From Candidatus Acidulidesulfobacter diazotrophicus (GTDB lineage: Bacteria; SZUA-79; Acidulodesulfobacterales; Acidulodesulfobacteraceae), in NCBI GenBank assembly GCA_004195025.1, contig SGBB01000001.1, positions 62,001 to 126,000 on the forward strand: a stretch of DNA of 64,000 nt, in the 5' to 3' direction. Both the position numbers and the translations under genes were made by a program. The notes under the pieces were generated by a model that saw only the letters and a program-made list of their open reading frames with translations, was not told the origin of the DNA and did not search any database. Positions 1 to 64,000 of the stretch are shown one piece after another. Position 1 is the stretch's first letter. Every line of letters begins with the position of its first letter.

Positions 1-952
1 CGTCCGGATTATGCGCCCCGTCAAGAACTATAGTTTTATCTTTTACATGTATTATTTCAAATCTTCCTTCATTCTTAAAATAAGATATTCCTTTTCTAAC
101 CGACTCTTCAGATAAATTTTTATTAATTTTATCTTTATAATATTTAAATAAAATTTCAATTGATAGCAAAGCTATAGCTAAGTTGTATTTATGATACGAC
201 GCAAAAGAAGGAAATAAAATATTTTCAAATGAACTATATAATCCGTAATAGTTATATATATTCTTTATATGCGTTATTTTAATAAAGTTTGTCGAAAAAT
301 ACAAAGCATTCTTTTTAATTGCTTCATTTATCAGAATCTCTCTTACGGCTGTTTTTCTCTCGCCTGTTATCATAATAGAATTTTCTTTAATAATACCTGC
401 TTTATCAAGAGCTATTTTTTTATATGAATTACCGAGAATTTCAGAATGATCTATAGATATGTTTGTAATTATTGACATCAACGGCTTTTCAATAACATTG
501 GTGGCATCTAACATTCCGCCGAGACCTGCTTCTATAACGGCAATATCAACATTTTTTTCTTTAAAATATTTAAAACAAATAGCAGTGGTCAATTCAAAAA
601 AACTGCATTTAAGTCCGCTTGCTAAAAAATAATTCTTTAGACCGTCTAAATCCGCATCGCTTATCTGCTCATCATTAACGATTATTCTTTCATTAAATCT
701 TAAAAGATGAGGCGAAGTATATATTCCTGCAATTAAACCATGCGATTTAATAATTTCATAAATAATACGGCTTACCGAACCTTTTCCGTTAGTGCCCGTT
801 ATATGAATAAAATTAATATATTTCTGCGGGTTGCCTGCGTAATTTAATAAATATTCAATGCTGCCGAGACCGAAATTCATTTTAAAACCTTGTTTTTGAT
901 ATAATTTTTCAACCGAATCAAGATTATTTCTAAGCGCATTTTCTTTGAACAT
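1..952 (-). CDS. folC: Folylpolyglutamate synthase / dihydrofolate synthase, 3' end cut by window edge
   Basis: Reading leftward from an ATG at 950-952 gives an open frame of about 317 codons to the window edge, with no stop. The product adds glutamates to folates (and glycine-site glutamate to dihydropteroate) in the cytoplasm. Seen: the Mur-ligase P-loop HITGTNGKGSVS about 45 residues in, an AGLGG(M)LDATN segment, and near the edge LDGAHNPD, a hallmark of FolC. About the last quarter of a usual 420-430 residue protein is missing. It follows accD after a 139-bp gap, the standard trpA-accD-folC order. The identity is secure; the exact start is slightly less so because there is a second in-frame ATG 24 codons later. 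Confidence 0.93.
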   Translation of the reverse strand, partial: MFKENALRNNLDSVEKLYQKQGFKMNFGLGSIEYLLNYAGNPQKYINFIHITGTNGKGSVSRIIYEIIKSHGLIAGIYTSPHLLRFNERIIVNDEQISDADLDGLKNYFLASGLKCSFFELTTAICFKYFKEKNVDIAVIEAGLGGMLDATNVIEKPLMSIITNISIDHSEILGNSYKKIALDKAGIIKENSIMITGERKTAVREILINEAIKKNALYFSTNFIKITHIKNIYNYYGLYSSFENILFPSFASYHKYNLAIALLSIEILFKYYKDKINKNLSEESVRKGISYFKNEGRFEIIHVKDKTIVLDGAHNPD

Positions 953-1091
953 TTATTGTTTAACAATTTAATTTCTTTAATAATTTAAATTTAATATGGG
1001 GATAACCATTGCTATATTGTTACCCAAAATTGCCGATATAAAATTTATTTTTGTGATTTAAGGTATTTATATATTTTTTAATTAATAAAAT

Positions 1092-1952
1092 TTAATCATT
1101 AATTAATAAATTTAAAAGATTTTTAATGGTGTTTTTTATATCCTTTCTTTCTACTATCATATCTATCATACCGTGTTCCAAAAGATATTCCGCTCTTTGA
1201 AAGCCTTCGGGGAGATTTTGATGTATAGTTTTTTCAATTACTCTTGGACCTGCAAATCCTATTAGGGCTTTAGGCTCGGCTATCATAATATCTCCTATGC
1301 TTGCAAAACTTGCCGAAACTCCTCCGGTGGTAGGATCCGTTAAAACGGATATATAAGGGAGTCTTGTTTTCTCATATTCTGAAATTACTGCAATAGTTCT
1401 AGCCATCTGCATCAATGAAAAAATACCTTCCTGCATTCTGGCGCCGCCTGAAGATGTGAATATTATAACTGGCAGCTTTTTCTCAATAGCATACTCAAAT
1501 GTCTTCGTTATTTTTTCTCCGACGACCCTCCCCATAGAGCCGCCCATAAAATTGAAATCAAAAATAACGGATGCCGCTTCTATCTTTTCTATTAAACCGT
1601 ATCCTGCAACGGCTGCATCAGACAATCCGGTTTTTTCATAGTCTTCTTTTAATCTGTCTTTATACTTTTTTGTGTCTTTAAAATCAAGAATATCCGTAGG
1701 CTTTAAATCATCGAACAAACGTACAAAACTGCCTTCGTCAAAAATTATTTTAATTCTGTTTTCAGAATTTATTCTAAAATGATAATTACATTTAGGGCAT
1801 ACCTCAAGGTTTCTTTCAAGCTCTTTCTTGTAAATTATTTCGCTGCATCCGGGACATTTAACCCATAAACCTTCAGGAATACCTGCGGGTTTGCCTGCAT
1901 CCTTTTTGTCTTTTTTGTCTTTATTATTATTTTTTAATCTAAATAAATGCAT
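1092..1952 (-). CDS. accD: Acetyl-CoA carboxylase carboxyltransferase subunit beta
   Basis: This is the beta half of the carboxyltransferase that moves CO2 from carboxybiotin to acetyl-CoA, making malonyl-CoA for fatty acid synthesis; it pairs with AccA, which is not in this window. At 286 residues it has the family's usual length. Seen: a zinc ribbon with Cys33, Cys36, Cys52 and Cys55, then the crotonase-like carboxyltransferase domain with GGSMG and the SGGARMQEG active-site stretch near residue 165-175. The first 20 residues are a Lys/Asp-rich tract. It lies between trpA and folC, a common arrangement, and is probably co-transcribed with trp. Confidence 0.97.
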
Positions 1953-1987
1953 ATATGCTATAAAATATATATTATATTATATTATTT

Positions 1988-2006
1988 ATGTTGCAGATTG
2001 CAACAT
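1988..2006. other. Perfect 8-bp palindrome in the trpA-accD gap
   Basis: ATGTTGCA (1988-1995) and TGCAACAT (1999-2006) form a perfect stem with a 3-nt loop. No T-run follows on either strand, so it is not a standard terminator. It sits right beside a second copy of the trpA tail sequence (see findings) and may be part of a small duplicated or inserted element. Function unknown. Confidence 0.5.
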
Positions 2007-2067
2007 AATGCTTGATTTTATACTTCGCCAAACCTATTGCTATATTTGTTTATTTTTCAACTAATAT

Positions 2068-2877
2068 TTACATGAGGCTTGATTTTATACTATATGAAAA
2101 TTCTGCAATATTTTTAATAATATTTTTTTTGTCGTTTAAATTATCTTCAATAAATTGAATTATTTTTGAACCGATAATAATTGCGTCGGCATAGTTTTTT
2201 ATTTCTTTAACCTGTTCAGGATTAGATATGCCGAATCCGATACCCACGGGAATATCTTTGATCTTCTTTATCTCATTTACTTTAGAGCGCATTTCCGCCG
2301 GCAAACTCTTTCTTGCGCCGGTTACTCCAGTAACACTAACATAATATACAAAACCTTTTGCGTATGAAGCAACAAGTTTGATTCTTGACGCATCTGAAGT
2401 GGGGGCTAACAAAAAAATCTGGTCCAAATTTTTCTCGTCGGTAAATTTTTTTAATTCATCGGATTCTTCAGGCGGCAAATCAACGACTAAAATACCGTCT
2501 ATTCCCGCAGCCGATGCTTCCTCGGCAAATTTTGAAGGATTATAGGCAAAAATAGGGTTATAATAAGTAAAAAATATCACCGGGATTTCTGAAATTTCCC
2601 TTAGTCTTTCTATAAAATTAAAAGCATCAGCCATAGACACCCGGTTTTTTAAAGCTCTTTCATATGATTTTTGTATCACCTTACCGTCTGCCATGGGATC
2701 AGAAAAAGGATACCCCAGTTCAATCATATCAGCCCCGTTAGAGATTAATGTCTTTGCTATTTCAAATGAGGTTTCAATATCAGGGTCTCCTATTGAAATA
2801 AAAGGAATAAATGCGGTTTTTCCTGATTTTTTATAATTTGTAAAAAGATCGTCTATTTTATTTACATTGATTTTCAT
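2068..2877 (-). CDS. trpA: Tryptophan synthase alpha chain
   Basis: TrpA cleaves indole-3-glycerol phosphate to indole and glyceraldehyde 3-phosphate and channels the indole to TrpB. At 269 residues it is of normal length. The TIM-barrel signature IELGYPFSDPMADG is present, giving catalytic Glu53 and Asp64 with the same 11-residue spacing as the two catalytic acids in characterised enzymes. The phosphate-binding GFGISNPEQ and a later GS segment are also visible. It lies 69 bp after trpB. Its 3' end (about 2071-2093) is echoed by a near-copy at about 2008-2025. Confidence 0.97.
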   Translation of the reverse strand: MKINVNKIDDLFTNYKKSGKTAFIPFISIGDPDIETSFEIAKTLISNGADMIELGYPFSDPMADGKVIQKSYERALKNRVSMADAFNFIERLREISEIPVIFFTYYNPIFAYNPSKFAEEASAAGIDGILVVDLPPEESDELKKFTDEKNLDQIFLLAPTSDASRIKLVASYAKGFVYYVSVTGVTGARKSLPAEMRSKVNEIKKIKDIPVGIGFGISNPEQVKEIKNYADAIIIGSKIIQFIEDNLNDKKNIIKNIAEFSYSIKSSLM

Positions 2878-2946
2878 ATTAAATTAACCCTTAATATTGC
2901 CATTATAATATTATCATTGATTAAATTTAAATCCCCGGTTTCAGGT

Positions 2947-4116
2947 TTAGCTCTGTGATAAATAGTTCGCTATTGTATCTATATCTTTGTCGCCCCTGCC
3001 TGAAAGGTTTATTATAACGGTTTTGCCTTTAACTTCGTCTTTAATCTTTTCTAAATATGCAACTGCGTGCGAACTTTCTATCGCAGGTATAATGCCTTCT
3101 AATTTACACAGCAATTTGAAAGCATTTATCGCTTCTTTATCGGTTACAGTATCATAAATTATTCTTTTCTTGTCGGCAAAAAAACTATGCTCGGGTCCTA
3201 CTCCCGGATAATCTAATCCTGCCGCAATTGAATGCGCTTCTTTAATTCTTCCGTCCTCATCCTGTAATAAATAAGTTTTATTGCCATGCAAAACACCGGG
3301 CTTTCCGCCGGATATAGAAGCTGCATGTTTTCCTGTTTCTAAACCTAATCCGCCCGCTTCAACTCCATACATTTTGACTTCTTTATATTTTAAAAAAGGA
3401 TGGAATAAACCGATTGCGTTGCTGCCGCCTCCGATACAGGCAATTAAAATATCCGGAAATTTATCTATTTGCTTTAAAACCTCTTTTCCTATAACAGACT
3501 GGAAATCCCTGACTATCTCAGGATAAGGATGCGGTCCTGCCGCAGTGCCTATCATATAATATGTTGTTCTTACATTGGTAATCCAATCTCTGATAGCCTC
3601 GTTCATAGCATCTTTTAATGTTGACGAACCTGCGTCCACAGGGGTGACCTTAGCGCCGAGAACTTCCATTCTTAAAACATTTTGTTTCTGTCTTTCAATA
3701 TCTTTGGTGCCCATAAAAACCTCACACTCAAGACCGAATAAAGCGCATACCGTTGCTGTAGCAACTCCATGCTGACCTGCTCCCGTTTCCGCTATTATTC
3801 TTTTTTTACCCATTTTTACGGCAAGCAAGGCTTGCCCTAAGGTATTATTTAATTTATGGGAACCCGTATGATTCAAGTCTTCTCTCTTTAAATATATGTC
3901 TGAAGAATATAATTCTGAAAGTCTTGAAGCAAAATAAAGAGGCGTCGGTCTGCCTGCATAATTTTTTAAATAGCCTTTAAATTCATCTTTAAACTCTTTA
4001 TCGTTTTTAATTTTTTTATAAAATTCTTCCAATTCCAATATAGCTGGCATTAATGTTTCAGAAATATATCTTCCGCCATATTCTCCAAAATGTCCTTTAC
4101 TATCAGGATATTTCAT
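2947..4116 (-). CDS. trpB: Tryptophan synthase beta chain
   Basis: TrpB is the PLP enzyme that condenses indole with serine to form tryptophan, in a complex with TrpA. At 389 residues it is the classical TrpB1 length. The PLP lysine is Lys88 in [13 protein letters not shown], preceded by the [10 protein letters not shown] motif. The glycine-rich phosphate loop IGGGSNAIG and the SGRGDKD end motif are all intact. Nothing suggests loss of function. It sits between trpF and trpA in the canonical order. Confidence 0.98.
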
Positions 4117-4250
4117 TTTATCTCCAAATCGTTTTTAATAAATTAAAAATTAATATGTTGAAAAATATTAAGATAATTAAGTTATACAATAAATAAAATA
4201 AATAATAATATCATATGAATTTTATTTCAAAAAATAAATTCAACAAAAAT

Positions 4251-4949
4251 TTAATTATCATCAGTATTGGCGGTAATTTTTAGATTTTCAAAAAATAATT
4301 TTACTTTATCGTGATCTTTTTTACCCGGAAATTTTTCAACTTTGCTTGAAAGATCAACGGCATACGGTTTTAATATATTTTTAATATAAGCAATATTTTC
4401 ATAAGAAACTCCGCCTGCGATAATTTTATCAGACAAATCCACGCCGTCAAGAATTTCCCAATTAAAAACCGTTCCTGTTCCTCCGTAAACACCCTGTTTA
4501 ACATAAGTATCAAGCAAAATATTTACGCCTAAATCTTCATAATAACTTATTTTATCAATATCTGCTTTATCTTTTATATGGACCGTCTTTAAAATTTTAT
4601 GTTCAAAATTATCTAATTTAATAAGTTTATCTATATATTCCGCAGTTTCATTTCCTGAAAGCTGAATAATATCAATCCCTGTTTCATTTATAATTTTATT
4701 AATTTCGTTTATGTCTTTATTGACAAATACTCCTGCGGTTAAAATCGTATTATTTGATTTTAAAAAAAATTTTTCTAAATTTAAATTAAGATTATTAATT
4801 TTATTTATAATCTTTTTTGCATTATTTAAATCAATATTTCTTTTAGAATCTTCATAAAAAACAAAACCGAGGCAATCAACTCCTGCTTCTATACAATTGA
4901 AAGCGTCTTCAAAATTAGTTATACCGCAAATTTTAACCTTTAGACTCAT
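4251..4949 (-). CDS. trpF: Phosphoribosylanthranilate isomerase
   Basis: TrpF catalyses the Amadori rearrangement of N-(5-phosphoribosyl)anthranilate. The N-terminus carries the catalytic Cys8 in VKICGIT. The LLDTYVKQGVYGGTGTVFNW stretch supplies the catalytic Asp and phosphate-binding residues, and IAGGVSYEN the second phosphate site. At 232 residues it is about 25-30 longer than many TrpF proteins; the extra length is a Lys/Asn-rich insertion around residues 45-70. It is a free-standing gene, not fused to trpC as in enterics, and lies 107 bp after trpC. Confidence 0.95.
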   Translation of the reverse strand: MSLKVKICGITNFEDAFNCIEAGVDCLGFVFYEDSKRNIDLNNAKKIINKINNLNLNLEKFFLKSNNTILTAGVFVNKDINEINKIINETGIDIIQLSGNETAEYIDKLIKLDNFEHKILKTVHIKDKADIDKISYYEDLGVNILLDTYVKQGVYGGTGTVFNWEILDGVDLSDKIIAGGVSYENIAYIKNILKPYAVDLSSKVEKFPGKKDHDKVKLFFENLKITANTDDN

Positions 4950-5056
4950 ACTGTATAAATCAAATTTTATTCAATATATTAATTATTAATATCCGCTATG
5001 TATTAATTTTAAACGCATAGCTTTTGCTATCCGATAGATTGTAATATGGCAAATTA

Positions 5057-5890
5057 TTAAATATCCAAATTATAATTTTCAATAGGATAAGGGGCCAAAA
5101 AATCCTTAATCTTCATTTCAACGTCTTCTGACGCAACTAAAGCTTCGCCTATTAAAAAAGAATTTATTCCTCTATGTATAAGTATTTCAATATCCTGTCT
5201 TTTTTGTATGCCGCTTTCCGCTACGACAATTTTTCCGGGCGCAATTTTTTTTGCCAAATTAATAGTTTTAGAAAGATCGGTTTTAAACGTCGTTAAATCC
5301 CTGTTGTTTATTCCGATGATTTCGGCTCCGGACATTAATGCAGTGTCTAATTCATATTCATCCGAAACTTCAACTAATACATCTAAAGATAGATCTTTGG
5401 CGAGCGATAAAAAATTTAAATAATTTTCTTTTGAAATCGCTTTTAAAATTAGAAGAATAGCGTCTGCGCCTATAATTTTTGATTCAAAAATCTGTATTTC
5501 ATCTATTATAAAATCTTTTCTTAAAATAGGCAATTTTACGGCATTCCTTACCTTAATAATATCTTTAGTATCGCCCATAAAAAATTTTTTATCCGTAAGA
5601 ACGGAAAGAGCGCTTGCACCGGCATGTTCATATTTTATTGCCAGCATTTCAGGGTTATAATCATTAATAAATACGCCTTTTGAAGGAGAGGCTTTTTTAA
5701 GTTCTGCTATTATACTGCAAATTTTAAAAGCAACTGCTTCACCGTTAGAACGTGGTTTCAAAGCTTTTTTGAAATTTCTGGCATCATAAAAAGTTTCAAA
5801 TGCTTCTTGTGTATAAATTTTTATATTTATTTTTTCTTTAAGCTTTTCAACTTCAGCTCTTTTATTTTTTAATATTTCGTCTAATATCAC
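5057..5890 (-). CDS. trpC: Indole-3-glycerol phosphate synthase
   Basis: TrpC closes the indole ring, converting CdRP to indole-3-glycerol phosphate. Seen: catalytic Glu63 and Lys65 in IAELKKASPSKG, the LRKDFI segment with the catalytic lysine, GINNRDLTTF, and VAESGI for phosphate binding. The 277 residues are slightly long for a monofunctional enzyme (about 255-265). The start codon is GTG (5888-5890) with a GGAG Shine-Dalgarno 8 nt upstream. The 175-bp gap to trpD is AT-rich with no recognisable signal. Confidence 0.96.
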   Translation of the reverse strand: MILDEILKNKRAEVEKLKEKINIKIYTQEAFETFYDARNFKKALKPRSNGEAVAFKICSIIAELKKASPSKGVFINDYNPEMLAIKYEHAGASALSVLTDKKFFMGDTKDIIKVRNAVKLPILRKDFIIDEIQIFESKIIGADAILLILKAISKENYLNFLSLAKDLSLDVLVEVSDEYELDTALMSGAEIIGINNRDLTTFKTDLSKTINLAKKIAPGKIVVAESGIQKRQDIEILIHRGINSFLIGEALVASEDVEMKIKDFLAPYPIENYNLDI

Positions 5891-6065
5891 AGATAAAACT
5901 CCATATGATTTATATTTATATTTGCATTACTCTTCACAGTTCTTATTTGTTCTAATTTGAAAATTTAAATATTATTATTATATTTGCGCATATATCATAA
6001 CATAATATTATATTATATATAAATTAATAAAATTAAAAAATATAAATAACCTGTTTTTACCTTAT

Positions 6066-7103
6066 TTATATTTTTCTATTAGATACTTCTATAAATTTTT
6101 CAAGAGTTTTTTTAGCCATGCCTGATTCAACGCTTTCTCTTGCTAAATAAATCGCATCTTCCAGTTTATTAGTTTTGCCTGAAGCTTTAATCGCAAATCC
6201 TGCATTTAAAATTGCTATTTCGCTTTTTGGCGATTTTTTACCTGAAATTATATCTTTAATTATAGCAGCATTTTCGGCAGCGGAAAATGCTTGTAATTCT
6301 TTAATATCGCATAATTTAAAACCTAAGTCTTCGGGATTAAATTCGTAGAAAATATCTTTTTCGTTATCAATTTCGTATATAATTGTCTTATCAGACAAAC
6401 TGACTTCATCTATTCCATCTTTGCCATACACTATAAAAACCCTTTGGATTCCCAATAATCTGACCGCGCCGGCAATTTTTTTCCCTATTTCTTCAGAATA
6501 AACGCCCATTACCTGATTTTTTGCATTAAAAGGGTTTGTTAGAGGACCGAGTACATTAAATATTGTTTTAATTCCCAACTCTTTTCTGACGGGAGCCGCA
6601 AATTTCATAGCTCCATGAAATTTTGGCGCAAATAAAAAACCTATATTTGCCTCATCAATAGATTTTAGAATAATATCTAAGTCTGCATGGATATTAACGC
6701 CCAATTCTTGAAGAACGTCCGCGCTCCCTGATTTAGAAGAAACTGCATAATTTCCATGTTTTGCAATTTTAACGCCTGCTCCGGCTGCTATAATTGCAGC
6801 ACAGGTAGAAATATTAAAAGTGTTTTTATAATCTCCTCCCGTTCCGCATGTATCCACAAGATTAAATGCGGCATCTTCAGGTATTATTGCTGAAACGGCA
6901 TTGCCTCTCATAGCTTTAGCAGCTCCCGCTATTTCTAAAACAGTTTCGCCTTTAGCTTTTAATCCTGTTAAAATAGCGGCTATTTGCGCATTAGTAAGCT
7001 CTCCAAGAAATATTTTATTAAAAATTTCAAAAGTCTCGCTTTCCGTCAAATCAATACGATTTATTAATTTTTCAATAATTTCTTTGATTTCCATATATCT
7101 CAA
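6066..7103 (-). CDS. trpD: Anthranilate phosphoribosyltransferase
   Basis: TrpD transfers the phosphoribosyl group of PRPP onto anthranilate. The GTGGD PRPP loop (residues 87-91), a following NIST and KHGNYAVSSKSGSADVL are characteristic. At 345 residues it matches the family. The frame starts four bases inside the end of trpG (ATGA-type overlap at 7100-7103), implying translational coupling; a second in-frame ATG three codons later is an alternative start. It is not fused to TrpG. Confidence 0.97.
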   Translation of the reverse strand: MRYMEIKEIIEKLINRIDLTESETFEIFNKIFLGELTNAQIAAILTGLKAKGETVLEIAGAAKAMRGNAVSAIIPEDAAFNLVDTCGTGGDYKNTFNISTCAAIIAAGAGVKIAKHGNYAVSSKSGSADVLQELGVNIHADLDIILKSIDEANIGFLFAPKFHGAMKFAAPVRKELGIKTIFNVLGPLTNPFNAKNQVMGVYSEEIGKKIAGAVRLLGIQRVFIVYGKDGIDEVSLSDKTIIYEIDNEKDIFYEFNPEDLGFKLCDIKELQAFSAAENAAIIKDIISGKKSPKSEIAILNAGFAIKASGKTNKLEDAIYLARESVESGMAKKTLEKFIEVSNRKI

Positions 7104-7669
7104 ATTTTTAAAAAATTATTAATTATATTTTTTCCTTGAAAAGTTAAAATTGATTCAGGATGAAATTGCACGCCGTACACGTTGTAACCCTTAAGTTCTA
7201 TTGCCATAATTTCATTGTCGTCTTTCGAATAAGCCGTCACATTTATAATCTCGGGAATATTTTTTTTGCTTATTATAAGAGAATGATATCTGGTAGCATC
7301 AAAGGTATCGGGGATATTATTGAATAAAATAGAAGTTGAATTGTGCTTTATAGGTGAAACCTTTCCGTGCATAATATTAGACGCCTGAACTATTTCCGCG
7401 CCAAACGCATATCCTATCGCCTGATGTCCTAAGCATACTCCCAGTATAGGCAGCTTATCATAAAACTTTTTAATTATATCAACAGAAATTCCGGCTTCGG
7501 AAGGAGATTTTGGTCCGGGCGATATAACAATCTTATCGGGATTTATTTTTTTAACATCGTCAATACTAATTTCATCATTTCTACATACAACTATTTCATG
7601 TCCTAATTCGCCTATATACTGCACTATATTGTAAGTAAACGAATCATAATTATCTATCATTAATATCAT
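7100..7669 (-). CDS. trpG: Anthranilate synthase component II (glutamine amidotransferase)
   Basis: This class I glutamine amidotransferase supplies ammonia to TrpE. The nucleophile is Cys79 in GVCLGHQ, and the His170/Glu172 pair in VQFHPES completes the triad. DNYDSFTYN at residues 6-14 is the family's N-terminal signature. At 189 residues it is a stand-alone domain. In many bacteria one such protein also serves PabB for folate; no pabB is in this window, so dual use is possible but unproven. It overlaps trpD by 4 bp. Confidence 0.96.
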   Translation of the reverse strand: MILMIDNYDSFTYNIVQYIGELGHEIVVCRNDEISIDDVKKINPDKIVISPGPKSPSEAGISVDIIKKFYDKLPILGVCLGHQAIGYAFGAEIVQASNIMHGKVSPIKHNSTSILFNNIPDTFDATRYHSLIISKKNIPEIINVTAYSKDDNEIMAIELKGYNVYGVQFHPESILTFQGKNIINNFLKI

Positions 7670-7716
7670 AATTAATACCTAATTTTCTTATTGTAAACAA
7701 AACTAATTATTTTTAT

Positions 7717-9285
7717 CTATTTAAGTATATTATCGTCAAGAGTGTTCGCCATATTAAAAGCGGCTATAAGATGCTTTAATTTATTTTCAGTTTCCGCAAA
7801 TTCATTTTCAGGCGTAGAATCAAACACTAATCCGCCTGCAGCCTGTATATAACAAGCCGATTTATTAAATAACGCGGTTCTAATTGTAATACAAAATTCC
7901 ATTTTATCGCATTTGGCATTATTTAAGAATCCAAAATATCCCACTCCTCCTCCATATACGCCTCTTTTAGAATCTTCAAGTTCGTTAATCAATTCCATTG
8001 CTCTTACTTTTGGCGCTCCTGTTAGAGTTCCTGCCGGAAAAACTGCTCTAATAAGATCAAATGCATCAAACTTATCTTCTAATTCAGATACTATATTTGT
8101 GACTATATGCTGAACATGCGAGTATTTTTCAATATACATTAACTTATCTACTTTAACAGTGCCTATTTTAGATACCCGTCCTATATCATTTCTTCCTAAA
8201 TCAACAAGCATCACATGCTCTGCTCTTTCTTTGGGGTCGTTCAGAAGCTTAGAAGCGAGTATTTCATCTTCTGCAGGATTAGAACCTCTTATAATAGTTC
8301 CTGCAATAGGTCTTGTTTCTACTATATTGTCTGATAATTTTACTAAATTTTCAGGCGAAGATCCTGCTATTACAAAATCATTTATTTTAAGATAAAACAT
8401 ATAAGGGGAAGGATTAACTAATCTTAAGGCGCGATAAAAACAAAACGGGTCGGGAGAATTTAAAATTTTTTTCCTTCTGGAAATTTGAATCTGAAATATA
8501 TCTCCTTTACAAATATAATCTTTCGCTTTTAATACTTTTTCTTTATACGAATTAAAATCAACTTCATCAACTATTTCTATATTTTGAGATTCAGGATTTT
8601 TATCGCATAATTTTTCAGGTAAATTTGCATAATTTTTATTTCTATTTTTTTTAATTAAAGATATAAGATTATCTATGTCATTAATTGCATTATCAAATTT
8701 ATCTTCTAATAATTTTATTTCTTCAGATAAATCGTCATTTATAAGAAGAACAACGATTAGTATTTTTTGCAGTAAGGAGTCATATATTATAATATTTTTA
8801 GGCAGCATAAAAAAAAGATCCGGCACCTTGGTTATATCTTTTTTTATTGGAGGAAGTTTTTCAATTAAACTGCAGATTTCATAACCTAAATATCCAAATA
8901 AACCGGCGGTGAAATTCTCGGGAAGATCTTTATTATATATTTTATATTTTGAAATTAGATCTTTAAGAAAAGAAAAGACATCTTTACTTATTTCGTCTAA
9001 ATTATAATAATCCGATGAAATAATGCTTTTTTTTTCAAATTTGTTAAGTGTAATTTTTTTATCTAAAAGACTGACGGTGAAATGCGGATTTAAACAAATA
9101 AAAGAATATCTTCCCCATTTACCGACACCCTCGGCGCTTTCAAAAAAAAATGCAGAAGATTCATTAGAAAATGCAGAAAATATAGAAATCGGCGTTTCCA
9201 TATCTCCGCTAATTTCTTTTATTATAGGAATGACATTGTATGATAAAGCAATATCTTTTATATTTTTTTTATTTATTATTGACAT
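7717..9285 (-). CDS. trpE: Anthranilate synthase component I
   Basis: TrpE makes anthranilate from chorismate using ammonia from TrpG, the first committed step of the pathway. It has 522 residues with the N-terminal regulatory domain and the C-terminal chorismate-binding domain. Seen: IAGSSPENLV, ETRPIAGTIIRG, DLGRNDIGRV and the PAGTLTGAPKVRAM motif. The ATG at 9283-9285 has no Shine-Dalgarno and lies only 9 nt after a perfect extended -10 element, so the message may be leaderless. No tandem Trp codons or leader peptide precede it, so classical attenuation is not evident. The first five codons belong to a repeat also found at 27006-27090. Confidence 0.97.
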   Translation of the reverse strand: MSIINKKNIKDIALSYNVIPIIKEISGDMETPISIFSAFSNESSAFFFESAEGVGKWGRYSFICLNPHFTVSLLDKKITLNKFEKKSIISSDYYNLDEISKDVFSFLKDLISKYKIYNKDLPENFTAGLFGYLGYEICSLIEKLPPIKKDITKVPDLFFMLPKNIIIYDSLLQKILIVVLLINDDLSEEIKLLEDKFDNAINDIDNLISLIKKNRNKNYANLPEKLCDKNPESQNIEIVDEVDFNSYKEKVLKAKDYICKGDIFQIQISRRKKILNSPDPFCFYRALRLVNPSPYMFYLKINDFVIAGSSPENLVKLSDNIVETRPIAGTIIRGSNPAEDEILASKLLNDPKERAEHVMLVDLGRNDIGRVSKIGTVKVDKLMYIEKYSHVQHIVTNIVSELEDKFDAFDLIRAVFPAGTLTGAPKVRAMELINELEDSKRGVYGGGVGYFGFLNNAKCDKMEFCITIRTALFNKSACYIQAAGGLVFDSTPENEFAETENKLKHLIAAFNMANTLDDNILK

Positions 9286-9353
9286 AATTATGAAATTATA
9301 TCACAATTTTATTTAATTGGACATATTTATATATTGCCCCCAAATTTGCCGAT
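9269..9353. repeat. 85-bp direct repeat, copy 1 (trpE start region)
   Basis: By direct comparison this 85-bp stretch matches 27006-27090 in the same orientation with one mismatch (t at 9291 versus g at 27028). It includes the first codons of trpE, the extended -10 and the sequence TTTGCCGAT at its outer end. The match stops sharply at both ends. The two copies bracket the whole glycosylation region. Confidence 0.9.
9295..9303 (-). promoter_or_regulatory. Extended -10 promoter of the trp operon
   Basis: On the minus strand the sequence reads TGATATAAT, a perfect extended -10. The expected start point would be about 2-4 nt before the trpE ATG. No good -35 is present, as is typical of extended -10 promoters. 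The same element, unchanged, precedes the DUF2079 gene in the second repeat copy. Confidence 0.55.
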
Positions 9354-9432
9354 TAAAAATAATAGGGAGGTCATAAGCATATTTGACTTTATCAAATAAG
9401 GACGGCTCTTTTTGGGCTTCGTCAATTATAGC
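9313..9432 (-). pseudogene. Fragment of an AAA+ ATPase (DUF4143/AAA_14-like), Walker B region only
   Basis: Reading from 9432 leftward gives about 39 codons ending at a TAA (9313-9315). The first part reads AIIDEAQKEPSLFDKVKYAY, which matches the Walker B region (IDEAQK-P-LF--IKY--D) of the prokaryotic AAA_14/DUF4143 ATPase family from memory of that family. There is no start codon, no P-loop and no DUF4143 domain. The first 25 or so codons lie outside the 85-bp repeat; the tail RQIWGQYINMSN is inside it and may be unrelated sequence read through the junction. I interpret it as a decayed gene remnant at the island edge. Confidence 0.6.
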
Positions 9433-9433
9433 T

Positions 9434-9823
9434 TTACGATTTATGTATAAATTTTTGTTTAAATGAGTCTATGCCTTCAACCGCTACCGTAGCAATTAAA
9501 AGATAAAAAACAATAATTGCAAAACCGTTGGCAAGTCTTTCGTTTCCTGCCAGATCAATAATCATAGCTATAAAAAGCACTAAAACCGCACCAAGAGAAT
9601 ACGGAGCCGACAGCCTTGTTTTAAAAAATTCTATCCTATTAAAATATTTTTCCCGTAATATATATTTAACCCATAAACCATACAGGATAACAACAATCAA
9701 TCCGAGCCATTGGAAACCGAAACCTATTTGACCGTGGGCAATTCTGAATATTAAATCCACGGCGAATATAAAACCTATTATATGCAGTATAATAAAAACA
9801 ATATTGTTTAATATATTTTTCAT
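9434..9823 (-). CDS. Small integral membrane protein of unknown function
   Basis: A 129-residue protein with about four hydrophobic segments (roughly residues 5-25, 35-52, 75-92 and 98-115) and few charged residues between them, so probably an inner-membrane protein. I do not recognise the family. It follows the 854-residue protein by only 16 bp, suggesting one transcript. Its stop codon almost touches the ATPase remnant at 9432. It is the last gene of the glycosylation region before trpE. Confidence 0.7.
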   Translation of the reverse strand: MKNILNNIVFIILHIIGFIFAVDLIFRIAHGQIGFGFQWLGLIVVILYGLWVKYILREKYFNRIEFFKTRLSAPYSLGAVLVLFIAMIIDLAGNERLANGFAIIVFYLLIATVAVEGIDSFKQKFIHKS

Positions 9824-9839
9824 TTTATTTTTATGTAAT

Positions 9840-12404
9840 TCATTTTTGCTTAATTTGCTTTCCTGGTTTAATCTTATTTGTTTTATTTAAATTTGATTTT
9901 TTTACATAGTTAATTTTATTATGTTTAATTTTTTCTAAAGATGCGATTTTAATTTTAAAAATTTCGTTTGGTACTTTAGCTATATTATAGTTGCCTTGCT
10001 TAAGATAAATATAAATTTTTTGCGAAATAAAACTGCCGTCGTTTTTAAAAATGTCATTGATTTTTTTCAAAGATAACGCATAATTTTTTAAAAATATTTT
10101 TTTATTATTTAATTTAAATACTGGATCGTTTTTTATAATATGATTAAGCGATGTAATATGCATTTTTGCATAATGAATGAGATAAATATTTTTGTTTACT
10201 CTAAAATTATAGCCGTAAGGTATTGCTATTTGCTTTTGCTTAAAACTGATAATAATTTTATTGACATTTTTCAAGTTAATGTTTTTTAAATTAAGTATAA
10301 AAAAAAGATTATCGTTCAGTAAATAATATTTAACGGGAACTTTAATTTTTTGGGTTTTATTAAAATTAACAAGCAGGCATTGTAATTTTTTAAAGTTTTT
10401 CGCCAATTTTTCATTATATCCACCGTTAATATAAAATCTGATTAAACCGTAACGCATTTTGCTTATATTAATATTTATAAAATTCAAAATAAATCTTCTT
10501 GTGTTATATGTTGTAATATTAGTGACGGGATAAAAAGAATCGTCTACAAGCCCTGAACCTATTTGCTTAATTTTTTTATTTTTCTTTACGATATTAATTA
10601 TTTCTTGGTTCTTTAAAGTTATTAAAGTAAACAATGGTTTTTTTAAAAAACCTGAGGGGTTTAAATTAAAAGAGTTTATAAGTTTTAACTGATTTTTATA
10701 AGTAAATTTGTTTTCAATTAAATTAAAAAAATTTATTTTATCTTCGTTGTATAACTGCGTATTTTTTGAAAAACTTAAAAATTCGGGATATTGCACAGGA
10801 AGGCTTTTATAATAAAAATATCCGCTAATTTTATTTATTTTTTTGTCAAAAGCAAAAATCCTTAAACCTTTTAATACGGGATAGCGTCTGTAATAATGTT
10901 TGCCATGCCAGTAATCGTCGTTATTGCCTCTAACTACAAAAGATTTAGGCGAAGAATTATTCGCGCTAAGATTATATTTTTTTAATATTCCCCTTAAAAT
11001 ATGTTTATGCGCAGGCCAGTATTTATAAAGCTTTAATTTATTAAAATGAACGGATATATAAGTTGTTTTATTGTAATAAGACGTATTTCCGTTAAACTCT
11101 TTTCTTGTTTTTATTCTAACGCCTTTTGAACCGATAGGAATTAAGATATTTTTATAAAAATGCCTCGGTTTATTAAAATACGACAATAAAGGACTGAAAA
11201 AATTTTGTTCCGTCAGATATTTTTTATAAACAAATCTGTAAAAATGTCTAACTATTTTATTTTTAATACTGCCTATATGTTTTATTTTAATATTGTAATC
11301 AACTAAAAATATTTCATTTAATATATTATGAATTAATACCTGTTTTATTATTTTTTTCGAAACAAACGCGCCGTTTTTTTTAGCCTGCCTAATGTTCTTT
11401 AAGAGTATTTTGTTAAACAGTCTGCTTGTTTGTATAAAGCGTGTAAAATATCTTTTATACACAAAACTTTCAAACGCCTTTTTTAAAGGCAGGTAATTTG
11501 GATATATCAAACCTAAATTAATAAATTTAACAGAACCTTTTATTTTTTTATATTTTTTTACGATAAAATAAATTTTAATAATATTAGCGTCTCTCCAGCG
11601 CTTAATTTTTTTATTTTTAAGTATGCCGTAAAGATTTATTAAACCCTTGCTTGGCAAATTAAACCGTCTGGAAAAATAAACTTTGTGTTTAATCTTATAT
11701 TTAATATACGCTTTTACGTATTTTACTTTGCCTTTTATAGTAAATTGCGGATAAAGATATAAAAATTTAGTCAGGCTGACTTCAGGCTTTTTCTTATTCG
11801 GGTTCTTAGTTAGTTCAATGTATCCGTTATTCCTAAATTTTCCCAATTCAGTATAATTTCTAAGCACGTTTTTTACGGGAATGTTAACCGGAGTGTAAAT
11901 AATTCTATCCGGCAAATCAGGATTGGAAAAAGAAACATAAAATAGAACGAAAGGAGAGCTTCCTTTTCCCGTAATTTTCGCTCTATATATTAAATGGCGG
12001 TATCTGTCTTTTTTAAATTTGGCTATATTTTTTTTACTTAGTAAAATTTTAGGCTTATAGGCGTATAAATAATGATGTACAGTTAAATCTTGGAGCGCCT
12101 GCAGGTTTTTAGTTTCGGCAAGTATTCGTCTTTTATGAAAGTAAACAGTTTTTGGTTTAATATAAACCGCAAGCCTGTAATAACCGGATTTTTTTACGCG
12201 AATTATTTTAGATACAACATGATTTTGAATTGCGACATGATGAATCGTCAAAATTTTATAAACCCTGTAAAGAAGAAACAGGACAAGAATAATAGCAAGC
12301 CATTTGCCGATTTTAAGCTTATTTTTCCATAAGTTTAAACCGATGCTAAACAGCGCTGAGAATATCGCCTTTATATCCAAAATTATTTTTTTGTCTATAT
12401 CCAT
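9840..12404 (-). CDS. Large Lys/Asn/Tyr-rich single-pass membrane protein, unknown function
   Basis: An 854-residue protein with a short cytoplasmic N-terminus, one membrane segment at about residues 32-50, and a very long remainder extremely rich in Lys, Asn, Ile and Tyr and poor in acidic residues, so strongly basic. Only one cysteine is apparent. The topology suggests an N-terminally anchored protein facing the periplasm. The basic composition would suit an acidic exterior, but AT-rich coding also drives Lys and Asn up, so this is only suggestive. No domain is recognised. It sits between the 905-residue membrane protein and a small membrane protein, and may act with them in envelope polymer export or assembly. 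Confidence 0.75.
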   Translation of the reverse strand: MDIDKKIILDIKAIFSALFSIGLNLWKNKLKIGKWLAIILVLFLLYRVYKILTIHHVAIQNHVVSKIIRVKKSGYYRLAVYIKPKTVYFHKRRILAETKNLQALQDLTVHHYLYAYKPKILLSKKNIAKFKKDRYRHLIYRAKITGKGSSPFVLFYVSFSNPDLPDRIIYTPVNIPVKNVLRNYTELGKFRNNGYIELTKNPNKKKPEVSLTKFLYLYPQFTIKGKVKYVKAYIKYKIKHKVYFSRRFNLPSKGLINLYGILKNKKIKRWRDANIIKIYFIVKKYKKIKGSVKFINLGLIYPNYLPLKKAFESFVYKRYFTRFIQTSRLFNKILLKNIRQAKKNGAFVSKKIIKQVLIHNILNEIFLVDYNIKIKHIGSIKNKIVRHFYRFVYKKYLTEQNFFSPLLSYFNKPRHFYKNILIPIGSKGVRIKTRKEFNGNTSYYNKTTYISVHFNKLKLYKYWPAHKHILRGILKKYNLSANNSSPKSFVVRGNNDDYWHGKHYYRRYPVLKGLRIFAFDKKINKISGYFYYKSLPVQYPEFLSFSKNTQLYNEDKINFFNLIENKFTYKNQLKLINSFNLNPSGFLKKPLFTLITLKNQEIINIVKKNKKIKQIGSGLVDDSFYPVTNITTYNTRRFILNFININISKMRYGLIRFYINGGYNEKLAKNFKKLQCLLVNFNKTQKIKVPVKYYLLNDNLFFILNLKNINLKNVNKIIISFKQKQIAIPYGYNFRVNKNIYLIHYAKMHITSLNHIIKNDPVFKLNNKKIFLKNYALSLKKINDIFKNDGSFISQKIYIYLKQGNYNIAKVPNEIFKIKIASLEKIKHNKINYVKKSNLNKTNKIKPGKQIKQK

Positions 12405-12519
12405 AATTGATTTATAAAAAAAACCGTATATCGTATTTATATTATATGTATTTGCATCTATATATTTTGTATTTTAAATGCTACTTACTAAAGACTAAAA
12501 ATCAATTTAAATATTATTA

Positions 12520-15237
12520 TTATTTTTTTATATTATTTATATTATTTGTATCAGCTGCATCGTTATTATTTGTATCTTTTTTATTCTTCCTTTTTCTTGT
12601 AGCGTCGTAAATCAAATAAGCTATTATAATAAATAGCGAGGAACCGGAAATAATCAAACCGATATATAACAGCCTCTGAGGCCAATAATCAATTATCAGT
12701 TCAAAATCGACCGTGCCGTTTTTGTTGACTTTGTAATACCGCGGACCCAGCTTTTTAATATAATCAAGATTAATCCACCATGAATTTGAATAGCCGTTTG
12801 CAACAAAATGATATTTGGCGGGCAGGGGTTTTTCAAATAAAGTCTGAAGAATATGTCCATCCGGAATGTTGTCGTTCTGTATAGTTCCGTTAATGTCCTT
12901 GGAAATAAATTTATTGCCTAAAAATGCAATGTTTTTATCAGCATTGGTCTGCTTTAACAAATTATAGGTTTTATTAAAATTATCTCTTGAATAATCAACG
13001 CCTGCTCTTTTAGGATAAATCTGCGGGTAAACATCCCAGCCTTTCAAATACATTAAATTAAAAATAAGAGGAAAGCTTGTCTTTGCATTATGAACTATAA
13101 CCGCGTATTTTGATGGATTAATTTCTTTAAATTCAATAGTCGGAGCGGTAATTTTTTTTACGGTCTCCGATATTTTCAGCGTTTTATCAGAAGCTGGAAT
13201 ATCCAATATTTTATTGGTTAATGAATATTGTTTTGAATATTTATCGGCAATATTGTTTAATTCATAGTTTTTTATTCTTTCGGAATGCCTGTTTTGAGAA
13301 AATAACTTCGCAAATACCGCAGTTCTGACTTTAAAGCTATTTTGCATCGTAATCGGCACCATATAATTGTCCAAATCATGCAATTTTAGCTCATTATTGA
13401 CAAATATTAATTTTTTTGGCATCCAAATCCTTGGAATAAAATATTTATCGGATAGTTTGTATATGTCAAGTTTGCCGAATTTTCTCACTAATTTTAGGCC
13501 ATTTGAAGTATTTAAAATGGAACGTAATTCCGGCTTTGAGATATATTTTAAATATTTGCTATAATTAAAAAATCCTATTTTGTTGCTTTTAGATTGTAAA
13601 ACATCATTTTGTAAGATGACATATTTTGTTGAAGTCATAGCTAAAAAAGATCTTAAATTCTGATAATTATAATCTTGCAAATCATAAAACAAATTGTTAG
13701 AATAATTCATATTAACTGAAAATTCGCTATGCTTATACAATAAATAAAAATATAGTCCTCCGTCATCGTAACCAAAATGCCAATTAAGATTAACATTAGA
13801 ATATACATTTGGTAAAATAAATATATTATAATTTATATCAGTTCTATTAAATAAATTTTTTGCTCTACTATAATAATGTGGAACCTTTGCCAGCATAGTA
13901 ACTTTTCTATTATTAAAATTTGTATAACCATTAAAAATTTTATTAGACCATGCTGGATAAACATACACTACACAAGAGATAAACATTATGAAAAATAAGG
14001 TAGCAATACTTGTTTTTTTTCCAATATTTTTCTCTATAAACTTATATATCATGACTGAACCTGAGCCAAATAAAATAGAAGCGGAAATAATTACAATCAT
14101 TATAAAGTTATAATTATCAATATAAACATAATGATACGGTAAATGTTCTAAAAACCATAATTTAAGATTTCCAAATGGATGATTATAAGCTAAATAAAAA
14201 TAAATACCAATTAAATATAGCAATACAAAACTAAAAAATTTTTTAGGATATTTTATAACAGGAACTAATATTATAAAGGTAATAAAAAATCCTAATAAGA
14301 TGAAAAGTGTGTCTTGATAAGTTTTTTCATACTCGAGATGAAAATACCATAAAGAATTTTTTACTTGCGCATTTCTAAGAATGGTTAAAAGGTTAATACT
14401 TCCCGCAAATCCTTTATATAGCTGGCTAAAACTTATTATAATATTTTTACTGAATGAATATCTATTAAACATCTGATTTAAAAATGGAAATACCCACCAA
14501 CTATTTATTAGAAAAATCATAAAAAGCATCTTCGATAGGTAATTTATTTCTTTTTTCCAATTTAAATTGTTATTTTGTAAAATTAAATAAAAAATAAAAA
14601 ATAAAATAATCCATGATATACAAAAATAAACTGAAAAGAAACCCGCATTAATGACAAAAAGTGAAATAATTAATGACAAAATTAAGGAATAAAAATAAAA
14701 TAGATTTTTATGTTTTAATATTTTTATTAAGCAATAAAGAATAATGCTCATAAACGGAAACATATAAATTACCGCACCTAATAGATAATATATTGTAAAA
14801 AAATTAAATACATAAAATATAGCTGAAACAAAAGCTATAATTTTCTTATCATTGTTATATTCAAATAATTCTAAAATAAATAAATAAAAAAATAATAAAG
14901 AAATAAATATGATTAAATTATATAAAATTATTTGTGCATATTGATAGTTATGACCAACAATGGAAAGAATAAAAGAAAAAATTAAAGCAAAAGGATAAAA
15001 CACAAAACTTAGAGACGATGACATGCCAATATTGTTAGATGAAATTAAATAGCGAGATAGTTTTAATATATATTCTGGAGAATAAAATGCGAGATATAAC
15101 CCCTGGTCGCCAAAAGCAAAAAATGTTCCATTTTTATTATATAACCATATAAATGGAACAAAAGATAAAATTATAAAAACAAGTAGTGGAAATTTATGAT
15201 GGTTTATTTTATTTATTATTTTGTTTAAAATCTTCAT
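12520..15237 (-). CDS. Large polytopic membrane protein, GT-C/YfhO-like
   Basis: A 905-residue protein. The N-terminal half holds about 11-13 hydrophobic segments; then comes a soluble region of roughly 400 residues, and a final membrane segment near residue 865-880 followed by a basic Lys/Asn/Asp tail. A FGDQGLYL loop follows the first segment, as expected for the acidic catalytic loop of GT-C glycosyltransferases, and a late aromatic PLIFNLMYLKGWDVYP resembles the C-terminal region of YfhO-type proteins. I infer a lipid-linked-sugar-using glycosyltransferase or related envelope protein; the exact family is unproven. Confidence 0.72.
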   Translation of the reverse strand: MKILNKIINKINHHKFPLLVFIILSFVPFIWLYNKNGTFFAFGDQGLYLAFYSPEYILKLSRYLISSNNIGMSSSLSFVFYPFALIFSFILSIVGHNYQYAQIILYNLIIFISLLFFYLFILELFEYNNDKKIIAFVSAIFYVFNFFTIYYLLGAVIYMFPFMSIILYCLIKILKHKNLFYFYSLILSLIISLFVINAGFFSVYFCISWIILFFIFYLILQNNNLNWKKEINYLSKMLFMIFLINSWWVFPFLNQMFNRYSFSKNIIISFSQLYKGFAGSINLLTILRNAQVKNSLWYFHLEYEKTYQDTLFILLGFFITFIILVPVIKYPKKFFSFVLLYLIGIYFYLAYNHPFGNLKLWFLEHLPYHYVYIDNYNFIMIVIISASILFGSGSVMIYKFIEKNIGKKTSIATLFFIMFISCVVYVYPAWSNKIFNGYTNFNNRKVTMLAKVPHYYSRAKNLFNRTDINYNIFILPNVYSNVNLNWHFGYDDGGLYFYLLYKHSEFSVNMNYSNNLFYDLQDYNYQNLRSFLAMTSTKYVILQNDVLQSKSNKIGFFNYSKYLKYISKPELRSILNTSNGLKLVRKFGKLDIYKLSDKYFIPRIWMPKKLIFVNNELKLHDLDNYMVPITMQNSFKVRTAVFAKLFSQNRHSERIKNYELNNIADKYSKQYSLTNKILDIPASDKTLKISETVKKITAPTIEFKEINPSKYAVIVHNAKTSFPLIFNLMYLKGWDVYPQIYPKRAGVDYSRDNFNKTYNLLKQTNADKNIAFLGNKFISKDINGTIQNDNIPDGHILQTLFEKPLPAKYHFVANGYSNSWWINLDYIKKLGPRYYKVNKNGTVDFELIIDYWPQRLLYIGLIISGSSLFIIIAYLIYDATRKRKNKKDTNNNDAADTNNINNIKK

Positions 15238-15341
15238 TGTTTAATCTTAATTTTCTTACAAACAATTATTAATATATAATGCAATACGCAATATCTCTAA
15301 TTATAAAATGAGATAGATTACTTTGTGTCATGATTATCCTT

Positions 15342-16826
15342 TTACTTTATCCGTACCTGCTTTAAAAATTCTTTTAAAAGATTTCCTATTTGCAAAAAAT
15401 AATCCTTTTTTTTATGACTTTTGACTATCTGGCTTAAATAACGAGTTGAAAGATAATCTGGCAGAAAAACAAATGGTGAATTATATTTTTTATGATTAAC
15501 TGCATAAAATTTATTGAAGCTCAAAGAATGTTTCGCAAATCTAAATCTCGGATCTTCAACTAGTTTTAAAGGTGTTTCCCCTGTTAAACCATACTCATCA
15601 GAACTTAGATTTAAACCGCTTTTTTTGTAAATTTCTGTTCCTGGATAAGGAGTGAATATATTAAAAGAGGTAACGGAGGGCTTTATTTCATCTAAAAGTT
15701 CTAAAGTATCCTTAATCTCCTCTTCAGTTTCTTCTGGAATATTAATCAAAATATTAGCAAATGTTCGCATTCCAATTTTATGGCAAATTTTAAAAATGTC
15801 TTTTACTTGTTTTATAGTAATTCCCTTTTTAAGTCTTTTTAAAACAGCATCAGAACCAGATTCAACCCCTAAATCAATTTGCATACACCCAGCTTTTTTC
15901 ATCTTAATGATAAGTTTCTCAGATAGATTATTTATTCTAGCAGAACAACCCCATAACAGATTTAATTTTCGATTAATTAATTCATCGCATATTTCAAAAA
16001 CTAATTCACTTTTTAAGGTAAAATTGTCATCAATGAAATAAAAGGCATCTATTAAATATTTTCTTTTAAGTAAATCTATTTCATCAACTACATTTTTGGC
16101 ACTCCTCAAGCGTAAATATTTCTTAGATTCAACAACTTTGCTAAGTTCTGCACTTACACAAAAGGTGCACTGCATAGGACACCCCCTTCCAGCAAGTATA
16201 TAAAATGAGGACAAAAACAAACCCCTGACAGCATATGGATTTGGGGTTGTATAGTACTTCATATCAATTTTGTTATAAGCTGGAAGAGGCATTCTATCTA
16301 GTTCTTCAATTAAATGTCTTGGTTTAGTTTGATAATATTCTCCTGTTGCTTTGTCATAATATCCTATTCCAGATATATCACTAATATTCTTACTTTCTTT
16401 TAATATTGCATTAATTAGGTTATATAAAGTGATTTCTCCTTCACCTATTACAACAAAATCAATAGGGCTATCCTTAAAGAAAAAATCTTTAGGAAATAAT
16501 GTTGGGTGAACACCACCCACAATGACTTTGATATCAGTCTTTTTTTCTTTAATTTTTGTTGCAAGTTTTATAACATCGTTAAATTCAGGAGTATAACAAG
16601 AAATGCCCACAATTCTTGGATTGAATTGACTAATTTGATGTAATATTTCATCGGCAATAATATCTTTGATATATCCACAAACAGGTTCAATTGATTTTGG
16701 ATCAATTATCTCAGTTTTTATGCCGTTTTTTTCAAGAAAAGAGGCAATAAGCATGAGAGATAAAGGTGGGCGGTAATGATTATAAGCCCTCTGCGGTGGT
16801 GACACTAAACATATATCTATCGACAT
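15342..16826 (-). CDS. B12-binding-domain radical SAM protein
   Basis: A 494-residue protein with an N-terminal cobalamin-binding-like Rossmann domain (residues 1-140, including VIVGGVHPTLFP and VIGEGE) and a radical SAM TIM barrel. The canonical cluster motif is Cys216, Cys220 and Cys223 in GRGCPMQCTFC. It belongs to the broad BchE/hopanoid-like group whose members methylate or rearrange unactivated carbons; the substrate cannot be read from sequence. It starts directly at the stop codon of the methyltransferase gene (16826/16827), so the two are coupled. Context suggests modification of a lipid or sugar in envelope polymer synthesis. Confidence 0.88.
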   Translation of the reverse strand: MSIDICLVSPPQRAYNHYRPPLSLMLIASFLEKNGIKTEIIDPKSIEPVCGYIKDIIADEILHQISQFNPRIVGISCYTPEFNDVIKLATKIKEKKTDIKVIVGGVHPTLFPKDFFFKDSPIDFVVIGEGEITLYNLINAILKESKNISDISGIGYYDKATGEYYQTKPRHLIEELDRMPLPAYNKIDMKYYTTPNPYAVRGLFLSSFYILAGRGCPMQCTFCVSAELSKVVESKKYLRLRSAKNVVDEIDLLKRKYLIDAFYFIDDNFTLKSELVFEICDELINRKLNLLWGCSARINNLSEKLIIKMKKAGCMQIDLGVESGSDAVLKRLKKGITIKQVKDIFKICHKIGMRTFANILINIPEETEEEIKDTLELLDEIKPSVTSFNIFTPYPGTEIYKKSGLNLSSDEYGLTGETPLKLVEDPRFRFAKHSLSFNKFYAVNHKKYNSPFVFLPDYLSTRYLSQIVKSHKKKDYFLQIGNLLKEFLKQVRIK

Positions 16827-17759
16827 TTAATCCCCCTTCCTTGTTTTACTGATTATTGTCATAACTTCAGAAGATTTAAACAAAGGTCCAAATAACTTTA
16901 ATAATAATGAAAAAATAAAAATTAATGGCATAAATAATACTTTAATAAACTTATATTTGCTTATGTTTATCGAGTTCATCAAGCTATGATAAAGATCTAA
17001 TGGATATTCGGTAAAAGAAAAAGCAGTATTAATAACTTCAAATTTATTATGATTTAATATCTTCTTAATTGTTGTTGAATCATAATGGTAAAGATGCCTC
17101 GGAGCATCAAGATGAAACCAATGCTTTTTGCTAATTTTAAAACCAAAGCTTTTTATATTTGGTACTGCTATAATGAGTATACCATTATCTTTTAAAACTC
17201 TTTTAATTTCTTGTAGCTCTTTATTTGGCTTATGAATATGTTCTAATACATGCCACATAGTAATAATGTCAAAATAATTGTCCGGAAATTTGCAATCCGA
17301 CAGAGGTTTATTGTATAAATTAATTTTTTTATGTAAGATTGCAGAGCTTAAAGCAAAACCTGTCTGATTTGGCTCAATCCCATATATTTCCCAATTATTT
17401 TTAGATAATGAATTTATAAAGCCTCCACTACCGCATCCAATATCTAATATTTTTCCTTTTTTTAAAAATTGTTCAATATATGTTTTTCTTAAAAACATGT
17501 AATAAGGTTGTAATACTAATTTTTCAATTTTAGATTTGATATTGCTTTTAGGGGAGTAATAATTATCGCTGTAATATTTGTGAATTTCCTTGTTAATAGG
17601 TCTTGGATTTATATAAACTAAGCCACATTTTTTACATTGGGCTAAATCAAACTCTTCATCTGAGATATAAGATGTGCCATGAGTATTTTTAACTTTTATT
17701 AACAGGCTTTCGTTATTTTCATCACAAATTGCGCATTTAATATATTCTAATTTAGCCAT
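16827..17759 (-). CDS. SAM-dependent methyltransferase with N-terminal zinc ribbon
   Basis: A 310-residue class I methyltransferase. Cys9, Cys12, Cys42 and Cys45 form a zinc ribbon of the kind seen in sugar C-methyltransferases and related enzymes. Motif I is ILDIGCGSGGF (residues 104-114), and a WHVLEHI segment is typical of the Methyltransf_11/23 families. A hydrophobic stretch near residue 275-295 could associate with the membrane. It abuts the radical SAM gene with no spacer. Likely target: a nucleotide sugar or polyprenyl-linked glycan, by context only. Confidence 0.87.
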   Translation of the reverse strand: MAKLEYIKCAICDENNESLLIKVKNTHGTSYISDEEFDLAQCKKCGLVYINPRPINKEIHKYYSDNYYSPKSNIKSKIEKLVLQPYYMFLRKTYIEQFLKKGKILDIGCGSGGFINSLSKNNWEIYGIEPNQTGFALSSAILHKKINLYNKPLSDCKFPDNYFDIITMWHVLEHIHKPNKELQEIKRVLKDNGILIIAVPNIKSFGFKISKKHWFHLDAPRHLYHYDSTTIKKILNHNKFEVINTAFSFTEYPLDLYHSLMNSINISKYKFIKVLFMPLIFIFSLLLKLFGPLFKSSEVMTIISKTRKGD

Positions 17760-17901
17760 ATATGTATTTTGTTATATGCTAATGATAGTATTATTTATCA
17801 ATTAGTGTTTTTTTATATTTTTATTCTAACAGTTTATTCTTTATTTCAGTTAATATTGTAATTTAAATTTTTCACAAAGCAAATATAAGTAATTTATTTA
17901 A

Positions 17902-19116
17902 TTATCTATTATATATATAAGGTTTTCCAAAAACCTGTTTATAAATATCATTTGCTCTTTCTTTAAAATCCCAAGTTTTAGCATATTCATAAGCTTCTTT
18001 TGAAAGTTCTTTGTAAAGTTTTTCGTTTTCTAATAAATCAATGATTGCATTGGCAAAAGCTTCTATATCAAAACACGGTATTTTAATAACACCCCTTGGA
18101 TAATAGGACTTTAAAGCCTCAAGGTCAAAACTTATTCCTGGCAATCCAAAGGCCATACCTTCAGCCATGGCCATTCCACCGCTATCAAAAATTGCGGGGT
18201 GCAAAATTATCTTTGAGTTCATAAAAACATCAAACTTTTCATGACCATCTTTAAATCCCATAATTTCAATATTATTATTTAATTGATATTTATTAATTTT
18301 ATATTCTATTTCATCTTTTAATATTCCATCTCCGATTAACGCTAATCTTGCATTATTTTTTTTTTTTACAACTATGTTCCAAATGTCAATAAGTTCCAAA
18401 ACACCTTTCTGCATATGAAACCTTCCTACAAAACAAGCATCATATTTTCTGCCTTTAATAGGAATTACATTCTTAAAATTTAAATACTCATTTGATTGTG
18501 CAATGTCAACGCCGCCTTTTACAACAATAATTTTAGGCAAGTTTTTTTTTCTTGATTTAATTTTTTCTGCTTCTGAATCGCTTGTAACAAATATAAAATC
18601 AGCATATCTGCGAACAATAAACAATGAAGGCTTCTGCATTAACCAATACAATAGACCCTTCAATTTATGCTTTTTTTTATATGGCGTTTCTTTACCAAAA
18701 GGAAAAGGTGCTATAAGATAATAACCAGCAATCCATTTTATTTTTTTATTAATTAATTTAGATAAAAATCCCGGTAAAAAGTCAGGATAGAAATCGGATG
18801 CGGAGTAAATATAATCTGATTTTTTAATAAGATAAGTATATTTTATAATATAAAAAATGCCTTTTACTGATCTTTTTATATTAAATATTGCTAAATTTAA
18901 CAAAGAACCAATATCTCTATTGAATTTTTTATCTACAATAATTTCATTTATGTTATCTGCTATACAATATTTCTGAGCTAAATTATGCGATTCTTCGCAT
19001 TCCAATATAGTAATGTCTAATTTTTTACCCCAATTTCTTATAAATTCAATCCATATTCTATCTCCACCGCTTAAAATCTCACCATTATTATTAATTACTG
19101 AAAATATAATTTTCAT
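17902..19116 (-). CDS. Glycosyltransferase, GT-B fold, GT4-like
   Basis: A 404-residue retaining glycosyltransferase. Seen: a glycine-rich N-terminal loop (LSGGDRIW), a donor-domain FVGRFHMQKGVLELI at residues 229-243, LIGDG, and the EX7E-type region around Glu319 (GGMAMAEGMAFGLPGISFD) that binds the sugar nucleotide. It probably works on the cytoplasmic side of the membrane, adding a sugar to a lipid-linked glycan. The start has no clear Shine-Dalgarno, as for several genes here. Sugar specificity is unknown. Confidence 0.88.
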   Translation of the reverse strand: MKIIFSVINNNGEILSGGDRIWIEFIRNWGKKLDITILECEESHNLAQKYCIADNINEIIVDKKFNRDIGSLLNLAIFNIKRSVKGIFYIIKYTYLIKKSDYIYSASDFYPDFLPGFLSKLINKKIKWIAGYYLIAPFPFGKETPYKKKHKLKGLLYWLMQKPSLFIVRRYADFIFVTSDSEAEKIKSRKKNLPKIIVVKGGVDIAQSNEYLNFKNVIPIKGRKYDACFVGRFHMQKGVLELIDIWNIVVKKKNNARLALIGDGILKDEIEYKINKYQLNNNIEIMGFKDGHEKFDVFMNSKIILHPAIFDSGGMAMAEGMAFGLPGISFDLEALKSYYPRGVIKIPCFDIEAFANAIIDLLENEKLYKELSKEAYEYAKTWDFKERANDIYKQVFGKPYIYNR

Positions 19117-19198
19117 TTTTTTATTTATTAATTACTTAGCCAATTATATTTATATATTGATGTCATTATTTTTATTAATAATTAATTAAGATAAATTT

Positions 19199-19444
19199 TT
19201 AGCATAAAGCATACCGAAAATCGTTGTAAAAATTATTCTTTCTAATATAAAAATTTTCACGGGTTTTTTTAATGGTTAATATTTTTAATTCTTGGTTAAA
19301 ATTTTTTATTATAAAATATTTTGGGAAAATGAAAAAATTATATATTGGAGTGCCAATAAATCTTGCAAACTTATATGCATAACGATTTTTGGCAACAAGC
19401 AATATTAATTTTTCTTCTATTTTTTTATATATAGTTTTTTTCAT
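19199..19444 (-). CDS. Possible small protein of unknown function
   Basis: An 81-codon frame fills much of the 389-bp gap between two glycosyltransferase genes, on the same strand as its neighbours. The product is basic and aromatic-rich (many Lys, Tyr, Phe, Asn) with no clear membrane segment or domain. Only a weak AAGAA-like ribosome site precedes the ATG. It could be a genuine small gene, the stump of a larger decayed gene, or chance in AT-rich DNA. The rest of the gap (19117-19198 and 19445-19505) shows nothing. Confidence 0.35.
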   Translation of the reverse strand: MKKTIYKKIEEKLILLVAKNRYAYKFARFIGTPIYNFFIFPKYFIIKNFNQELKILTIKKTRENFYIRKNNFYNDFRYALC

Positions 19445-19505
19445 TTAATGTTCTTAATATTATAAAAAGTTATATTAATGTCATATCTATACTAAAATTA
19501 ACTAC

Positions 19506-20447
19506 TTAGTTTTGTAATAGCTTATGTTTAATATACGCAAACCCCACCGCTCCTTTTAAAAAATACATATAAACCGTTAACAGCGGATGCCTTAATAATT
19601 TTCCCCATTTGCCTTTTTCGATAAAAACCCATAGATATCTATAAAATAAACCAAATTGTTTTTTAATGATGATATCGTTTTTACCCCATTTATTTATGTA
19701 TTTATCAAAATTTTTAATATAATATGATTTTTTCTTAAGATATTTAGATAAAGTTATGTTTGTTTCATTATGAAATATTATATTATTGTATTTATTGTAT
19801 AAATCTTTAGAATTAATTCCGTTTGAAATTAAGAAATTTGCAATTTCTTTTGAAAAACCGCTTTCTTTTTCTTTTGCGTCAGATAAAACTTTATAATTGC
19901 CTAAAAGTTCAAGCTCTCCTAAATCTGAAACTTTTCTATTAAAATCCCAATCTTCGGGTCCTGAAAAACTTTCATCAAAACCATTTACTTTAATAAAAAT
20001 ATCTTTTTTCACAAATCTTATTGCATCTATCGGAGTAGCGTTATAAAAAGACCTTTCAAATCTTCTTGTTTTACAGAATAATCCATTTCCTAATATTATT
20101 TCAGGTATATATAAACCAACAGTTAAAGGGCTATTTTTAATTTCAATAACGCATGATTCAATTACAAACGGAGCAAAAATCATGTCGGCATCTATATATA
20201 AAATAAATTCTCCTTTACTGACGCTAACTCCATAATTTCTTTGAGCCGACCTTTCGGGACCTTTATCGCAAACTAAGTCAGTATATTTGTTCGCTATTTC
20301 TTTTGTTTTGTCATTTGAATAATTATCGACGACAATAATTTCAATATTTTTATAAGATTGAAACTTTATGCTTTTAAGGCATATTTCAATATTATTTTCT
20401 TCATTTTTTGTCGTTACAATAACCGAAACCAAAGGATTTGACATCAA
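19506..20447 (-). CDS. Family 2 glycosyltransferase
   Basis: A 313-residue GT-A enzyme. Seen: SVIVTTKNEENNIEICL at residues 8-24, the nucleotide-binding IIVVDNYSND, and the metal-binding Asp86-Ala-Asp88 in LYIDADM, then a GPEDWDFNRK acceptor-side motif with the catalytic acid. No membrane segment is evident apart from a modest hydrophobic C-terminus. It begins exactly after the stop of the radical SAM gene upstream (20447/20448), so the two are probably translationally coupled. Confidence 0.9.
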   Translation of the reverse strand: MMSNPLVSVIVTTKNEENNIEICLKSIKFQSYKNIEIIVVDNYSNDKTKEIANKYTDLVCDKGPERSAQRNYGVSVSKGEFILYIDADMIFAPFVIESCVIEIKNSPLTVGLYIPEIILGNGLFCKTRRFERSFYNATPIDAIRFVKKDIFIKVNGFDESFSGPEDWDFNRKVSDLGELELLGNYKVLSDAKEKESGFSKEIANFLISNGINSKDLYNKYNNIIFHNETNITLSKYLKKKSYYIKNFDKYINKWGKNDIIIKKQFGLFYRYLWVFIEKGKWGKLLRHPLLTVYMYFLKGAVGFAYIKHKLLQN

Positions 20448-21953
20448 TTACCCTTTAAAATCCGTAAAATGGGCCATTAGTTTTTTACCTGCTTTAAATA
20501 AAAACTTTATATCCGAAATATTTCTTATAGAAAAAACTTTCCTTATTACAAAAGCCGGGTTTAACGCCGATGTATAAAGCGATTGGGTAAATTTTAAAAC
20601 ATCGTCATTTGATATCGGGCTTTTCCAAACGGATTCTTTCATATCATATCTGTCCCAGTCTTCCGTTAAAAGCCAGTCGTTTTTTTTGGCTTCTTCAAAC
20701 ATCGGAGTCCCAGGATACGGAACAACAATTGTTGCCTGAAGTGTGTCAATGTAGCCTTTTTTAAACAAATATTTTGCGAATTCAATAGTTTTAACCGCAT
20801 CATCTTTAGTTTCCCAGGGATAACCCACCATAGTCGTAATATGAGGCTGAAGCCCAGCTTTCTTTGCAGATTTCACAGTTTCTTCAATCTGTTCAATTTT
20901 TATCCCTTTATCTAATCTGTCTAAAGTCGATTGGGTCATAGATTCAAGACCTATTAAAACAAATCTGAAATTTGCTTTTTTAAGCAGATTCCATTCTTCG
21001 TTATTTAATGCTCCAACCCGCATATTACAACCCATTACGGCTTTTTTATTATACCCTCTTTCAATATAGCCTAAAGCAAATTCTTTTAACCATTTGCCTT
21101 TAGGAAAACATCCGCTGTCGTCAAATATTTCCTTAATCTTTAAATCATTTATAAGATAGCCTATTTCATCTAAATATCTTTTTACGGATAGCGTTCTGAA
21201 TGTTTTTGCAGGATAAAGCGTAGTCCATGAACAAAATTTACATTTTCCCCACCAGCAATCCCGTCCCGTCATCATATAGGTGCCCGGGGTAAATTTAAAA
21301 TTGCCGTTTTTATATGCGTAAAGTTTCCAGTTAGTTAGATTTCTATCTATAAACGGCAGTAAGTTTAAATCGTTTTCTTCTATGTTTGCTTTGCCTGTAT
21401 TTTTAATTTCATTATTTAAGCGGTAATAAATGCCTTTCGGCAAATTAACTTTTTGATTTGAAGACAACTCCGGTTTGTTAGCATTGTCAAGGCTTTTACA
21501 TAAACCGAGTAAAGAAAAATCATAATCCCCGCCAGTCATGATAAAATCGGCATCTGAATTTAGCAAAGATTCTTCTGGCAGCGCAGTCACATGGTCACCC
21601 ATTAAAACAACGGCTGGCTCAAATTTACCATCGTAAGTTTTTTTAAAGTTTTCTTTTATATCGTTAATTATTTTCCAATGTCTTTTTACGACCGGCGTTT
21701 TTGTTTCTATCGCTATAACGTTCGGTTTTTCTTTTATAATCCTATCAAGCCAGTCATTATATAAAAGTCCTTCGGCTATACCGTCGTCCCAGAACACGTC
21801 AAATCCGCTTTTGCTTAAAAGAGTAGCAGCGTAAGCGGGAACCACCGGATAAATATAAGTCGGATCCTTAAACCATTGGAACTGCCTGTTTTGAGAAAGG
21901 AGCGCAATTCCTTTTTCCGATTCTAAGGGCGGATACGATATTGATATTTTCAT
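20448..21953 (-). CDS. B12-type radical SAM protein with variant Cx4Cx2C cluster motif
   Basis: A 501-residue protein with an N-terminal cobalamin-binding-like domain (residues 1-150; it lacks a DxHxxG histidine) and a radical SAM barrel. The cluster cysteines are Cys233, Cys238 and Cys241 in RDCWWGKCKFCSW: spacing Cx4Cx2C rather than Cx3Cx2C, a variant seen in CWWG-type subfamilies. Later motifs include FDDSGCFPKG and MVGYPWET. The reaction is unknown. Adjacent glycosyltransferases suggest it modifies a sugar or lipid carrier. It is a different subfamily from the radical SAM gene at 15342-16826. Confidence 0.86.
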   Translation of the reverse strand: MKISISYPPLESEKGIALLSQNRQFQWFKDPTYIYPVVPAYAATLLSKSGFDVFWDDGIAEGLLYNDWLDRIIKEKPNVIAIETKTPVVKRHWKIINDIKENFKKTYDGKFEPAVVLMGDHVTALPEESLLNSDADFIMTGGDYDFSLLGLCKSLDNANKPELSSNQKVNLPKGIYYRLNNEIKNTGKANIEENDLNLLPFIDRNLTNWKLYAYKNGNFKFTPGTYMMTGRDCWWGKCKFCSWTTLYPAKTFRTLSVKRYLDEIGYLINDLKIKEIFDDSGCFPKGKWLKEFALGYIERGYNKKAVMGCNMRVGALNNEEWNLLKKANFRFVLIGLESMTQSTLDRLDKGIKIEQIEETVKSAKKAGLQPHITTMVGYPWETKDDAVKTIEFAKYLFKKGYIDTLQATIVVPYPGTPMFEEAKKNDWLLTEDWDRYDMKESVWKSPISNDDVLKFTQSLYTSALNPAFVIRKVFSIRNISDIKFLFKAGKKLMAHFTDFKG

Positions 21954-21996
21954 AATTTATATTAATTATTATATATTTATATTGTATTGACTTAAT

Positions 21997-23070
21997 TTAT
22001 CTGCTTAACTTGCTTTTTAAATCTTTTAATATGAAAAAACCGTAAAAAAACCTTATGCCGTACCATATATGCGTTAAAAAAATGTAATAAACGGAAAAAA
22101 GCGAGATTTTAAAATTTTTAACTTTTTTATTAATATCAAAAAATGCGCAGCATAAAGCTAAAATATATATTAACAAGCCGACTGAAAAAGGCAATAATGA
22201 ATTTTTGTCGGTAATTGCAAACATTAAAAATAAAATAAAATAAAAAACTAAAAATGTGGGGAAAAAATAATAAAGTTTAAAAGAATTTTTAGGATATTTT
22301 TTTGCGAAATATCCCCTATGAAGACCGTAATTTCCTACCTGTCTTAAGTGTTTTAAAAGACCAGACCTTCTATGATGATAAACTATTACATTTGGAGCGT
22401 AAATAATTTTTTCTCCTTCGTTAATAACATCTAAACACAGCTTGGTGTCTTCGCCCGGCCAATATTCGGAATTAAAACCTTTAACTTTGTTAAACACATC
22501 CTTTTTAATCAGTAAATTAACGCTTGGCCAATCGTCAACCTCTTTAATTGAGCCTATCGGATAATATCTTGCAGGATTTCCTCCGCCTAATTTGCTAAGA
22601 AATACTCCTCCCGAGACTTTTTGCCAGAATCCGTCATTTTTCGGCGTTATGGCTGGACCGCCTATCGCTCCGACATTTTCATCATTAAAATACGGCAGAG
22701 CATTTGTCAGCCACATTTTATCGGGATATGCGTCATCGTCAATAAAAGCTAAAATATTGCCTTTAGAATATTTAGCGCCTATATCTCTTTTTTTTGCAGG
22801 GCTAATCTTCCCCGTTGCTATTATAGTTGTGTTCGGATAATTAAGTTTAAGTTTGCTGTCAGGCAAAATAATAACCTCAAAATTCTTAAAATCCATTTTA
22901 AATATATAGTCTAAAGTTTCCAAAAGATAATCATTCATATCCTGCAGCGGTATTATTATCGAAACAAAAATAGCGGGCGGGCAATATTTAGATTCAGAAA
23001 TATTGCCGTTATTATTAATGATATGGTCTCTGATATTATTATCGTTATTGTTGTATTTGACTGTGTTCAT
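21997..23070 (-). CDS. Membrane-associated family 2 glycosyltransferase
   Basis: A 357-residue protein. After a low-complexity Asn-rich N-terminus (residues 1-33) comes a GT-A domain with FVSIIIPLQDMNDYL, the AFIDDDAYPDKMW metal site and a WPGEDTKLCLDV acceptor motif. The C-terminal third has about three membrane segments (near residues 265-285, 290-312 and 325-345), so the catalytic domain likely faces the cytoplasm at the inner membrane. It belongs to the same cluster as the flippase 12 bp upstream. Confidence 0.88.
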   Translation of the reverse strand: MNTVKYNNNDNNIRDHIINNNGNISESKYCPPAIFVSIIIPLQDMNDYLLETLDYIFKMDFKNFEVIILPDSKLKLNYPNTTIIATGKISPAKKRDIGAKYSKGNILAFIDDDAYPDKMWLTNALPYFNDENVGAIGGPAITPKNDGFWQKVSGGVFLSKLGGGNPARYYPIGSIKEVDDWPSVNLLIKKDVFNKVKGFNSEYWPGEDTKLCLDVINEGEKIIYAPNVIVYHHRRSGLLKHLRQVGNYGLHRGYFAKKYPKNSFKLYYFFPTFLVFYFILFLMFAITDKNSLLPFSVGLLIYILALCCAFFDINKKVKNFKISLFSVYYIFLTHIWYGIRFFYGFFILKDLKSKLSR

Positions 23071-23082
23071 TCTATAATATTT

Positions 23083-24399
23083 TTATATTTCGCGTTTTTT
23101 AAAAACAGGCATTAGATGTATCTTTTTTAAAAAAATAAGTATATCATCATAAAAAATATTTATCAATGATATAAACGCAAGTAAATATCCCGTGGTCATT
23201 ACACAAAATATAACCGATACCATTGTTTGATGAAACAAGCTTATTAAAACAACCTCTAATATAGCGAATAAAAACATTAAAAATAAAAGAAAATATTTCT
23301 GCACAGCCATATAATAATTAACCATTATGCTTAAAATAGCAAAAGAAAACATGCTTAGACCATAGAGACTTAATAAAGGAGATGCCTTTAAATATTTACT
23401 TCCCATAAGAGTGGATATTATAAAATTGGGAAAAAGGATATAAAAAATTTCACCGAAAAAACATAATAAAGTAGTGATGATAATAGTTTTAAATAAAATC
23501 CTTTTCGTTTTATCATTTAAAGCATGTGCATGTGATACTTCTGGAAACATTACGACTGCAAAACTGGCGGGCAGATATAATATAATTTTTCCGAGTAAAG
23601 CGCTTACCGCGTAAATACCCGCTTCTTTTGACGAAAAAAAATGCTTTACCATAATTAAATCTATATTTGTAAAAAAAGTGTAAAAAAACAAGGAAAAAAG
23701 CACAAGCAAGAAATATTTAATCGTTAAAACATTTTCCGAAACCTCGCCGTTATTTTCATTAATGGTCTGTTTTGAGGTAATTTTTTTAAAATAATTATAA
23801 ATAAAGATAACAGCTATTAACGATATGGCAATCTGGGCAATAAAAGTTGAAAGAAGAGCGCCCGCTATATTCAAACCCAGCAATACCAGAACAACGGCGA
23901 TAACAAACTTGCACGCGGACGACAGACTTCCTGTAAGTCCGTAGATGCCGTACATTTTTGTTCCCTGAAGTATGCCCATTAATAATGAGAAAAAAAAACT
24001 TATCAATAATATAACGCCCAATATAGCATAATATAAAAAAACATTTATCTTCATGAAATCCATTAAATACGGGATAAAAATAAAATAAACGGTAAGAACG
24101 GTTAGTCCAAAAAAAAGAACCTTTAAGGATATGTTTTTAATAAATTTTTTAACTTCGTTAAATTTAGATATTGCCAGATTATGAGATATATTTTTTGCGG
24201 CTATTATAGTTATGGTGCCGGCTGGAACCGAGATTATCAAAAGGATTGAAAATAATGAATTTAATATGCCGTATTCGGATACCGTTAATAAACGGCCCAT
24301 TGCGATTTGAAATAGATAATTGAAAAAATTAGCCGACATGGAAAAGATGAAGATATAAATTCCATTTTTGAACAAACTGTCGTTTAATATATTTTTCAT
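23083..24399 (-). CDS. Polysaccharide flippase, Wzx/MATE-like (MVF superfamily)
   Basis: A 438-residue, highly hydrophobic protein with about 12 membrane segments. The N-terminal GIYIFIFSMSANFFNYLFQ and the following GRLLTVSEYGILNSL pattern are characteristic of polysaccharide-transport (Polysacc_synt) proteins that flip lipid-linked oligosaccharides across the inner membrane. Its presence with glycosyltransferases indicates a Wzx-dependent polymer. I see no Wzy polymerase that I can name; the large membrane proteins at 12520-15237 or 25447-27006 are candidates for polymer assembly. Confidence 0.87.
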   Translation of the reverse strand: MKNILNDSLFKNGIYIFIFSMSANFFNYLFQIAMGRLLTVSEYGILNSLFSILLIISVPAGTITIIAAKNISHNLAISKFNEVKKFIKNISLKVLFFGLTVLTVYFIFIPYLMDFMKINVFLYYAILGVILLISFFFSLLMGILQGTKMYGIYGLTGSLSSACKFVIAVVLVLLGLNIAGALLSTFIAQIAISLIAVIFIYNYFKKITSKQTINENNGEVSENVLTIKYFLLVLFSLFFYTFFTNIDLIMVKHFFSSKEAGIYAVSALLGKIILYLPASFAVVMFPEVSHAHALNDKTKRILFKTIIITTLLCFFGEIFYILFPNFIISTLMGSKYLKASPLLSLYGLSMFSFAILSIMVNYYMAVQKYFLLFLMFLFAILEVVLISLFHQTMVSVIFCVMTTGYLLAFISLINIFYDDILIFLKKIHLMPVFKKREI

Positions 24400-24581
24400 T
24401 TATAATAAAAGCGCCATAATATAACAATCAAATAATAAAAAAAGATTAAAATATTATAATTATTTGTTATTTCTGTATAATTAAGTATAATTTTTTAATG
24501 TAGTTTTTTAATAAAGTATTTTAAATGAAAGCGAAAATTTAAATATATTAAATATAAATAAATTATAATAATGAATATATT

Positions 24582-25322
24582 TTAGTTATAATAACTTAAT
24601 ATTTTCATCCTATAAAAAATAGCAATTGTGTCCACCCCGACATCTATAATATCTTTAATTTTTATTCTCCCCCAGGGAGTATTTCGTGAAAAAATAACAT
24701 CAATTGGCACTTCAACTATTGTAAATCCTTTTTGAGCCGCCACTGCAAGAATTTCGACATCAAACGCATATTTTTTACATAATACTTTAGGAAAAATATT
24801 TTCTAATACCTTTCTTTGAAATACTTTTATGCCAGCTTGCGTATCTGTAACATTGAGATTGAATAAAAACTTAATCATTAAGTAGTAGCCTAAACTTAAT
24901 ATCGTCCTTTGAAATGTATATTTTACATTTGAATCTTTATGTCTTTTTGAACCTACCGCGATATCGGCGTTATTATCCCTCATACTCTTAAGCAATCTGC
25001 CGACTTGAAAAGGGTTTATTTCGAGGTCGCTATCTAAAAATACGATTATGTCGCCTGTGGAATTTTCAAAACCGTTTTTTAACGCCAATCCTTTACCTGC
25101 GTTATGTATATTGGAAACTAATTTAATTTCTTTATGCTCCGCAGCCGCTTTTAAAACCATATCTTTCGTGTTATCGGCGCTGCCGTCGTCAATTAATATG
25201 ATTTCAAAAGGAAATCTAAACTTTTTAAATATTTTATAAGCGTAAATTAAATTTTGATATATTTTTTCGCCTTCGTTATAGGCGGGCATTAATATAGATA
25301 TTTTACCTTTATATAATTTCAT
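24582..25322 (-). CDS. Polyprenyl-phosphate glycosyltransferase (GT2, DPM1/DPG synthase-like)
   Basis: A 246-residue GT-A enzyme with ISILMPAYNEGEKIY, the donor site LIDDGSADNT, HNAGKGLALKNGF and the metal motif Asp97-Ser-Asp99. NVTDTQAGIKVFQRK matches the acceptor loop of dolichyl/undecaprenyl-phosphate sugar synthases. There are no C-terminal membrane helices, as in soluble DPM1 forms. It likely makes a polyprenyl-phosphate sugar, the donor used by GT-C membrane glycosyltransferases, which would fit the 905-residue protein in this region. It has its own candidate promoter upstream. Confidence 0.88.
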   Translation of the reverse strand: MKLYKGKISILMPAYNEGEKIYQNLIYAYKIFKKFRFPFEIILIDDGSADNTKDMVLKAAAEHKEIKLVSNIHNAGKGLALKNGFENSTGDIIVFLDSDLEINPFQVGRLLKSMRDNNADIAVGSKRHKDSNVKYTFQRTILSLGYYLMIKFLFNLNVTDTQAGIKVFQRKVLENIFPKVLCKKYAFDVEILAVAAQKGFTIVEVPIDVIFSRNTPWGRIKIKDIIDVGVDTIAIFYRMKILSYYN

Positions 25323-25403
25323 TGCTGAATGTTGGCGGTATGGGCATTTGTTATTTAGTTTTTATTTGTAAAATAATTTTTATAGTATTTTATTATATAT
25401 ATA

Positions 25404-25433
25404 TTAATAAAATAAATCAATGAGCGTTGTCAA
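25404..25433 (-). promoter_or_regulatory. Candidate sigma70-type promoter before the polyprenyl-phosphate glycosyltransferase
   Basis: On the minus strand a perfect TTGACA (25428-25433) is followed after 18 bp by TATTAA (25404-25409). It lies in the 124-bp gap between the DUF2079 gene and the glycosyltransferase gene. The -10 is imperfect and the region is AT-rich, so this is moderate evidence. Confidence 0.4.
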
Positions 25434-25446
25434 GTTTTTTTTACAA

Positions 25447-27006
25447 TCAAAATATTTTTCTTTTAAGAATAACGCTGCATTGATTCCGATAAATTATGTT
25501 AAATTTTTTCCGCTTAATAATGCTATTTATATTTTTAATTAATTTTTTATTGTTGTTATGATATATTTGCTGCTGAACACAGGTTGATGCAATTATATAT
25601 TTTACGCTTTTATTCATTTGCGGCAGCAGATATATCTTTTTCGCCTTGAAATCCCACGGATATGCATATTCATTGACGGAAATTATAGAATTGTAGGGTA
25701 TCTTTTTTAATGCGGATTCATAACTATAACCGTAACTATTATCATTGCCTATAATATTTTTATCCAAGGTATAAATTTTAAGGTTAAAGATGTTATCATC
25801 TTTGTTGTAATTTAACTGGGAATAATTCTGAATTATATATGGTATTACAATAAGCATAACTAATAATGTAATATTAAAAAGTTTTATGCCCGATAAAAAA
25901 TTATCATTGTTATTTATCTTTTTATTATGTAACTTACGTAAATTTAGTAAATTATTTAATTTATGTAAAAAATTTTGTTTAATATTTTTTATTCCGTATA
26001 TGCTTGCCAAAACAAAAAACGGAATTATATAAAACGAATACTGCAACACAAATTCCGACTGAAACGAATAATTAACTAAATAGTTCACCATTAGCGCGGG
26101 AATGACTATCAACAAATACTTTCCTGCAAATAAAGGAAGAAAGATTAAAGATAATAAAAGAAATAAAATAAATTTAAAATACAAATGAATATTGTTATAA
26201 AGCGGTATAAATACGGATTTAAAAAAACCTGCGAGATTAAACTGCAATAAATCCTTTATACCGTAATCAAGAACAGGATATCTTACCCTACCCATATAAG
26301 TTCCGCCGTTCGTTATAAGCGCACTATACGCATCATAATTTATATAAGGCAAAATAATAAAAATTGCGGACAGTCCGTAAGCTAAAGAGATAGCGGCTAA
26401 TATATAGGCATGTTTATTTTTATAATCCAACAATACCATAAACACACATACGCCTATCGCATAAACAAAAGAATCTATCTTGGTAATTAAAATTAGAAAT
26501 AAGAATAAATAAAGTAAAAAATATTTTTTGTTTTTTGCAAAATATAATGCAAAAGATATGAACGGAACATAAAATACCGAAACATGAAAGTCAAACATAT
26601 TCCCCGTATGTAATTGCGGATTTAAAAGCAGGAGTAAGGGGGCAAGATAAGCTCCTTTATTTCCGATTATTTCTTTATATAGCCAGTAAAAAGGGAAAGC
26701 GCTTATTCCTATTAAAAAAGATTGCAGGATTAACAAAAATGAAACATGCGGGATTAATTTATATAGAAAACCAAGCAAAAAATATAGCGGTTCTATATAA
26801 CCGCTTCCATAAATAATATGAGTTCCGTAACTTGTGAAATGCCCATGAGCGATACGGTAAATCACATGCATTTCTACGCCTAAATCTAAAAAAGATGAAT
26901 GAAACGTCCTGTATCTTAATATTGTGGCTGTTGAAAAAATAACCGTATAAATTATAGAAAAAATTAAAGGCGTGTAATTTTCTTTTATTTTTTTTAATAA
27001 AGGCAT
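25447..27006 (-). CDS. DUF2079 family membrane protein
   Basis: A 519-residue polytopic protein. The early FLDLGVEMHVIYRIAHG, the EPLYFLLGFLYKL region, LLILQSFLIGISAFPFYWLY and the GNMFDFHVSVFYVPFISFAL segment match the DUF2079 pattern (an acidic loop after helix 1 and a conserved DFH). The family resembles GT-C glycosyltransferases; its chemistry is not established. The ATG (27004-27006) is the last base position of the 85-bp trpE-type repeat, so this gene starts exactly at the repeat junction and would be driven by the copied trp promoter. No Shine-Dalgarno is visible. Confidence 0.83.
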   Translation of the reverse strand: MPLLKKIKENYTPLIFSIIYTVIFSTATILRYRTFHSSFLDLGVEMHVIYRIAHGHFTSYGTHIIYGSGYIEPLYFLLGFLYKLIPHVSFLLILQSFLIGISAFPFYWLYKEIIGNKGAYLAPLLLLLNPQLHTGNMFDFHVSVFYVPFISFALYFAKNKKYFLLYLFLFLILITKIDSFVYAIGVCVFMVLLDYKNKHAYILAAISLAYGLSAIFIILPYINYDAYSALITNGGTYMGRVRYPVLDYGIKDLLQFNLAGFFKSVFIPLYNNIHLYFKFILFLLLSLIFLPLFAGKYLLIVIPALMVNYLVNYSFQSEFVLQYSFYIIPFFVLASIYGIKNIKQNFLHKLNNLLNLRKLHNKKINNNDNFLSGIKLFNITLLVMLIVIPYIIQNYSQLNYNKDDNIFNLKIYTLDKNIIGNDNSYGYSYESALKKIPYNSIISVNEYAYPWDFKAKKIYLLPQMNKSVKYIIASTCVQQQIYHNNNKKLIKNINSIIKRKKFNIIYRNQCSVILKRKIF

Positions 27007-27090
27007 TATTTATTATTGACATAATTAGGAAATTATATCACAATTTTATTTAATTGGACATATTTATATATTGCCCCCAAATTTGCCGAT
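27006..27090. repeat. 85-bp direct repeat, copy 2 (before DUF2079 gene)
   Basis: Near-identical to 9269-9353 in the same orientation (one difference in 85). It carries the trpE promoter, the trpE ATG (27020-27022) and its first codons, which here run straight into the DUF2079 start. The extended -10 TGATATAAT is at 27032-27040. Beyond 27090 the sequence is unrelated to that beyond 9353. Confidence 0.9.
27032..27040 (-). promoter_or_regulatory. Copied extended -10 promoter upstream of DUF2079 gene
   Basis: The minus strand reads TGATATAAT, identical to the element before trpE. The DUF2079 ATG is 25 nt downstream of its last base, so a short 5' leader is expected that still contains the trpE start codon and its first codons. 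Confidence 0.5.
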
Positions 27091-27353
27091 AGAGATTGTT
27101 AAATATACCGCAATGCATTAATAACGCTGGATTCCTGCTTTCGCAGGAATGACACCCGATAGGTGAACTTTTGAAATCCAACAAAGATTCCCGCGTAGGC
27201 GGGAAAGTTCCGAAGATAGAAATACACGCCGTTTCTGTTCGCGACGATATAGCTATAAGCCGAGATCGAAACGGTCATCTATTATACAATGTTCTATTAC
27301 AGGATTAAACTTATTATTCCAATATTTTACGCCAATAATAAATATAAGGAGGG
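27091..27353. repeat. Gene-free stretch with two REP-like hairpins and a dispersed repeat
   Basis: This gap between the DUF2079 gene and rplQ is visibly richer in G and C than its surroundings. It holds two perfect stems with 4-nt loops: ATTCCTGC/GCAGGAAT at 27131-27150 and TTCCCGC/GCGGGAA at 27188-27205. From about 27180 to 27285 the reverse complement resembles 61230-61330 (shared core CTTCGGAACTTTC and flanking blocks). This looks like a REP or MITE-type element. The hairpins may also end transcription of the ribosomal operon, for which no classical terminator is seen. Confidence 0.6.
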
Positions 27354-27737
27354 TTATTTTTTATCTTTATCTTTTTCTTTTTCTTCTGTAATAAATTCAA
27401 TAAATCCGACTGGACTAGCGTCGCCTGCCCTAAATCCTGTTTTTATAATTCTGGTATAGCCGCCCGGCCTTTCCTTAAATCTTGGACTTAATTCCCCAAA
27501 TAATTTTTTAGTTGCCGACTTATTTCTCAATCTTGAGAAGGCTAATCTTCTATTTGAAGTAGTATCGTTCTTCCCAAGCGTTATAAGTTTTTCTACATAA
27601 CTTCTTATAACTTTAGCTTTTGGAAGAGTAGTTTCAATTTTTTCATGTTCTATCATAGATGATGCCATATTTCGTAATAGCGCAGATCTATGCGATGATG
27701 TTCTATTTAGTCTCGATTTAATTTTTCTATGACGCAT
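27354..27737 (-). CDS. rplQ: 50S ribosomal protein L17
   Basis: L17 sits near the peptide exit tunnel of the large subunit. The 127-residue product begins [17 protein letters not shown], the conserved N-terminus, and contains KLITLGKN; it ends with a Lys/Asp/Glu-rich tail typical of low-GC genomes. It is the last gene of the long ribosomal run, 9 bp after rpoA, the standard alpha-operon ending. Confidence 0.97.
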
Positions 27738-27746
27738 TTTTGACCT

Positions 27747-28775
27747 CTATATGTTTGATTCCTGATTATTTTCTTTTTTTTCTTCAATATTTTTAACATT
27801 ATCTAATTTCATTCCAAGACTTAGTCCCATGGTAGCAAGAACTTCTTTGATTTCATTAAGCGATTTTCTCCCAAAATTCTTAGTTCTTAACATTTCATTT
27901 TCGGATTTTTGAACTAACTCATATAATGTTTTTATATCTGCATTCTTTAGACAATTAGCTGACCTTACGGATAATTCTAATTCATCTACGCTTTTATTAA
28001 GATTATCGTTATTTTTTTCTTCTTTAACTGTTTCTTCACTTGCATTAATATTTTTTGGAGTCATTTGCTCCATTTCTTCAAAAGATACGAAAACAGACAA
28101 TTGATCCTGCATAATCCACGATGCTTCTTTTAATGCATCTTCAGGCGTTAGATATCCGTTTGTAAATATTTCCATTACTAATTTATCATAGTCTATGATT
28201 TTACCGACCCTTGCATATGAAACATCAATGGTAACTTTTTTAATAGGCGAATATGCAACATCAAGAGTAATAGTACCTAACGGCGTATCTTCACGTTTGA
28301 TAACTTCGCTTGAAACATATCCTCTTCCGCTTGTAACTAACATTTCGGCTTTAAAATAACCGCCTTTTGATATTGTGAATAATTTTTTTTCTTTATTTAT
28401 AACTTCAATATTGTGAGAGGTTTTTATATCCGCCGCAAACACATCCCCTTCCCTGTCTATATCTAAATAAACCGTTTCAGCTCCATCAGACAATAAGTTA
28501 AAATCTACTTCTTTCAAGTTTAAAATAATTTCGGTAACATCTTCTATAATGCCCGGTATAGTTGAAAACTCATGATATACGTTATCAAATTTTACTTCTG
28601 ATATTTTGTGCCCTACTATTGATGACAATAATATTCTTCTTAAAGAATTACCTACGGTAATTCCAAATCCTCTTTCTAATGGTTCAACTATCAGTTTTCC
28701 GTAATAATCAGTATATGTATCTTTTTCAAATTCAATTCTCTTTGGCTTAATAAGTGAAAGCCAATTTTTTTTCAT
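27747..28775 (-). CDS. rpoA: DNA-directed RNA polymerase subunit alpha
   Basis: The alpha subunit dimerises to nucleate RNA polymerase assembly. The 342 residues show the N-terminal dimerisation domain ([14 protein letters not shown] near residue 40, about 1-230), an acidic Asn/Glu-rich linker (about 240-265) and the C-terminal helix-hairpin-helix domain ([14 protein letters not shown] then [13 protein letters not shown]) that touches UP elements and activators. It lies between rpsD and rplQ. Confidence 0.98.
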
Positions 28776-28807
28776 ATTGCCTCCAAAAAAAAATTATATT
28801 AGGCTCC

Positions 28808-29434
28808 TTATTTAGAATATAGCTCAACAATAAGCTTTTCATTTATTGAAGTAGCAATATCATCTCTTTCAGGATAATTTCTATAAATACCTTTATATGC
28901 ATCCTTGTCAACTTCTAACCAATTATAAGTATTTTTTCTAATAGACAATTCTATAGATTTATTTACCAAATCATTTTTCTTGCTTTTTTCAGAAAGTGTT
29001 ATTTCGTCTCCAATATTAACGGTATAAGACGGTATATCTAATTTTTTTCCGTTAATACTGACATGCTTATGTCTTATGAGCTGTCTTGCAAACGAACGTG
29101 AACTTGCAAAACCCATCTCATAAATAACATTGTCTAATCTTCTTTCAAGTAATATTAATAAATTTTCTCCTGTTATACCTTCCATTTTTTCAGCTAAGCG
29201 ATAAACTTTTTTAAATTGTTTCTCCATAAGACTATATGTTCTTCTTAATTTTTGTTTTTCTCTTAATTGTTCGCCGAATTCTGAAAACTTGCCTCTTCCT
29301 CCTTTATGCTGACCGGGACCGTAAGCTTTTCTTTCAATAGCGCACTTATCTGTAAGACATCTTTCACCCTTTAGAAAAAGCTTTAATCCTTCTCTTCTGC
29401 ATAATCTGCATCTGGCTTCAGTATATTTAGCCAT
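28808..29434 (-). CDS. rpsD: 30S ribosomal protein S4
   Basis: S4 is a primary 16S rRNA binder and, in many bacteria, the autogenous regulator of the alpha operon. At 208 residues it has the usual length. Cys9, Cys12, Cys26 and Cys31 form the zinc-binding N-terminus found in zinc-type S4 proteins, and the S4 RNA-binding domain (RRLDNVIYEMGFASSR, then RQLIRHKHVSING) occupies the centre. It lies 107 bp after rpsK. Confidence 0.98.
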   Translation of the reverse strand: MAKYTEARCRLCRREGLKLFLKGERCLTDKCAIERKAYGPGQHKGGRGKFSEFGEQLREKQKLRRTYSLMEKQFKKVYRLAEKMEGITGENLLILLERRLDNVIYEMGFASSRSFARQLIRHKHVSINGKKLDIPSYTVNIGDEITLSEKSKKNDLVNKSIELSIRKNTYNWLEVDKDAYKGIYRNYPERDDIATSINEKLIVELYSK

Positions 29435-29541
29435 TTATTAACCTCTTTATTTTATTAAAATTAATGTTATTAATAAACTATATGTTGAAATTTAATATAA
29501 ATCAAACTAAACAATTGTTGTATATATTTGTTGTATATATT

Positions 29542-29937
29542 TTATACCCGTCTTCTTTTAGATGGTCTGCATCCATTATGAGGTATGGGCGTAACATCTT
29601 TTATAACGGTAATATTTAGCCCTGAACTTTGCAGCGCTCTTAAAGCCGACTCTCTTCCGCTGCCTGGACCTTTAATATATACTTCAATATTTGATACTCC
29701 ATATTCAGAAACTTTTTTAGCGGCATTTTCTGCAGCTATCTGACCTGCATAAGGAGTACTTTTCCTAGAACCTTTAAAACCAGAACTGCCTGAGCTTGCC
29801 CAGGCAATAACATTACCGTTTAAATCGGAAATGCTTACTATTGTATTATTGAAAGTTGATTTTACATGAGCAATTGCATTCTGTATTGTTTTCTTTTCTT
29901 TTTTTTTCTTAATAAGTTTTTTCTTGTGTTCAGCCAT
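29542..29937 (-). CDS. rpsK: 30S ribosomal protein S11
   Basis: S11 forms part of the platform near the mRNA exit and E site. The 131-residue product contains [15 protein letters not shown], the [13 protein letters not shown] loop and the invariant tail [15 protein letters not shown]. The N-terminal Lys-rich stretch is ordinary for the family. Gene order rpsM-rpsK-rpsD-rpoA is the standard alpha operon. Confidence 0.98.
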
Positions 29938-30020
29938 TTAAACCTCTTAAAGAATTCAAATTATTATAATTTCAATTAATAAAGTAAGCTATTTAATTTA
30001 AGCTATGTTTAAGCCTTTAT

Positions 30021-30392
30021 TTAAGCCTTTTTCAATGACCCTATGGATTTTCTAGGTCCTTTTCTAGTTCTAGAATTTGTTTTTGTTCTTTGTCCTCTTA
30101 CCGGCAGCCCCTTTTTATGCCGAAGCCCCCTATATGAAGCTATATCTATAAGTCTTTTAATATTGGTTTGGATTTCCCTTTTGAGGTCTCCTTCAACTTT
30201 AAATTCTTTATCTATAGCCTGACGTATCAAATTAACTTGGGGTTCGCTAAGATCGTTAACCTTAATATTTAAATCAATACCAGTACTGGATAATATTTTT
30301 TTTGCGGTAGATTTTCCTATTCCAAAAATATAAGTCAATCCTATTTCAATCCGTTTATTTTTTGGTAAATCAATACCCGATATTCTTGCCAT
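30021..30392 (-). CDS. rpsM: 30S ribosomal protein S13
   Basis: S13 contacts the large subunit through bridge B1 and the P-site tRNA through its tail. The 123-residue product begins [20 protein letters not shown], has the helix-turn-helix [13 protein letters not shown], and ends with the basic [16 protein letters not shown] tail. It follows rpmJ by 13 bp. Confidence 0.98.
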
Positions 30393-30405
30393 ATGTTCCT
30401 CCTAT

Positions 30406-30519
30406 TTATCCCTGACGCTGTTTATGTTTTGGATTTTCGCAAATAACTCGGACAACGCCTTTTCTTTTAATTACTTTACATTTGTCGCAAATTTTTTTTA
30501 CCGATGATCTTACTTTCAA
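30406..30519 (-). CDS. rpmJ: 50S ribosomal protein L36
   Basis: A 37-codon gene found between infA and rpsM, in its standard place. It starts at TTG (30517-30519) with AGGAG 7 nt upstream. Translation gives [20 protein letters not shown] followed by a segment ending [11 protein letters not shown]. The zinc ligands Cys11, Cys14, Cys27 and His32 are all present, so this is the zinc-binding form. It is too short for routine ORF cut-offs. Confidence 0.95.
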
Positions 30520-30566
30520 TTTTTTTACTCCTATCTAATTATTTATCTTATTTCAATTTAATTTTT

Positions 30567-30788
30567 TTATTTTGTTCTGAATATTATCCTGCCTCGGGTA
30601 AGATCATAAGGCGAAAGCTCAACCGTAACCTTATCTCCCGGCAAAATTCTTATATAATGCATCCTCATCTTGCCGGATATATGAGCAAGAACCTTATGTC
30701 CATTTTCTAATTCTACCTTAAACATAGCATTAGGCAAGGGCTCTAGAACAATTCCTTCAACTTCTATTAAATCCTCTTTTTTTGCCAT
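30567..30788 (-). CDS. infA: Translation initiation factor IF-1
   Basis: IF-1 binds the A site of the 30S subunit during initiation. The 73-residue product is a single S1/OB domain beginning [14 protein letters not shown], with the conserved [14 protein letters not shown] and YDLTRGRI segments. It lies between map and rpmJ, as in many genomes. Confidence 0.97.
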
Positions 30789-30867
30789 ATTTTTTTTATT
30801 TAATTTAGTATTTATATAAATTTCATTTTTTATAATTAATTTAAATAGATTATTAAAATTAAAAATT

Positions 30868-31608
30868 TTAAGTTAAAATCTCAGGTCCATTTTCCGTTAT
30901 AGCAATTGTATGCTCAAAGTGGGCAGATAAGCCCTTATCTGCAGTTATTACCGTCCAATGATTTTTCTTTATTTTTATTTTAAAATTTTTCTCATTCACC
31001 ATAGGTTCTATTGCTATAACTAAGCCTTCTTCTAAAATTACGTTAGAAGTCTTAATGATATAATTAGGCACCTGAGGATCTTCATGCAACTCAAATCCTA
31101 GACCATGACCTACGAAATCCCGCACGATTGAAAAATTATGCTTTAAAACATAATTTTCAATAGATCCGCCTACTTCATTTAAATTATTTCCTATTTTAGC
31201 ATTAGATATACCTTCGTACAAAGATTTCCTTGTAATATCTATTAATTCTTCAGCCTTATCTGAAACGGAACCGACTGGAACAGTTAAAGCTGAATCGGCA
31301 TAATATCCATTATATAAAACGCCGAAATCTAAACTCACAATATCCCCTTCGTGTAATTTTCTATCAGAAGGAAAACCATGCACAACCTCTTCGTTTATGG
31401 ATACGCAAACAGAATGCGGAAAACCCCTATATCCTTTAAATGCACATTTCGCATTATATGACCATGTTATCTCTTCTGCTAATTTATCATATATTTTTGT
31501 TGCTAAACCGGGTTTAGTTATTTCTGCTAATTTATTTAATACCTCATTAACAATTTTACCGGACTTTCTAATTTCTGCAATATCGTTTTTATTTTTTAAT
31601 TTAATCAT
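30868..31608 (-). CDS. map: Methionine aminopeptidase, type I
   Basis: Removes the initiator methionine from nascent proteins. At 246 residues it is a single catalytic domain of the pita-bread fold. The metal ligands are visible in order: Asp in VSLDFGV, Asp in YYADSALTV, His in [12 protein letters not shown], Glu in IAIEPMV and Glu in HFEHTIA. It has no N-terminal zinc extension. The start overlaps the end of adk by 4 bp (31605-31608). Confidence 0.97.
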
Positions 31609-32267
31609 CTAAAACAATTTATTCCTGAAATAATATTTTTAAAAACATCTTCGGAATTTTTATTTCCATTAATTTCTATAACTTTATTTTGTTTTTTATA
31701 ATATTCTACCAATGGATGCGTTAATTTTTGGAAAACCTCTAATCTTTTTTTTATAACATCTTTTTTGTCGTCGTCTCTTGTTATTAACTCAACTTTACAA
31801 TCGTCGCATAAATTATCAAATTTAGGCGGATAAAATTTTAAATGATATACTCTATTGCATTTAGGACATATTCTTCTATTTGTTAGTCTATCGAAAACAA
31901 CATCATCTTCTATATTTATATATATCATAGCTTTAACTGATAAATCAAATTCGTTCAATATTTTTTCGAAAAGTACATTTTGCTCTATATCTCGAGGAAA
32001 ACCGTCAAATAAATAATTTATATTTATTCCATATAACTCCATGGTATTTTTTATCATAGCAGCAACTAATTCTGCAGGTACCAAATTTCCATTGTCTATA
32101 TAATTTTTTGCCTGAACTCCCAATTCAGTATTATTTTCAACATTTTCTCTAAGTATATCACCTGTTGAAACTAATTTGCATTTATACCTGTTCGCTATAT
32201 TTTTAGCCTGCGTACCTTTCCCTGCACCAGGCGGCCCTATTAGTATACAAACTAAATTATCTTTCAT
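31605..32267 (-). CDS. adk: Adenylate kinase, zinc-LID type
   Basis: Interconverts ATP plus AMP with two ADP. The 220-residue protein has the P-loop GPPGAGKGTQA (residues 10-20), the DGFPRD motif and a long LID. The LID contains a zinc site: CPKC in the first half and CDDC in the second, four cysteines in total. It overlaps both secY (32264-32267) and map by 4 bp, so secY-adk-map are likely translationally coupled. Confidence 0.97.
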   Translation of the reverse strand: MKDNLVCILIGPPGAGKGTQAKNIANRYKCKLVSTGDILRENVENNTELGVQAKNYIDNGNLVPAELVAAMIKNTMELYGININYLFDGFPRDIEQNVLFEKILNEFDLSVKAMIYINIEDDVVFDRLTNRRICPKCNRVYHLKFYPPKFDNLCDDCKVELITRDDDKKDVIKKRLEVFQKLTHPLVEYYKKQNKVIEINGNKNSEDVFKNIISGINCFR

Positions 32268-33565
32268 TTTTTCTTAGATGCTTTTTTTAATAGACTGTCA
32301 TAATTCCGATATAATAAATGCGACTGAATTTGAACAATAGTATCCATTGCAACTACGACTACTATTAATAGCCCCGTTCCGCCAAAATAAAAAGGGACGT
32401 GAAATTTGTCTATTAAAATAGTAGGCAGTAAACATATTGCCGAAAGATATACGGCACCTATAAATGTAACTCTGTTAAGAATTTTGTCTATAAAATTTGC
32501 GGTTGACCTTCCAGGTTTAATTCCAGGAATATTCCCGCCATATTTTCTCAAGTCATCAGATACTTCGTCTACTTTAAAAGTTATCGCCGTGTAAAAATAA
32601 CAAAAGAAAAAAATTAAAATAACAAATATTAAATTATATAAAAAACCTTCCGGATTCAAATATTGAGATACAGATTCAAAAAACGGATCTTTAATAAAAT
32701 TTGAAATAGTAGCAGGAAAAAGTAATATGGACATAGCAAAAATTGGAGGAATTACTCCTGCCGTATTAACTTTAATAGGTAAATAACTTACCTGTCCCGA
32801 ATATAATTTTCTGCCTACCATTTTTTTAGGATATTGTATAGGAATTCTGCGCTGAGCAGATTCGACAAAAACAATAAATCCTATAACAAAAGCCATCATA
32901 ACGACAACTAGAACAAGCAGCATAGGGCTTAATTCACCAGCGCCGACAAGTTTAAACGTATTTATAGCAGCCGCAGGCAAAGCTGCAACAATTCCTGCAA
33001 AAATAATTAGCGATATTCCGTTTCCAATGCCATTTTCCGATATTTCTTCGCCAATCCACATTACAAAAACCGTGCCCGCAGTTAAAGTAATTACGGATAT
33101 GATCATAAAAGACAATCCCGGATCAGGTACAATAGGTATTCCGTTTGGACTTTTCATTGCTTGAATCCCATAACTGATACCTATGGATTGAAGCAGTGCT
33201 AATCCTACGGTTCCATACCTTATATATTGCATTAAACGTTTTCTTCCTGCTTCCCCTTCTTTTTGCAGTCTATCCATAGAAGGAAAAACCATCGGGAGCA
33301 TTTGAAATATAATAGATGAACTTATGTACGGCATTATACCTAGAGAAAATATAGAAAATCTAGATAAAGCACCGCCGGTAAACATATTAAACATTCCGAA
33401 CAAGTTACTATTCGCTTTATTAAAAAATGCGGATAAAGCAACAGCATTGACTCCGGGAGTAGTAATATGCACGCCAAGCCTGAATATTATAAACATCAAT
33501 AATGTATATAATATTCTATTGCGCAATTCAGGAATTTTGCCTACATTTTCAAAACTTTGCGCCAT
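32264..33565 (-). CDS. secY: Preprotein translocase subunit SecY
   Basis: SecY is the channel of the Sec translocon in the inner membrane. The 433-residue protein has ten hydrophobic segments. Recognisable elements are the N-terminal LRNRILYTLLMFIIFRLG, the plug region after helix 1, FGMFNMFTGGALSRFSIFSLG, and the C-terminal GNIPGIKPGRST loop with GVIPPIFA. It overlaps rplO by one base and adk by four, the classical spc-operon position. Its partner SecE is at 58674-58886. Confidence 0.98.
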   Translation of the reverse strand: MAQSFENVGKIPELRNRILYTLLMFIIFRLGVHITTPGVNAVALSAFFNKANSNLFGMFNMFTGGALSRFSIFSLGIMPYISSSIIFQMLPMVFPSMDRLQKEGEAGRKRLMQYIRYGTVGLALLQSIGISYGIQAMKSPNGIPIVPDPGLSFMIISVITLTAGTVFVMWIGEEISENGIGNGISLIIFAGIVAALPAAAINTFKLVGAGELSPMLLVLVVVMMAFVIGFIVFVESAQRRIPIQYPKKMVGRKLYSGQVSYLPIKVNTAGVIPPIFAMSILLFPATISNFIKDPFFESVSQYLNPEGFLYNLIFVILIFFFCYFYTAITFKVDEVSDDLRKYGGNIPGIKPGRSTANFIDKILNRVTFIGAVYLSAICLLPTILIDKFHVPFYFGGTGLLIVVVVAMDTIVQIQSHLLYRNYDSLLKKASKKK

Positions 33566-34002
33566 TATATTATCTCGACAGTTCCGCCAGCTTTTTCTAT
33601 TTTATCTTTAGCGCTTTTAGAAATTTTATTACAAGTTATATTAATTTTACGATCAATATTGCCTACACCCAATATTTTAAATTTTTTACCGTTGATATTT
33701 TTGACTAAACCAGCTTCTTTTAATATGTTAACATCAATTTTATCTTCTTTTAAATCAATAATATCTTTCAAATTTACTATAATATATTCTATTTTTAATG
33801 GATTATTAAATCCTCTTTTGGGAACTCTGCGGATATAGGGCATTTGTCCGCCTTCAAATCCTGTTCTGACACCTCCGCCCGCACGCGCATTCTGACCCTT
33901 ATTGCCCTTGCCAGACGTTTGGCCATGACCTGACCCCTGACCCCTGCCGAGTCTTTTTTTATTTTTATTTCCTAATTTGCTAAATTTGTTTAAGCTTATC
34001 AT
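33565..34002 (-). CDS. rplO: 50S ribosomal protein L15
   Basis: L15 is a late-assembling large-subunit protein. The 145-residue product has the glycine/arginine-rich N-terminal tail (KKRLGRGQGSGHGQTSGKG) and the C-terminal globular domain with AGGTVEII at the end. It starts immediately after the rpsE stop (34002/34003); the rpmD gene that usually lies between them is absent. Confidence 0.97.
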   Translation of the reverse strand: MISLNKFSKLGNKNKKRLGRGQGSGHGQTSGKGNKGQNARAGGGVRTGFEGGQMPYIRRVPKRGFNNPLKIEYIIVNLKDIIDLKEDKIDVNILKEAGLVKNINGKKFKILGVGNIDRKINITCNKISKSAKDKIEKAGGTVEII

Positions 34003-34497
34003 TTATTTTTCCTTATTTTCAAATCTTCTATTTATTAATTCTTTCTTATAATATAATGAAGACAAACATTTTATAGTGGCTCTCGCAACATTATGAGGGT
34101 TTGACGAGCCTATACTTTTTGCATATACATTTTTTATACCGCTTAATTCAAATATTGCCCTCATTGCACCGCCTGCAATAATTCCTGTTCCTTCAGGCGC
34201 AGGCTTCATAAAAACATATCCTGCTCCTGCTTTCGCATCTTGTTCATGAGGAATGGTATTTTTAAAAATTTTTACTTTCAATAGATTTTTTTTAGCCTGC
34301 TCTGTCGCTTTTCTGATTGCTTCTGGGACCTCTTTTGCTTTTCCAAGTCCAATCCCGACATATCCTGCGCCTTCATCTCCGACTGCAACTAAAGCGGAAA
34401 AACCAAACCGGCGACCGCCCTTAACAACTTTGGCTACCCTAGATATATGTATTACCTTGTCTTTAAAATTTAAGTCTTTTGCATTAAGTAACTCCAA
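34003..34497 (-). CDS. rpsE: 30S ribosomal protein S5
   Basis: S5 shapes the mRNA entry channel and affects decoding accuracy. The 164-residue protein has the dsRBD-like N-terminal domain with [20 protein letters not shown] and the C-terminal domain with [19 protein letters not shown]. Length is normal. It is directly adjacent to rplO with no spacer. Confidence 0.98.
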
Positions 34498-34512
34498 AAT
34501 ATCCTCCTGAAA

Positions 34513-34869
34513 CTAAAAGATTAATCCGTTTTCTCTTGCAGCATCGGCTAACGCCTTAACTCTGCCGTGATATATATATCCATTTCTGTCAAAAGCAACT
34601 TCATTGATAGAATTTTTTTTACAAAGTTCAGCAATCTTTGCACCTATTATTTTTGCAGATTCGATATTACCCTTATGCCCTTTGATTTCGTCTTTTATTT
34701 CATTAGACAATGTAGACACCTGCGCTAATACTTTATTGTCCAAAGAAAAAACCTGAGCATAAATATTATTAAGACTTTTATAAACGCATAATCTAGGTCT
34801 TTTATTATTACGCATAGCTTTTTTAATTTGAACCTTTCTTCTCAATCGTTTTTCAAATTTCGTTTTCAT
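34513..34869 (-). CDS. rplR: 50S ribosomal protein L18
   Basis: L18 binds 5S rRNA within the central protuberance together with L5. The 118-residue product has the basic N-terminus (RLRRKVQIKKAMR), RLCVYKSLNNIYAQV, and ends with DRNGYIYHGRVKALADAARE and a short Asn-Gly-Leu tail, a strong family signature. Lies 15 bp before rpsE. Confidence 0.97.
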   Translation of the reverse strand: MKTKFEKRLRRKVQIKKAMRNNKRPRLCVYKSLNNIYAQVFSLDNKVLAQVSTLSNEIKDEIKGHKGNIESAKIIGAKIAELCKKNSINEVAFDRNGYIYHGRVKALADAARENGLIF

Positions 34870-34889
34870 ATTTATGCTTTCCTTTTAAA

Positions 34890-35429
34890 TTATTTTCCTG
34901 AAGCTTTCCCGACTTTTCTTTTTATAATTTCATCGCTATATTTTATGCCCTTGCCTTTATATGGCTCAGGTTTTCTATAACTTCTAATTTTAGCCGCAAC
35001 CTGACCGACAAGGTCTTTGTCATTTCCTGTAATTTTTAACAAAGTGTTCTTTTCAACACTTATGGAAATTGATTCCGGAATATTAAAAATAATCGGATGG
35101 GAATAACCTATATTTAAATTCAATGCATTTGTTTTGACTTCAGCTTTATATCCAACCCCTATAATTTCCATATTTAAAGAAAATCCATCAGAGACACCCT
35201 CTATGCAATTTGCAATAATTGTCCGAGTTAATCCTGTAAATTTTTCATTATTTTTATCGTTATCGGCTAAACTAACCGTGATAACGGAATCGTTAATAGC
35301 TACGGAAGATTTTTCCGGTAATTTTTTAGACACCGACCCTTTCGGCCCTGTGCATGTGAACAAATTATCTTCTAATTTAACTTTCACTCCTGCCGGTATA
35401 TTAACCGGTTTTTTCCCAATCCTAGACAT
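34890..35429 (-). CDS. rplF: 50S ribosomal protein L6
   Basis: L6 lies near the sarcin-ricin loop and factor-binding centre. The 179-residue product begins MSRIGKKPVNIPAGV and shows the two repeated L6 domains; the C-terminal PEPYKGKGIKYSDE motif is diagnostic. Normal length and position between rpsH and rplR. Confidence 0.98.
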   Translation of the reverse strand: MSRIGKKPVNIPAGVKVKLEDNLFTCTGPKGSVSKKLPEKSSVAINDSVITVSLADNDKNNEKFTGLTRTIIANCIEGVSDGFSLNMEIIGVGYKAEVKTNALNLNIGYSHPIIFNIPESISISVEKNTLLKITGNDKDLVGQVAAKIRSYRKPEPYKGKGIKYSDEIIKRKVGKASGK

Positions 35430-35460
35430 TATATTTATATCCTATTTTATTAATATATAT

Positions 35461-35859
35461 TTACATAATTTTTAATAATGATAATCCGCCGACATTTTGT
35501 TCCAAGCATTCATAATCTGCAATTATGCCTTTAGATGTAGTAAAAATTTCCATTCCTAATCCATTCTTATACGGTTTGATATTTTTAACGCTTTTATATT
35601 GCCTTAAACCGGGAGTGCTTGTCACTTTCATTTCTATAACTAAAGGTTTCTTCTTATTAGTATATTTTAATAATACTTCAAGTGATTTTTTTGCAATATT
35701 TTCCGAATTAGTTATGGTAGTAGATTCAATAAATCCATTTTTTTGTAAATTAAGACATATTTCTTCTTTTATTTTTGAATATGGAATTACCACAGATTTT
35801 TTTCCTGCCGTAGAAGCATTTTTAATTCTGATGATTAAATCTGAAATAGGGTCCTGCAT
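35461..35859 (-). CDS. rpsH: 30S ribosomal protein S8
   Basis: S8 binds 16S rRNA helix 21 and in E. coli represses the spc operon through a target at the rplE start. The 132-residue product begins MQDPISDLIIRIKNAS and ends with GGLSLLKIM, close to the family's usual end. The 176-bp gap to rpsN holds only AT-rich sequence with no recognisable gene. Confidence 0.97.
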   Translation of the reverse strand: MQDPISDLIIRIKNASTAGKKSVVIPYSKIKEEICLNLQKNGFIESTTITNSENIAKKSLEVLLKYTNKKKPLVIEMKVTSTPGLRQYKSVKNIKPYKNGLGMEIFTTSKGIIADYECLEQNVGGLSLLKIM

Positions 35860-36035
35860 TTATTATCTCCCATTATGCAATTTTGAAAAATTAAACTATA
35901 AAGTATATAATAATTAAATAAAAATATTAAATAAATAATTTTGAAGTGACATTATATTCTAATTTATTTAAATAAACAATCATTATTGTAAAATATACCT
36001 GAATATTTAAAGTACTCATATTATTAAAATAAAAT

Positions 36036-36221
36036 TTACCAGCTAGATTTTGTAACACCGGGAATTTCACCTTTATTAGATAAAGTTCTGAAACATATTC
36101 TACACATATCAAATTTTCTGTAATAGCCCCGTGGTCTACCGCAAATAGGACATCTATTATGCTGCCTTACCTTAAACTTTGGTTTTCTGAAAGCTTTTAT
36201 GAATAATGATTTTTTCGCCAT
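36036..36221 (-). CDS. rpsN: 30S ribosomal protein S14, zinc (type Z) form
   Basis: A 61-residue S14 of the short zinc-binding type: Cys24, Cys27, Cys40 and Cys43 in [10 protein letters not shown] and MCRICFRTL form the zinc knuckle. It ends in the family's standard GVTKSSW. Enterics carry the longer cysteine-free form, so this is a useful lineage marker. Located between rplE and rpsH. Confidence 0.97.
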
Positions 36222-36232
36222 ACACCGATCCT

Positions 36233-36775
36233 CTAATTTTTAAAAGGAAATTTAAATGTTTTTAATAAATTATAAGCTTCTTCATCTGTTTTTGCTGTAG
36301 TTACAATTGTAATATTGAATCCCTTTAATTTTTCAACAAGTTCATAGCTAACTTCAGGAAAAATAATTTGTTCTTTGATTCCAAAAGTATAATTGCCTCT
36401 GCCGTCAAATGATTTTCTTGAAACACCTTTAAAATCTCTAACCCGAGGCAATGCTATGTTAATCAGTCTATCTAAAAAATCATACATTCTTTTGCTGCGT
36501 AATGTAACAAAAATCCCAATTTCCTGTTTTTCCTTAAGTTTAAATGCGGCAATTGATTTTTTAGCTTTTGAAACGACAGGATGCTGTCCTGCTATTTTGG
36601 TTAGCTCTTCAGTAGACTTTTCTATTATTTTAGGATTTGACGTAGCTTCACCTAATCCCATATTGACTACTATTTTTTCTACCTTCGGAATTTGGTGAAT
36701 ATTTTTATATTTATATTCCGTCATCAATTGAGGTATTATTTCTTTATTATATAATTCCATATATCTTGATATCAC
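36233..36775 (-). CDS. rplE: 50S ribosomal protein L5
   Basis: L5 binds 5S rRNA and contacts the P-site tRNA and bridge B1b. At 180 residues it has [41 protein letters not shown] and [11 protein letters not shown], all typical. Eleven bp separate it from rpsN. Confidence 0.98.
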
Positions 36776-36789
36776 GTTAATTCCCCCGA

Positions 36790-37104
36790 TTACAGCTCAG
36801 TTCCGCATTTTTTGCAAATGCGGACTTTTTTATTATCATCTTTTAACTTAATTGAATATCTAACGGCTTTTTTGCATTTTTGACAATAAATTCCAACATT
36901 AGAGATATTTATTGATCCTTCTTTATCTATAATACCGCCCGGTTCCTGAGCGCTTCGAGGTTTAATATGCCTTTTTATCATATTAATCTTTTCAATTACA
37001 ACTCTATTACGCTTTTTATCAATCCGCAGTATTTTACCCGTTTTATCTTTTTCTTTACCTGCCAACACTTGCACTAAATCATTTTTTTTTAATTTAATAG
37101 TCAT
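36790..37104 (-). CDS. rplX: 50S ribosomal protein L24 with C-terminal zinc ribbon
   Basis: L24 initiates large-subunit assembly and lines the tunnel exit. The 104-residue product has the KOW motif ([19 protein letters not shown]) and a C-terminal Cys-x2-Cys pair repeated (YCQKCKKAV and ICKKCGTEL), so four cysteines probably bind zinc. Separated from rplN by one base. Confidence 0.97.
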
Positions 37105-37105
37105 A

Positions 37106-37474
37106 TTATAAAACCTCAGGTGCTAAAGATATAATTCTAGTAAATTTTTTTGCTCTTAATTCCCTTGCGACAGGACCGAATATGCGAGTTCCTATAGGTT
37201 CTTTTTGAGCATTAATTAAAACTGCAGAATTATTATCAAATTTAATATATGTACCGTCAGGACGTCTTGTTTCTTTTGCCGTCCTTACAATTACAGCTTT
37301 TGCTACATCCCCTTTTTTTACTTTAGAATTAGGCACGGCTTCTTTAATTGAAACAACAATCGTGTCGCCGATAGAAGCGTATTTTCTTTTTGAACCGCCC
37401 AATACTTTAATACACATCAGCTTTTTAGCTCCGGAATTATCAGCAGAGGTTAAAATTGTTTGCATCTGAATCAT
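37106..37474 (-). CDS. rplN: 50S ribosomal protein L14
   Basis: L14 forms inter-subunit bridges B5/B8. The 122-residue product begins [20 protein letters not shown], contains [13 protein letters not shown] and ends [10 protein letters not shown], all conserved. First gene of the spc portion, 32 bp after rpsQ with no separate promoter that I can defend. Confidence 0.98.
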
Positions 37475-37506
37475 TTTTTATTCCCCTAAATTTATTTTCC
37501 ATTAAA

Positions 37507-37743
37507 TCATTTATCTAATACTTCTTTAAGGTTCCACTTTTTATCTTTTGATATAGGTCTTGACTCATAAAATAATACTTTATCTCCTATCTTTGCTATA
37601 TTATTTTCATCATGTACCTTATATTTTTTAACAGTTTTTATAAATTTTTTAAAAAGAGGATGCATAACTAAATTAGACACAGAAACAACAATAGTTTTAT
37701 CCATTTTATCAGAAGATACATTGCCGATAAACGTCTTTTTCAT
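37507..37743 (-). CDS. rpsQ: 30S ribosomal protein S17
   Basis: A primary 16S rRNA-binding protein with an OB fold. The 78-residue product shows GNVSSDKMDKTIVVSVSNLV, KYKVHDENN and GDKVLFYESRPISK. It overlaps rpmC by 4 bp (37740-37743), implying translational coupling. Confidence 0.97.
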   Translation of the reverse strand: MKKTFIGNVSSDKMDKTIVVSVSNLVMHPLFKKFIKTVKKYKVHDENNIAKIGDKVLFYESRPISKDKKWNLKEVLDK

Positions 37744-37943
37744 TTTACACCTCTATTTCTTTCATTTAATGAAGTTTTAATCCACGCAATTTGTTTTTTT
37801 AATAGCTTTAATCTTTTAGGATTTTCTAAAGAACCGATGGACTTTTGTATTCTAAGATTAAATATTTCCTTTTTTATGTCATCTTCTTTTACTCTAATCT
37901 CTTCCAATCCCAGAGTTTTTATTTCTTGATATTTATATTTCAT
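37740..37943 (-). CDS. rpmC: 50S ribosomal protein L29
   Basis: L29 is a small two-helix protein at the tunnel exit, near the binding site for SRP and trigger factor. The 67-residue product shows EIKTLGLEEIRVKEDDIKKE and the FNLRIQ segment. It is separated from rplP by 2 bp. Confidence 0.95.
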   Translation of the reverse strand: MKYKYQEIKTLGLEEIRVKEDDIKKEIFNLRIQKSIGSLENPKRLKLLKKQIAWIKTSLNERNRGVK

Positions 37944-37945
37944 TA

Positions 37946-38359
37946 TTAAAATTCCCCTCTCTCAATAAAAATAGTCTTAATCGGCAATTTATGGGATGCG
38001 AGCCTTAATGCTTCTTTAGCTACTTCTTTGGAAATCCCGCCCATTTCATATAAAACTAATCCCGGACGAGAAACAACGACCCATTCTTCAACGCTTCCTT
38101 TTCCTTTACCCATTCTTGTTTCGGCAGGTTTTTTTGTTATCGGCTTATCTGGAAATACCTTTATCCATATTTTCCCTCCTCTCTTTACAAATCTAGTCAT
38201 TGCAATTCTTGCAGCTTCTATTTGCCGAGAAGTGATATATCCGCATTCTAATGCTTTTAAGCCAAAATCCCCGAATGCTATGGAATTACCGCGGGTAGCT
38301 ACACCTTTCATTCTGCCTTTCATTTGTTTTCTAAACTTAGTTTTAGACGGCATTAACAT
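37946..38359 (-). CDS. rplP: 50S ribosomal protein L16
   Basis: L16 organises the A-site tRNA elbow region. The 137-residue product starts [19 protein letters not shown] and has the [20 protein letters not shown] and [13 protein letters not shown] motifs. The gap of 125 bp to rpsC is AT-rich with nothing recognised. Confidence 0.98.
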
Positions 38360-38484
38360 CGTAATTCACCTATTTGTTTATTAATTTATTAAACTCAATT
38401 AGCATAATACTGTTTAAATTCTAATAAATTTTAATATTAAAATTTTAATATAAAAACTGCAGACTAATCAAAAAATATATAATA

Positions 38485-39117
38485 TTAAAGAATATCCCCT
38501 TTATATATCCACACTTTTATACCGATTTTCCCATAAGTCGTATTAGCCTCTGCAACTCCATAATCAATATCAGCTCTAAGAGTATGCAGCGGAACTCTGC
38601 CTTCTTTATACCATTCAGTTCGTGCAATTTCGGCGCCGGCTAATCTTCCTCCGCATGAAATCTTAATTCCTTTAGCTCCGCTTTTTAATGCTAAATTAAC
38701 GCTTCTTTTCATAGCTCTCTTAAAAGCAATCCTTTTCTCAAGCTGTGACGCAATTCCTTCCGCAACTAATATAGAATTAACTTCGGGTTTTTTAATTTCC
38801 ATTATGTTAATATTTAAATCTTTATCTTTTACCTTTATAAAGTTAGAGATTGAAGCTTTTAAAGTATCAACTTCCGAACCTTTTTTTCCTATTACCATAC
38901 CCGGTCTTGCAGTATAAATATTTAAAATAAGCTTATCGGCCTTACGTTCAATATCTATCTTTCCTACTCCGGCCGAATACAATTTATTTTTTAAGAATGC
39001 GCGAATTTTAATATCTTCATGAAGATTTATGCTATAATCTTTTTTATTATACCATTTAGAATCCCATGTTTTATTGATTCCCAACCTCAAACCTATTGGA
39101 TTAACTTTTTGACCCAA
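38485..39117 (-). CDS. rpsC: 30S ribosomal protein S3
   Basis: S3 lines the mRNA entry pore. The 210-residue product begins [20 protein letters not shown], has the KH domain with [18 protein letters not shown], and the C-terminal [20 protein letters not shown]. Normal length for bacteria with a short C-terminus. Confidence 0.98.
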
Positions 39118-39131
39118 ATTAACCTCCGATA

Positions 39132-39464
39132 TTATTTTTCATCAAGTATAATTTTTATTGTGCTCATTCTTTTTTTTATAGTTGCCGCTCTGCCCATTGC
39201 TTTTGGCATAACTCTTTTTAAAGAAAATGACATATTTACATATGCGGTAGATATAAACAGATTGTCAACATCAACTTTTCCAGTATTTAAAGCATTTGCA
39301 ATAGCCGATTTTAATAATTTATATATAATATTTGATGATTTTTTATTTGTAAATTTTAGAATATTAAGAGCTTCGTAAACTTTTTTTCCTCTCACCAAGT
39401 CTATAACCAATCGAGCTTTTTGCGGTGAAACTCTAATATATTTAGCTTCTGCTTGAAACTGCAT
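39132..39464 (-). CDS. rplV: 50S ribosomal protein L22
   Basis: L22's beta-hairpin forms part of the exit-tunnel constriction. The 110-residue product shows [20 protein letters not shown], a central [11 protein letters not shown] and the hairpin region [18 protein letters not shown]. Macrolide-resistance-type deletions in the hairpin are not seen. Confidence 0.97.
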
Positions 39465-39482
39465 ATAAAACCCTCTCTTATT

Positions 39483-39788
39483 TTATTTTGAGCCTGTCTT
39501 TCCGGCCCCTTGTTTTACTTTAGCTTTTCTATCGCCCGAATGCATTGTAAACGTCCTCGTAGCAGAAAATTCGCCTAACTTATGTCCCACCATATTTTCG
39601 GATACAAAAACGGGTATAAATTTTTTGCCGTTATGAACTGCAAATGTATGACCAACCATATCTGGAATTATATCCGACCTTCGAGACCATGTTTTAATAA
39701 TTTTTTTATCATTATTTGAATTTGCTTTATCTATTTTTTCTATTAGAGATTCATCAATAAATGGACCTTTTTTAACAGACCTTCCCAC
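39483..39788 (-). CDS. rpsS: 30S ribosomal protein S19
   Basis: S19 is in the head of the 30S subunit, paired with S13. The 101-residue product begins [15 protein letters not shown], with [20 protein letters not shown] and [15 protein letters not shown], all typical. Slightly longer C-terminal basic tail than E. coli's. Confidence 0.97.
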
Positions 39789-39803
39789 TATAATCCTCCA
39801 AAA

Positions 39804-40628
39804 TTACGGCTTCCTTCGTTTTATTATATATTTAGATGTTGCTTTATTTTTCCTTGTTTTATAACCTTTTGTAGGAACACCCCATGGTGTAACAGGATGT
39901 CTTCCTCCGGATGTCTTTCCTTCTCCTCCGCCATGCGGATGATCAACAGGATTCATAGCAACGCCTCTTACTGAAGGTCTTTTCCCCAACCATCTTGATC
40001 TTCCCGCCTTTCCAATGCTTATATTTTCATGGTCAATATTTCCTACCTGCCCGATTGTTGCATAGCAACCCTCAGGAACTATCCTATACTCGCCTGAAGG
40101 CATTTTTAATTGACCATATCCATTATCTTTTCCTATCAATTGCGCATAAGCCCCTGCGCTACGCGCTAATTGTCCGCCAGCGTTCGGCTTTAGTTCAATG
40201 TTATGAATCATCGTTCCGACAGGAATTTTAGACAACGGTAAACTATTGCCTACCTGAATATCTGCCTCTTCCGAAGCAATAACATGCTGGCCTTGTTTAA
40301 GTCCGTTCGGACATAATATATATCTTTTCTCACCGTCAATGTAATGCAATAAAGCAATCCTAGCAGTTCTATTCGGATCGTATTCTATTTCAGCAACAAG
40401 AGCAGGAATATTTCTTTTATTTCTTTTAAAGTCAATAATTCTATATCGTGTTTTATGCCCCCCTCCTTGATGCCTGACGGTAATACGGCCATAATTATTC
40501 CTTCCTGCCTGTTTTTTATAGGCGGTCGTCAAATTCTTTTCGGGAGTTTCCCTCGTGATTTCAGAAAAATCGGAAACACTTTGAAATCTCCGCCCGCTTG
40601 ATGTAGGTTTATATTTTTTAATCTGCAT
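39804..40628 (-). CDS. rplB: 50S ribosomal protein L2
   Basis: L2 is close to the peptidyl transferase centre and needed for subunit joining. The 274-residue product has the [15 protein letters not shown] loop bearing the conserved histidine (His229 in E. coli numbering), [13 protein letters not shown], and the basic tail. Normal size; 15 bp before rpsS. Confidence 0.98.
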
Positions 40629-40644
40629 AAACTTAATTCTCCTA

Positions 40645-40932
40645 TTATACTTCCAACGCTTTTATACGTTGACCTTCTTTTAATTTAACGTATGCCTTTT
40701 TAGTATTTGATAATTTACCTGTGTACTTGCCGATTCTTTTAAATTTTCCTCTATTTATTAATGTTTTTATACTGTCAACTTTAACGTTAAAAAATTTCTC
40801 TACCGAAATTTTTATCTCATTTTTATTAACATGTTTATTCACATTAAACACATATACATTTTGAGTTTCCCGTAATCCTAAACTCTTTTCGGAAAGTATT
40901 ACCCTTTCTATTATTTTATGCAATTCTTTCAT
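40645..40932 (-). CDS. rplW: 50S ribosomal protein L23
   Basis: L23 at the tunnel exit docks SRP and trigger factor. The 95-residue product shows the [14 protein letters not shown] start, [20 protein letters not shown] and [10 protein letters not shown]. It overlaps rplD by 4 bp (40929-40932). Confidence 0.96.
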
Positions 40933-41558
40933 TGTAGTAATTTCACCTCTAATTTGTTAAGCGCTGATTTGCTGATAATAATATTCTCATATTTTAATAA
41001 ATCTACAATATTAAAATTATCAACCGTAGAAACTTTATATTTATACAGATTTCTAGCTGATTTTATAATTTTATCGTTATTTTCAGGTAATATCAGCATA
41101 CCTTTCTTTATATTTAATGCTTTAAAAATATTAACCATTAATTTGGTTTTAATATCCGCTATTTCAAAATCTTCTATAAAAATTATTTTTTTCTCTTTGT
41201 ATAATTCTGCAAAAACAGATTTTAAGGCGCCTTTTCTAGCCTTTTTTGGCATATCCATATTGTAATTTCTTTCAGAATTAGGTCCAAATATAACACCTCC
41301 GCCTTTCCACAATGGGGAACGAATAGAACCTGCTCTTGCTCTTCCCGTTCCTTTTTGTTTCCATGGCTTTTTGCCTCCGCCAGAAACAATCTTTCTATTT
41401 TTTGTAGATGCAAGACCGAGTCTTTTATTGGCTTGCGTCAATAAAACATATTGCTTAATCAGAACCTCGTTTAGAGGGCTTAAAAATATTGCATCGTTTA
41501 ATACAATATTATCAATTTTTTCATTATTTATATTAACCATTTCAACTGTTTGGGACAT
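40929..41558 (-). CDS. rplD: 50S ribosomal protein L4
   Basis: L4 extends a loop into the exit tunnel and in E. coli also represses its own operon. The 209-residue product has the loop region KKPWKQKGTGRARAGSIRSP and the WKGGGVIFGP motif. A 121-bp gap, AT-rich and without recognised signals, separates it from rplC. Confidence 0.97.
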   Translation of the reverse strand: MSQTVEMVNINNEKIDNIVLNDAIFLSPLNEVLIKQYVLLTQANKRLGLASTKNRKIVSGGGKKPWKQKGTGRARAGSIRSPLWKGGGVIFGPNSERNYNMDMPKKARKGALKSVFAELYKEKKIIFIEDFEIADIKTKLMVNIFKALNIKKGMLILPENNDKIIKSARNLYKYKVSTVDNFNIVDLLKYENIIISKSALNKLEVKLLQ

Positions 41559-41679
41559 TTTACACCTTTAGTTATATATTTATATATAGATAATTATAAA
41601 TTATAAAAATAATTTTTTTATTTTATAAATTTAATAAATTTTAATACTAAATATTTATATGAAGTTATTATTTGTTAAT

Positions 41680-42327
41680 TTATTTTACAATTTTCCTTCC
41701 GGAGTTGTCAGCAGCATAGATATATACAATATTGCCGTTTGCTCCCGGTACAGCTCCTTTAACATATAATAAATTATTATCCGCATCAATTTTAACAACT
41801 TTTAAATTTAATACGCTTATTTTATCAGTCCCCATATGTCCGGGCATGTGCAATCCTTTAAAAACTTTTGAAGGATATGAAGATTGACCGATTGATCCCG
41901 GCGCCCTATGAAAATTTGATCCGTGTGTATCTTTTCCGCCTTTAAATCCCCATCTTTTAACAACTCCCTGAAATCCCTTACCCTTAGTAACACCTGAAAT
42001 ACTTACATTTTTTATTCCGTCAAAAACTGAAACGTTATAAATTTCTCCGATATTAACAGTTTCAATATCCGGTATTCTAAACTCTTTTAATATTTTTACA
42101 GGATTAACATTATTTTTTTTAAAATGACCGAGTTCAGGTTTATTTATTTTATACGACTTAATTTCTCCATACCCGACCTGCACTGCATTATAACCGTCTT
42201 TTTCAACAGTTTTTTTTGTTACTACGGTGCACGGACCCGCCATTAAAATAGACACAGGCACAATTCCGCCGTCTTCATTAAATACTTGCGTCATTCCTAT
42301 TTTTTTTCCTATTAATGCTTTTAACAT
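41680..42327 (-). CDS. rplC: 50S ribosomal protein L3
   Basis: L3 reaches toward the peptidyl transferase centre. The 215-residue product starts MLKALIGKKIGMTQVFNEDG and has the GVTKGKGFQGVVKRW and GSIGQSSYPSKVFKG motifs (the latter holds the glutamine methylated by PrmB in E. coli) plus MPGHMG. Lies 20 bp after rpsJ. Confidence 0.98.
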   Translation of the reverse strand: MLKALIGKKIGMTQVFNEDGGIVPVSILMAGPCTVVTKKTVEKDGYNAVQVGYGEIKSYKINKPELGHFKKNNVNPVKILKEFRIPDIETVNIGEIYNVSVFDGIKNVSISGVTKGKGFQGVVKRWGFKGGKDTHGSNFHRAPGSIGQSSYPSKVFKGLHMPGHMGTDKISVLNLKVVKIDADNNLLYVKGAVPGANGNIVYIYAADNSGRKIVK

Positions 42328-42347
42328 ATTTAGCGCTCCAAATTCAA

Positions 42348-42659
42348 TTATATCTGTTTTATGTCAACATCAACGCCTGATGACAAATCAAGTTTCATTA
42401 ACGCATCAATTGTGGCCTGAGTAGGCTCTACCAAATCAATTATTCTTTTATGAGTCCTCATTTCAAATTGTTCCCTAGATTTTTTATCAACATGAGGAGA
42501 TCTTAATACGCAATATTTATTGATCTTCGTCGGCAAAGGAATCGGTCCGCTAACTTTTGAACCCGTTCTTTTTGCGGTATCAACTATTTCTTCAACTGAA
42601 TGATCTAATAATTTATGGTCAAACGCTTTTAATCTTATACGAATTTTTTGAATTTCCAT
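42348..42659 (-). CDS. rpsJ: 30S ribosomal protein S10
   Basis: S10 is in the head of the small subunit and doubles as the NusE antitermination factor. The 103-residue product shows [23 protein letters not shown], the [17 protein letters not shown] loop and a conserved C-terminus. First gene of the S10 portion, 107 bp after tuf. Confidence 0.98.
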
Positions 42660-42766
42660 TTTTTATATAGCGCGTATTAATACGACGCCATAACTCCTTA
42701 TAATATAAATAATAAACATTAATTATTGAAATACATAAATATTTTATTTTATATGCAATAATATTT

Positions 42767-43963
42767 TTATTCTACAACTTCTGTTACTACGCCTGCACCT
42801 ACGGTGTGCCCGCCTTCTCTGATAGCAAATCTCAATTCCTTTTCGGCGGCTATAGGGGTTATAAGTTCGACAGCCATGGATACATTGTCTCCAGGCATTA
42901 CCATTTCAACTCCTTCCGGCAATGTGCAAACTCCTGTAACATCCGTAGTTCTAAAATAAAACTGCGGACGATAACCGTTGAAAAACGGAGTATGACGGCC
43001 GCCTTCTTCTTTAGTTAATATATAAGCTTCAACATTGAATTTTTTATGCGGGGTAATAGAACCGGGTTTAGCTAAAACCATGCCTCTTTCTATATCTTCG
43101 CGTTTTTTTCCTCTTAATAAGACGCCTACGTTATCTCCCGCTCTGCCTTCGTCAAGAAGCTTTCTGAACATTTCAATACCCGTTACGACAGTTTTAGATG
43201 TGGGCTGAATACCTACGAGTTCAACTTCGTCTCCGACTTTAACTATTCCTCTTTCTACCCTGCCTGTTGCGACAGTTCCTCTGCCTGATATTGAAAATAC
43301 ATCTTCAACGGGCATTAAGAAAGGTTTGTCTATATCTCTTTTTGGAACGGGTATATATTCATCTACAGCATCCATAAGCTCTATTATTTTTGCAGTCCAT
43401 TCATTGTCGGTATCCGCTTCTAAAGCTTTAAGGGCAGAACCTTTTATGACGGGAACGGTATCACCCGGAAAATTATAAGATGTCAAAAGCTCCCTTACCT
43501 CTAACTCAACAAGTTCTAAAAGCTCAGGATCGTCAACCATATCTACTTTGTTTAAAAATACGACGATATAAGGCACTCCGACCTGACGGGCTAAAAGAAT
43601 ATGCTCTCTTGTTTGAGGCATAGGTCCGTCTGCAGCCGAAACAACAAGAATTGCGCCGTCCATCTGAGCTGCTCCGGTTATCATATTCTTAACATAATCG
43701 GCATGACCAGGGCAATCGACATGCGCGTAATGTCTTTTATCCGTAGAATATTCTACGTGAGATGTCGCTATCGTAATTCCCCTTTCTCTCTCTTCAGGGG
43801 CGTTGTCTATCTGATCATAAGATTTAAAATTGGCAAAATCCTTTCCTTTTCTTGAAAGAACTTTAGTAATAGCTGCCGTTAAAGTTGTTTTGCCGTGATC
43901 TACGTGACCTATTGTGCCTATATTGACATGCGGCTTTGATCTGTCAAATTTTTCTTTGGACAT
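42767..43963 (-). CDS. tufA: Elongation factor Tu (copy 1, str operon)
   Basis: EF-Tu delivers aminoacyl-tRNA to the ribosome. The 398-residue protein has G1 [12 protein letters not shown]3 [11 protein letters not shown] and G4 NKVDMVDD, followed by domains II and III. A strong AGGAGG ribosome site precedes the ATG. The protein equals that encoded at 59209-60405, and the DNA also appears identical, extending into both flanks (42742-43984 matches 59184-60426). It sits in the canonical fusA-tuf-rpsJ position. Confidence 0.98.
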
Positions 43964-43986
43964 CTAATCCTCCTGGAAAATAATGT

Positions 43987-46068
43987 TTATTTACCTTGCG
44001 ACTTTGCGACAATTTCTTCTGAAATATTTTTAGGAACCTGTTCATATTTTAAAAATTCCATTGAATAATTAGCTCTACCTTGAGTTTTGGATCTTAAGTC
44101 GGTAGAGTATCCGAACATTTCAGCCAGCGGAACTTCAGCATTAATTACTTGAATGCCTGCTCTCGCTTCTAAATTTAAAATCCTTCCTCTTCTAGAATTT
44201 AAATCACCTATAACGTCACCCATAAAATCTTCCGGAACTAACACCTCAACTTTCATAATCGGTTCAAGAAGAGCAGGAGAAGCTTTTCTGCATCCATCTT
44301 TAAAAGCCATAGAAGCGGCTATTTTAAATGCCATTTCAGAAGAGTCAACTTCATGAAACGATCCGTCATAAACTGCAACTTTTATATCTACGGCAGGGTA
44401 ACCTGCCATAACGCCGCTAGTCATAGCTTCCACTATTCCTTTATTTATAGCTGGAATATATTCCGTCGGAACAACTCCGCCTTTAATCTTATTTTCAAAT
44501 TCGAATCCTGACCCTTTTCCAAGCGGTTCAATCTCGAGCCACACATGACCATATTGTCCGCGACCGCCTGATTGTCTAATAAATTTCCCTTCGGATTGTA
44601 CTTTTTTATTTATAGTTTCTTTATATGCAACTTGAGGTTTACCTACATTGGCATCTACCTTAAACTCTCTTAAAAGACGATCTACAATAATTTCAAGATG
44701 TAATTCTCCCATGCCTGATATGATAGTTTGCCCTGTTTCTTCATCTGTTTTAACTCTGAACGAAGGATCCTCTACCGTTAATTTTTGAAGAGATAATCCC
44801 AATTTTTCCTGATCTGCTTTCGTTTTAGGTTCAATCGCAATTGAAATAACAGGGTCCGGAAAATCCATAGCTTCTAATATTATAGGATTTGAATCATCGC
44901 ATAGCGTATCGCCTGTCGTAGTGCTTCTAAGTCCAACGGCTGCTGCAATATCGCCAGCATAAACTTCTTTTATTTCTTCTTTTTTATTTGCATGCATTCT
45001 TAAAAGTCTGCCTATCCTTTCTTTTGTATCTTTTACTGAGTTAAAAACATATGAACCGGAAGTTAATACACCTGAATATACGCGTATGTATGTTAATTGT
45101 CCCGTATATGGATCTGATGCAATCTTAAAAGCTAACGCAGAAAAAGGTTCGCTATCAGATGCTTTTCTAAATTCTTCTTTATCCGTATCGGGATTAATTC
45201 CTTTAATAGAAGGAACATCTAAAGGAGACGGCAAATATTCTATTATCGCATCTAATAAAGGCTGAACGCCTTTATTTTTAAAAGCTGATCCGCAGAATAC
45301 AGGAACAACTTTAAATTCTAATGCTCCCTGTCTGATAGCTTTTTTAGCGGCTTTAACATCAATTTCTTCGCCTGCTAAATATTTTTCCATCAGTTCATCA
45401 TTAAAATCACATGCCTTTTCTATAAATTCGTTATGGTATTTTTGTGCATCTTTAATATAATCTTCAGGAATATCGGTTGTATCGTATTCCGATCCCAAAT
45501 TTTCATCTGTGTAGACCAATGCTTTCATTAACGTTACATCTATAACGCCTTTAAATTTATCTTCTAATCCTAATGGAATTTGCATAACAACGGGAACTGC
45601 ATTAAGTCTGGTTTTAATCATATCAACGCATCTGAAAAAATTTGCTCCCGTTCTATCCATTTTATTGACAAAACAAATTCTTGGAACTGAATATTTATCT
45701 GCTTGTCTCCATACAGTTTCCGATTGAGGCTCAACGCCTGCTACGCCGTCAAAAACTGCAACAGCTCCGTCTAGAACTCTTAGGGATCTTTCTACTTCTA
45801 TAGTAAAATCAACATGCCCCGGAGTATCAATTATATTAATCCTATGATTTTTCCAATAGCATGTCGTTGCAGCAGAAGTAATTGTAATTCCTCTTTCCTG
45901 CTCCTGCTCCATCCAGTCCATAGTAGCAGTTCCTTCATGAACTTCTCCTATTTTATAATTGGCGCCTGTATAGTATAAAATTCTTTCGGTGGTCGTAGTT
46001 TTACCGGCATCAATGTGAGCCATTATTCCTATATTTCGTATTTTTTCTAGCGATGTTCTATCTGCCAT
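43987..46068 (-). CDS. fusA: Elongation factor G
   Basis: EF-G drives translocation. The 693-residue protein has the P-loop [15 protein letters not shown], the [10 protein letters not shown]3 motif, the NKMDRTGA G4 motif and the domain IV loop ([16 protein letters not shown]). This is the housekeeping translocase in the str operon, not a tetracycline-resistance or recycling paralogue, judging by length and position. Gap to tuf is 23 bp. Confidence 0.98.
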
Positions 46069-46083
46069 TATTATTTTCCCCGC

Positions 46084-46554
46084 TTACCATCTAAAGTGAG
46101 CAAACGCTTTATTAGCTTCCGCCATTTTAAAAGTATCTTCTTTCTTTTTAATTGAACCGCCTTTGTTATTGGCAGCATCTAATATTTCTAAAGCTAAATT
46201 TTCTTCCATTGATTTCTCGTTTCTCATTCTTGCGTATGTAACAATCCATCTTATAGCAAGATAAAGTTTTCTATCGCTTCTCACTTCTATAGGAACCTGA
46301 TAATTAGAGCCGCCTACCCTGCGCGCTTTAACTTCAAGAACAGGTTTTGCATTATCTATTGCCTGTTTAAACATTTTAAACCCGTCTTCTTTAGTTTTTT
46401 CTTGAATAATTTCTAATGATCTGTAAAATAATCCTTCGGCTATACTTTTCTTGCCGTCGTACATTATTTTATTTATAAATTTTTGAACTACCTTATCGTT
46501 AAATTTTGGGTCACCTTCAATTACCCTTTTAACCGCTCTTTTTCTTCTTGACAA
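46084..46554 (-). CDS. rpsG: 30S ribosomal protein S7
   Basis: S7 nucleates 30S head assembly and, in E. coli, regulates the str operon. The 156-residue product shows MSRRKRAVKRVIEGDPKFND, a central VKARRVGGSNYQVPIEV and RNEKSMEENLALEI. Normal length; 15 bp before fusA. Confidence 0.98.
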   Translation of the reverse strand: MSRRKRAVKRVIEGDPKFNDKVVQKFINKIMYDGKKSIAEGLFYRSLEIIQEKTKEDGFKMFKQAIDNAKPVLEVKARRVGGSNYQVPIEVRSDRKLYLAIRWIVTYARMRNEKSMEENLALEILDAANNKGGSIKKKEDTFKMAEANKAFAHFRW

Positions 46555-46578
46555 TTTAAGCTCCCTTGACTTAATAAA

Positions 46579-46950
46579 TTATTTAGGTCTTTTTGTGCCG
46601 TATTTTGACCTTGATTGTTTTCTTCCGTTAACACCGACGCAGTCTAATGCTCCTCTAATAATATGGTATCTGACGCCAGGTAAATCTTTAACTCTTCCGC
46701 CTCTGATTAAAACTACGGAATGTTCCTGTAAATTATGTCCTTCACCCGGGATATAAGAAGTAACTTCCATTCCGTTGGTAAGTTTTACTCTTGCTACTTT
46801 TCTAAGAGCCGAATTAGGCTTTTTAGGCGTTGTTGTATAAACTCTTACACACACGCCTCTTTTCTGAGGACAGCTTCTTAAGGCAGGCGAAGAAGTCTTT
46901 TTTGTTATCTTTTTTCTGCCATTCCTTATTAATTGATTTATTGTAGGCAC
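46579..46950 (-). CDS. rpsL: 30S ribosomal protein S12
   Basis: S12 monitors codon-anticodon pairing. The 123-residue product has [16 protein letters not shown] with the lysine (Lys43 in E. coli) and [13 protein letters not shown] with the second lysine (Lys88) whose mutation gives streptomycin resistance, so a sensitive-type sequence. The start codon is GTG (46948-46950) after an AAGGGAG ribosome site. A consensus promoter lies about 120 bp upstream. Confidence 0.98.
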
Positions 46951-47071
46951 TATTAATTATCTCCCTTAACTATATAAAATAAAATAAATAACTTTAGTCT
47001 TTTTAAGATATGATATTTTGAATATCTTTTTTATTGATTATTAATCGCCACATTATTTAGTGGAATTGTTA

Positions 47072-47100
47072 ATTTTATTACTCAATTTAAATTTTGTCAA
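47072..47100 (-). promoter_or_regulatory. Consensus sigma70-type promoter for rpsL and downstream ribosomal genes
   Basis: On the minus strand TTGACA (47095-47100) is followed after 17 bp by TAAAAT (47072-47077), within the 202-bp rpoC-rpsL gap. The expected start is near 47065, leaving a leader of about 115 nt before the rpsL GTG; the leader contains a small AT stem (GATATT/AATATC) of unknown importance. This is the best promoter match in the window. Confidence 0.7.
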
Positions 47101-47152
47101 TACTTTTTTTAATATTATTTAAAATATTTTTATTTTTATATAATAATTTATG

Positions 47153-50100
47153 TTATACGACTTTCATATCTATATCTATATACCTTTTAGAACCTGTTCC
47201 TGCGGGTATCAGTCGTCCCATTATTACATTTTCTTTTAAGCCACGCAAATAATCAACCTTACCCTGCAATGCAGCTTCGGTTAATACTTTTGTAGTTTCC
47301 TGAAATGATGCGGCAGAAATAAAACTTTCCGTACTTAATGAAGCTTTAGTTATACCCATTAGTTCAGGTTCTGCGGATGCAGGAATTCCACCTTCTTCAA
47401 TTACCTTTCTATTCTCTGCTTCAAAAATGCTTTTTTCAACTATTTCATCTTCAAGGAAACGGGAACTCCCTGAATCTTTAATTCTGACATTTTTAAGCAT
47501 CTGTCTGACAATAACTTCAATATGCTTATCATTTATTTTAACTCCTTGAAGCCTATAAACTTCTTGTATTTCATCAACAAGAAACTTTGCAAGCTCTTTT
47601 TCTCCAAGAACTTTAAGAATATCATGCGGATTAGGAGACCCGTCCATTAACGGTTCGCCTGCCTTTACATAGTCGCCTTCATGAACGCTTGCAAGCTTAC
47701 CTTTTGGAATCAGATACTCTCTAGGTTCACCATGCGGAGGTTCTATAACGACTTTTCTTTTACCCTTAAAATCTTTTCCAAAAGTAACTGTTCCGTCTAT
47801 TTCGGTAATCACCGCTAATTCCTTAGGTTTTCTTGCTTCAAATAATTCTGCAACCTTAGGTAATCCGCCTGTTATATCTTTTGTCTTAGTAGTTTCTCTT
47901 GGAATTCTCGCAATTATATCGCCTGCATATACTTCGTCGCCTTCCTGAACCGAAAGATGCGCGCCTATAGGCAATAAATAAGTTTTTTCTTCAGTTTGCG
48001 ATTTAACTATTATTTTTGGTTTTAAACTTTGATCTCTTGAATCTACAATAACTTTTCTGGACAAGCCTGAGGCTTCGTCAACCTGCTCCTGCATATTTTC
48101 GGATTCCCTAATGTCTTCAAATCTTACCTTTCCTGAAATATCAGTCACTATCGGATTTATATATGAATCCCAATCTGCTATAAGCGTGTTTTCTTTAATA
48201 TTAGCATCAGGCTCTACTTTAATCTTAGAACCGTAAGCTAATTTAAATCTCTCAAGTTCTCTTCCTGCTTCATCTACAATTATTATTTCACCGTTTCTAT
48301 TTATAACGACATACTCATTGTATCTATTTTTTATCGCATTCATGTTATTAAATTTAACAATGCCCGCATATTTATTTTCTATGCTGGCCTGCTCCGTTCT
48401 TCTGGATGCGGTTCCTCCGACATGGAATGTTCTCATAGTTAATTGAGTTCCCGGCTCACCTATAGATTGAGCGGACATAACGCCGATTGCTTCTCCGATA
48501 TTTACCAAATGTCCAGTGGAAAGATCTCTCCCGTAACATTTTACGCAAACTCCGTTTTTTGACGTGCATGTTAACACGGATCTTATTTTTACACTTTCAA
48601 TATGCGCATTTTCTATTCCCGGCAAATGATATTCTGTTATTTCTTCATTAGCTTTAACTATAAGATTGCCCGTAAACGGATCTAATATATCTTCCAAGGC
48701 AACTCTTCCTAAAATTCTTTCTTCTATAGGCTCTATAATCTCTCCGCTTTCAACTAATGTTGATACGATTATACCGTCAATAGTATGACAATCGTGTTCT
48801 GATATAATTGTATCCTGAGCTACGTCAACAAGTCTCCTTGTCAAGTAGCCTGAGTTAGCAGTTTTTAAAGCTGTATCTGCGAGACCTTTTCTTGCTCCGT
48901 GTGTTGAAATAAAATATTGAAGAACTGTCAGTCCTTCTCTAAAATTCGCGGTAATAGGAGTTTCAATTATTTCGCCGGACGGTTTCGCCATAAGTCCTCT
49001 CATACCTGCGAGCTGTCTAATTTGAGCTTCTGAACCTCTTGAACCTGAATCTGCCATCATATAAATAGAATTAAAACTTTTACCTTCTATTGTTTTTCCA
49101 GTAGATTCATCTTTAAAAGATTGGGAGCCGAGTTTATCCATCATAACCTTGGCTATTTCTTCGGTAGTATTTGCCCATGTATCAACTACTTTATTGTATC
49201 TTTCTCCGTCGGTTATTAATCCTTCTTTATAATTATTTTCAATTTCTTCCACCTTTAACGTAACTTCTTTTATCATTTTATATTTCTCGTTAGGAATTTC
49301 CATATCGTTAATACAAATTGATATTCCTGATTTTGTAGAATATTGATAACCCATAGATTTTAATTTATCGGCAAGAATTACGGTTTCTTTGGGTCCGCAA
49401 ATCCTGAACACATAGTCTATAAGATTTGCAATTTCTTTTTTTGTCATTGACTTATTAATTAACGAAAAATCTAATTTTTCAGGTATTATTTCATACAAAA
49501 TAACCCTTCCCGGAGTAGTATTTTCTATTTTTCCGTTTATTCTCACCCTTACCTTAGAATGCAAATCTATATTCTTATTTTCATAAGCAAGTTTGACTTC
49601 ATCCGCATTTGCAAACATTTTCCCTTCCCCTTTCGCAAATGGCATTTCACGTGTCATATAATATAAACCTAAAACCATATCCTGAGATGGTACAATAATC
49701 GGTTTTCCGTTCGCGGGCGAAAGGATATTATTCGTTGACATCATTAACACTCTAGCTTCAACTTGCGCCTCTACGGATAGAGGAACATGCACGGCCATTT
49801 GATCGCCGTCAAAATCGGCATTAAATGCGGAACAAACTAATGGATGCAGATGTATAGCCTTACCTTCAACCAATATAGGCTCAAATGCTTGAATGCCTAA
49901 TCTATGTAAAGTCGGTGCTCTGTTTAATAAAATCGGATGTTCTTTTATGACTTCTTCTAATATATCAAAAACCTCAGGGGTTTCTTTATCCACTAATTTT
50001 TTAGTAGTTTTTAAAGTATCCGTAATGCCTCTGCGCTGAAGCTGATGAAAAATAAACGGCTTGAAGAGTTCAATAGCCATTTTTTTGGGTAATCCGCATT

Positions 50101-51328
50101 GATGAAGTTTTAATTCAGGTCCGACAACGATTACCGACCTCCCCGAATAATCCACTCTTTTGCCCAGCAAATTTAATCTAAATCTGCCGGTCTTTCCTTT
50201 AAGCATTTCGCTTAACGACTTTAGCGGTCTCTTGTTAGAGCCCATTATTACTCTTCCGCGTCTGCCGTTATCGAATAGCGCATCAACGGCTTCCTGAAGC
50301 ATTCTTTTTTCATTTTTTATAATAATATCGGGTGCCGAAAGTTCTATCAGCTTCTTTAAACGATTATTTCTATTTATTACTCTTCTGTAAAGATCGTTCA
50401 GATCTGAGCTTGCGAATCTGCCTCCTTCTAAAGGCACTAACGGCCTTAAATCAGGCGGAATAACAGGAATTACGTCAAGAATCATCCATTCAGGCTTATT
50501 TCCTGATGTTCTGAATGCTTCTATTATTTTAAGCTGCTTTGCAAGTTTTTTCTTTTTTACTCCGTTTGGCAAAATTCTAATTTCTTCTTTTAAGCTTTTA
50601 GACATTGACTCAAGCTCTATCATCTTTAAAAGCTCTTTTATGGCGGCAGCCCCTATCTCTGCGGTAAAATTATACCCTTCTTTTTTAAGTTTAAGGTATT
50701 TTTCTTCGGTTATTACATCCTTTGTTTTAATCCCTGCCTTGGCTGCATCTCCTGCATCCAAAATAACATATGATTCAAAATAAAGAATTTTCTCAATTTC
50801 TTTTAAAGTCATGTCAAGCAAACTGCCGATTCTTGACGGAAGACTTTTAAAAAACCAAATATGAGCAACAGGCGAAGCTAATTCAATGTGCCCCATCCGT
50901 TCTCTGCGTACCTTAGATTGTATAACTTCCACACCGCATTTTTCGCATACTATGCCGCGATGCTTCATTCTTTTATATTTTCCGCAATTGCATTCATAGT
51001 CTTTTATAGGACCGAATATTTTAGCGCAAAACAATCCGTCTCTTTCCGGTTTTAGAGTTCTATAATTAATCGTCTCAGGTTTTTTAACTTCTCCATGGGA
51101 CCATTTTCTGATTATTTCCGGCGAAGCTAAGCTCAATTTAATTCTATTAAAACTTAGTGGGTCTTTAATATCGTTTTCTTCATTAAAAAATCTTTCATCT
51201 TTATTAAAAAATTTTTTAAAATTCATTTCTTTTCCAAAATGAATTCCGCTTTCTTTTTTTTCTAAATCATTTGTAATATCTTCTAAACTTATAGTTTCTA
51301 TATCATTTGTTTCATTTTCAAACAACAT
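47153..51328 (-). CDS. rpoC: DNA-directed RNA polymerase subunit beta'
   Basis: The catalytic large subunit. At 1391 residues it has the N-terminal zinc ribbon (Cys113, Cys115, Cys128, Cys131), the absolutely conserved NADFDGDQ metal site, and a second zinc site in the C-terminal half ([15 protein letters not shown]). Compared with E. coli it has about 40 extra charged residues before the conserved [16 protein letters not shown] start. The ATG is supported by AAAGGAGG just upstream, and the frame overlaps the end of rpoB by 11 bp. Confidence 0.98.
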
Positions 51329-54300
51329 TATCTGCCTCCTTTAATAATTCCACATTAAGGCATAAGCTTTGAAGTTCTTTTATAAGAACATTAAACGATT
51401 CAGGCAAACCAACCTTAAAGGATGTATCGCCTCTGACAATAGCCTCATACATTTTAGTTCTGCCGACAGCATCGTCTGATTTAACCGTCAAGAACTCCTG
51501 AAGAGTATTTGCGGCGCCATAAGCTTCCATTGCCCATACTTCCATTTCCCCAAGTCTTTGACCTCCAAATTGAGCTTTACCGCCAAGAGGCTGCTGTGTA
51601 ACTAATGAATACGGTCCTGTTGAACGCGCATGTATTTTATCATCTACTAAATGATGCAGTTTAAGCATATACATAATTCCGACTGTAACTTTTCTATCAA
51701 ATTTCTCTCCCGATCTTCCGTCATATAGATCAACCTGCCCGCTTTCATCAACACCTGCAAGTTTTAAATATTTATTAATATCCGATTCTTTTGCCCCGTC
51801 AAATATCGGCGTAGCCATATGAACGCCGTTTTTATATTTTTTAGCTACAGTTATGACTTCTTCATCATTCAAATTTTTTATTATTTGAGCAACAGACGAA
51901 TCTGCAAAAATGGATAATAGTTTTTCTCTGACGGCATCTGCACCGAAATTCTTTTCTATCAGTTCATTAATTTGAATACCAAGATTATGAGCAGCCCATC
52001 CGAGATGCGTTTCAAGAATTTGTCCTACATTCATTCTTGAAGGAACACCTAAAGGATTTAAAACCATATCTACTATTCTGCCGTCTTTCATAAAGGGCAT
52101 ATCCTGAAACGGCAATATTCTAGAAACGACACCCTTGTTTCCATGTCTTCCTGCCATTTTATCCCCTACAGACAATCTTCTTTTCATTGCTACATATACT
52201 TTGATAGTTTTTAAAACCCCCGGAGGCAATTCGTCTCCTTTTTGCGTTCTATTAATTTTTTCTTCATATGTATTTTTAATAAATTCAGCTCCGTCCTGAG
52301 CTTCGTCATCAATTTTTTTTAATTTATCATATATATTTTTAGATCCTTCTTCTAACTCTAAGTTAAAAATATCGTTTCGAGTTAATTTTATAGCTATTTC
52401 TTCCGATATTTTATCGCCCTTATTTAAAATAATTTGTTTATGCCCCTGCGCTATAGCAATTTTAGCATTGACAGTTTTATCTAAAACAATAATCCGCATT
52501 TTTTTCAAAGCATTTTCTAATAATGCCTTTTCTTCGTCACTTTCTTCTTTTAAAAGTTTGGTAATTTCAGAATTTTCAATTTCTTTAGTTCTCAAATCTT
52601 TGTCTATACCCTTTCTTGAAAATATTCGGACATCTACTACAACTCCTTCAACGCCGGGAGGCACTCGCAAAGAAGTATCCTTTACTTCTCTTCCTTTTTC
52701 GCCAAATATTGCACGCAAAAGTTTCTCTTCAGGGGTTAAAACAGTTTCGCCTTTAGGCGTGACTTTGCCGACTAAAATATCTTGCGCTTTTACTTCTGCC
52801 CCTATTCTTATAATACCGTCTTCATCTAAATTTTTTAAAGCATCTTCGCCGATATTAGGTATATCTGAGGTTATCTCTTCTTTTCCAGATTTAGTTTCCC
52901 TGCATATAGCTTCAAATTCCTCAATATGTATTGAAGTGAAACTATCCTTCTGCAATATTCTTTCGCTTATTAATATAGAATCCTCAAAGTTATAGCCGTT
53001 CCATGGCATAAAAGCAACTAAAACATTATGACCGAGAGCTAATTCTCCAAATTCTGTAGAAGTACCGTCTGCAATTATATCGCCTTTTTTTATTTTTTGA
53101 CCGATTTTTACTAACGGCCTTTGATTTAAACAGGTATTTTGATTAGATCTTTCAAATTTTGTTAAATTATAAATATCTATCGGCGCTATTTCTTCGACGG
53201 CATTAGTTAGCACCGCCATATCGCGCCTTATATTTATTTTTGTTCCGTCAACATAACTAACTGCGCCGTCATTACGTGCCACAACGCAAACACCTGAATC
53301 CTGAGCCACTATTTTCTCAACACCTGTTCCGATCAATGGAGCATCCGGTTTTAATAAAGGTACACCTTGCCTCTGCATATTTGATCCCATTAGTGCTCTA
53401 TTTGCGTCGTCATTTTCCAGAAACGGTATTAATGAAGTTGCGACTGAAACTAACTGCATAGGAGCCACGTCTATATAATCAACTTCATTTGGATACGCCA
53501 TAATTATTTCGCCGCTTCTTCTTACGGGAATTAATTCATTAACAAGATAACCGTCACTGTCTATCGCGGCATTAGCTTGAGCAATTACATATTTTTCTTC
53601 TTCTATGGCAGTCAAAAAATCAACATCGTCGGTTATCATTGCGCCTTCATCGGTTATTTTAACTCTTCTGTAAGGAGTTTCTATAAAACCGTATTCATTA
53701 ACTCTTGCATAAGATGCTAATGACGCAATAAGTCCTATATTTGGACCTTCAGGAGTTTCAATAGGGCATATCCTTCCATAATGCGTCGGATGAACGTCTC
53801 TTACTTCAAACCCCGCTCTTTCTCTAGTTAATCCTCCCGGACCTAAAGCCGACAATCTTCTTTTATGAGTAATTTCCGATAGAGGATTCGTTTGATCCAT
53901 AAATTGCGACAATTGGCTTCTGCCAAAAAATTCTTTTATTAAAGATGTTACAGGCTTTGGATTAACTAAATCGTTCGGCATATATGAATCAGGACGCTGA
54001 ATGCTCATTCTTTCTTTAATAGCTCTTTCCATTCTTACTAATCCTATCCTGTATTGATTTTCAAGCAGCTCTCCTACTGCTTTGACTCTTCTATTGCCGA
54101 GATGGTCAATATCGTCTACTATCCCCCTTCCGTCTTTTAAATCTATTAAATATTTAACGACATTTAATATATCGTCCGGAGATAATATTCTATCATTCAA
54201 GCTTTTATTCATATTAAGCTTGTTATTAATTTTTAGCCTGCCGACTTCCGACAAATCATAACGTTCGGAGTTAAAAAACATATTTTCAAAAAAAGATTGC

Positions 54301-55514
54301 GAGGACGATAAGCTAGCAGGATCACCCGGTCGCATTCTTTTATATATATCAATAAAAGCTTCTTCTTTTGTATCTATTTTATCAGCCAATATAGTATTCA
54401 ATATAGACGAAGAAACATTTATATCGTCGATAAAATATACGGAAAACTTATTTATATTGTATTTTTTGAACAACTCTATAGTATCGCGTGTAATCGGCTG
54501 CATAGCTTTTGCTATAACTTCGTTATCAAATAAAACATCATTGATAAGATACTTGCCTGCAATCCCTTCTTCGTCGCATGGAAGAAATTCAACGCCTGCT
54601 TCTTCTAATTTATTGATAATAAGTTTGGTGATTCTTTTGTTTTTTCTAAGTATAATTTCTCCTGTTTCAGGATTTTTTACATCAACAGGAATTTTAATAG
54701 AACTTAGAAAATTTTTAGGTATCTTTCTTGAAAATTTTCCGTCTTCATATTTATATATTTCTTCCTGGTAAAAATTATTTAATATTTCTTCTTTATTGTA
54801 TCCGAGAGCTTTTAATAAAATAGAAACAGGAAATTTTCTTTTTCTATCAATTCTGACAAAAACCATATCTTTTTGATCAAACTCAAAATCAAGCCATGAC
54901 CCTCTGTAGGGAATTATTCTGGCAGTGTAATATGATTTTCCTTGAGCGTCATTTCTTATTTTGTCTCTATCATATATTACACCGGGAGATCTTTGAAGCT
55001 GGCTTACGATAACTCTCTCTATTCCATTAATCACAAATGAGCTGTTTTCAGTCATTAAAGGGATTTCACCAAAATAAACTTCCTGTTCTTTTATATCTCT
55101 AGGAATATTAATATCAGATCCGCTTTCAGTTTCTTCATAAGTTATCAAATGAACTAAAATTCGCAAAGGAGCGCTGTAAGTAAGTCCTTTTTGTTTGCAT
55201 TCTTCAATAGAATATTTAGGTTCGCCTATCGTATATCCGATAAACTCTAATGAAAAATTATTATTAAATCCTTTGATGGGGAAAACTGATTTAAACACAC
55301 CCTGTAAACCGGTATTTAACCGCTTATCCTGAGGAACATCTTTTTGAAGAAATCTTTCATATGATTTTCTTTGTATATCTAAAAGATTCGGGATATCAAT
55401 AACTTTTTTAATTTTAGAAAATTCTTTTCTTATTATTATTGAATCTAAATTTTCTAAATTATATGCTCTATTCCCGAAACCATATTGTGATATTTCTGAT
55501 TTTATTTTAGCCAT
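51318..55514 (-). CDS. rpoB: DNA-directed RNA polymerase subunit beta
   Basis: The second-largest core subunit. At 1398 residues it is full length. The rifampicin-pocket cluster [20 protein letters not shown] is of the sensitive type, and [30 protein letters not shown] and the C-terminal [18 protein letters not shown] are intact. It ends inside rpoC, indicating tight co-translation. Confidence 0.98.
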
Positions 55515-55551
55515 TTAAATTTTTACTCCCGGTAATATTAATAATATACTA

Positions 55552-55935
55552 TTATTTTACTTCTACTTTTGCTCCTACTTCTTCTAATTTAGCTTTGACT
55601 TTATCTGCTTCTTCTTTGCTAATGCCTGTTTTAACAGGCTTTGGAGCGCCGTCAACAAGGTCTTTTGCTTCTTTCAAGCCAAGACTTGTTAATTCTCTCA
55701 CTACTTTAATTACCTGAATTTTATTTGCTCCTGCATTATCAAGAATTACATCAAATTCAGTTTTTTCTTCTGCGGCCGGCGCGCCTGCAGGTCCAGCCGC
55801 TGCAACCTGCGGTCCTGCCATAGCCATTTGAGCCTGAACTCCAAATTTATCTTCAATTGCTTTAATTAAATCATTTAACTCAACAACCGACACACTTTCA
55901 ATATAATTTAAAACATCTTCTTTTGTTATGGCCAT
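55552..55935 (-). CDS. rplL: 50S ribosomal protein L7/L12
   Basis: The flexible stalk protein that recruits translation GTPases. From the ATG at 55933-55935 the product is 127 residues: [20 protein letters not shown], an Ala/Gly/Pro hinge around residues 38-55, and the C-terminal domain with [20 protein letters not shown]. The frame extends five codons upstream to a TTG, but that codon overlaps the GGAGG ribosome site, which is correctly spaced for the ATG, so the longer start is rejected. Confidence 0.97.
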
Positions 55936-56016
55936 TATAAATTCCTCCAAATTTAAAATATAAATAAATTTTTAATTTTATATTTATATAATTATATAAA
56001 TTGTTATAAGTTATTA

Positions 56017-56538
56017 TTAAGCTTGAGACTTTTTAAGCTTAAGAGCTGAAAGCACTTGTAAAAGTTTAATCTGCGGATATTTAAGAGCAAACACAAGACG
56101 TACTTGAGGCGATTTAATAACAAACATAAATTTACTAATTAAAACTTCTTTAGAAGGCAATGTCGCCAGCACTAAAATTTTATCCTGATCTAAAAAAGAT
56201 TCATAAAAACCTGCTCTGATTTTTATATTATCAGGATTATCTTTGGCGAATTTAGACAAAACTTTTGCGCATCCTTGGGCATCATTATTAGTTAAAACTA
56301 AAAAATTAGGTCCTTTTAAATAATCTTTTAATGCATCTGCATAAGTGTCTTGAAAGGCAATACTCGTTAATGTATTTTTTGAAACCTTAAGAATACTGTT
56401 ATTGGCACTAATCGCATCTCTTAATGCATTAAATTTTTCAACGCTAAGACCGACATAATGACTTATAAAAATACCTTTGGAATTATTTACCGCTTCTTTG
56501 ATTAAACTGATTTCTTCGTTCTTTTTTTCTTTTTTCAC
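56017..56538 (-). CDS. rplJ: 50S ribosomal protein L10
   Basis: L10 anchors the L7/L12 stalk and usually represses its own operon by binding the leader. The 173-residue product has SKGIFISHYVGLSVEKF, a central KVSKNTLTSIAF, and a C-terminal helical tail for L12 dimers. The start is GTG (56536-56538) preceded by GGAGGGGAG. The leader upstream (see next entry) has stem-loops. Confidence 0.95.
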   Translation of the reverse strand: MKKEKKNEEISLIKEAVNNSKGIFISHYVGLSVEKFNALRDAISANNSILKVSKNTLTSIAFQDTYADALKDYLKGPNFLVLTNNDAQGCAKVLSKFAKDNPDNIKIRAGFYESFLDQDKILVLATLPSKEVLISKFMFVIKSPQVRLVFALKYPQIKLLQVLSALKLKKSQA

Positions 56539-56742
56539 TTTTCTTCTCCCCTCCTTTTCATTTAAATTTTATTAATGTTGAGATTTTATCAATGCTGAAT
56601 ATTTGCCGACATTAAGAGCATTTAAATAAAAATAAGGGTTTATTAGCTCTTTTGCCTATTGTTGGATTTATTTTCATACCAACAGTCATTGACAAATTAT
56701 TAAAATAAAAACTAAACTAAAAATTTATAAATAAAATTATAA
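56539..56742 (-). promoter_or_regulatory. Probable rplJ leader (L10-binding, autoregulatory RNA)
   Basis: The 204-bp gap between rplA and rplJ shows two perfect stems on the transcript: TGTTGG/CCAACA pairing 679-684 with 660-665 (offset 56000), and AAGAGC/GCTCTT pairing 56646-56651 with 56614-56619. Bacterial rplJ genes commonly have an L10 leader in exactly this place. I could not fold it or test it against the Rfam L10_leader model, so the assignment rests on position plus visible stems. Confidence 0.5.
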
Positions 56743-57456
56743 TTAAAAATTAAATTCTGTTCTTAAATTAACTATATCAATGTTCATACCAACTCCCATT
56801 GTAGAAGATAATGAAACTTTTTTAATATATACGCCTTTGCTTGACGCAGGTTTTAATTTCACTACGGTATCTATTAACGCACCGATATTTTCTTTTAATT
56901 TTGATGCTCCGAAAGAAACTTTTCCGACCGATGCATGTAATATGCCATTTTTTTCCGCTTTAAATTCAATCCTGCCTTCTTTTAATTCCTTGACAGTTCT
57001 AGCAATATCAAATGTTACCGTCCCGACTTTTGGATTTGGCATAAGACCTCTGGGACCTAAAATTTTACCTAATTTTCCGACGCTAGCCATCATATCCGGC
57101 GTTGCAACAACACGGTTAAAATCCATAAAACCTTGCTGAACTTTAGTAATCATATCATCCTGACCAACATAATCAGCACCTGCATTAATAGCTTCACGTT
57201 CTTTATCTGCTTTTGCAAAAACAAGAATTTTTATAATTTTTCCGGTGCCGTGAGGCAATACAACTGCCCCTCTGACTTGCTGATCTGCTTTTCTGACATC
57301 AATTCCAAGATTTATAGCAATATCTACCGACTCGTCAAATGCTGCAAAATGTAATTCTGATACATTTTTAACAACTTCCTCTAATCCAAAGTTTTTATTT
57401 TTATCAATGCCTGCTTTTTTAATAGCTTCTAAATATTTTTTTCCTCGTTTTTTCAT
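56743..57456 (-). CDS. rplA: 50S ribosomal protein L1
   Basis: L1 forms the mobile stalk at the E site and represses rplKA in many bacteria. The 237-residue product contains VRGAVVLPHGTGK, the diagnostic GPRGLMPNPKVGTV and KAEKNGILHASVGKVSF. Normal length. The 85-bp gap after rplK has no gene. Confidence 0.98.
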   Translation of the reverse strand: MKKRGKKYLEAIKKAGIDKNKNFGLEEVVKNVSELHFAAFDESVDIAINLGIDVRKADQQVRGAVVLPHGTGKIIKILVFAKADKEREAINAGADYVGQDDMITKVQQGFMDFNRVVATPDMMASVGKLGKILGPRGLMPNPKVGTVTFDIARTVKELKEGRIEFKAEKNGILHASVGKVSFGASKLKENIGALIDTVVKLKPASSKGVYIKKVSLSSTMGVGMNIDIVNLRTEFNF

Positions 57457-57541
57457 TAAATTTGCTCCTTATATATTTATAAATCTTAAAATAACCTTCA
57501 ATTAAATATTTTAAGCAGTCTTTTCTCTATTATTAATATTA

Positions 57542-57970
57542 TTAATCTGTTATATCTATTCCCATACTTCTTGCAGTACCTTTTATGGTATTAATAGCGC
57601 TGTCAAGATTTTTAGTATTTAAATCCGGCATTTTTGTTTTTGCAATTTCAACCACTTTTGATTTCGGTAATGATGCTACTTTATTTTTATTAGGCTGGCC
57701 CGAGCCTTTTGCAATTCCTGCAGCCTGAGTTAAAAGAACGGAAGCTGGCGGCGTCTTTAAAATAAAATCAAATGATCTGTCCGCATATATCGTTATAACA
57801 ACAGGAACAACTGTTCCTTCTTGACTTTTGGTTTTTTCATTGAATTGTTTACAAAATTCCATTATATTAACGCCATGCTGACCGAGCGCAGGTCCGACTG
57901 GAGGAGCTGGATTTGCTTTGCCTCCAACAATTTGAAGTTTAACTAAAGCTTGGACTTTTTTAACTGCCAT
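57542..57970 (-). CDS. rplK: 50S ribosomal protein L11
   Basis: L11 binds the GTPase-associated 23S rRNA region. The 142-residue product shows the proline-rich [20 protein letters not shown] near residue 20 and the C-terminal rRNA-binding domain with [10 protein letters not shown]. Follows nusG by 38 bp. Confidence 0.98.
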
Positions 57971-58008
57971 ATTTTTATCTCCGGATAAAATTTATAAATA
58001 AATTTATG

Positions 58009-58620
58009 TTAATTTCTTTCAACTTGTGTAAAATCAAGTTCAACCGGCGTTGCTCTGCCAAAAATAGAAACTAAAACTTCTAATTTGTTTTTATCTAATT
58101 TTATATCATCTATAACGCCGTTAAAACCGGAAAAAGGACCATCAATAATTTTAACGCTGTCGCCTTTTGTGAATTCTATTTTAGATTTAGGACGTTTTAT
58201 TCCTTCATTTATTTGTGCTTTTATTTTTTCTATCTCTGATCCGTCAACATATTGAGGATTTAATTGATCTCCAACAAATCCTGTAACTTTCGGAGTTCCT
58301 TTCAGTAAATGCCATGTTTCGGTATTTATTTCCATATTTACAAATATATAGCCTGGTAAAAATTTTCTCTGCACTCTTTTTTTAATACCTTTTGTATTTT
58401 TTTCTATAACGTCTTCTTTAGGTATTATAATTTCGCCAAAATATTTTTTTAATCCGCTAGAAGAAATCCTTTCTTCTAAACCGATTTTTACCTGATCTTC
58501 AAATCCGGAATATGTATGTACTGCATACCATTTTTTATCCACGCCGTCGTCATTATGTAATTCTTTATCATCAGTTTCATAATCTTTTAAATTGTCTATC
58601 ATATTGTTATAAATATGCAT
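58009..58620 (-). CDS. nusG: Transcription termination/antitermination protein NusG
   Basis: NusG binds RNA polymerase and links it to Rho or the ribosome. The 203-residue product has the NGN domain (KWYAVHTYSGFEDQVKIGLE, from about residue 30) and the KOW domain (FTKGDSVKIIDGPFSGFNG). About 29 mostly acidic residues precede the NGN domain; no strong ribosome site supports the first ATG, and Met7 is an alternative start. It lies between secE and rplK. Confidence 0.96.
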   Translation of the reverse strand: MHIYNNMIDNLKDYETDDKELHNDDGVDKKWYAVHTYSGFEDQVKIGLEERISSSGLKKYFGEIIIPKEDVIEKNTKGIKKRVQRKFLPGYIFVNMEINTETWHLLKGTPKVTGFVGDQLNPQYVDGSEIEKIKAQINEGIKRPKSKIEFTKGDSVKIIDGPFSGFNGVIDDIKLDKNKLEVLVSIFGRATPVELDFTQVERN

Positions 58621-58673
58621 ATTTGTAAATATGCAGCCTCAATTAAAATTCAAATAAATAAAATTCAAATTTA

Positions 58674-58886
58674 TTAAATTATAGAAGAAATAATCTTAGA
58701 AAATCCAATATCTACAAGTCCTAAAAATATAGTCACAAGTACTATAAAAACTAAAACGACATAGGTAGTCTTAGTAGTTTTATCTCTTGTAGGCCAGACT
58801 ATCTTTCCTAACTCGGATTTTACATCATATAAATATTTTTTTCCTTTTTTTATAAGTTCTAAAATATTTAAGCTATTTATTTTCAT
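58674..58886 (-). CDS. secE: Preprotein translocase subunit SecE
   Basis: SecE clamps SecY. From the ATG at 58884-58886 the product is 70 residues: an amphipathic stretch with SELGKIVWPTRDKT, the family signature, then one membrane segment of about 22 residues. The frame continues upstream for 23 codons, but that part runs into tRNA-Trp, so the internal ATG with AAGGA upstream is chosen. It is a single-span SecE, unlike the three-span enteric form. Confidence 0.95.
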   Translation of the reverse strand: MKINSLNILELIKKGKKYLYDVKSELGKIVWPTRDKTTKTTYVVLVFIVLVTIFLGLVDIGFSKIISSII

Positions 58887-58922
58887 TAAATTTATTTTCC
58901 TTATAATAATATAATAATTTAC

Positions 58923-58999
58923 TGGCAGGCCAGGAGGGATTCGAACCCCCAACACTCGGATTTGGAGTCCGATGCTCTAGCCGTTGGAGCTACTGGCCT
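58923..58999 (-). tRNA. trnW: tRNA-Trp (CCA anticodon)
   Basis: Minus-strand cloverleaf with acceptor stem AGGCCAG/CTGGCCT, T-loop GGTTCGAATCC and an anticodon loop reading CTCCAAA, anticodon CCA. The 3' CCA is encoded. Position between rpmG and secE is conserved in many bacteria. Confidence 0.96.
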
Positions 59000-59020
59000 A
59001 TAATTTTAGCTTTAATAAAT

Positions 59021-59170
59021 TTAACGTGTTTCTTTATGTTCCGTATGAGTTTTGCAAAATTTGCAATATTTTTTAAGCAATAATTTATCTGTAGTAGATT
59101 TCTTATTTTTTGTAGTAGTATAATTTCTTTGTTTACATTGACTGCATGCCAGTGTAATAATCTCTCTCAT
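59021..59170 (-). CDS. rpmG: 50S ribosomal protein L33, zinc form
   Basis: A 49-residue gene between tuf and tRNA-Trp. It reads [20 protein letters not shown] followed by a lysine-rich stretch and [19 protein letters not shown]. Cys9, Cys12, Cys36 and Cys39 make a zinc ribbon (C+ form). GAGGGG precedes the ATG by 7 nt. It was found by reading the gap, as it is below common ORF length limits. Confidence 0.96.
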
Positions 59171-59208
59171 TTATAACCCCTCTTTTTATTTTATATGCAA
59201 TAATATTT

Positions 59209-60405
59209 TTATTCTACAACTTCTGTTACTACGCCTGCACCTACGGTGTGCCCGCCTTCTCTGATAGCAAATCTCAATTCCTTTTCGGCGGCTATAGGGG
59301 TTATAAGTTCGACAGCCATGGATACATTGTCTCCAGGCATTACCATTTCAACTCCTTCCGGCAATGTGCAAACTCCTGTAACATCCGTAGTTCTAAAATA
59401 AAACTGCGGACGATAACCGTTGAAAAACGGAGTATGACGGCCGCCTTCTTCTTTAGTTAATATATAAGCTTCAACATTGAATTTTTTATGCGGGGTAATA
59501 GAACCGGGTTTAGCTAAAACCATGCCTCTTTCTATATCTTCGCGTTTTTTTCCTCTTAATAAGACGCCTACGTTATCTCCCGCTCTGCCTTCGTCAAGAA
59601 GCTTTCTGAACATTTCAATACCCGTTACGACAGTTTTAGATGTGGGCTGAATACCTACGAGTTCAACTTCGTCTCCGACTTTAACTATTCCTCTTTCTAC
59701 CCTGCCTGTTGCGACAGTTCCTCTGCCTGATATTGAAAATACATCTTCAACGGGCATTAAGAAAGGTTTGTCTATATCTCTTTTTGGAACGGGTATATAT
59801 TCATCTACAGCATCCATAAGCTCTATTATTTTTGCAGTCCATTCATTGTCGGTATCCGCTTCTAAAGCTTTAAGGGCAGAACCTTTTATGACGGGAACGG
59901 TATCACCCGGAAAATTATAAGATGTCAAAAGCTCCCTTACCTCTAACTCAACAAGTTCTAAAAGCTCAGGATCGTCAACCATATCTACTTTGTTTAAAAA
60001 TACGACGATATAAGGCACTCCGACCTGACGGGCTAAAAGAATATGCTCTCTTGTTTGAGGCATAGGTCCGTCTGCAGCCGAAACAACAAGAATTGCGCCG
60101 TCCATCTGAGCTGCTCCGGTTATCATATTCTTAACATAATCGGCATGACCAGGGCAATCGACATGCGCGTAATGTCTTTTATCCGTAGAATATTCTACGT
60201 GAGATGTCGCTATCGTAATTCCCCTTTCTCTCTCTTCAGGGGCGTTGTCTATCTGATCATAAGATTTAAAATTGGCAAAATCCTTTCCTTTTCTTGAAAG
60301 AACTTTAGTAATAGCTGCCGTTAAAGTTGTTTTGCCGTGATCTACGTGACCTATTGTGCCTATATTGACATGCGGCTTTGATCTGTCAAATTTTTCTTTG
60401 GACAT
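59209..60405 (-). CDS. tufB: Elongation factor Tu (copy 2, tRNA-tufB locus)
   Basis: Protein sequence identical to the copy at 42767-43963 (398 residues, G1 [11 protein letters not shown]). It directly follows tRNA-Thr(GGT), the classical thrU-tyrU-glyT-thrT-tufB arrangement, so it is probably cut out of a mixed tRNA-mRNA transcript. Apparent DNA identity including about 20-25 bp on each side implies ongoing gene conversion with the other copy. Confidence 0.98.
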
Positions 60406-60542
60406 CTAATCCTCCTGGAAAATAATCTGAATTATTTTTTTAATTAATTTATATATTAATACATAAATTTTTTTTTGTATATATCTGCATCATCATCATT
60501 GCATTAATGCAATGGCAATATAAATATTGTATTAAATTTAAT

Positions 60543-60617
60543 TGGAGCCCATGATCGGGATTGAACCGATGGCCTCTTCCTTACCAAGGAAGTGCTCCAC
60601 CACTGAGCTACATGGGC
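60543..60617 (-). tRNA. trnT: tRNA-Thr (GGT anticodon)
   Basis: Acceptor stem GCCCATG/CATGGGC, anticodon stem CTTCC/GGAAG with loop TTGGTAA giving GGT, T-loop GGTTCAATCC, encoded CCA. Last tRNA before tuf in the cluster. Confidence 0.96.
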
Positions 60618-60667
60618 ACATAATTTTAAGCCTACATATTTTGCAATAATAAAATATTGTAAAAAAA

Positions 60668-60744
60668 TGGAGCGGGAAACGGGATTCGAACCCGCGACCC
60701 TCAGCTTGGAAGGCTGACGCTCTAGCCAACTGAGCTATTCCCGC
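60668..60744 (-). tRNA. trnG: tRNA-Gly (TCC anticodon)
   Basis: Acceptor stem GCGGGAA/TTCCCGC, anticodon loop CTTCCAA giving TCC, T-loop GGTTCGAATCC, encoded CCA. Third gene of the Thr-Tyr-Gly-Thr cluster. Confidence 0.96.
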
Positions 60745-60766
60745 CAATAAAAACAATAATTATAAC

Positions 60767-60852
60767 TGGTGGAGAGGGGAGGATTCGAACCTCCGTAGAC
60801 TTGCGCCGACAGATTTACAGTCTGTTCCCTTTAGCCGCTCGGGCACCTCTCC
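60767..60852 (-). tRNA. trnY: tRNA-Tyr (GTA anticodon)
   Basis: An 86-nt tRNA with a long variable arm, as expected for bacterial tRNA-Tyr. Acceptor stem GGAGAGG/CCTCTCC, anticodon GTA in ACTGTAAAT, T-loop GGTTCGAATCC, encoded CCA. Confidence 0.96.
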
Positions 60853-60868
60853 TGCTTTTGACATTATT

Positions 60869-60943
60869 TGGAGCTGGCGATGGGAATCGAACCCGCAGCC
60901 TGCTGATTACAAATCAGCTGCTCTACCATTGAGCTACGCCAGC
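60869..60943 (-). tRNA. trnT: tRNA-Thr (TGT anticodon)
   Basis: Acceptor stem GCTGGCG/CGCCAGC, anticodon TGT in ATTTGTAAT, T-loop GGTTCGATTCC, encoded CCA. First transcribed gene of the tRNA-tuf operon, about 85 bp from the proposed start site. Confidence 0.96.
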
Positions 60944-61034
60944 TTTACCTGATAAAATACAGCCGTTTATAAATTTTAATTTAAATAAACACTAATAAAC
61001 GCTTAAAATACAATAAATTATTAATGAAATTTTA

Positions 61035-61064
61035 ATAATAACAAAATCATTATGGCATTGTCAA
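61035..61064 (-). promoter_or_regulatory. Sigma70-type promoter of the tRNA-tuf-rpmG-secE-nusG-rplKAJL-rpoBC run
   Basis: On the minus strand a perfect TTGACA (61059-61064) and TATTAT (61035-61040) are 18 bp apart. The predicted start near 61028 lies about 85 bp before the first tRNA. I see no equally good promoter between here and rpsL, so this one may serve some 14 kb. Confidence 0.6.
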
Positions 61065-61214
61065 TACATTTTTTCATTAAAAAACAAAATTATAATTAGA
61101 CATATGCTGCCGAAACAATTATTTATATTTATTTGTTAATTTTTATAATAATTATATTATCTTAACATTTTAACTTAACAATTATTAATATTAAAATTTA
61201 TTATTAATTATGTA

Positions 61215-61335
61215 ATATAATTTTATATTTCGGTTGATCGTTTTGCTCTATGTCTATAGACTCGTGAACTAAAGCGCGTGCGTTTCTGCTTCGGAACTTT
61301 CTTGCTTTCGCAGAAATGACTTTGTAGGATTAAAG
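61215..61335. repeat. Dispersed REP/MITE-like repeat, related to 27180-27285
   Basis: This segment, richer in G and C than its surroundings, aligns by eye with the reverse complement of 27180-27285 over about 100 bp, with the shared core CTTCGGAACTTTC and nearby blocks (GATCGTTT, CTATAG, GCGTG, TTTCT, TTTGT-GGATT). It ends in an imperfect hairpin (TTTCTTGC, loop TTTC, GCAGAAA) where the other copy has a perfect one. No transposase is present, so it would be a non-autonomous element. Confidence 0.6.
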
Positions 61336-61339
61336 AATA

Positions 61340-61374
61340 ATGCCCCCCTTTTCTTTTTAAAAAAAGGGGGGCAT
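61340..61374 (-). terminator. Strong intrinsic terminator after the DsrE-cytochrome array
   Basis: ATGCCCCCCTTTT and AAAAGGGGGGCAT form a near-perfect stem of at least 13 bp with an A/T-rich centre. On the minus strand it is followed by TTATTCTTT. It lies about 70 bp past the stop of the lipoprotein gene at 61445, ending that transcript before the tRNA operon promoter. Confidence 0.8.
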
Positions 61375-61444
61375 ATAAAAATATATAGCGTTTATAGAAA
61401 GGGCAGAATGAAAAGCAATGCATCTCCCTTCTTTGATATCGGCT

Positions 61445-62017
61445 TTAGGGCTTTATATAGGAATAACCCATCATTTCATAATGAAGAATGGAAAAGAAAC
61501 CGTCCGGCGCAACATGAACGGCAGGCAGTATTTCATCCGGCTTAATCCCTAACTTTATCATAGCTACATGGCAAGCATCAAGTCTGACCTTATGTTTGTA
61601 TAATTTTTCAATAAGGGGCGTTAATTTGTTGTCCTTCTTGAGAAACATTTTAACGGCAGGACCATAAGCAACAAAAACCATCTTATATCTTTTAGGGTTA
61701 TAATGGAGTTCCCATATAATATCATTCATGTTTAAAAGGGCGACCTTCCATTTTTTCGGATTCGGGGACGATACCTGAAAAACAACCTTGACCACCTTAT
61801 TATTGAAAAAACCGTTGTATGATGATTTTATCAAAAGTGGATTTTTTATCTTGACCATACTATGCTTAGTCTTAACCATCGCTTTTTTCGTAGGCTTCGG
61901 CTTAGATGATTTAGTAGGCGCAGCAGGTTTCTGTTCAGATGGTTTTTTAGCGCATCCTGCTAATAACAATGACCCTGAAATCATAACCATCATCAACAAT
62001 ATCCATATTTTTTTCAT
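61445..62017 (-). CDS. DsrE-superfamily lipoprotein (COG1416-like), copy A
   Basis: A 190-residue protein with a lipoprotein signal peptide: Leu19-Ala20-Gly21-Cys22 is the lipobox, followed by a Lys/Pro-rich spacer (about 23-58). The rest is a DsrE/COG1416-type domain: KVVKVVFQVSSPNPKKWKVAL, a VAYGPAVKMFL strand, then the cysteine motif Ala148-Cys149-His150, and a C-terminal EMMGYSYIKP typical of COG1416. DsrE-family proteins carry sulfur as cysteine persulfide; the sulfur role here is inferred. Being lipid-anchored it would act outside the cytoplasm. Last gene of the alternating array. Confidence 0.85.
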   Translation of the reverse strand: MKKIWILLMMVMISGSLLLAGCAKKPSEQKPAAPTKSSKPKPTKKAMVKTKHSMVKIKNPLLIKSSYNGFFNNKVVKVVFQVSSPNPKKWKVALLNMNDIIWELHYNPKRYKMVFVAYGPAVKMFLKKDNKLTPLIEKLYKHKVRLDACHVAMIKLGIKPDEILPAVHVAPDGFFSILHYEMMGYSYIKP

Positions 62018-62106
62018 TTTATCTCCTGTAAATTCATGCCGTAATATTATTTTATTTTATTGCGGTTACTATTGAAAACCGATAATTATAATAAAATTTA
62101 ATTTAT

Positions 62107-62568
62107 TTATTTTCCCACATTTATCTTATAACCCTTAGAAAGCGAGTAAACATATAAATCAAGATATTTCCATACTTTAGAGCCTATCTTCTTTTTAAAT
62201 CCTTCTTCTCCGACATATATGCAGTGATTAAACTGATCCTGCATGGTAATTATTTTACCCCATTTTTTATAGGTAGGGTAATGAGCTGCAGCGCCTATTA
62301 CCGGCTTAGTCGGTTTACCGCCGAGAATACCCGCTCCTCCGCCTGGATGACACGTATCGCAGCTAAAATGTGACGCGCCGAGAGGAGTGTCGTAATAATG
62401 TTTTCCAAGAGCTAACGCCTGTTTAAGAGTCTTCGGATGAGTTACTACGCTGCCTTTTGCCATAGATATCTTTGGACCCGACACATAAACAAAATAAATC
62501 ATTAAGGTAAACAAAACAAACAAAAACATAAAAAATATTTTTTTATTTAAAGAAATTTTTTTAAGCAT
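62107..62568 (-). CDS. Exported single-haem c-type cytochrome, copy 1
   Basis: A 153-residue protein with an uncleaved or weakly cleaved N-terminal membrane segment (residues 10-30). One haem motif, Cys70-Asp-Thr-Cys73-His74, follows ALALGKHYYDTPLGASHFS, and a Gly-rich loop comes after it. A lone Cys116 in QFNHCIYVG occurs before a C-terminal LDLYVYSLSKGYKI. The layout resembles SoxA/TsdA-type (COG3258) monohaem domains where a downstream cysteine can ligate haem or bind sulfur; that parallel is inference. It lies between two DsrE-like genes. Confidence 0.83.
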   Translation of the reverse strand: MLKKISLNKKIFFMFLFVLFTLMIYFVYVSGPKISMAKGSVVTHPKTLKQALALGKHYYDTPLGASHFSCDTCHPGGGAGILGGKPTKPVIGAAAHYPTYKKWGKIITMQDQFNHCIYVGEEGFKKKIGSKVWKYLDLYVYSLSKGYKINVGK

Positions 62569-62617
62569 ATTATTTTATTCCTCCCAAATTTAAATATTTA
62601 AATAACGTATATTTTAT

Positions 62618-63118
62618 TTACGGTTTTACATAAGCATATCCTTGCATCTCTTTTTCTATAATATAAGCTACCGCTCCCGGATATACTACATTAACGAATG
62701 GGAAGAGCTTTTTTTCATTAATATGCATAGCGAGCATCGTCATATGGCAAGCAACAAGATTAACGCCGTAAGTACTTAAGCTCTGGAGCAAAGGGTAGAA
62801 TTTTTTATCATCCTTTTTTATGAAAACCTTAAGTCCCGGACCATACGCTACTACATCTATTTTATAATTAATACCGTGGGCGCTCATAATTTGGACAACC
62901 TTAGCGGCATTGCCTAGAGCTAAGCTCCATCTTGCAGGATTATCCTGAGATATTTGAATTACAACCTTCATGGTTTTGTTTTTAAAATACGGCAGCACCT
63001 GGATTTTTTTATAAGCATACGCATTTCCGCTAAAATATATTAAAACTAAAACCGAAAGAATGAATATTCCTTTCAAATACCAAAAACCTTTTTTTACTAA
63101 AAAATTACTCATAGCCAT
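62618..63118 (-). CDS. Periplasmic DsrE-superfamily protein (COG1416-like), copy B
   Basis: A 166-residue protein with a signal peptide (hydrophobic 17-30, likely cut after Ala33-Tyr34-Ala35). The mature part follows the COG1416 plan: MKVVIQISQDNPARWSLALG, VVAYGPGLKVFIKKDD, the Ala123-Cys124-His125 site, INEKKLFPFVNVVYPGAV, and the terminal EMQGYAYVKP. The ATG at 63116-63118 has AGGAG 6 nt upstream. Closest relative in the window is copy C. Proposed role: a periplasmic persulfide-carrying or sulfur-binding protein, paired with the neighbouring cytochromes. Confidence 0.86.
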   Translation of the reverse strand: MAMSNFLVKKGFWYLKGIFILSVLVLIYFSGNAYAYKKIQVLPYFKNKTMKVVIQISQDNPARWSLALGNAAKVVQIMSAHGINYKIDVVAYGPGLKVFIKKDDKKFYPLLQSLSTYGVNLVACHMTMLAMHINEKKLFPFVNVVYPGAVAYIIEKEMQGYAYVKP

Positions 63119-63166
63119 TTCCTTCTCCTTGTTTATTTATTTCGTTATCTAACTTATTTAATTTTC

Positions 63167-63604
63167 TTACTTAATTTTATATCCATTGCTTAAATAAGTT
63201 ACATAAAGAGTAAGATAATTTAATTTCTGTCCTTTGAGCGGTTTTCCTTTTAACACGTGTACAATACACATATTGATTCTTTCTCCCATGGTAATAACCT
63301 GATGTGTTTTTGTATCGAACCTTGGGAAAGTAGCTGCTACACCTGCTAAACTCCTAACTGTCTTGCCTACCTTTGGCATATATGTACCGACGCTGTACAC
63401 ATGACATTTTGCGCATGAAAGGCCGTTAGAGCCGAGTTTAGGACTATAAAACATAGATTTCCCAATCTTTAAGGCTGCCTGTATTTTTTCTTTAGCAATT
63501 ATTTTTTTGCTTAATTTTCCCTTTGCATATGCAATTTTATTGAAAAAATATGACGCAAAAATAACTAAAAAAACCGCTAAAGCAACTAAAATTATTTTTT
63601 TCAT
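63167..63604 (-). CDS. Exported single-haem c-type cytochrome, copy 2
   Basis: From the ATG at 63602-63604 the product is 145 residues. The frame extends 15 codons further up, but GGAGG sits 9 nt before this ATG and too close to the next one upstream, so the shorter start is preferred. It has a signal peptide (Lys-Lys, hydrophobic core to about residue 21, likely cut after Ala25-Tyr26-Ala27), the haem motif Cys64-Ala-Lys-Cys67-His68 and a second conserved Cys113 in GERINMCIV, then YLTLYVTYLSNGYKI. It is a paralogue of copy 1 with the same architecture. Confidence 0.84.
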   Translation of the reverse strand: MKKIILVALAVFLVIFASYFFNKIAYAKGKLSKKIIAKEKIQAALKIGKSMFYSPKLGSNGLSCAKCHVYSVGTYMPKVGKTVRSLAGVAATFPRFDTKTHQVITMGERINMCIVHVLKGKPLKGQKLNYLTLYVTYLSNGYKIK

Positions 63605-63699
63605 ACACATTCTCCTCCCAATTTTTTTACAATTGTTTTCTATAATCAATTATAGACCTTTTTAGTTTAGACTGCTTTATTAACACTGCTTATTACTTA

Positions 63700-64000
63700 T
63701 TACGGTTTTAAAAATGTATAACCCTGCATTTCTTTTCTAGCTATTTCTATAACGCCTGCAGGAACTACGTTAACAAATGAAAAGAGCGCTTTTTTTGTGA
63801 GATGGGCTTTTAACATTGTATTGTGACATGCGCGTAATTTCAACCCATATGAAACCAAACTTTGAAGAACGGCTTCATTTTTTTTATCGAATTTTTTCAT
63901 CAGCATTCTTAACCCGGGACCAAATGCTACAAGTTCAATCTTATATTTAAAAGAGTTATCACCGAATGCCGCCATAACATTTTTAATATTTGCAATCGCA
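63700..64000 (-). CDS. DsrE-superfamily protein (COG1416-like), copy C, 5' end cut by window edge
   Basis: About 100 codons to the right edge. The open frame continues past the first visible ATG (63973-63975) to the edge as AIANIKNVMAAFGDN, which aligns with the equivalent region of copy B, so the true start lies outside the window. Seen: VAFGPGLRMLMKKFD, the Ala-Cys-His site (RACHNTM, closest of the three to the family's ACxNTM), NVVPAGVIEIARKEMQGYTFLKP-type end. Export cannot be judged but is expected from the other copies. Confidence 0.85.
   Translation of the reverse strand, partial: AIANIKNVMAAFGDNSFKYKIELVAFGPGLRMLMKKFDKKNEAVLQSLVSYGLKLRACHNTMLKAHLTKKALFSFVNVVPAGVIEIARKEMQGYTFLKP

Follow-up and report, generated by a model that had tools for sequence, protein, structure and literature searches.

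The locus analysed here raises the question of how a gene for a membrane protein came to start exactly where a copy of the tryptophan operon promoter ends. Within the window, the whole stretch of 64,000 nt that was analysed, the gene for a DUF2079 membrane protein of 519 aa is open from start to stop (25447–27006 (−), where (−) denotes the minus strand; PF09852, E = 3.3e-30). It is preceded by an 85-bp sequence, R2 (27006–27090 (−)), which recurs as R1 (9269–9353 (−)), the leader and promoter joined to trpE (7717–9285 (−); PF00425 and PF04715). The two copies are in direct orientation, lie 17,737 nt apart from start to start and agree in 84 of 85 bases; the sole mismatch, T at 9291 versus G at 27028 on the plus strand, sits between the −10 element and the ATG. 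Read on the minus strand, R2 consists of the end of a MITE-like element, the trp leader, TGATATAAT, 9 nt and the trpE codons from the ATG. The original prediction that a repeat of the trp promoter region reaches the first base of the DUF2079 gene is borne out: the last base of R2 (27006) is both the A of the DUF2079 ATG (27006–27004 (−)) and the second base of trpE codon 6. Its proposed extent, 27004–27040, was too short, and the copied coding part, predicted as the ATG and about six codons, comprises five codons from the ATG (27022–27020) and two bases of codon 6. The prediction further described the arrangement as promoter capture. A trpE promoter copy that looks intact does precede DUF2079, but the cause is a cluster inserted beside the promoter, which itself was not moved. 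We consider it highly probable that the 85-bp repeat is the scar of a 17.7-kb cluster insertion with target duplication and not a promoter relocated for regulation.

The presence of a second copy of R is far beyond chance (E = 1.9e-37 within the genome). We searched the genome (2.46 Mb, 47 contigs) for the repeat and scored 40 of 135 first-look candidates, obtaining 18 matches: R1, R2 and 16 short ones, 12 of which span 23–25 bases. Among these 18 matches from the 40 scored candidates, no third full-length copy was reported. The short matches are mostly ends of the MITE-like element, and the outer 15 bp of R (27076–27090; 9339–9353) are likewise the end of this dispersed element and not promoter sequence.

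Comparison with relatives identifies the site as one that is normally empty. R2 lies next to rplQ (27354–27737 (−); ribosomal protein L17, PF01196), the left neighbour of the insertion, and R1 next to trpE, its right neighbour. In all ten named loci examined (eleven were fetched with TrpE, and L075 was left out), rplQ directly precedes trpE with no island between them. A partly overlapping set of 24 other genomes of the family yielded 23 trpE loci, none of them from G023; rplQ is found at most 0.4 kb before trpE in 22 of these, and in the remaining one (L039) the contig ends beside trpE. Outside the family, six loci were examined and gave no rplQ match within 1.5 kb of trpE. The island site is empty in all six congeneric relatives, and in this window rplQ and trpE are 18 kb apart, separated by a 17.7-kb glycan-type cluster. 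Full-length matches to the trp leader number one in each of the six congeners (G001–G006) and two in this genome, with 21 candidates scored per genome. R2 is positioned between rplQ and the insertion, where the relatives hold their single trp leader.

Once the island is disregarded, its two flanks in the window are collinear with the trp locus (L069) of the closest relative, G006. The alignment comprises 1512 bp on the rplQ side at 96.2% identity, a differing MITE of about 180 bp, and 2371 bp at 95.7% that run through R into trpE. Since R1 and R2 are nearly identical, the 2371-bp block would align from R1 alone, so that the evidence lies in the order and spacing of both sides. The empty site together with the collinear flanks implies that a 17.7-kb block was inserted and 85 bp were duplicated. 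Both copies of R carry AAATTTGGGGGC, where L069 has AATTTTGGG; sharing this private sequence, they derive from one sequence in this lineage, and the likely source of both is the trp locus, split by the insertion. At the one position where the copies differ, R1 has the base of G005 and G006 and R2 that of the four remaining congeners (G001–G004), so that R2 may hold an older or imported variant and not a new mutation. That the assembler joined the island to the trp locus is hardly credible: the assembly is indeed a draft in 47 contigs, but neither junction sequence occurs elsewhere in the genomes searched, the copies of R differ by one base, and 85 bp is shorter than the usual sequencing read.

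The inserted island (9354–27005 (−)), absent between rplQ and trpE in the relatives, extends from DUF2079 to the gene for a 129-aa protein (9434–9823 (−)), its last gene. It further encodes a GT2 protein, a flippase-like protein, three more glycosyltransferases, a methyltransferase and two radical SAM proteins, one of which carries a B12-binding domain; the 905-, 854- and 129-aa proteins have no family match in Pfam. The island genes look like cell-surface sugar (glycan-type) genes. The GC content in 2-kb bins is 0.24–0.28 at 10–20 kb and 24–26 kb and 0.31–0.33 at 20–24 kb, overlapping the range of 0.26–0.37 outside, so that composition alone does not set the island apart. An 81-aa ORF within the cluster (19199–19444) matches, weakly and below the cutoff, an endonuclease family related to Holliday junction resolvases, and a stretch similar to it is present, in two pieces, in the cluster of G001. 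A search of the genome with the 905-aa protein at E 1e-10 found this protein once and gave no second copy of the cluster.

A related cluster resides at a different place in G006. Its contig C10 carries genes for DUF2079, GT2, flippase, radical SAM, 854-aa and 129-aa proteins in the same order as the island, and the trpE gene of G006 lies on another contig, C198, with rplQ adjoining. Between the island and C10, the DUF2079 proteins are 95% and the 129-aa proteins 96% identical. Comparison of window positions 15234–20447 with L109 and L110 shows that the cluster is conserved at both ends and divergent in the middle, where the genes are either different or much less similar; this difference between G006 and the present genome resembles an exchange of serotype genes. 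Upstream of DUF2079 in C10 there is no trp leader or promoter. The empty site in the congeners, combined with a G006 cluster that stands elsewhere without the trp promoter, identifies the 85 bp as target sequence duplicated at insertion.

A scar of the donor event in this genome was sought via the flanks of the G006 cluster and was not found. One G006-like flank lies on contig C21 of this genome, beside a gene that by eye resembles dihydrolipoamide dehydrogenase, and the homology runs out there shortly before the end of the contig. Beyond DUF2079, the distal end of the G006 contig has matches of 82–88% over 84–126 bases in this genome; none of these has cluster genes beside it, except for glycosyltransferase-like matches of 29–32% at one.

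The two junctions of the island differ in structure. At the DUF2079 junction, the longest run common to R2 and the C10 upstream DNA, determined by eye, is AATAATAAATAA (27006–27017 (−)), 12 bases that are at once trpE codons and the upstream region of DUF2079 in G006 and that reach into the DUF2079 ATG. We take this run as a probable microhomology. A 12-base match between random positions in 5′ flanks of the window arose once in 200,000 draws. Because the DUF2079 ATG of G006 is preceded by the same 11 bases, the exact stop of the repeat at the ATG is partly coincidence. A blastn comparison of R2 with the C10 upstream DNA gave in addition a weak gapped alignment that passes through this upstream DNA into a MITE about 60 bp upstream. 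At the trpE side, the gene for the 129-aa protein is followed by a 68-bp fragment of an ATPase gene, 16 unexplained bases and R1. Homology to the C10 cluster ends at 9438, at the end of the gene for the 129-aa protein. The adjoining orphan fragment (9370–9437 (−)) is of the AAA_14/DUF4143 type (tblastn E 7.5e-07, 91% over 22 aa); a full-length homologue contains both AAA_14 and DUF4143 domains according to Pfam. Genes for AAA_14-type ATPases are also present beyond the 129-aa gene in C10 (L109). The 22 bases before R1 were tried as another MITE end and rejected, scoring no better than shuffled sequences (235 of 300 reached the score).

The outer boundary of the repeat falls within the MITE-like element. 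This dispersed element of about 221 bp (27076–27297 (−)) separates rplQ from the trp promoter, has ends close to TCTATCGGCAATTTTGGG and is present elsewhere in the genome in at least eight near full-length copies of 79–86% identity (16 of 292 candidates scored). Allowing one mismatch at most, the end motif has 111 matches in the genome (60 + 51), versus 3 for the reversed control. Several family genomes, including G006, G009, G012, G016, G022 and G024, contain sequence related to the element. In R1, 15 bp of the MITE end remain as a stump (9339–9353 (−)), which is unmatched in the leaders of G001–G005; the stump suggests that the MITE lay beside the promoter before the duplication. In five of the six congeners the trp leader has no adjoining MITE end. 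The MITE found there in G006 has the opposite orientation, and the order of events may therefore be more complex. The MITE region contains two terminator-like sites (0.4 expected), one of them on the gene strand (27205–27188), where a hairpin may limit read-through from rplQ.

If R1 and R2 were the attL and attR sites of a genomic island integrated by site-specific recombination, one would likewise expect direct repeats on both sides of a block that lies where a conserved gene begins, with a trpE-side copy that leaves the interrupted gene whole; att sites often have this effect. We nevertheless regard site-specific integration as very unlikely. The Pfam scan recognised no integrase or transposase among 13 island proteins (ten further overlapping ORFs of at least 60 aa lay outside the scan), and only the 81-aa ORF shows a below-cutoff endonuclease match. 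The vacancy of the site in all six congeners means that it was not used repeatedly as an attachment site and, with the lack of a recognised integrase, disfavours this route. Moreover, the R2 junction falls in microhomology and R includes the MITE stump.

For the preferred insertion with target duplication, we propose the following course. The ancestral order would have been rplQ, MITE, trp leader and promoter, trpE. The cluster, from DUF2079 to the gene for the 129-aa protein, would have entered the first trpE codons, with duplication of an 85-bp target that reaches from inside the MITE end to trpE codon 6. R2 would thus have remained on the rplQ side, now before DUF2079, and R1 with trpE, its promoter and start intact. 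The join was presumably made by microhomology-mediated replicative template switching or an equivalent illegitimate insertion–duplication, in which replication would depart from the trp sequence at codon 6, proceed along the cluster and resume on the trp template 85 bp further back.

Template switching and integration of a circle appear to be the likeliest mechanisms, and we prefer the former since it requires a single event and accounts for the 12-bp junction. For starved E. coli, the cited part of PMC3161906 reports microhomology at 40 of 40 sequenced amplification junctions, with 16 of the 40 in REP repeats, and its authors read complex amplification events as template switching. According to the same part of PMC3161906, switches over tens of kilobases are hard to fit within one replication fork, which counts against template switching here. 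Alternatively, a circular form of the cluster with R at its closure could have entered through one Campbell-type crossover at R, making R1 and R2 hybrid copies. Long, near-identical terminal direct repeats are the expected trace of such an integration, and a donor-borne R could explain why the variable base of R2 matches four of the six congeners. The order of a closed circle, the 129-aa gene followed directly by DUF2079, is moreover found in five clusters (G001, G003, G006:C101, G009 and G012); in G002, the two genes are convergent. However, the DUF2079 homologues in these five clusters are only 41–61% identical over the aligned stretch, the five intergenic stretches do not resemble R, and both copies of R carry the private AAATTTGGGGGC. 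A circle would also require a prior event that placed R beside DUF2079, so that the problem is only moved back. On balance, we judge circle integration to be possible and fairly improbable.

The remaining question is whether the copied promoter serves the inserted gene. TGNTATAAT precedes trpE in 23 of 24 family leaders inspected, that of the window included, as TGATATAAT in 20 and as TGCTATAAT in three; the exception is L034, a leader with an uncertain start, in which it was not seen. In all seven leaders of the genus, TATAAT lies exactly 9 nt before the trpE ATG. By the usual rule of a transcription start 6–8 nt after the −10 hexamer, this spacing gives a trpE leader of about 2–4 nt; the trpE mRNA thus looks leaderless. 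The promoter elements of R2 are intact, with TGATATAAT unchanged. A simple promoter scan near R2 was uninformative (3 matches versus 2.9 expected).

The duplicated trpE ATG in R2 lies 16 nt upstream of the DUF2079 ATG and in a different frame, as predicted, and DUF2079 has no Shine–Dalgarno sequence. The short upstream ORF suggested by the original prediction stands in so far as a 5′-proximal out-of-frame ATG is present; it opens a frame of 87 aa (26759–27022 (−), from the ORF listing) that overlaps the DUF2079 start and is probably a decoy, not a gene. In G006:C10, the 60 nt before DUF2079 contain no ATG. A first AUG of the leaderless type that is out of frame makes strong expression of DUF2079 from R2 doubtful and argues against efficient use of the R2 promoter for this gene; we infer from the arrangement of start codons that DUF2079 is probably transcribed from R2 but poorly translated through it.

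These features bear on the view that gene conversion placed a trp promoter copy before DUF2079, which was then kept for useful co-expression with trp. The intact TGATATAAT in R2 would fit such a capture, as would the constraint on the gene: compared with G006, DUF2079 has a dN of 0.023 and a dS of 0.151 and, judged by the resulting dN/dS of ~0.15, is under purifying selection. This ratio is, however, silent on the promoter, the ATG that was copied does not share the frame of DUF2079, and R2 lies where the relatives hold their only trp leader and had no need to travel. Capture by gene conversion is therefore highly improbable, and we see nothing in support of selection for joint tryptophan control of DUF2079.

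As the product of an insertion, the 85-bp repeat is a well-resolved scar of a known, ordinary kind. It resembles insertions of genomic islands or clusters with direct repeats in the empty site of the relatives, the inserted block and the target repeat at both ends. Most transposons generate target duplications of a few bases, whereas the repeat here has 85 bp and the block contains no recognised integrase or transposase. Relative to the MMBIR-type switching described in the cited part of PMC3161906, (i) the microhomology here, seen at the DUF2079 junction, measures 12 bp at one junction, compared with 3 to 30 bp at embedded inverted duplications there, (ii) one boundary here lies in a dispersed repeat, like the 16 of 40 REP junctions there, and (iii) the event here is a natural cluster insertion and not an amplification. 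Homology-facilitated illegitimate recombination, as portrayed in the part of PMC3240628 on which we draw, likewise adds foreign DNA with at least one illegitimate join; at this locus, in contrast, no homologous anchor is shown and a copy of the target flanks the block at either side. Our literature searches returned no paper on a duplicated promoter at an island and none on DUF2079, from which we do not claim absence from print.

The locus thus provides a clean natural case with an empty site, a filled site and a related cluster elsewhere, in which a long target duplication accompanies a cluster with no recognised recombinase, and it illustrates that what reads as a shared promoter from sequence alone can turn out to be the scar of an insertion. 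Should R2 be functional, the promoter of an amino-acid operon has by chance acquired control of a surface-glycan cluster. A broader idea, which we consider quite unlikely to hold, is that an insertion which steps back and so duplicates a compact promoter of the leaderless type allows harmless placement of large clusters beside conserved housekeeping genes: the downstream gene would keep its promoter and start, and the newcomer would gain the same promoter and join the regulon in a single step. If DUF2079 translation were tuned by the out-of-frame AUG of the leaderless transcript, the scar would in itself act as a regulatory device. Only one other direct repeat of at least 40 bp was reported in the window (seed 20), an identical pair of 300 nt (42742–43041 and 59184–59483) that overlaps the 3′ ends of two 398-aa ORFs, which are probably duplicate tuf genes.
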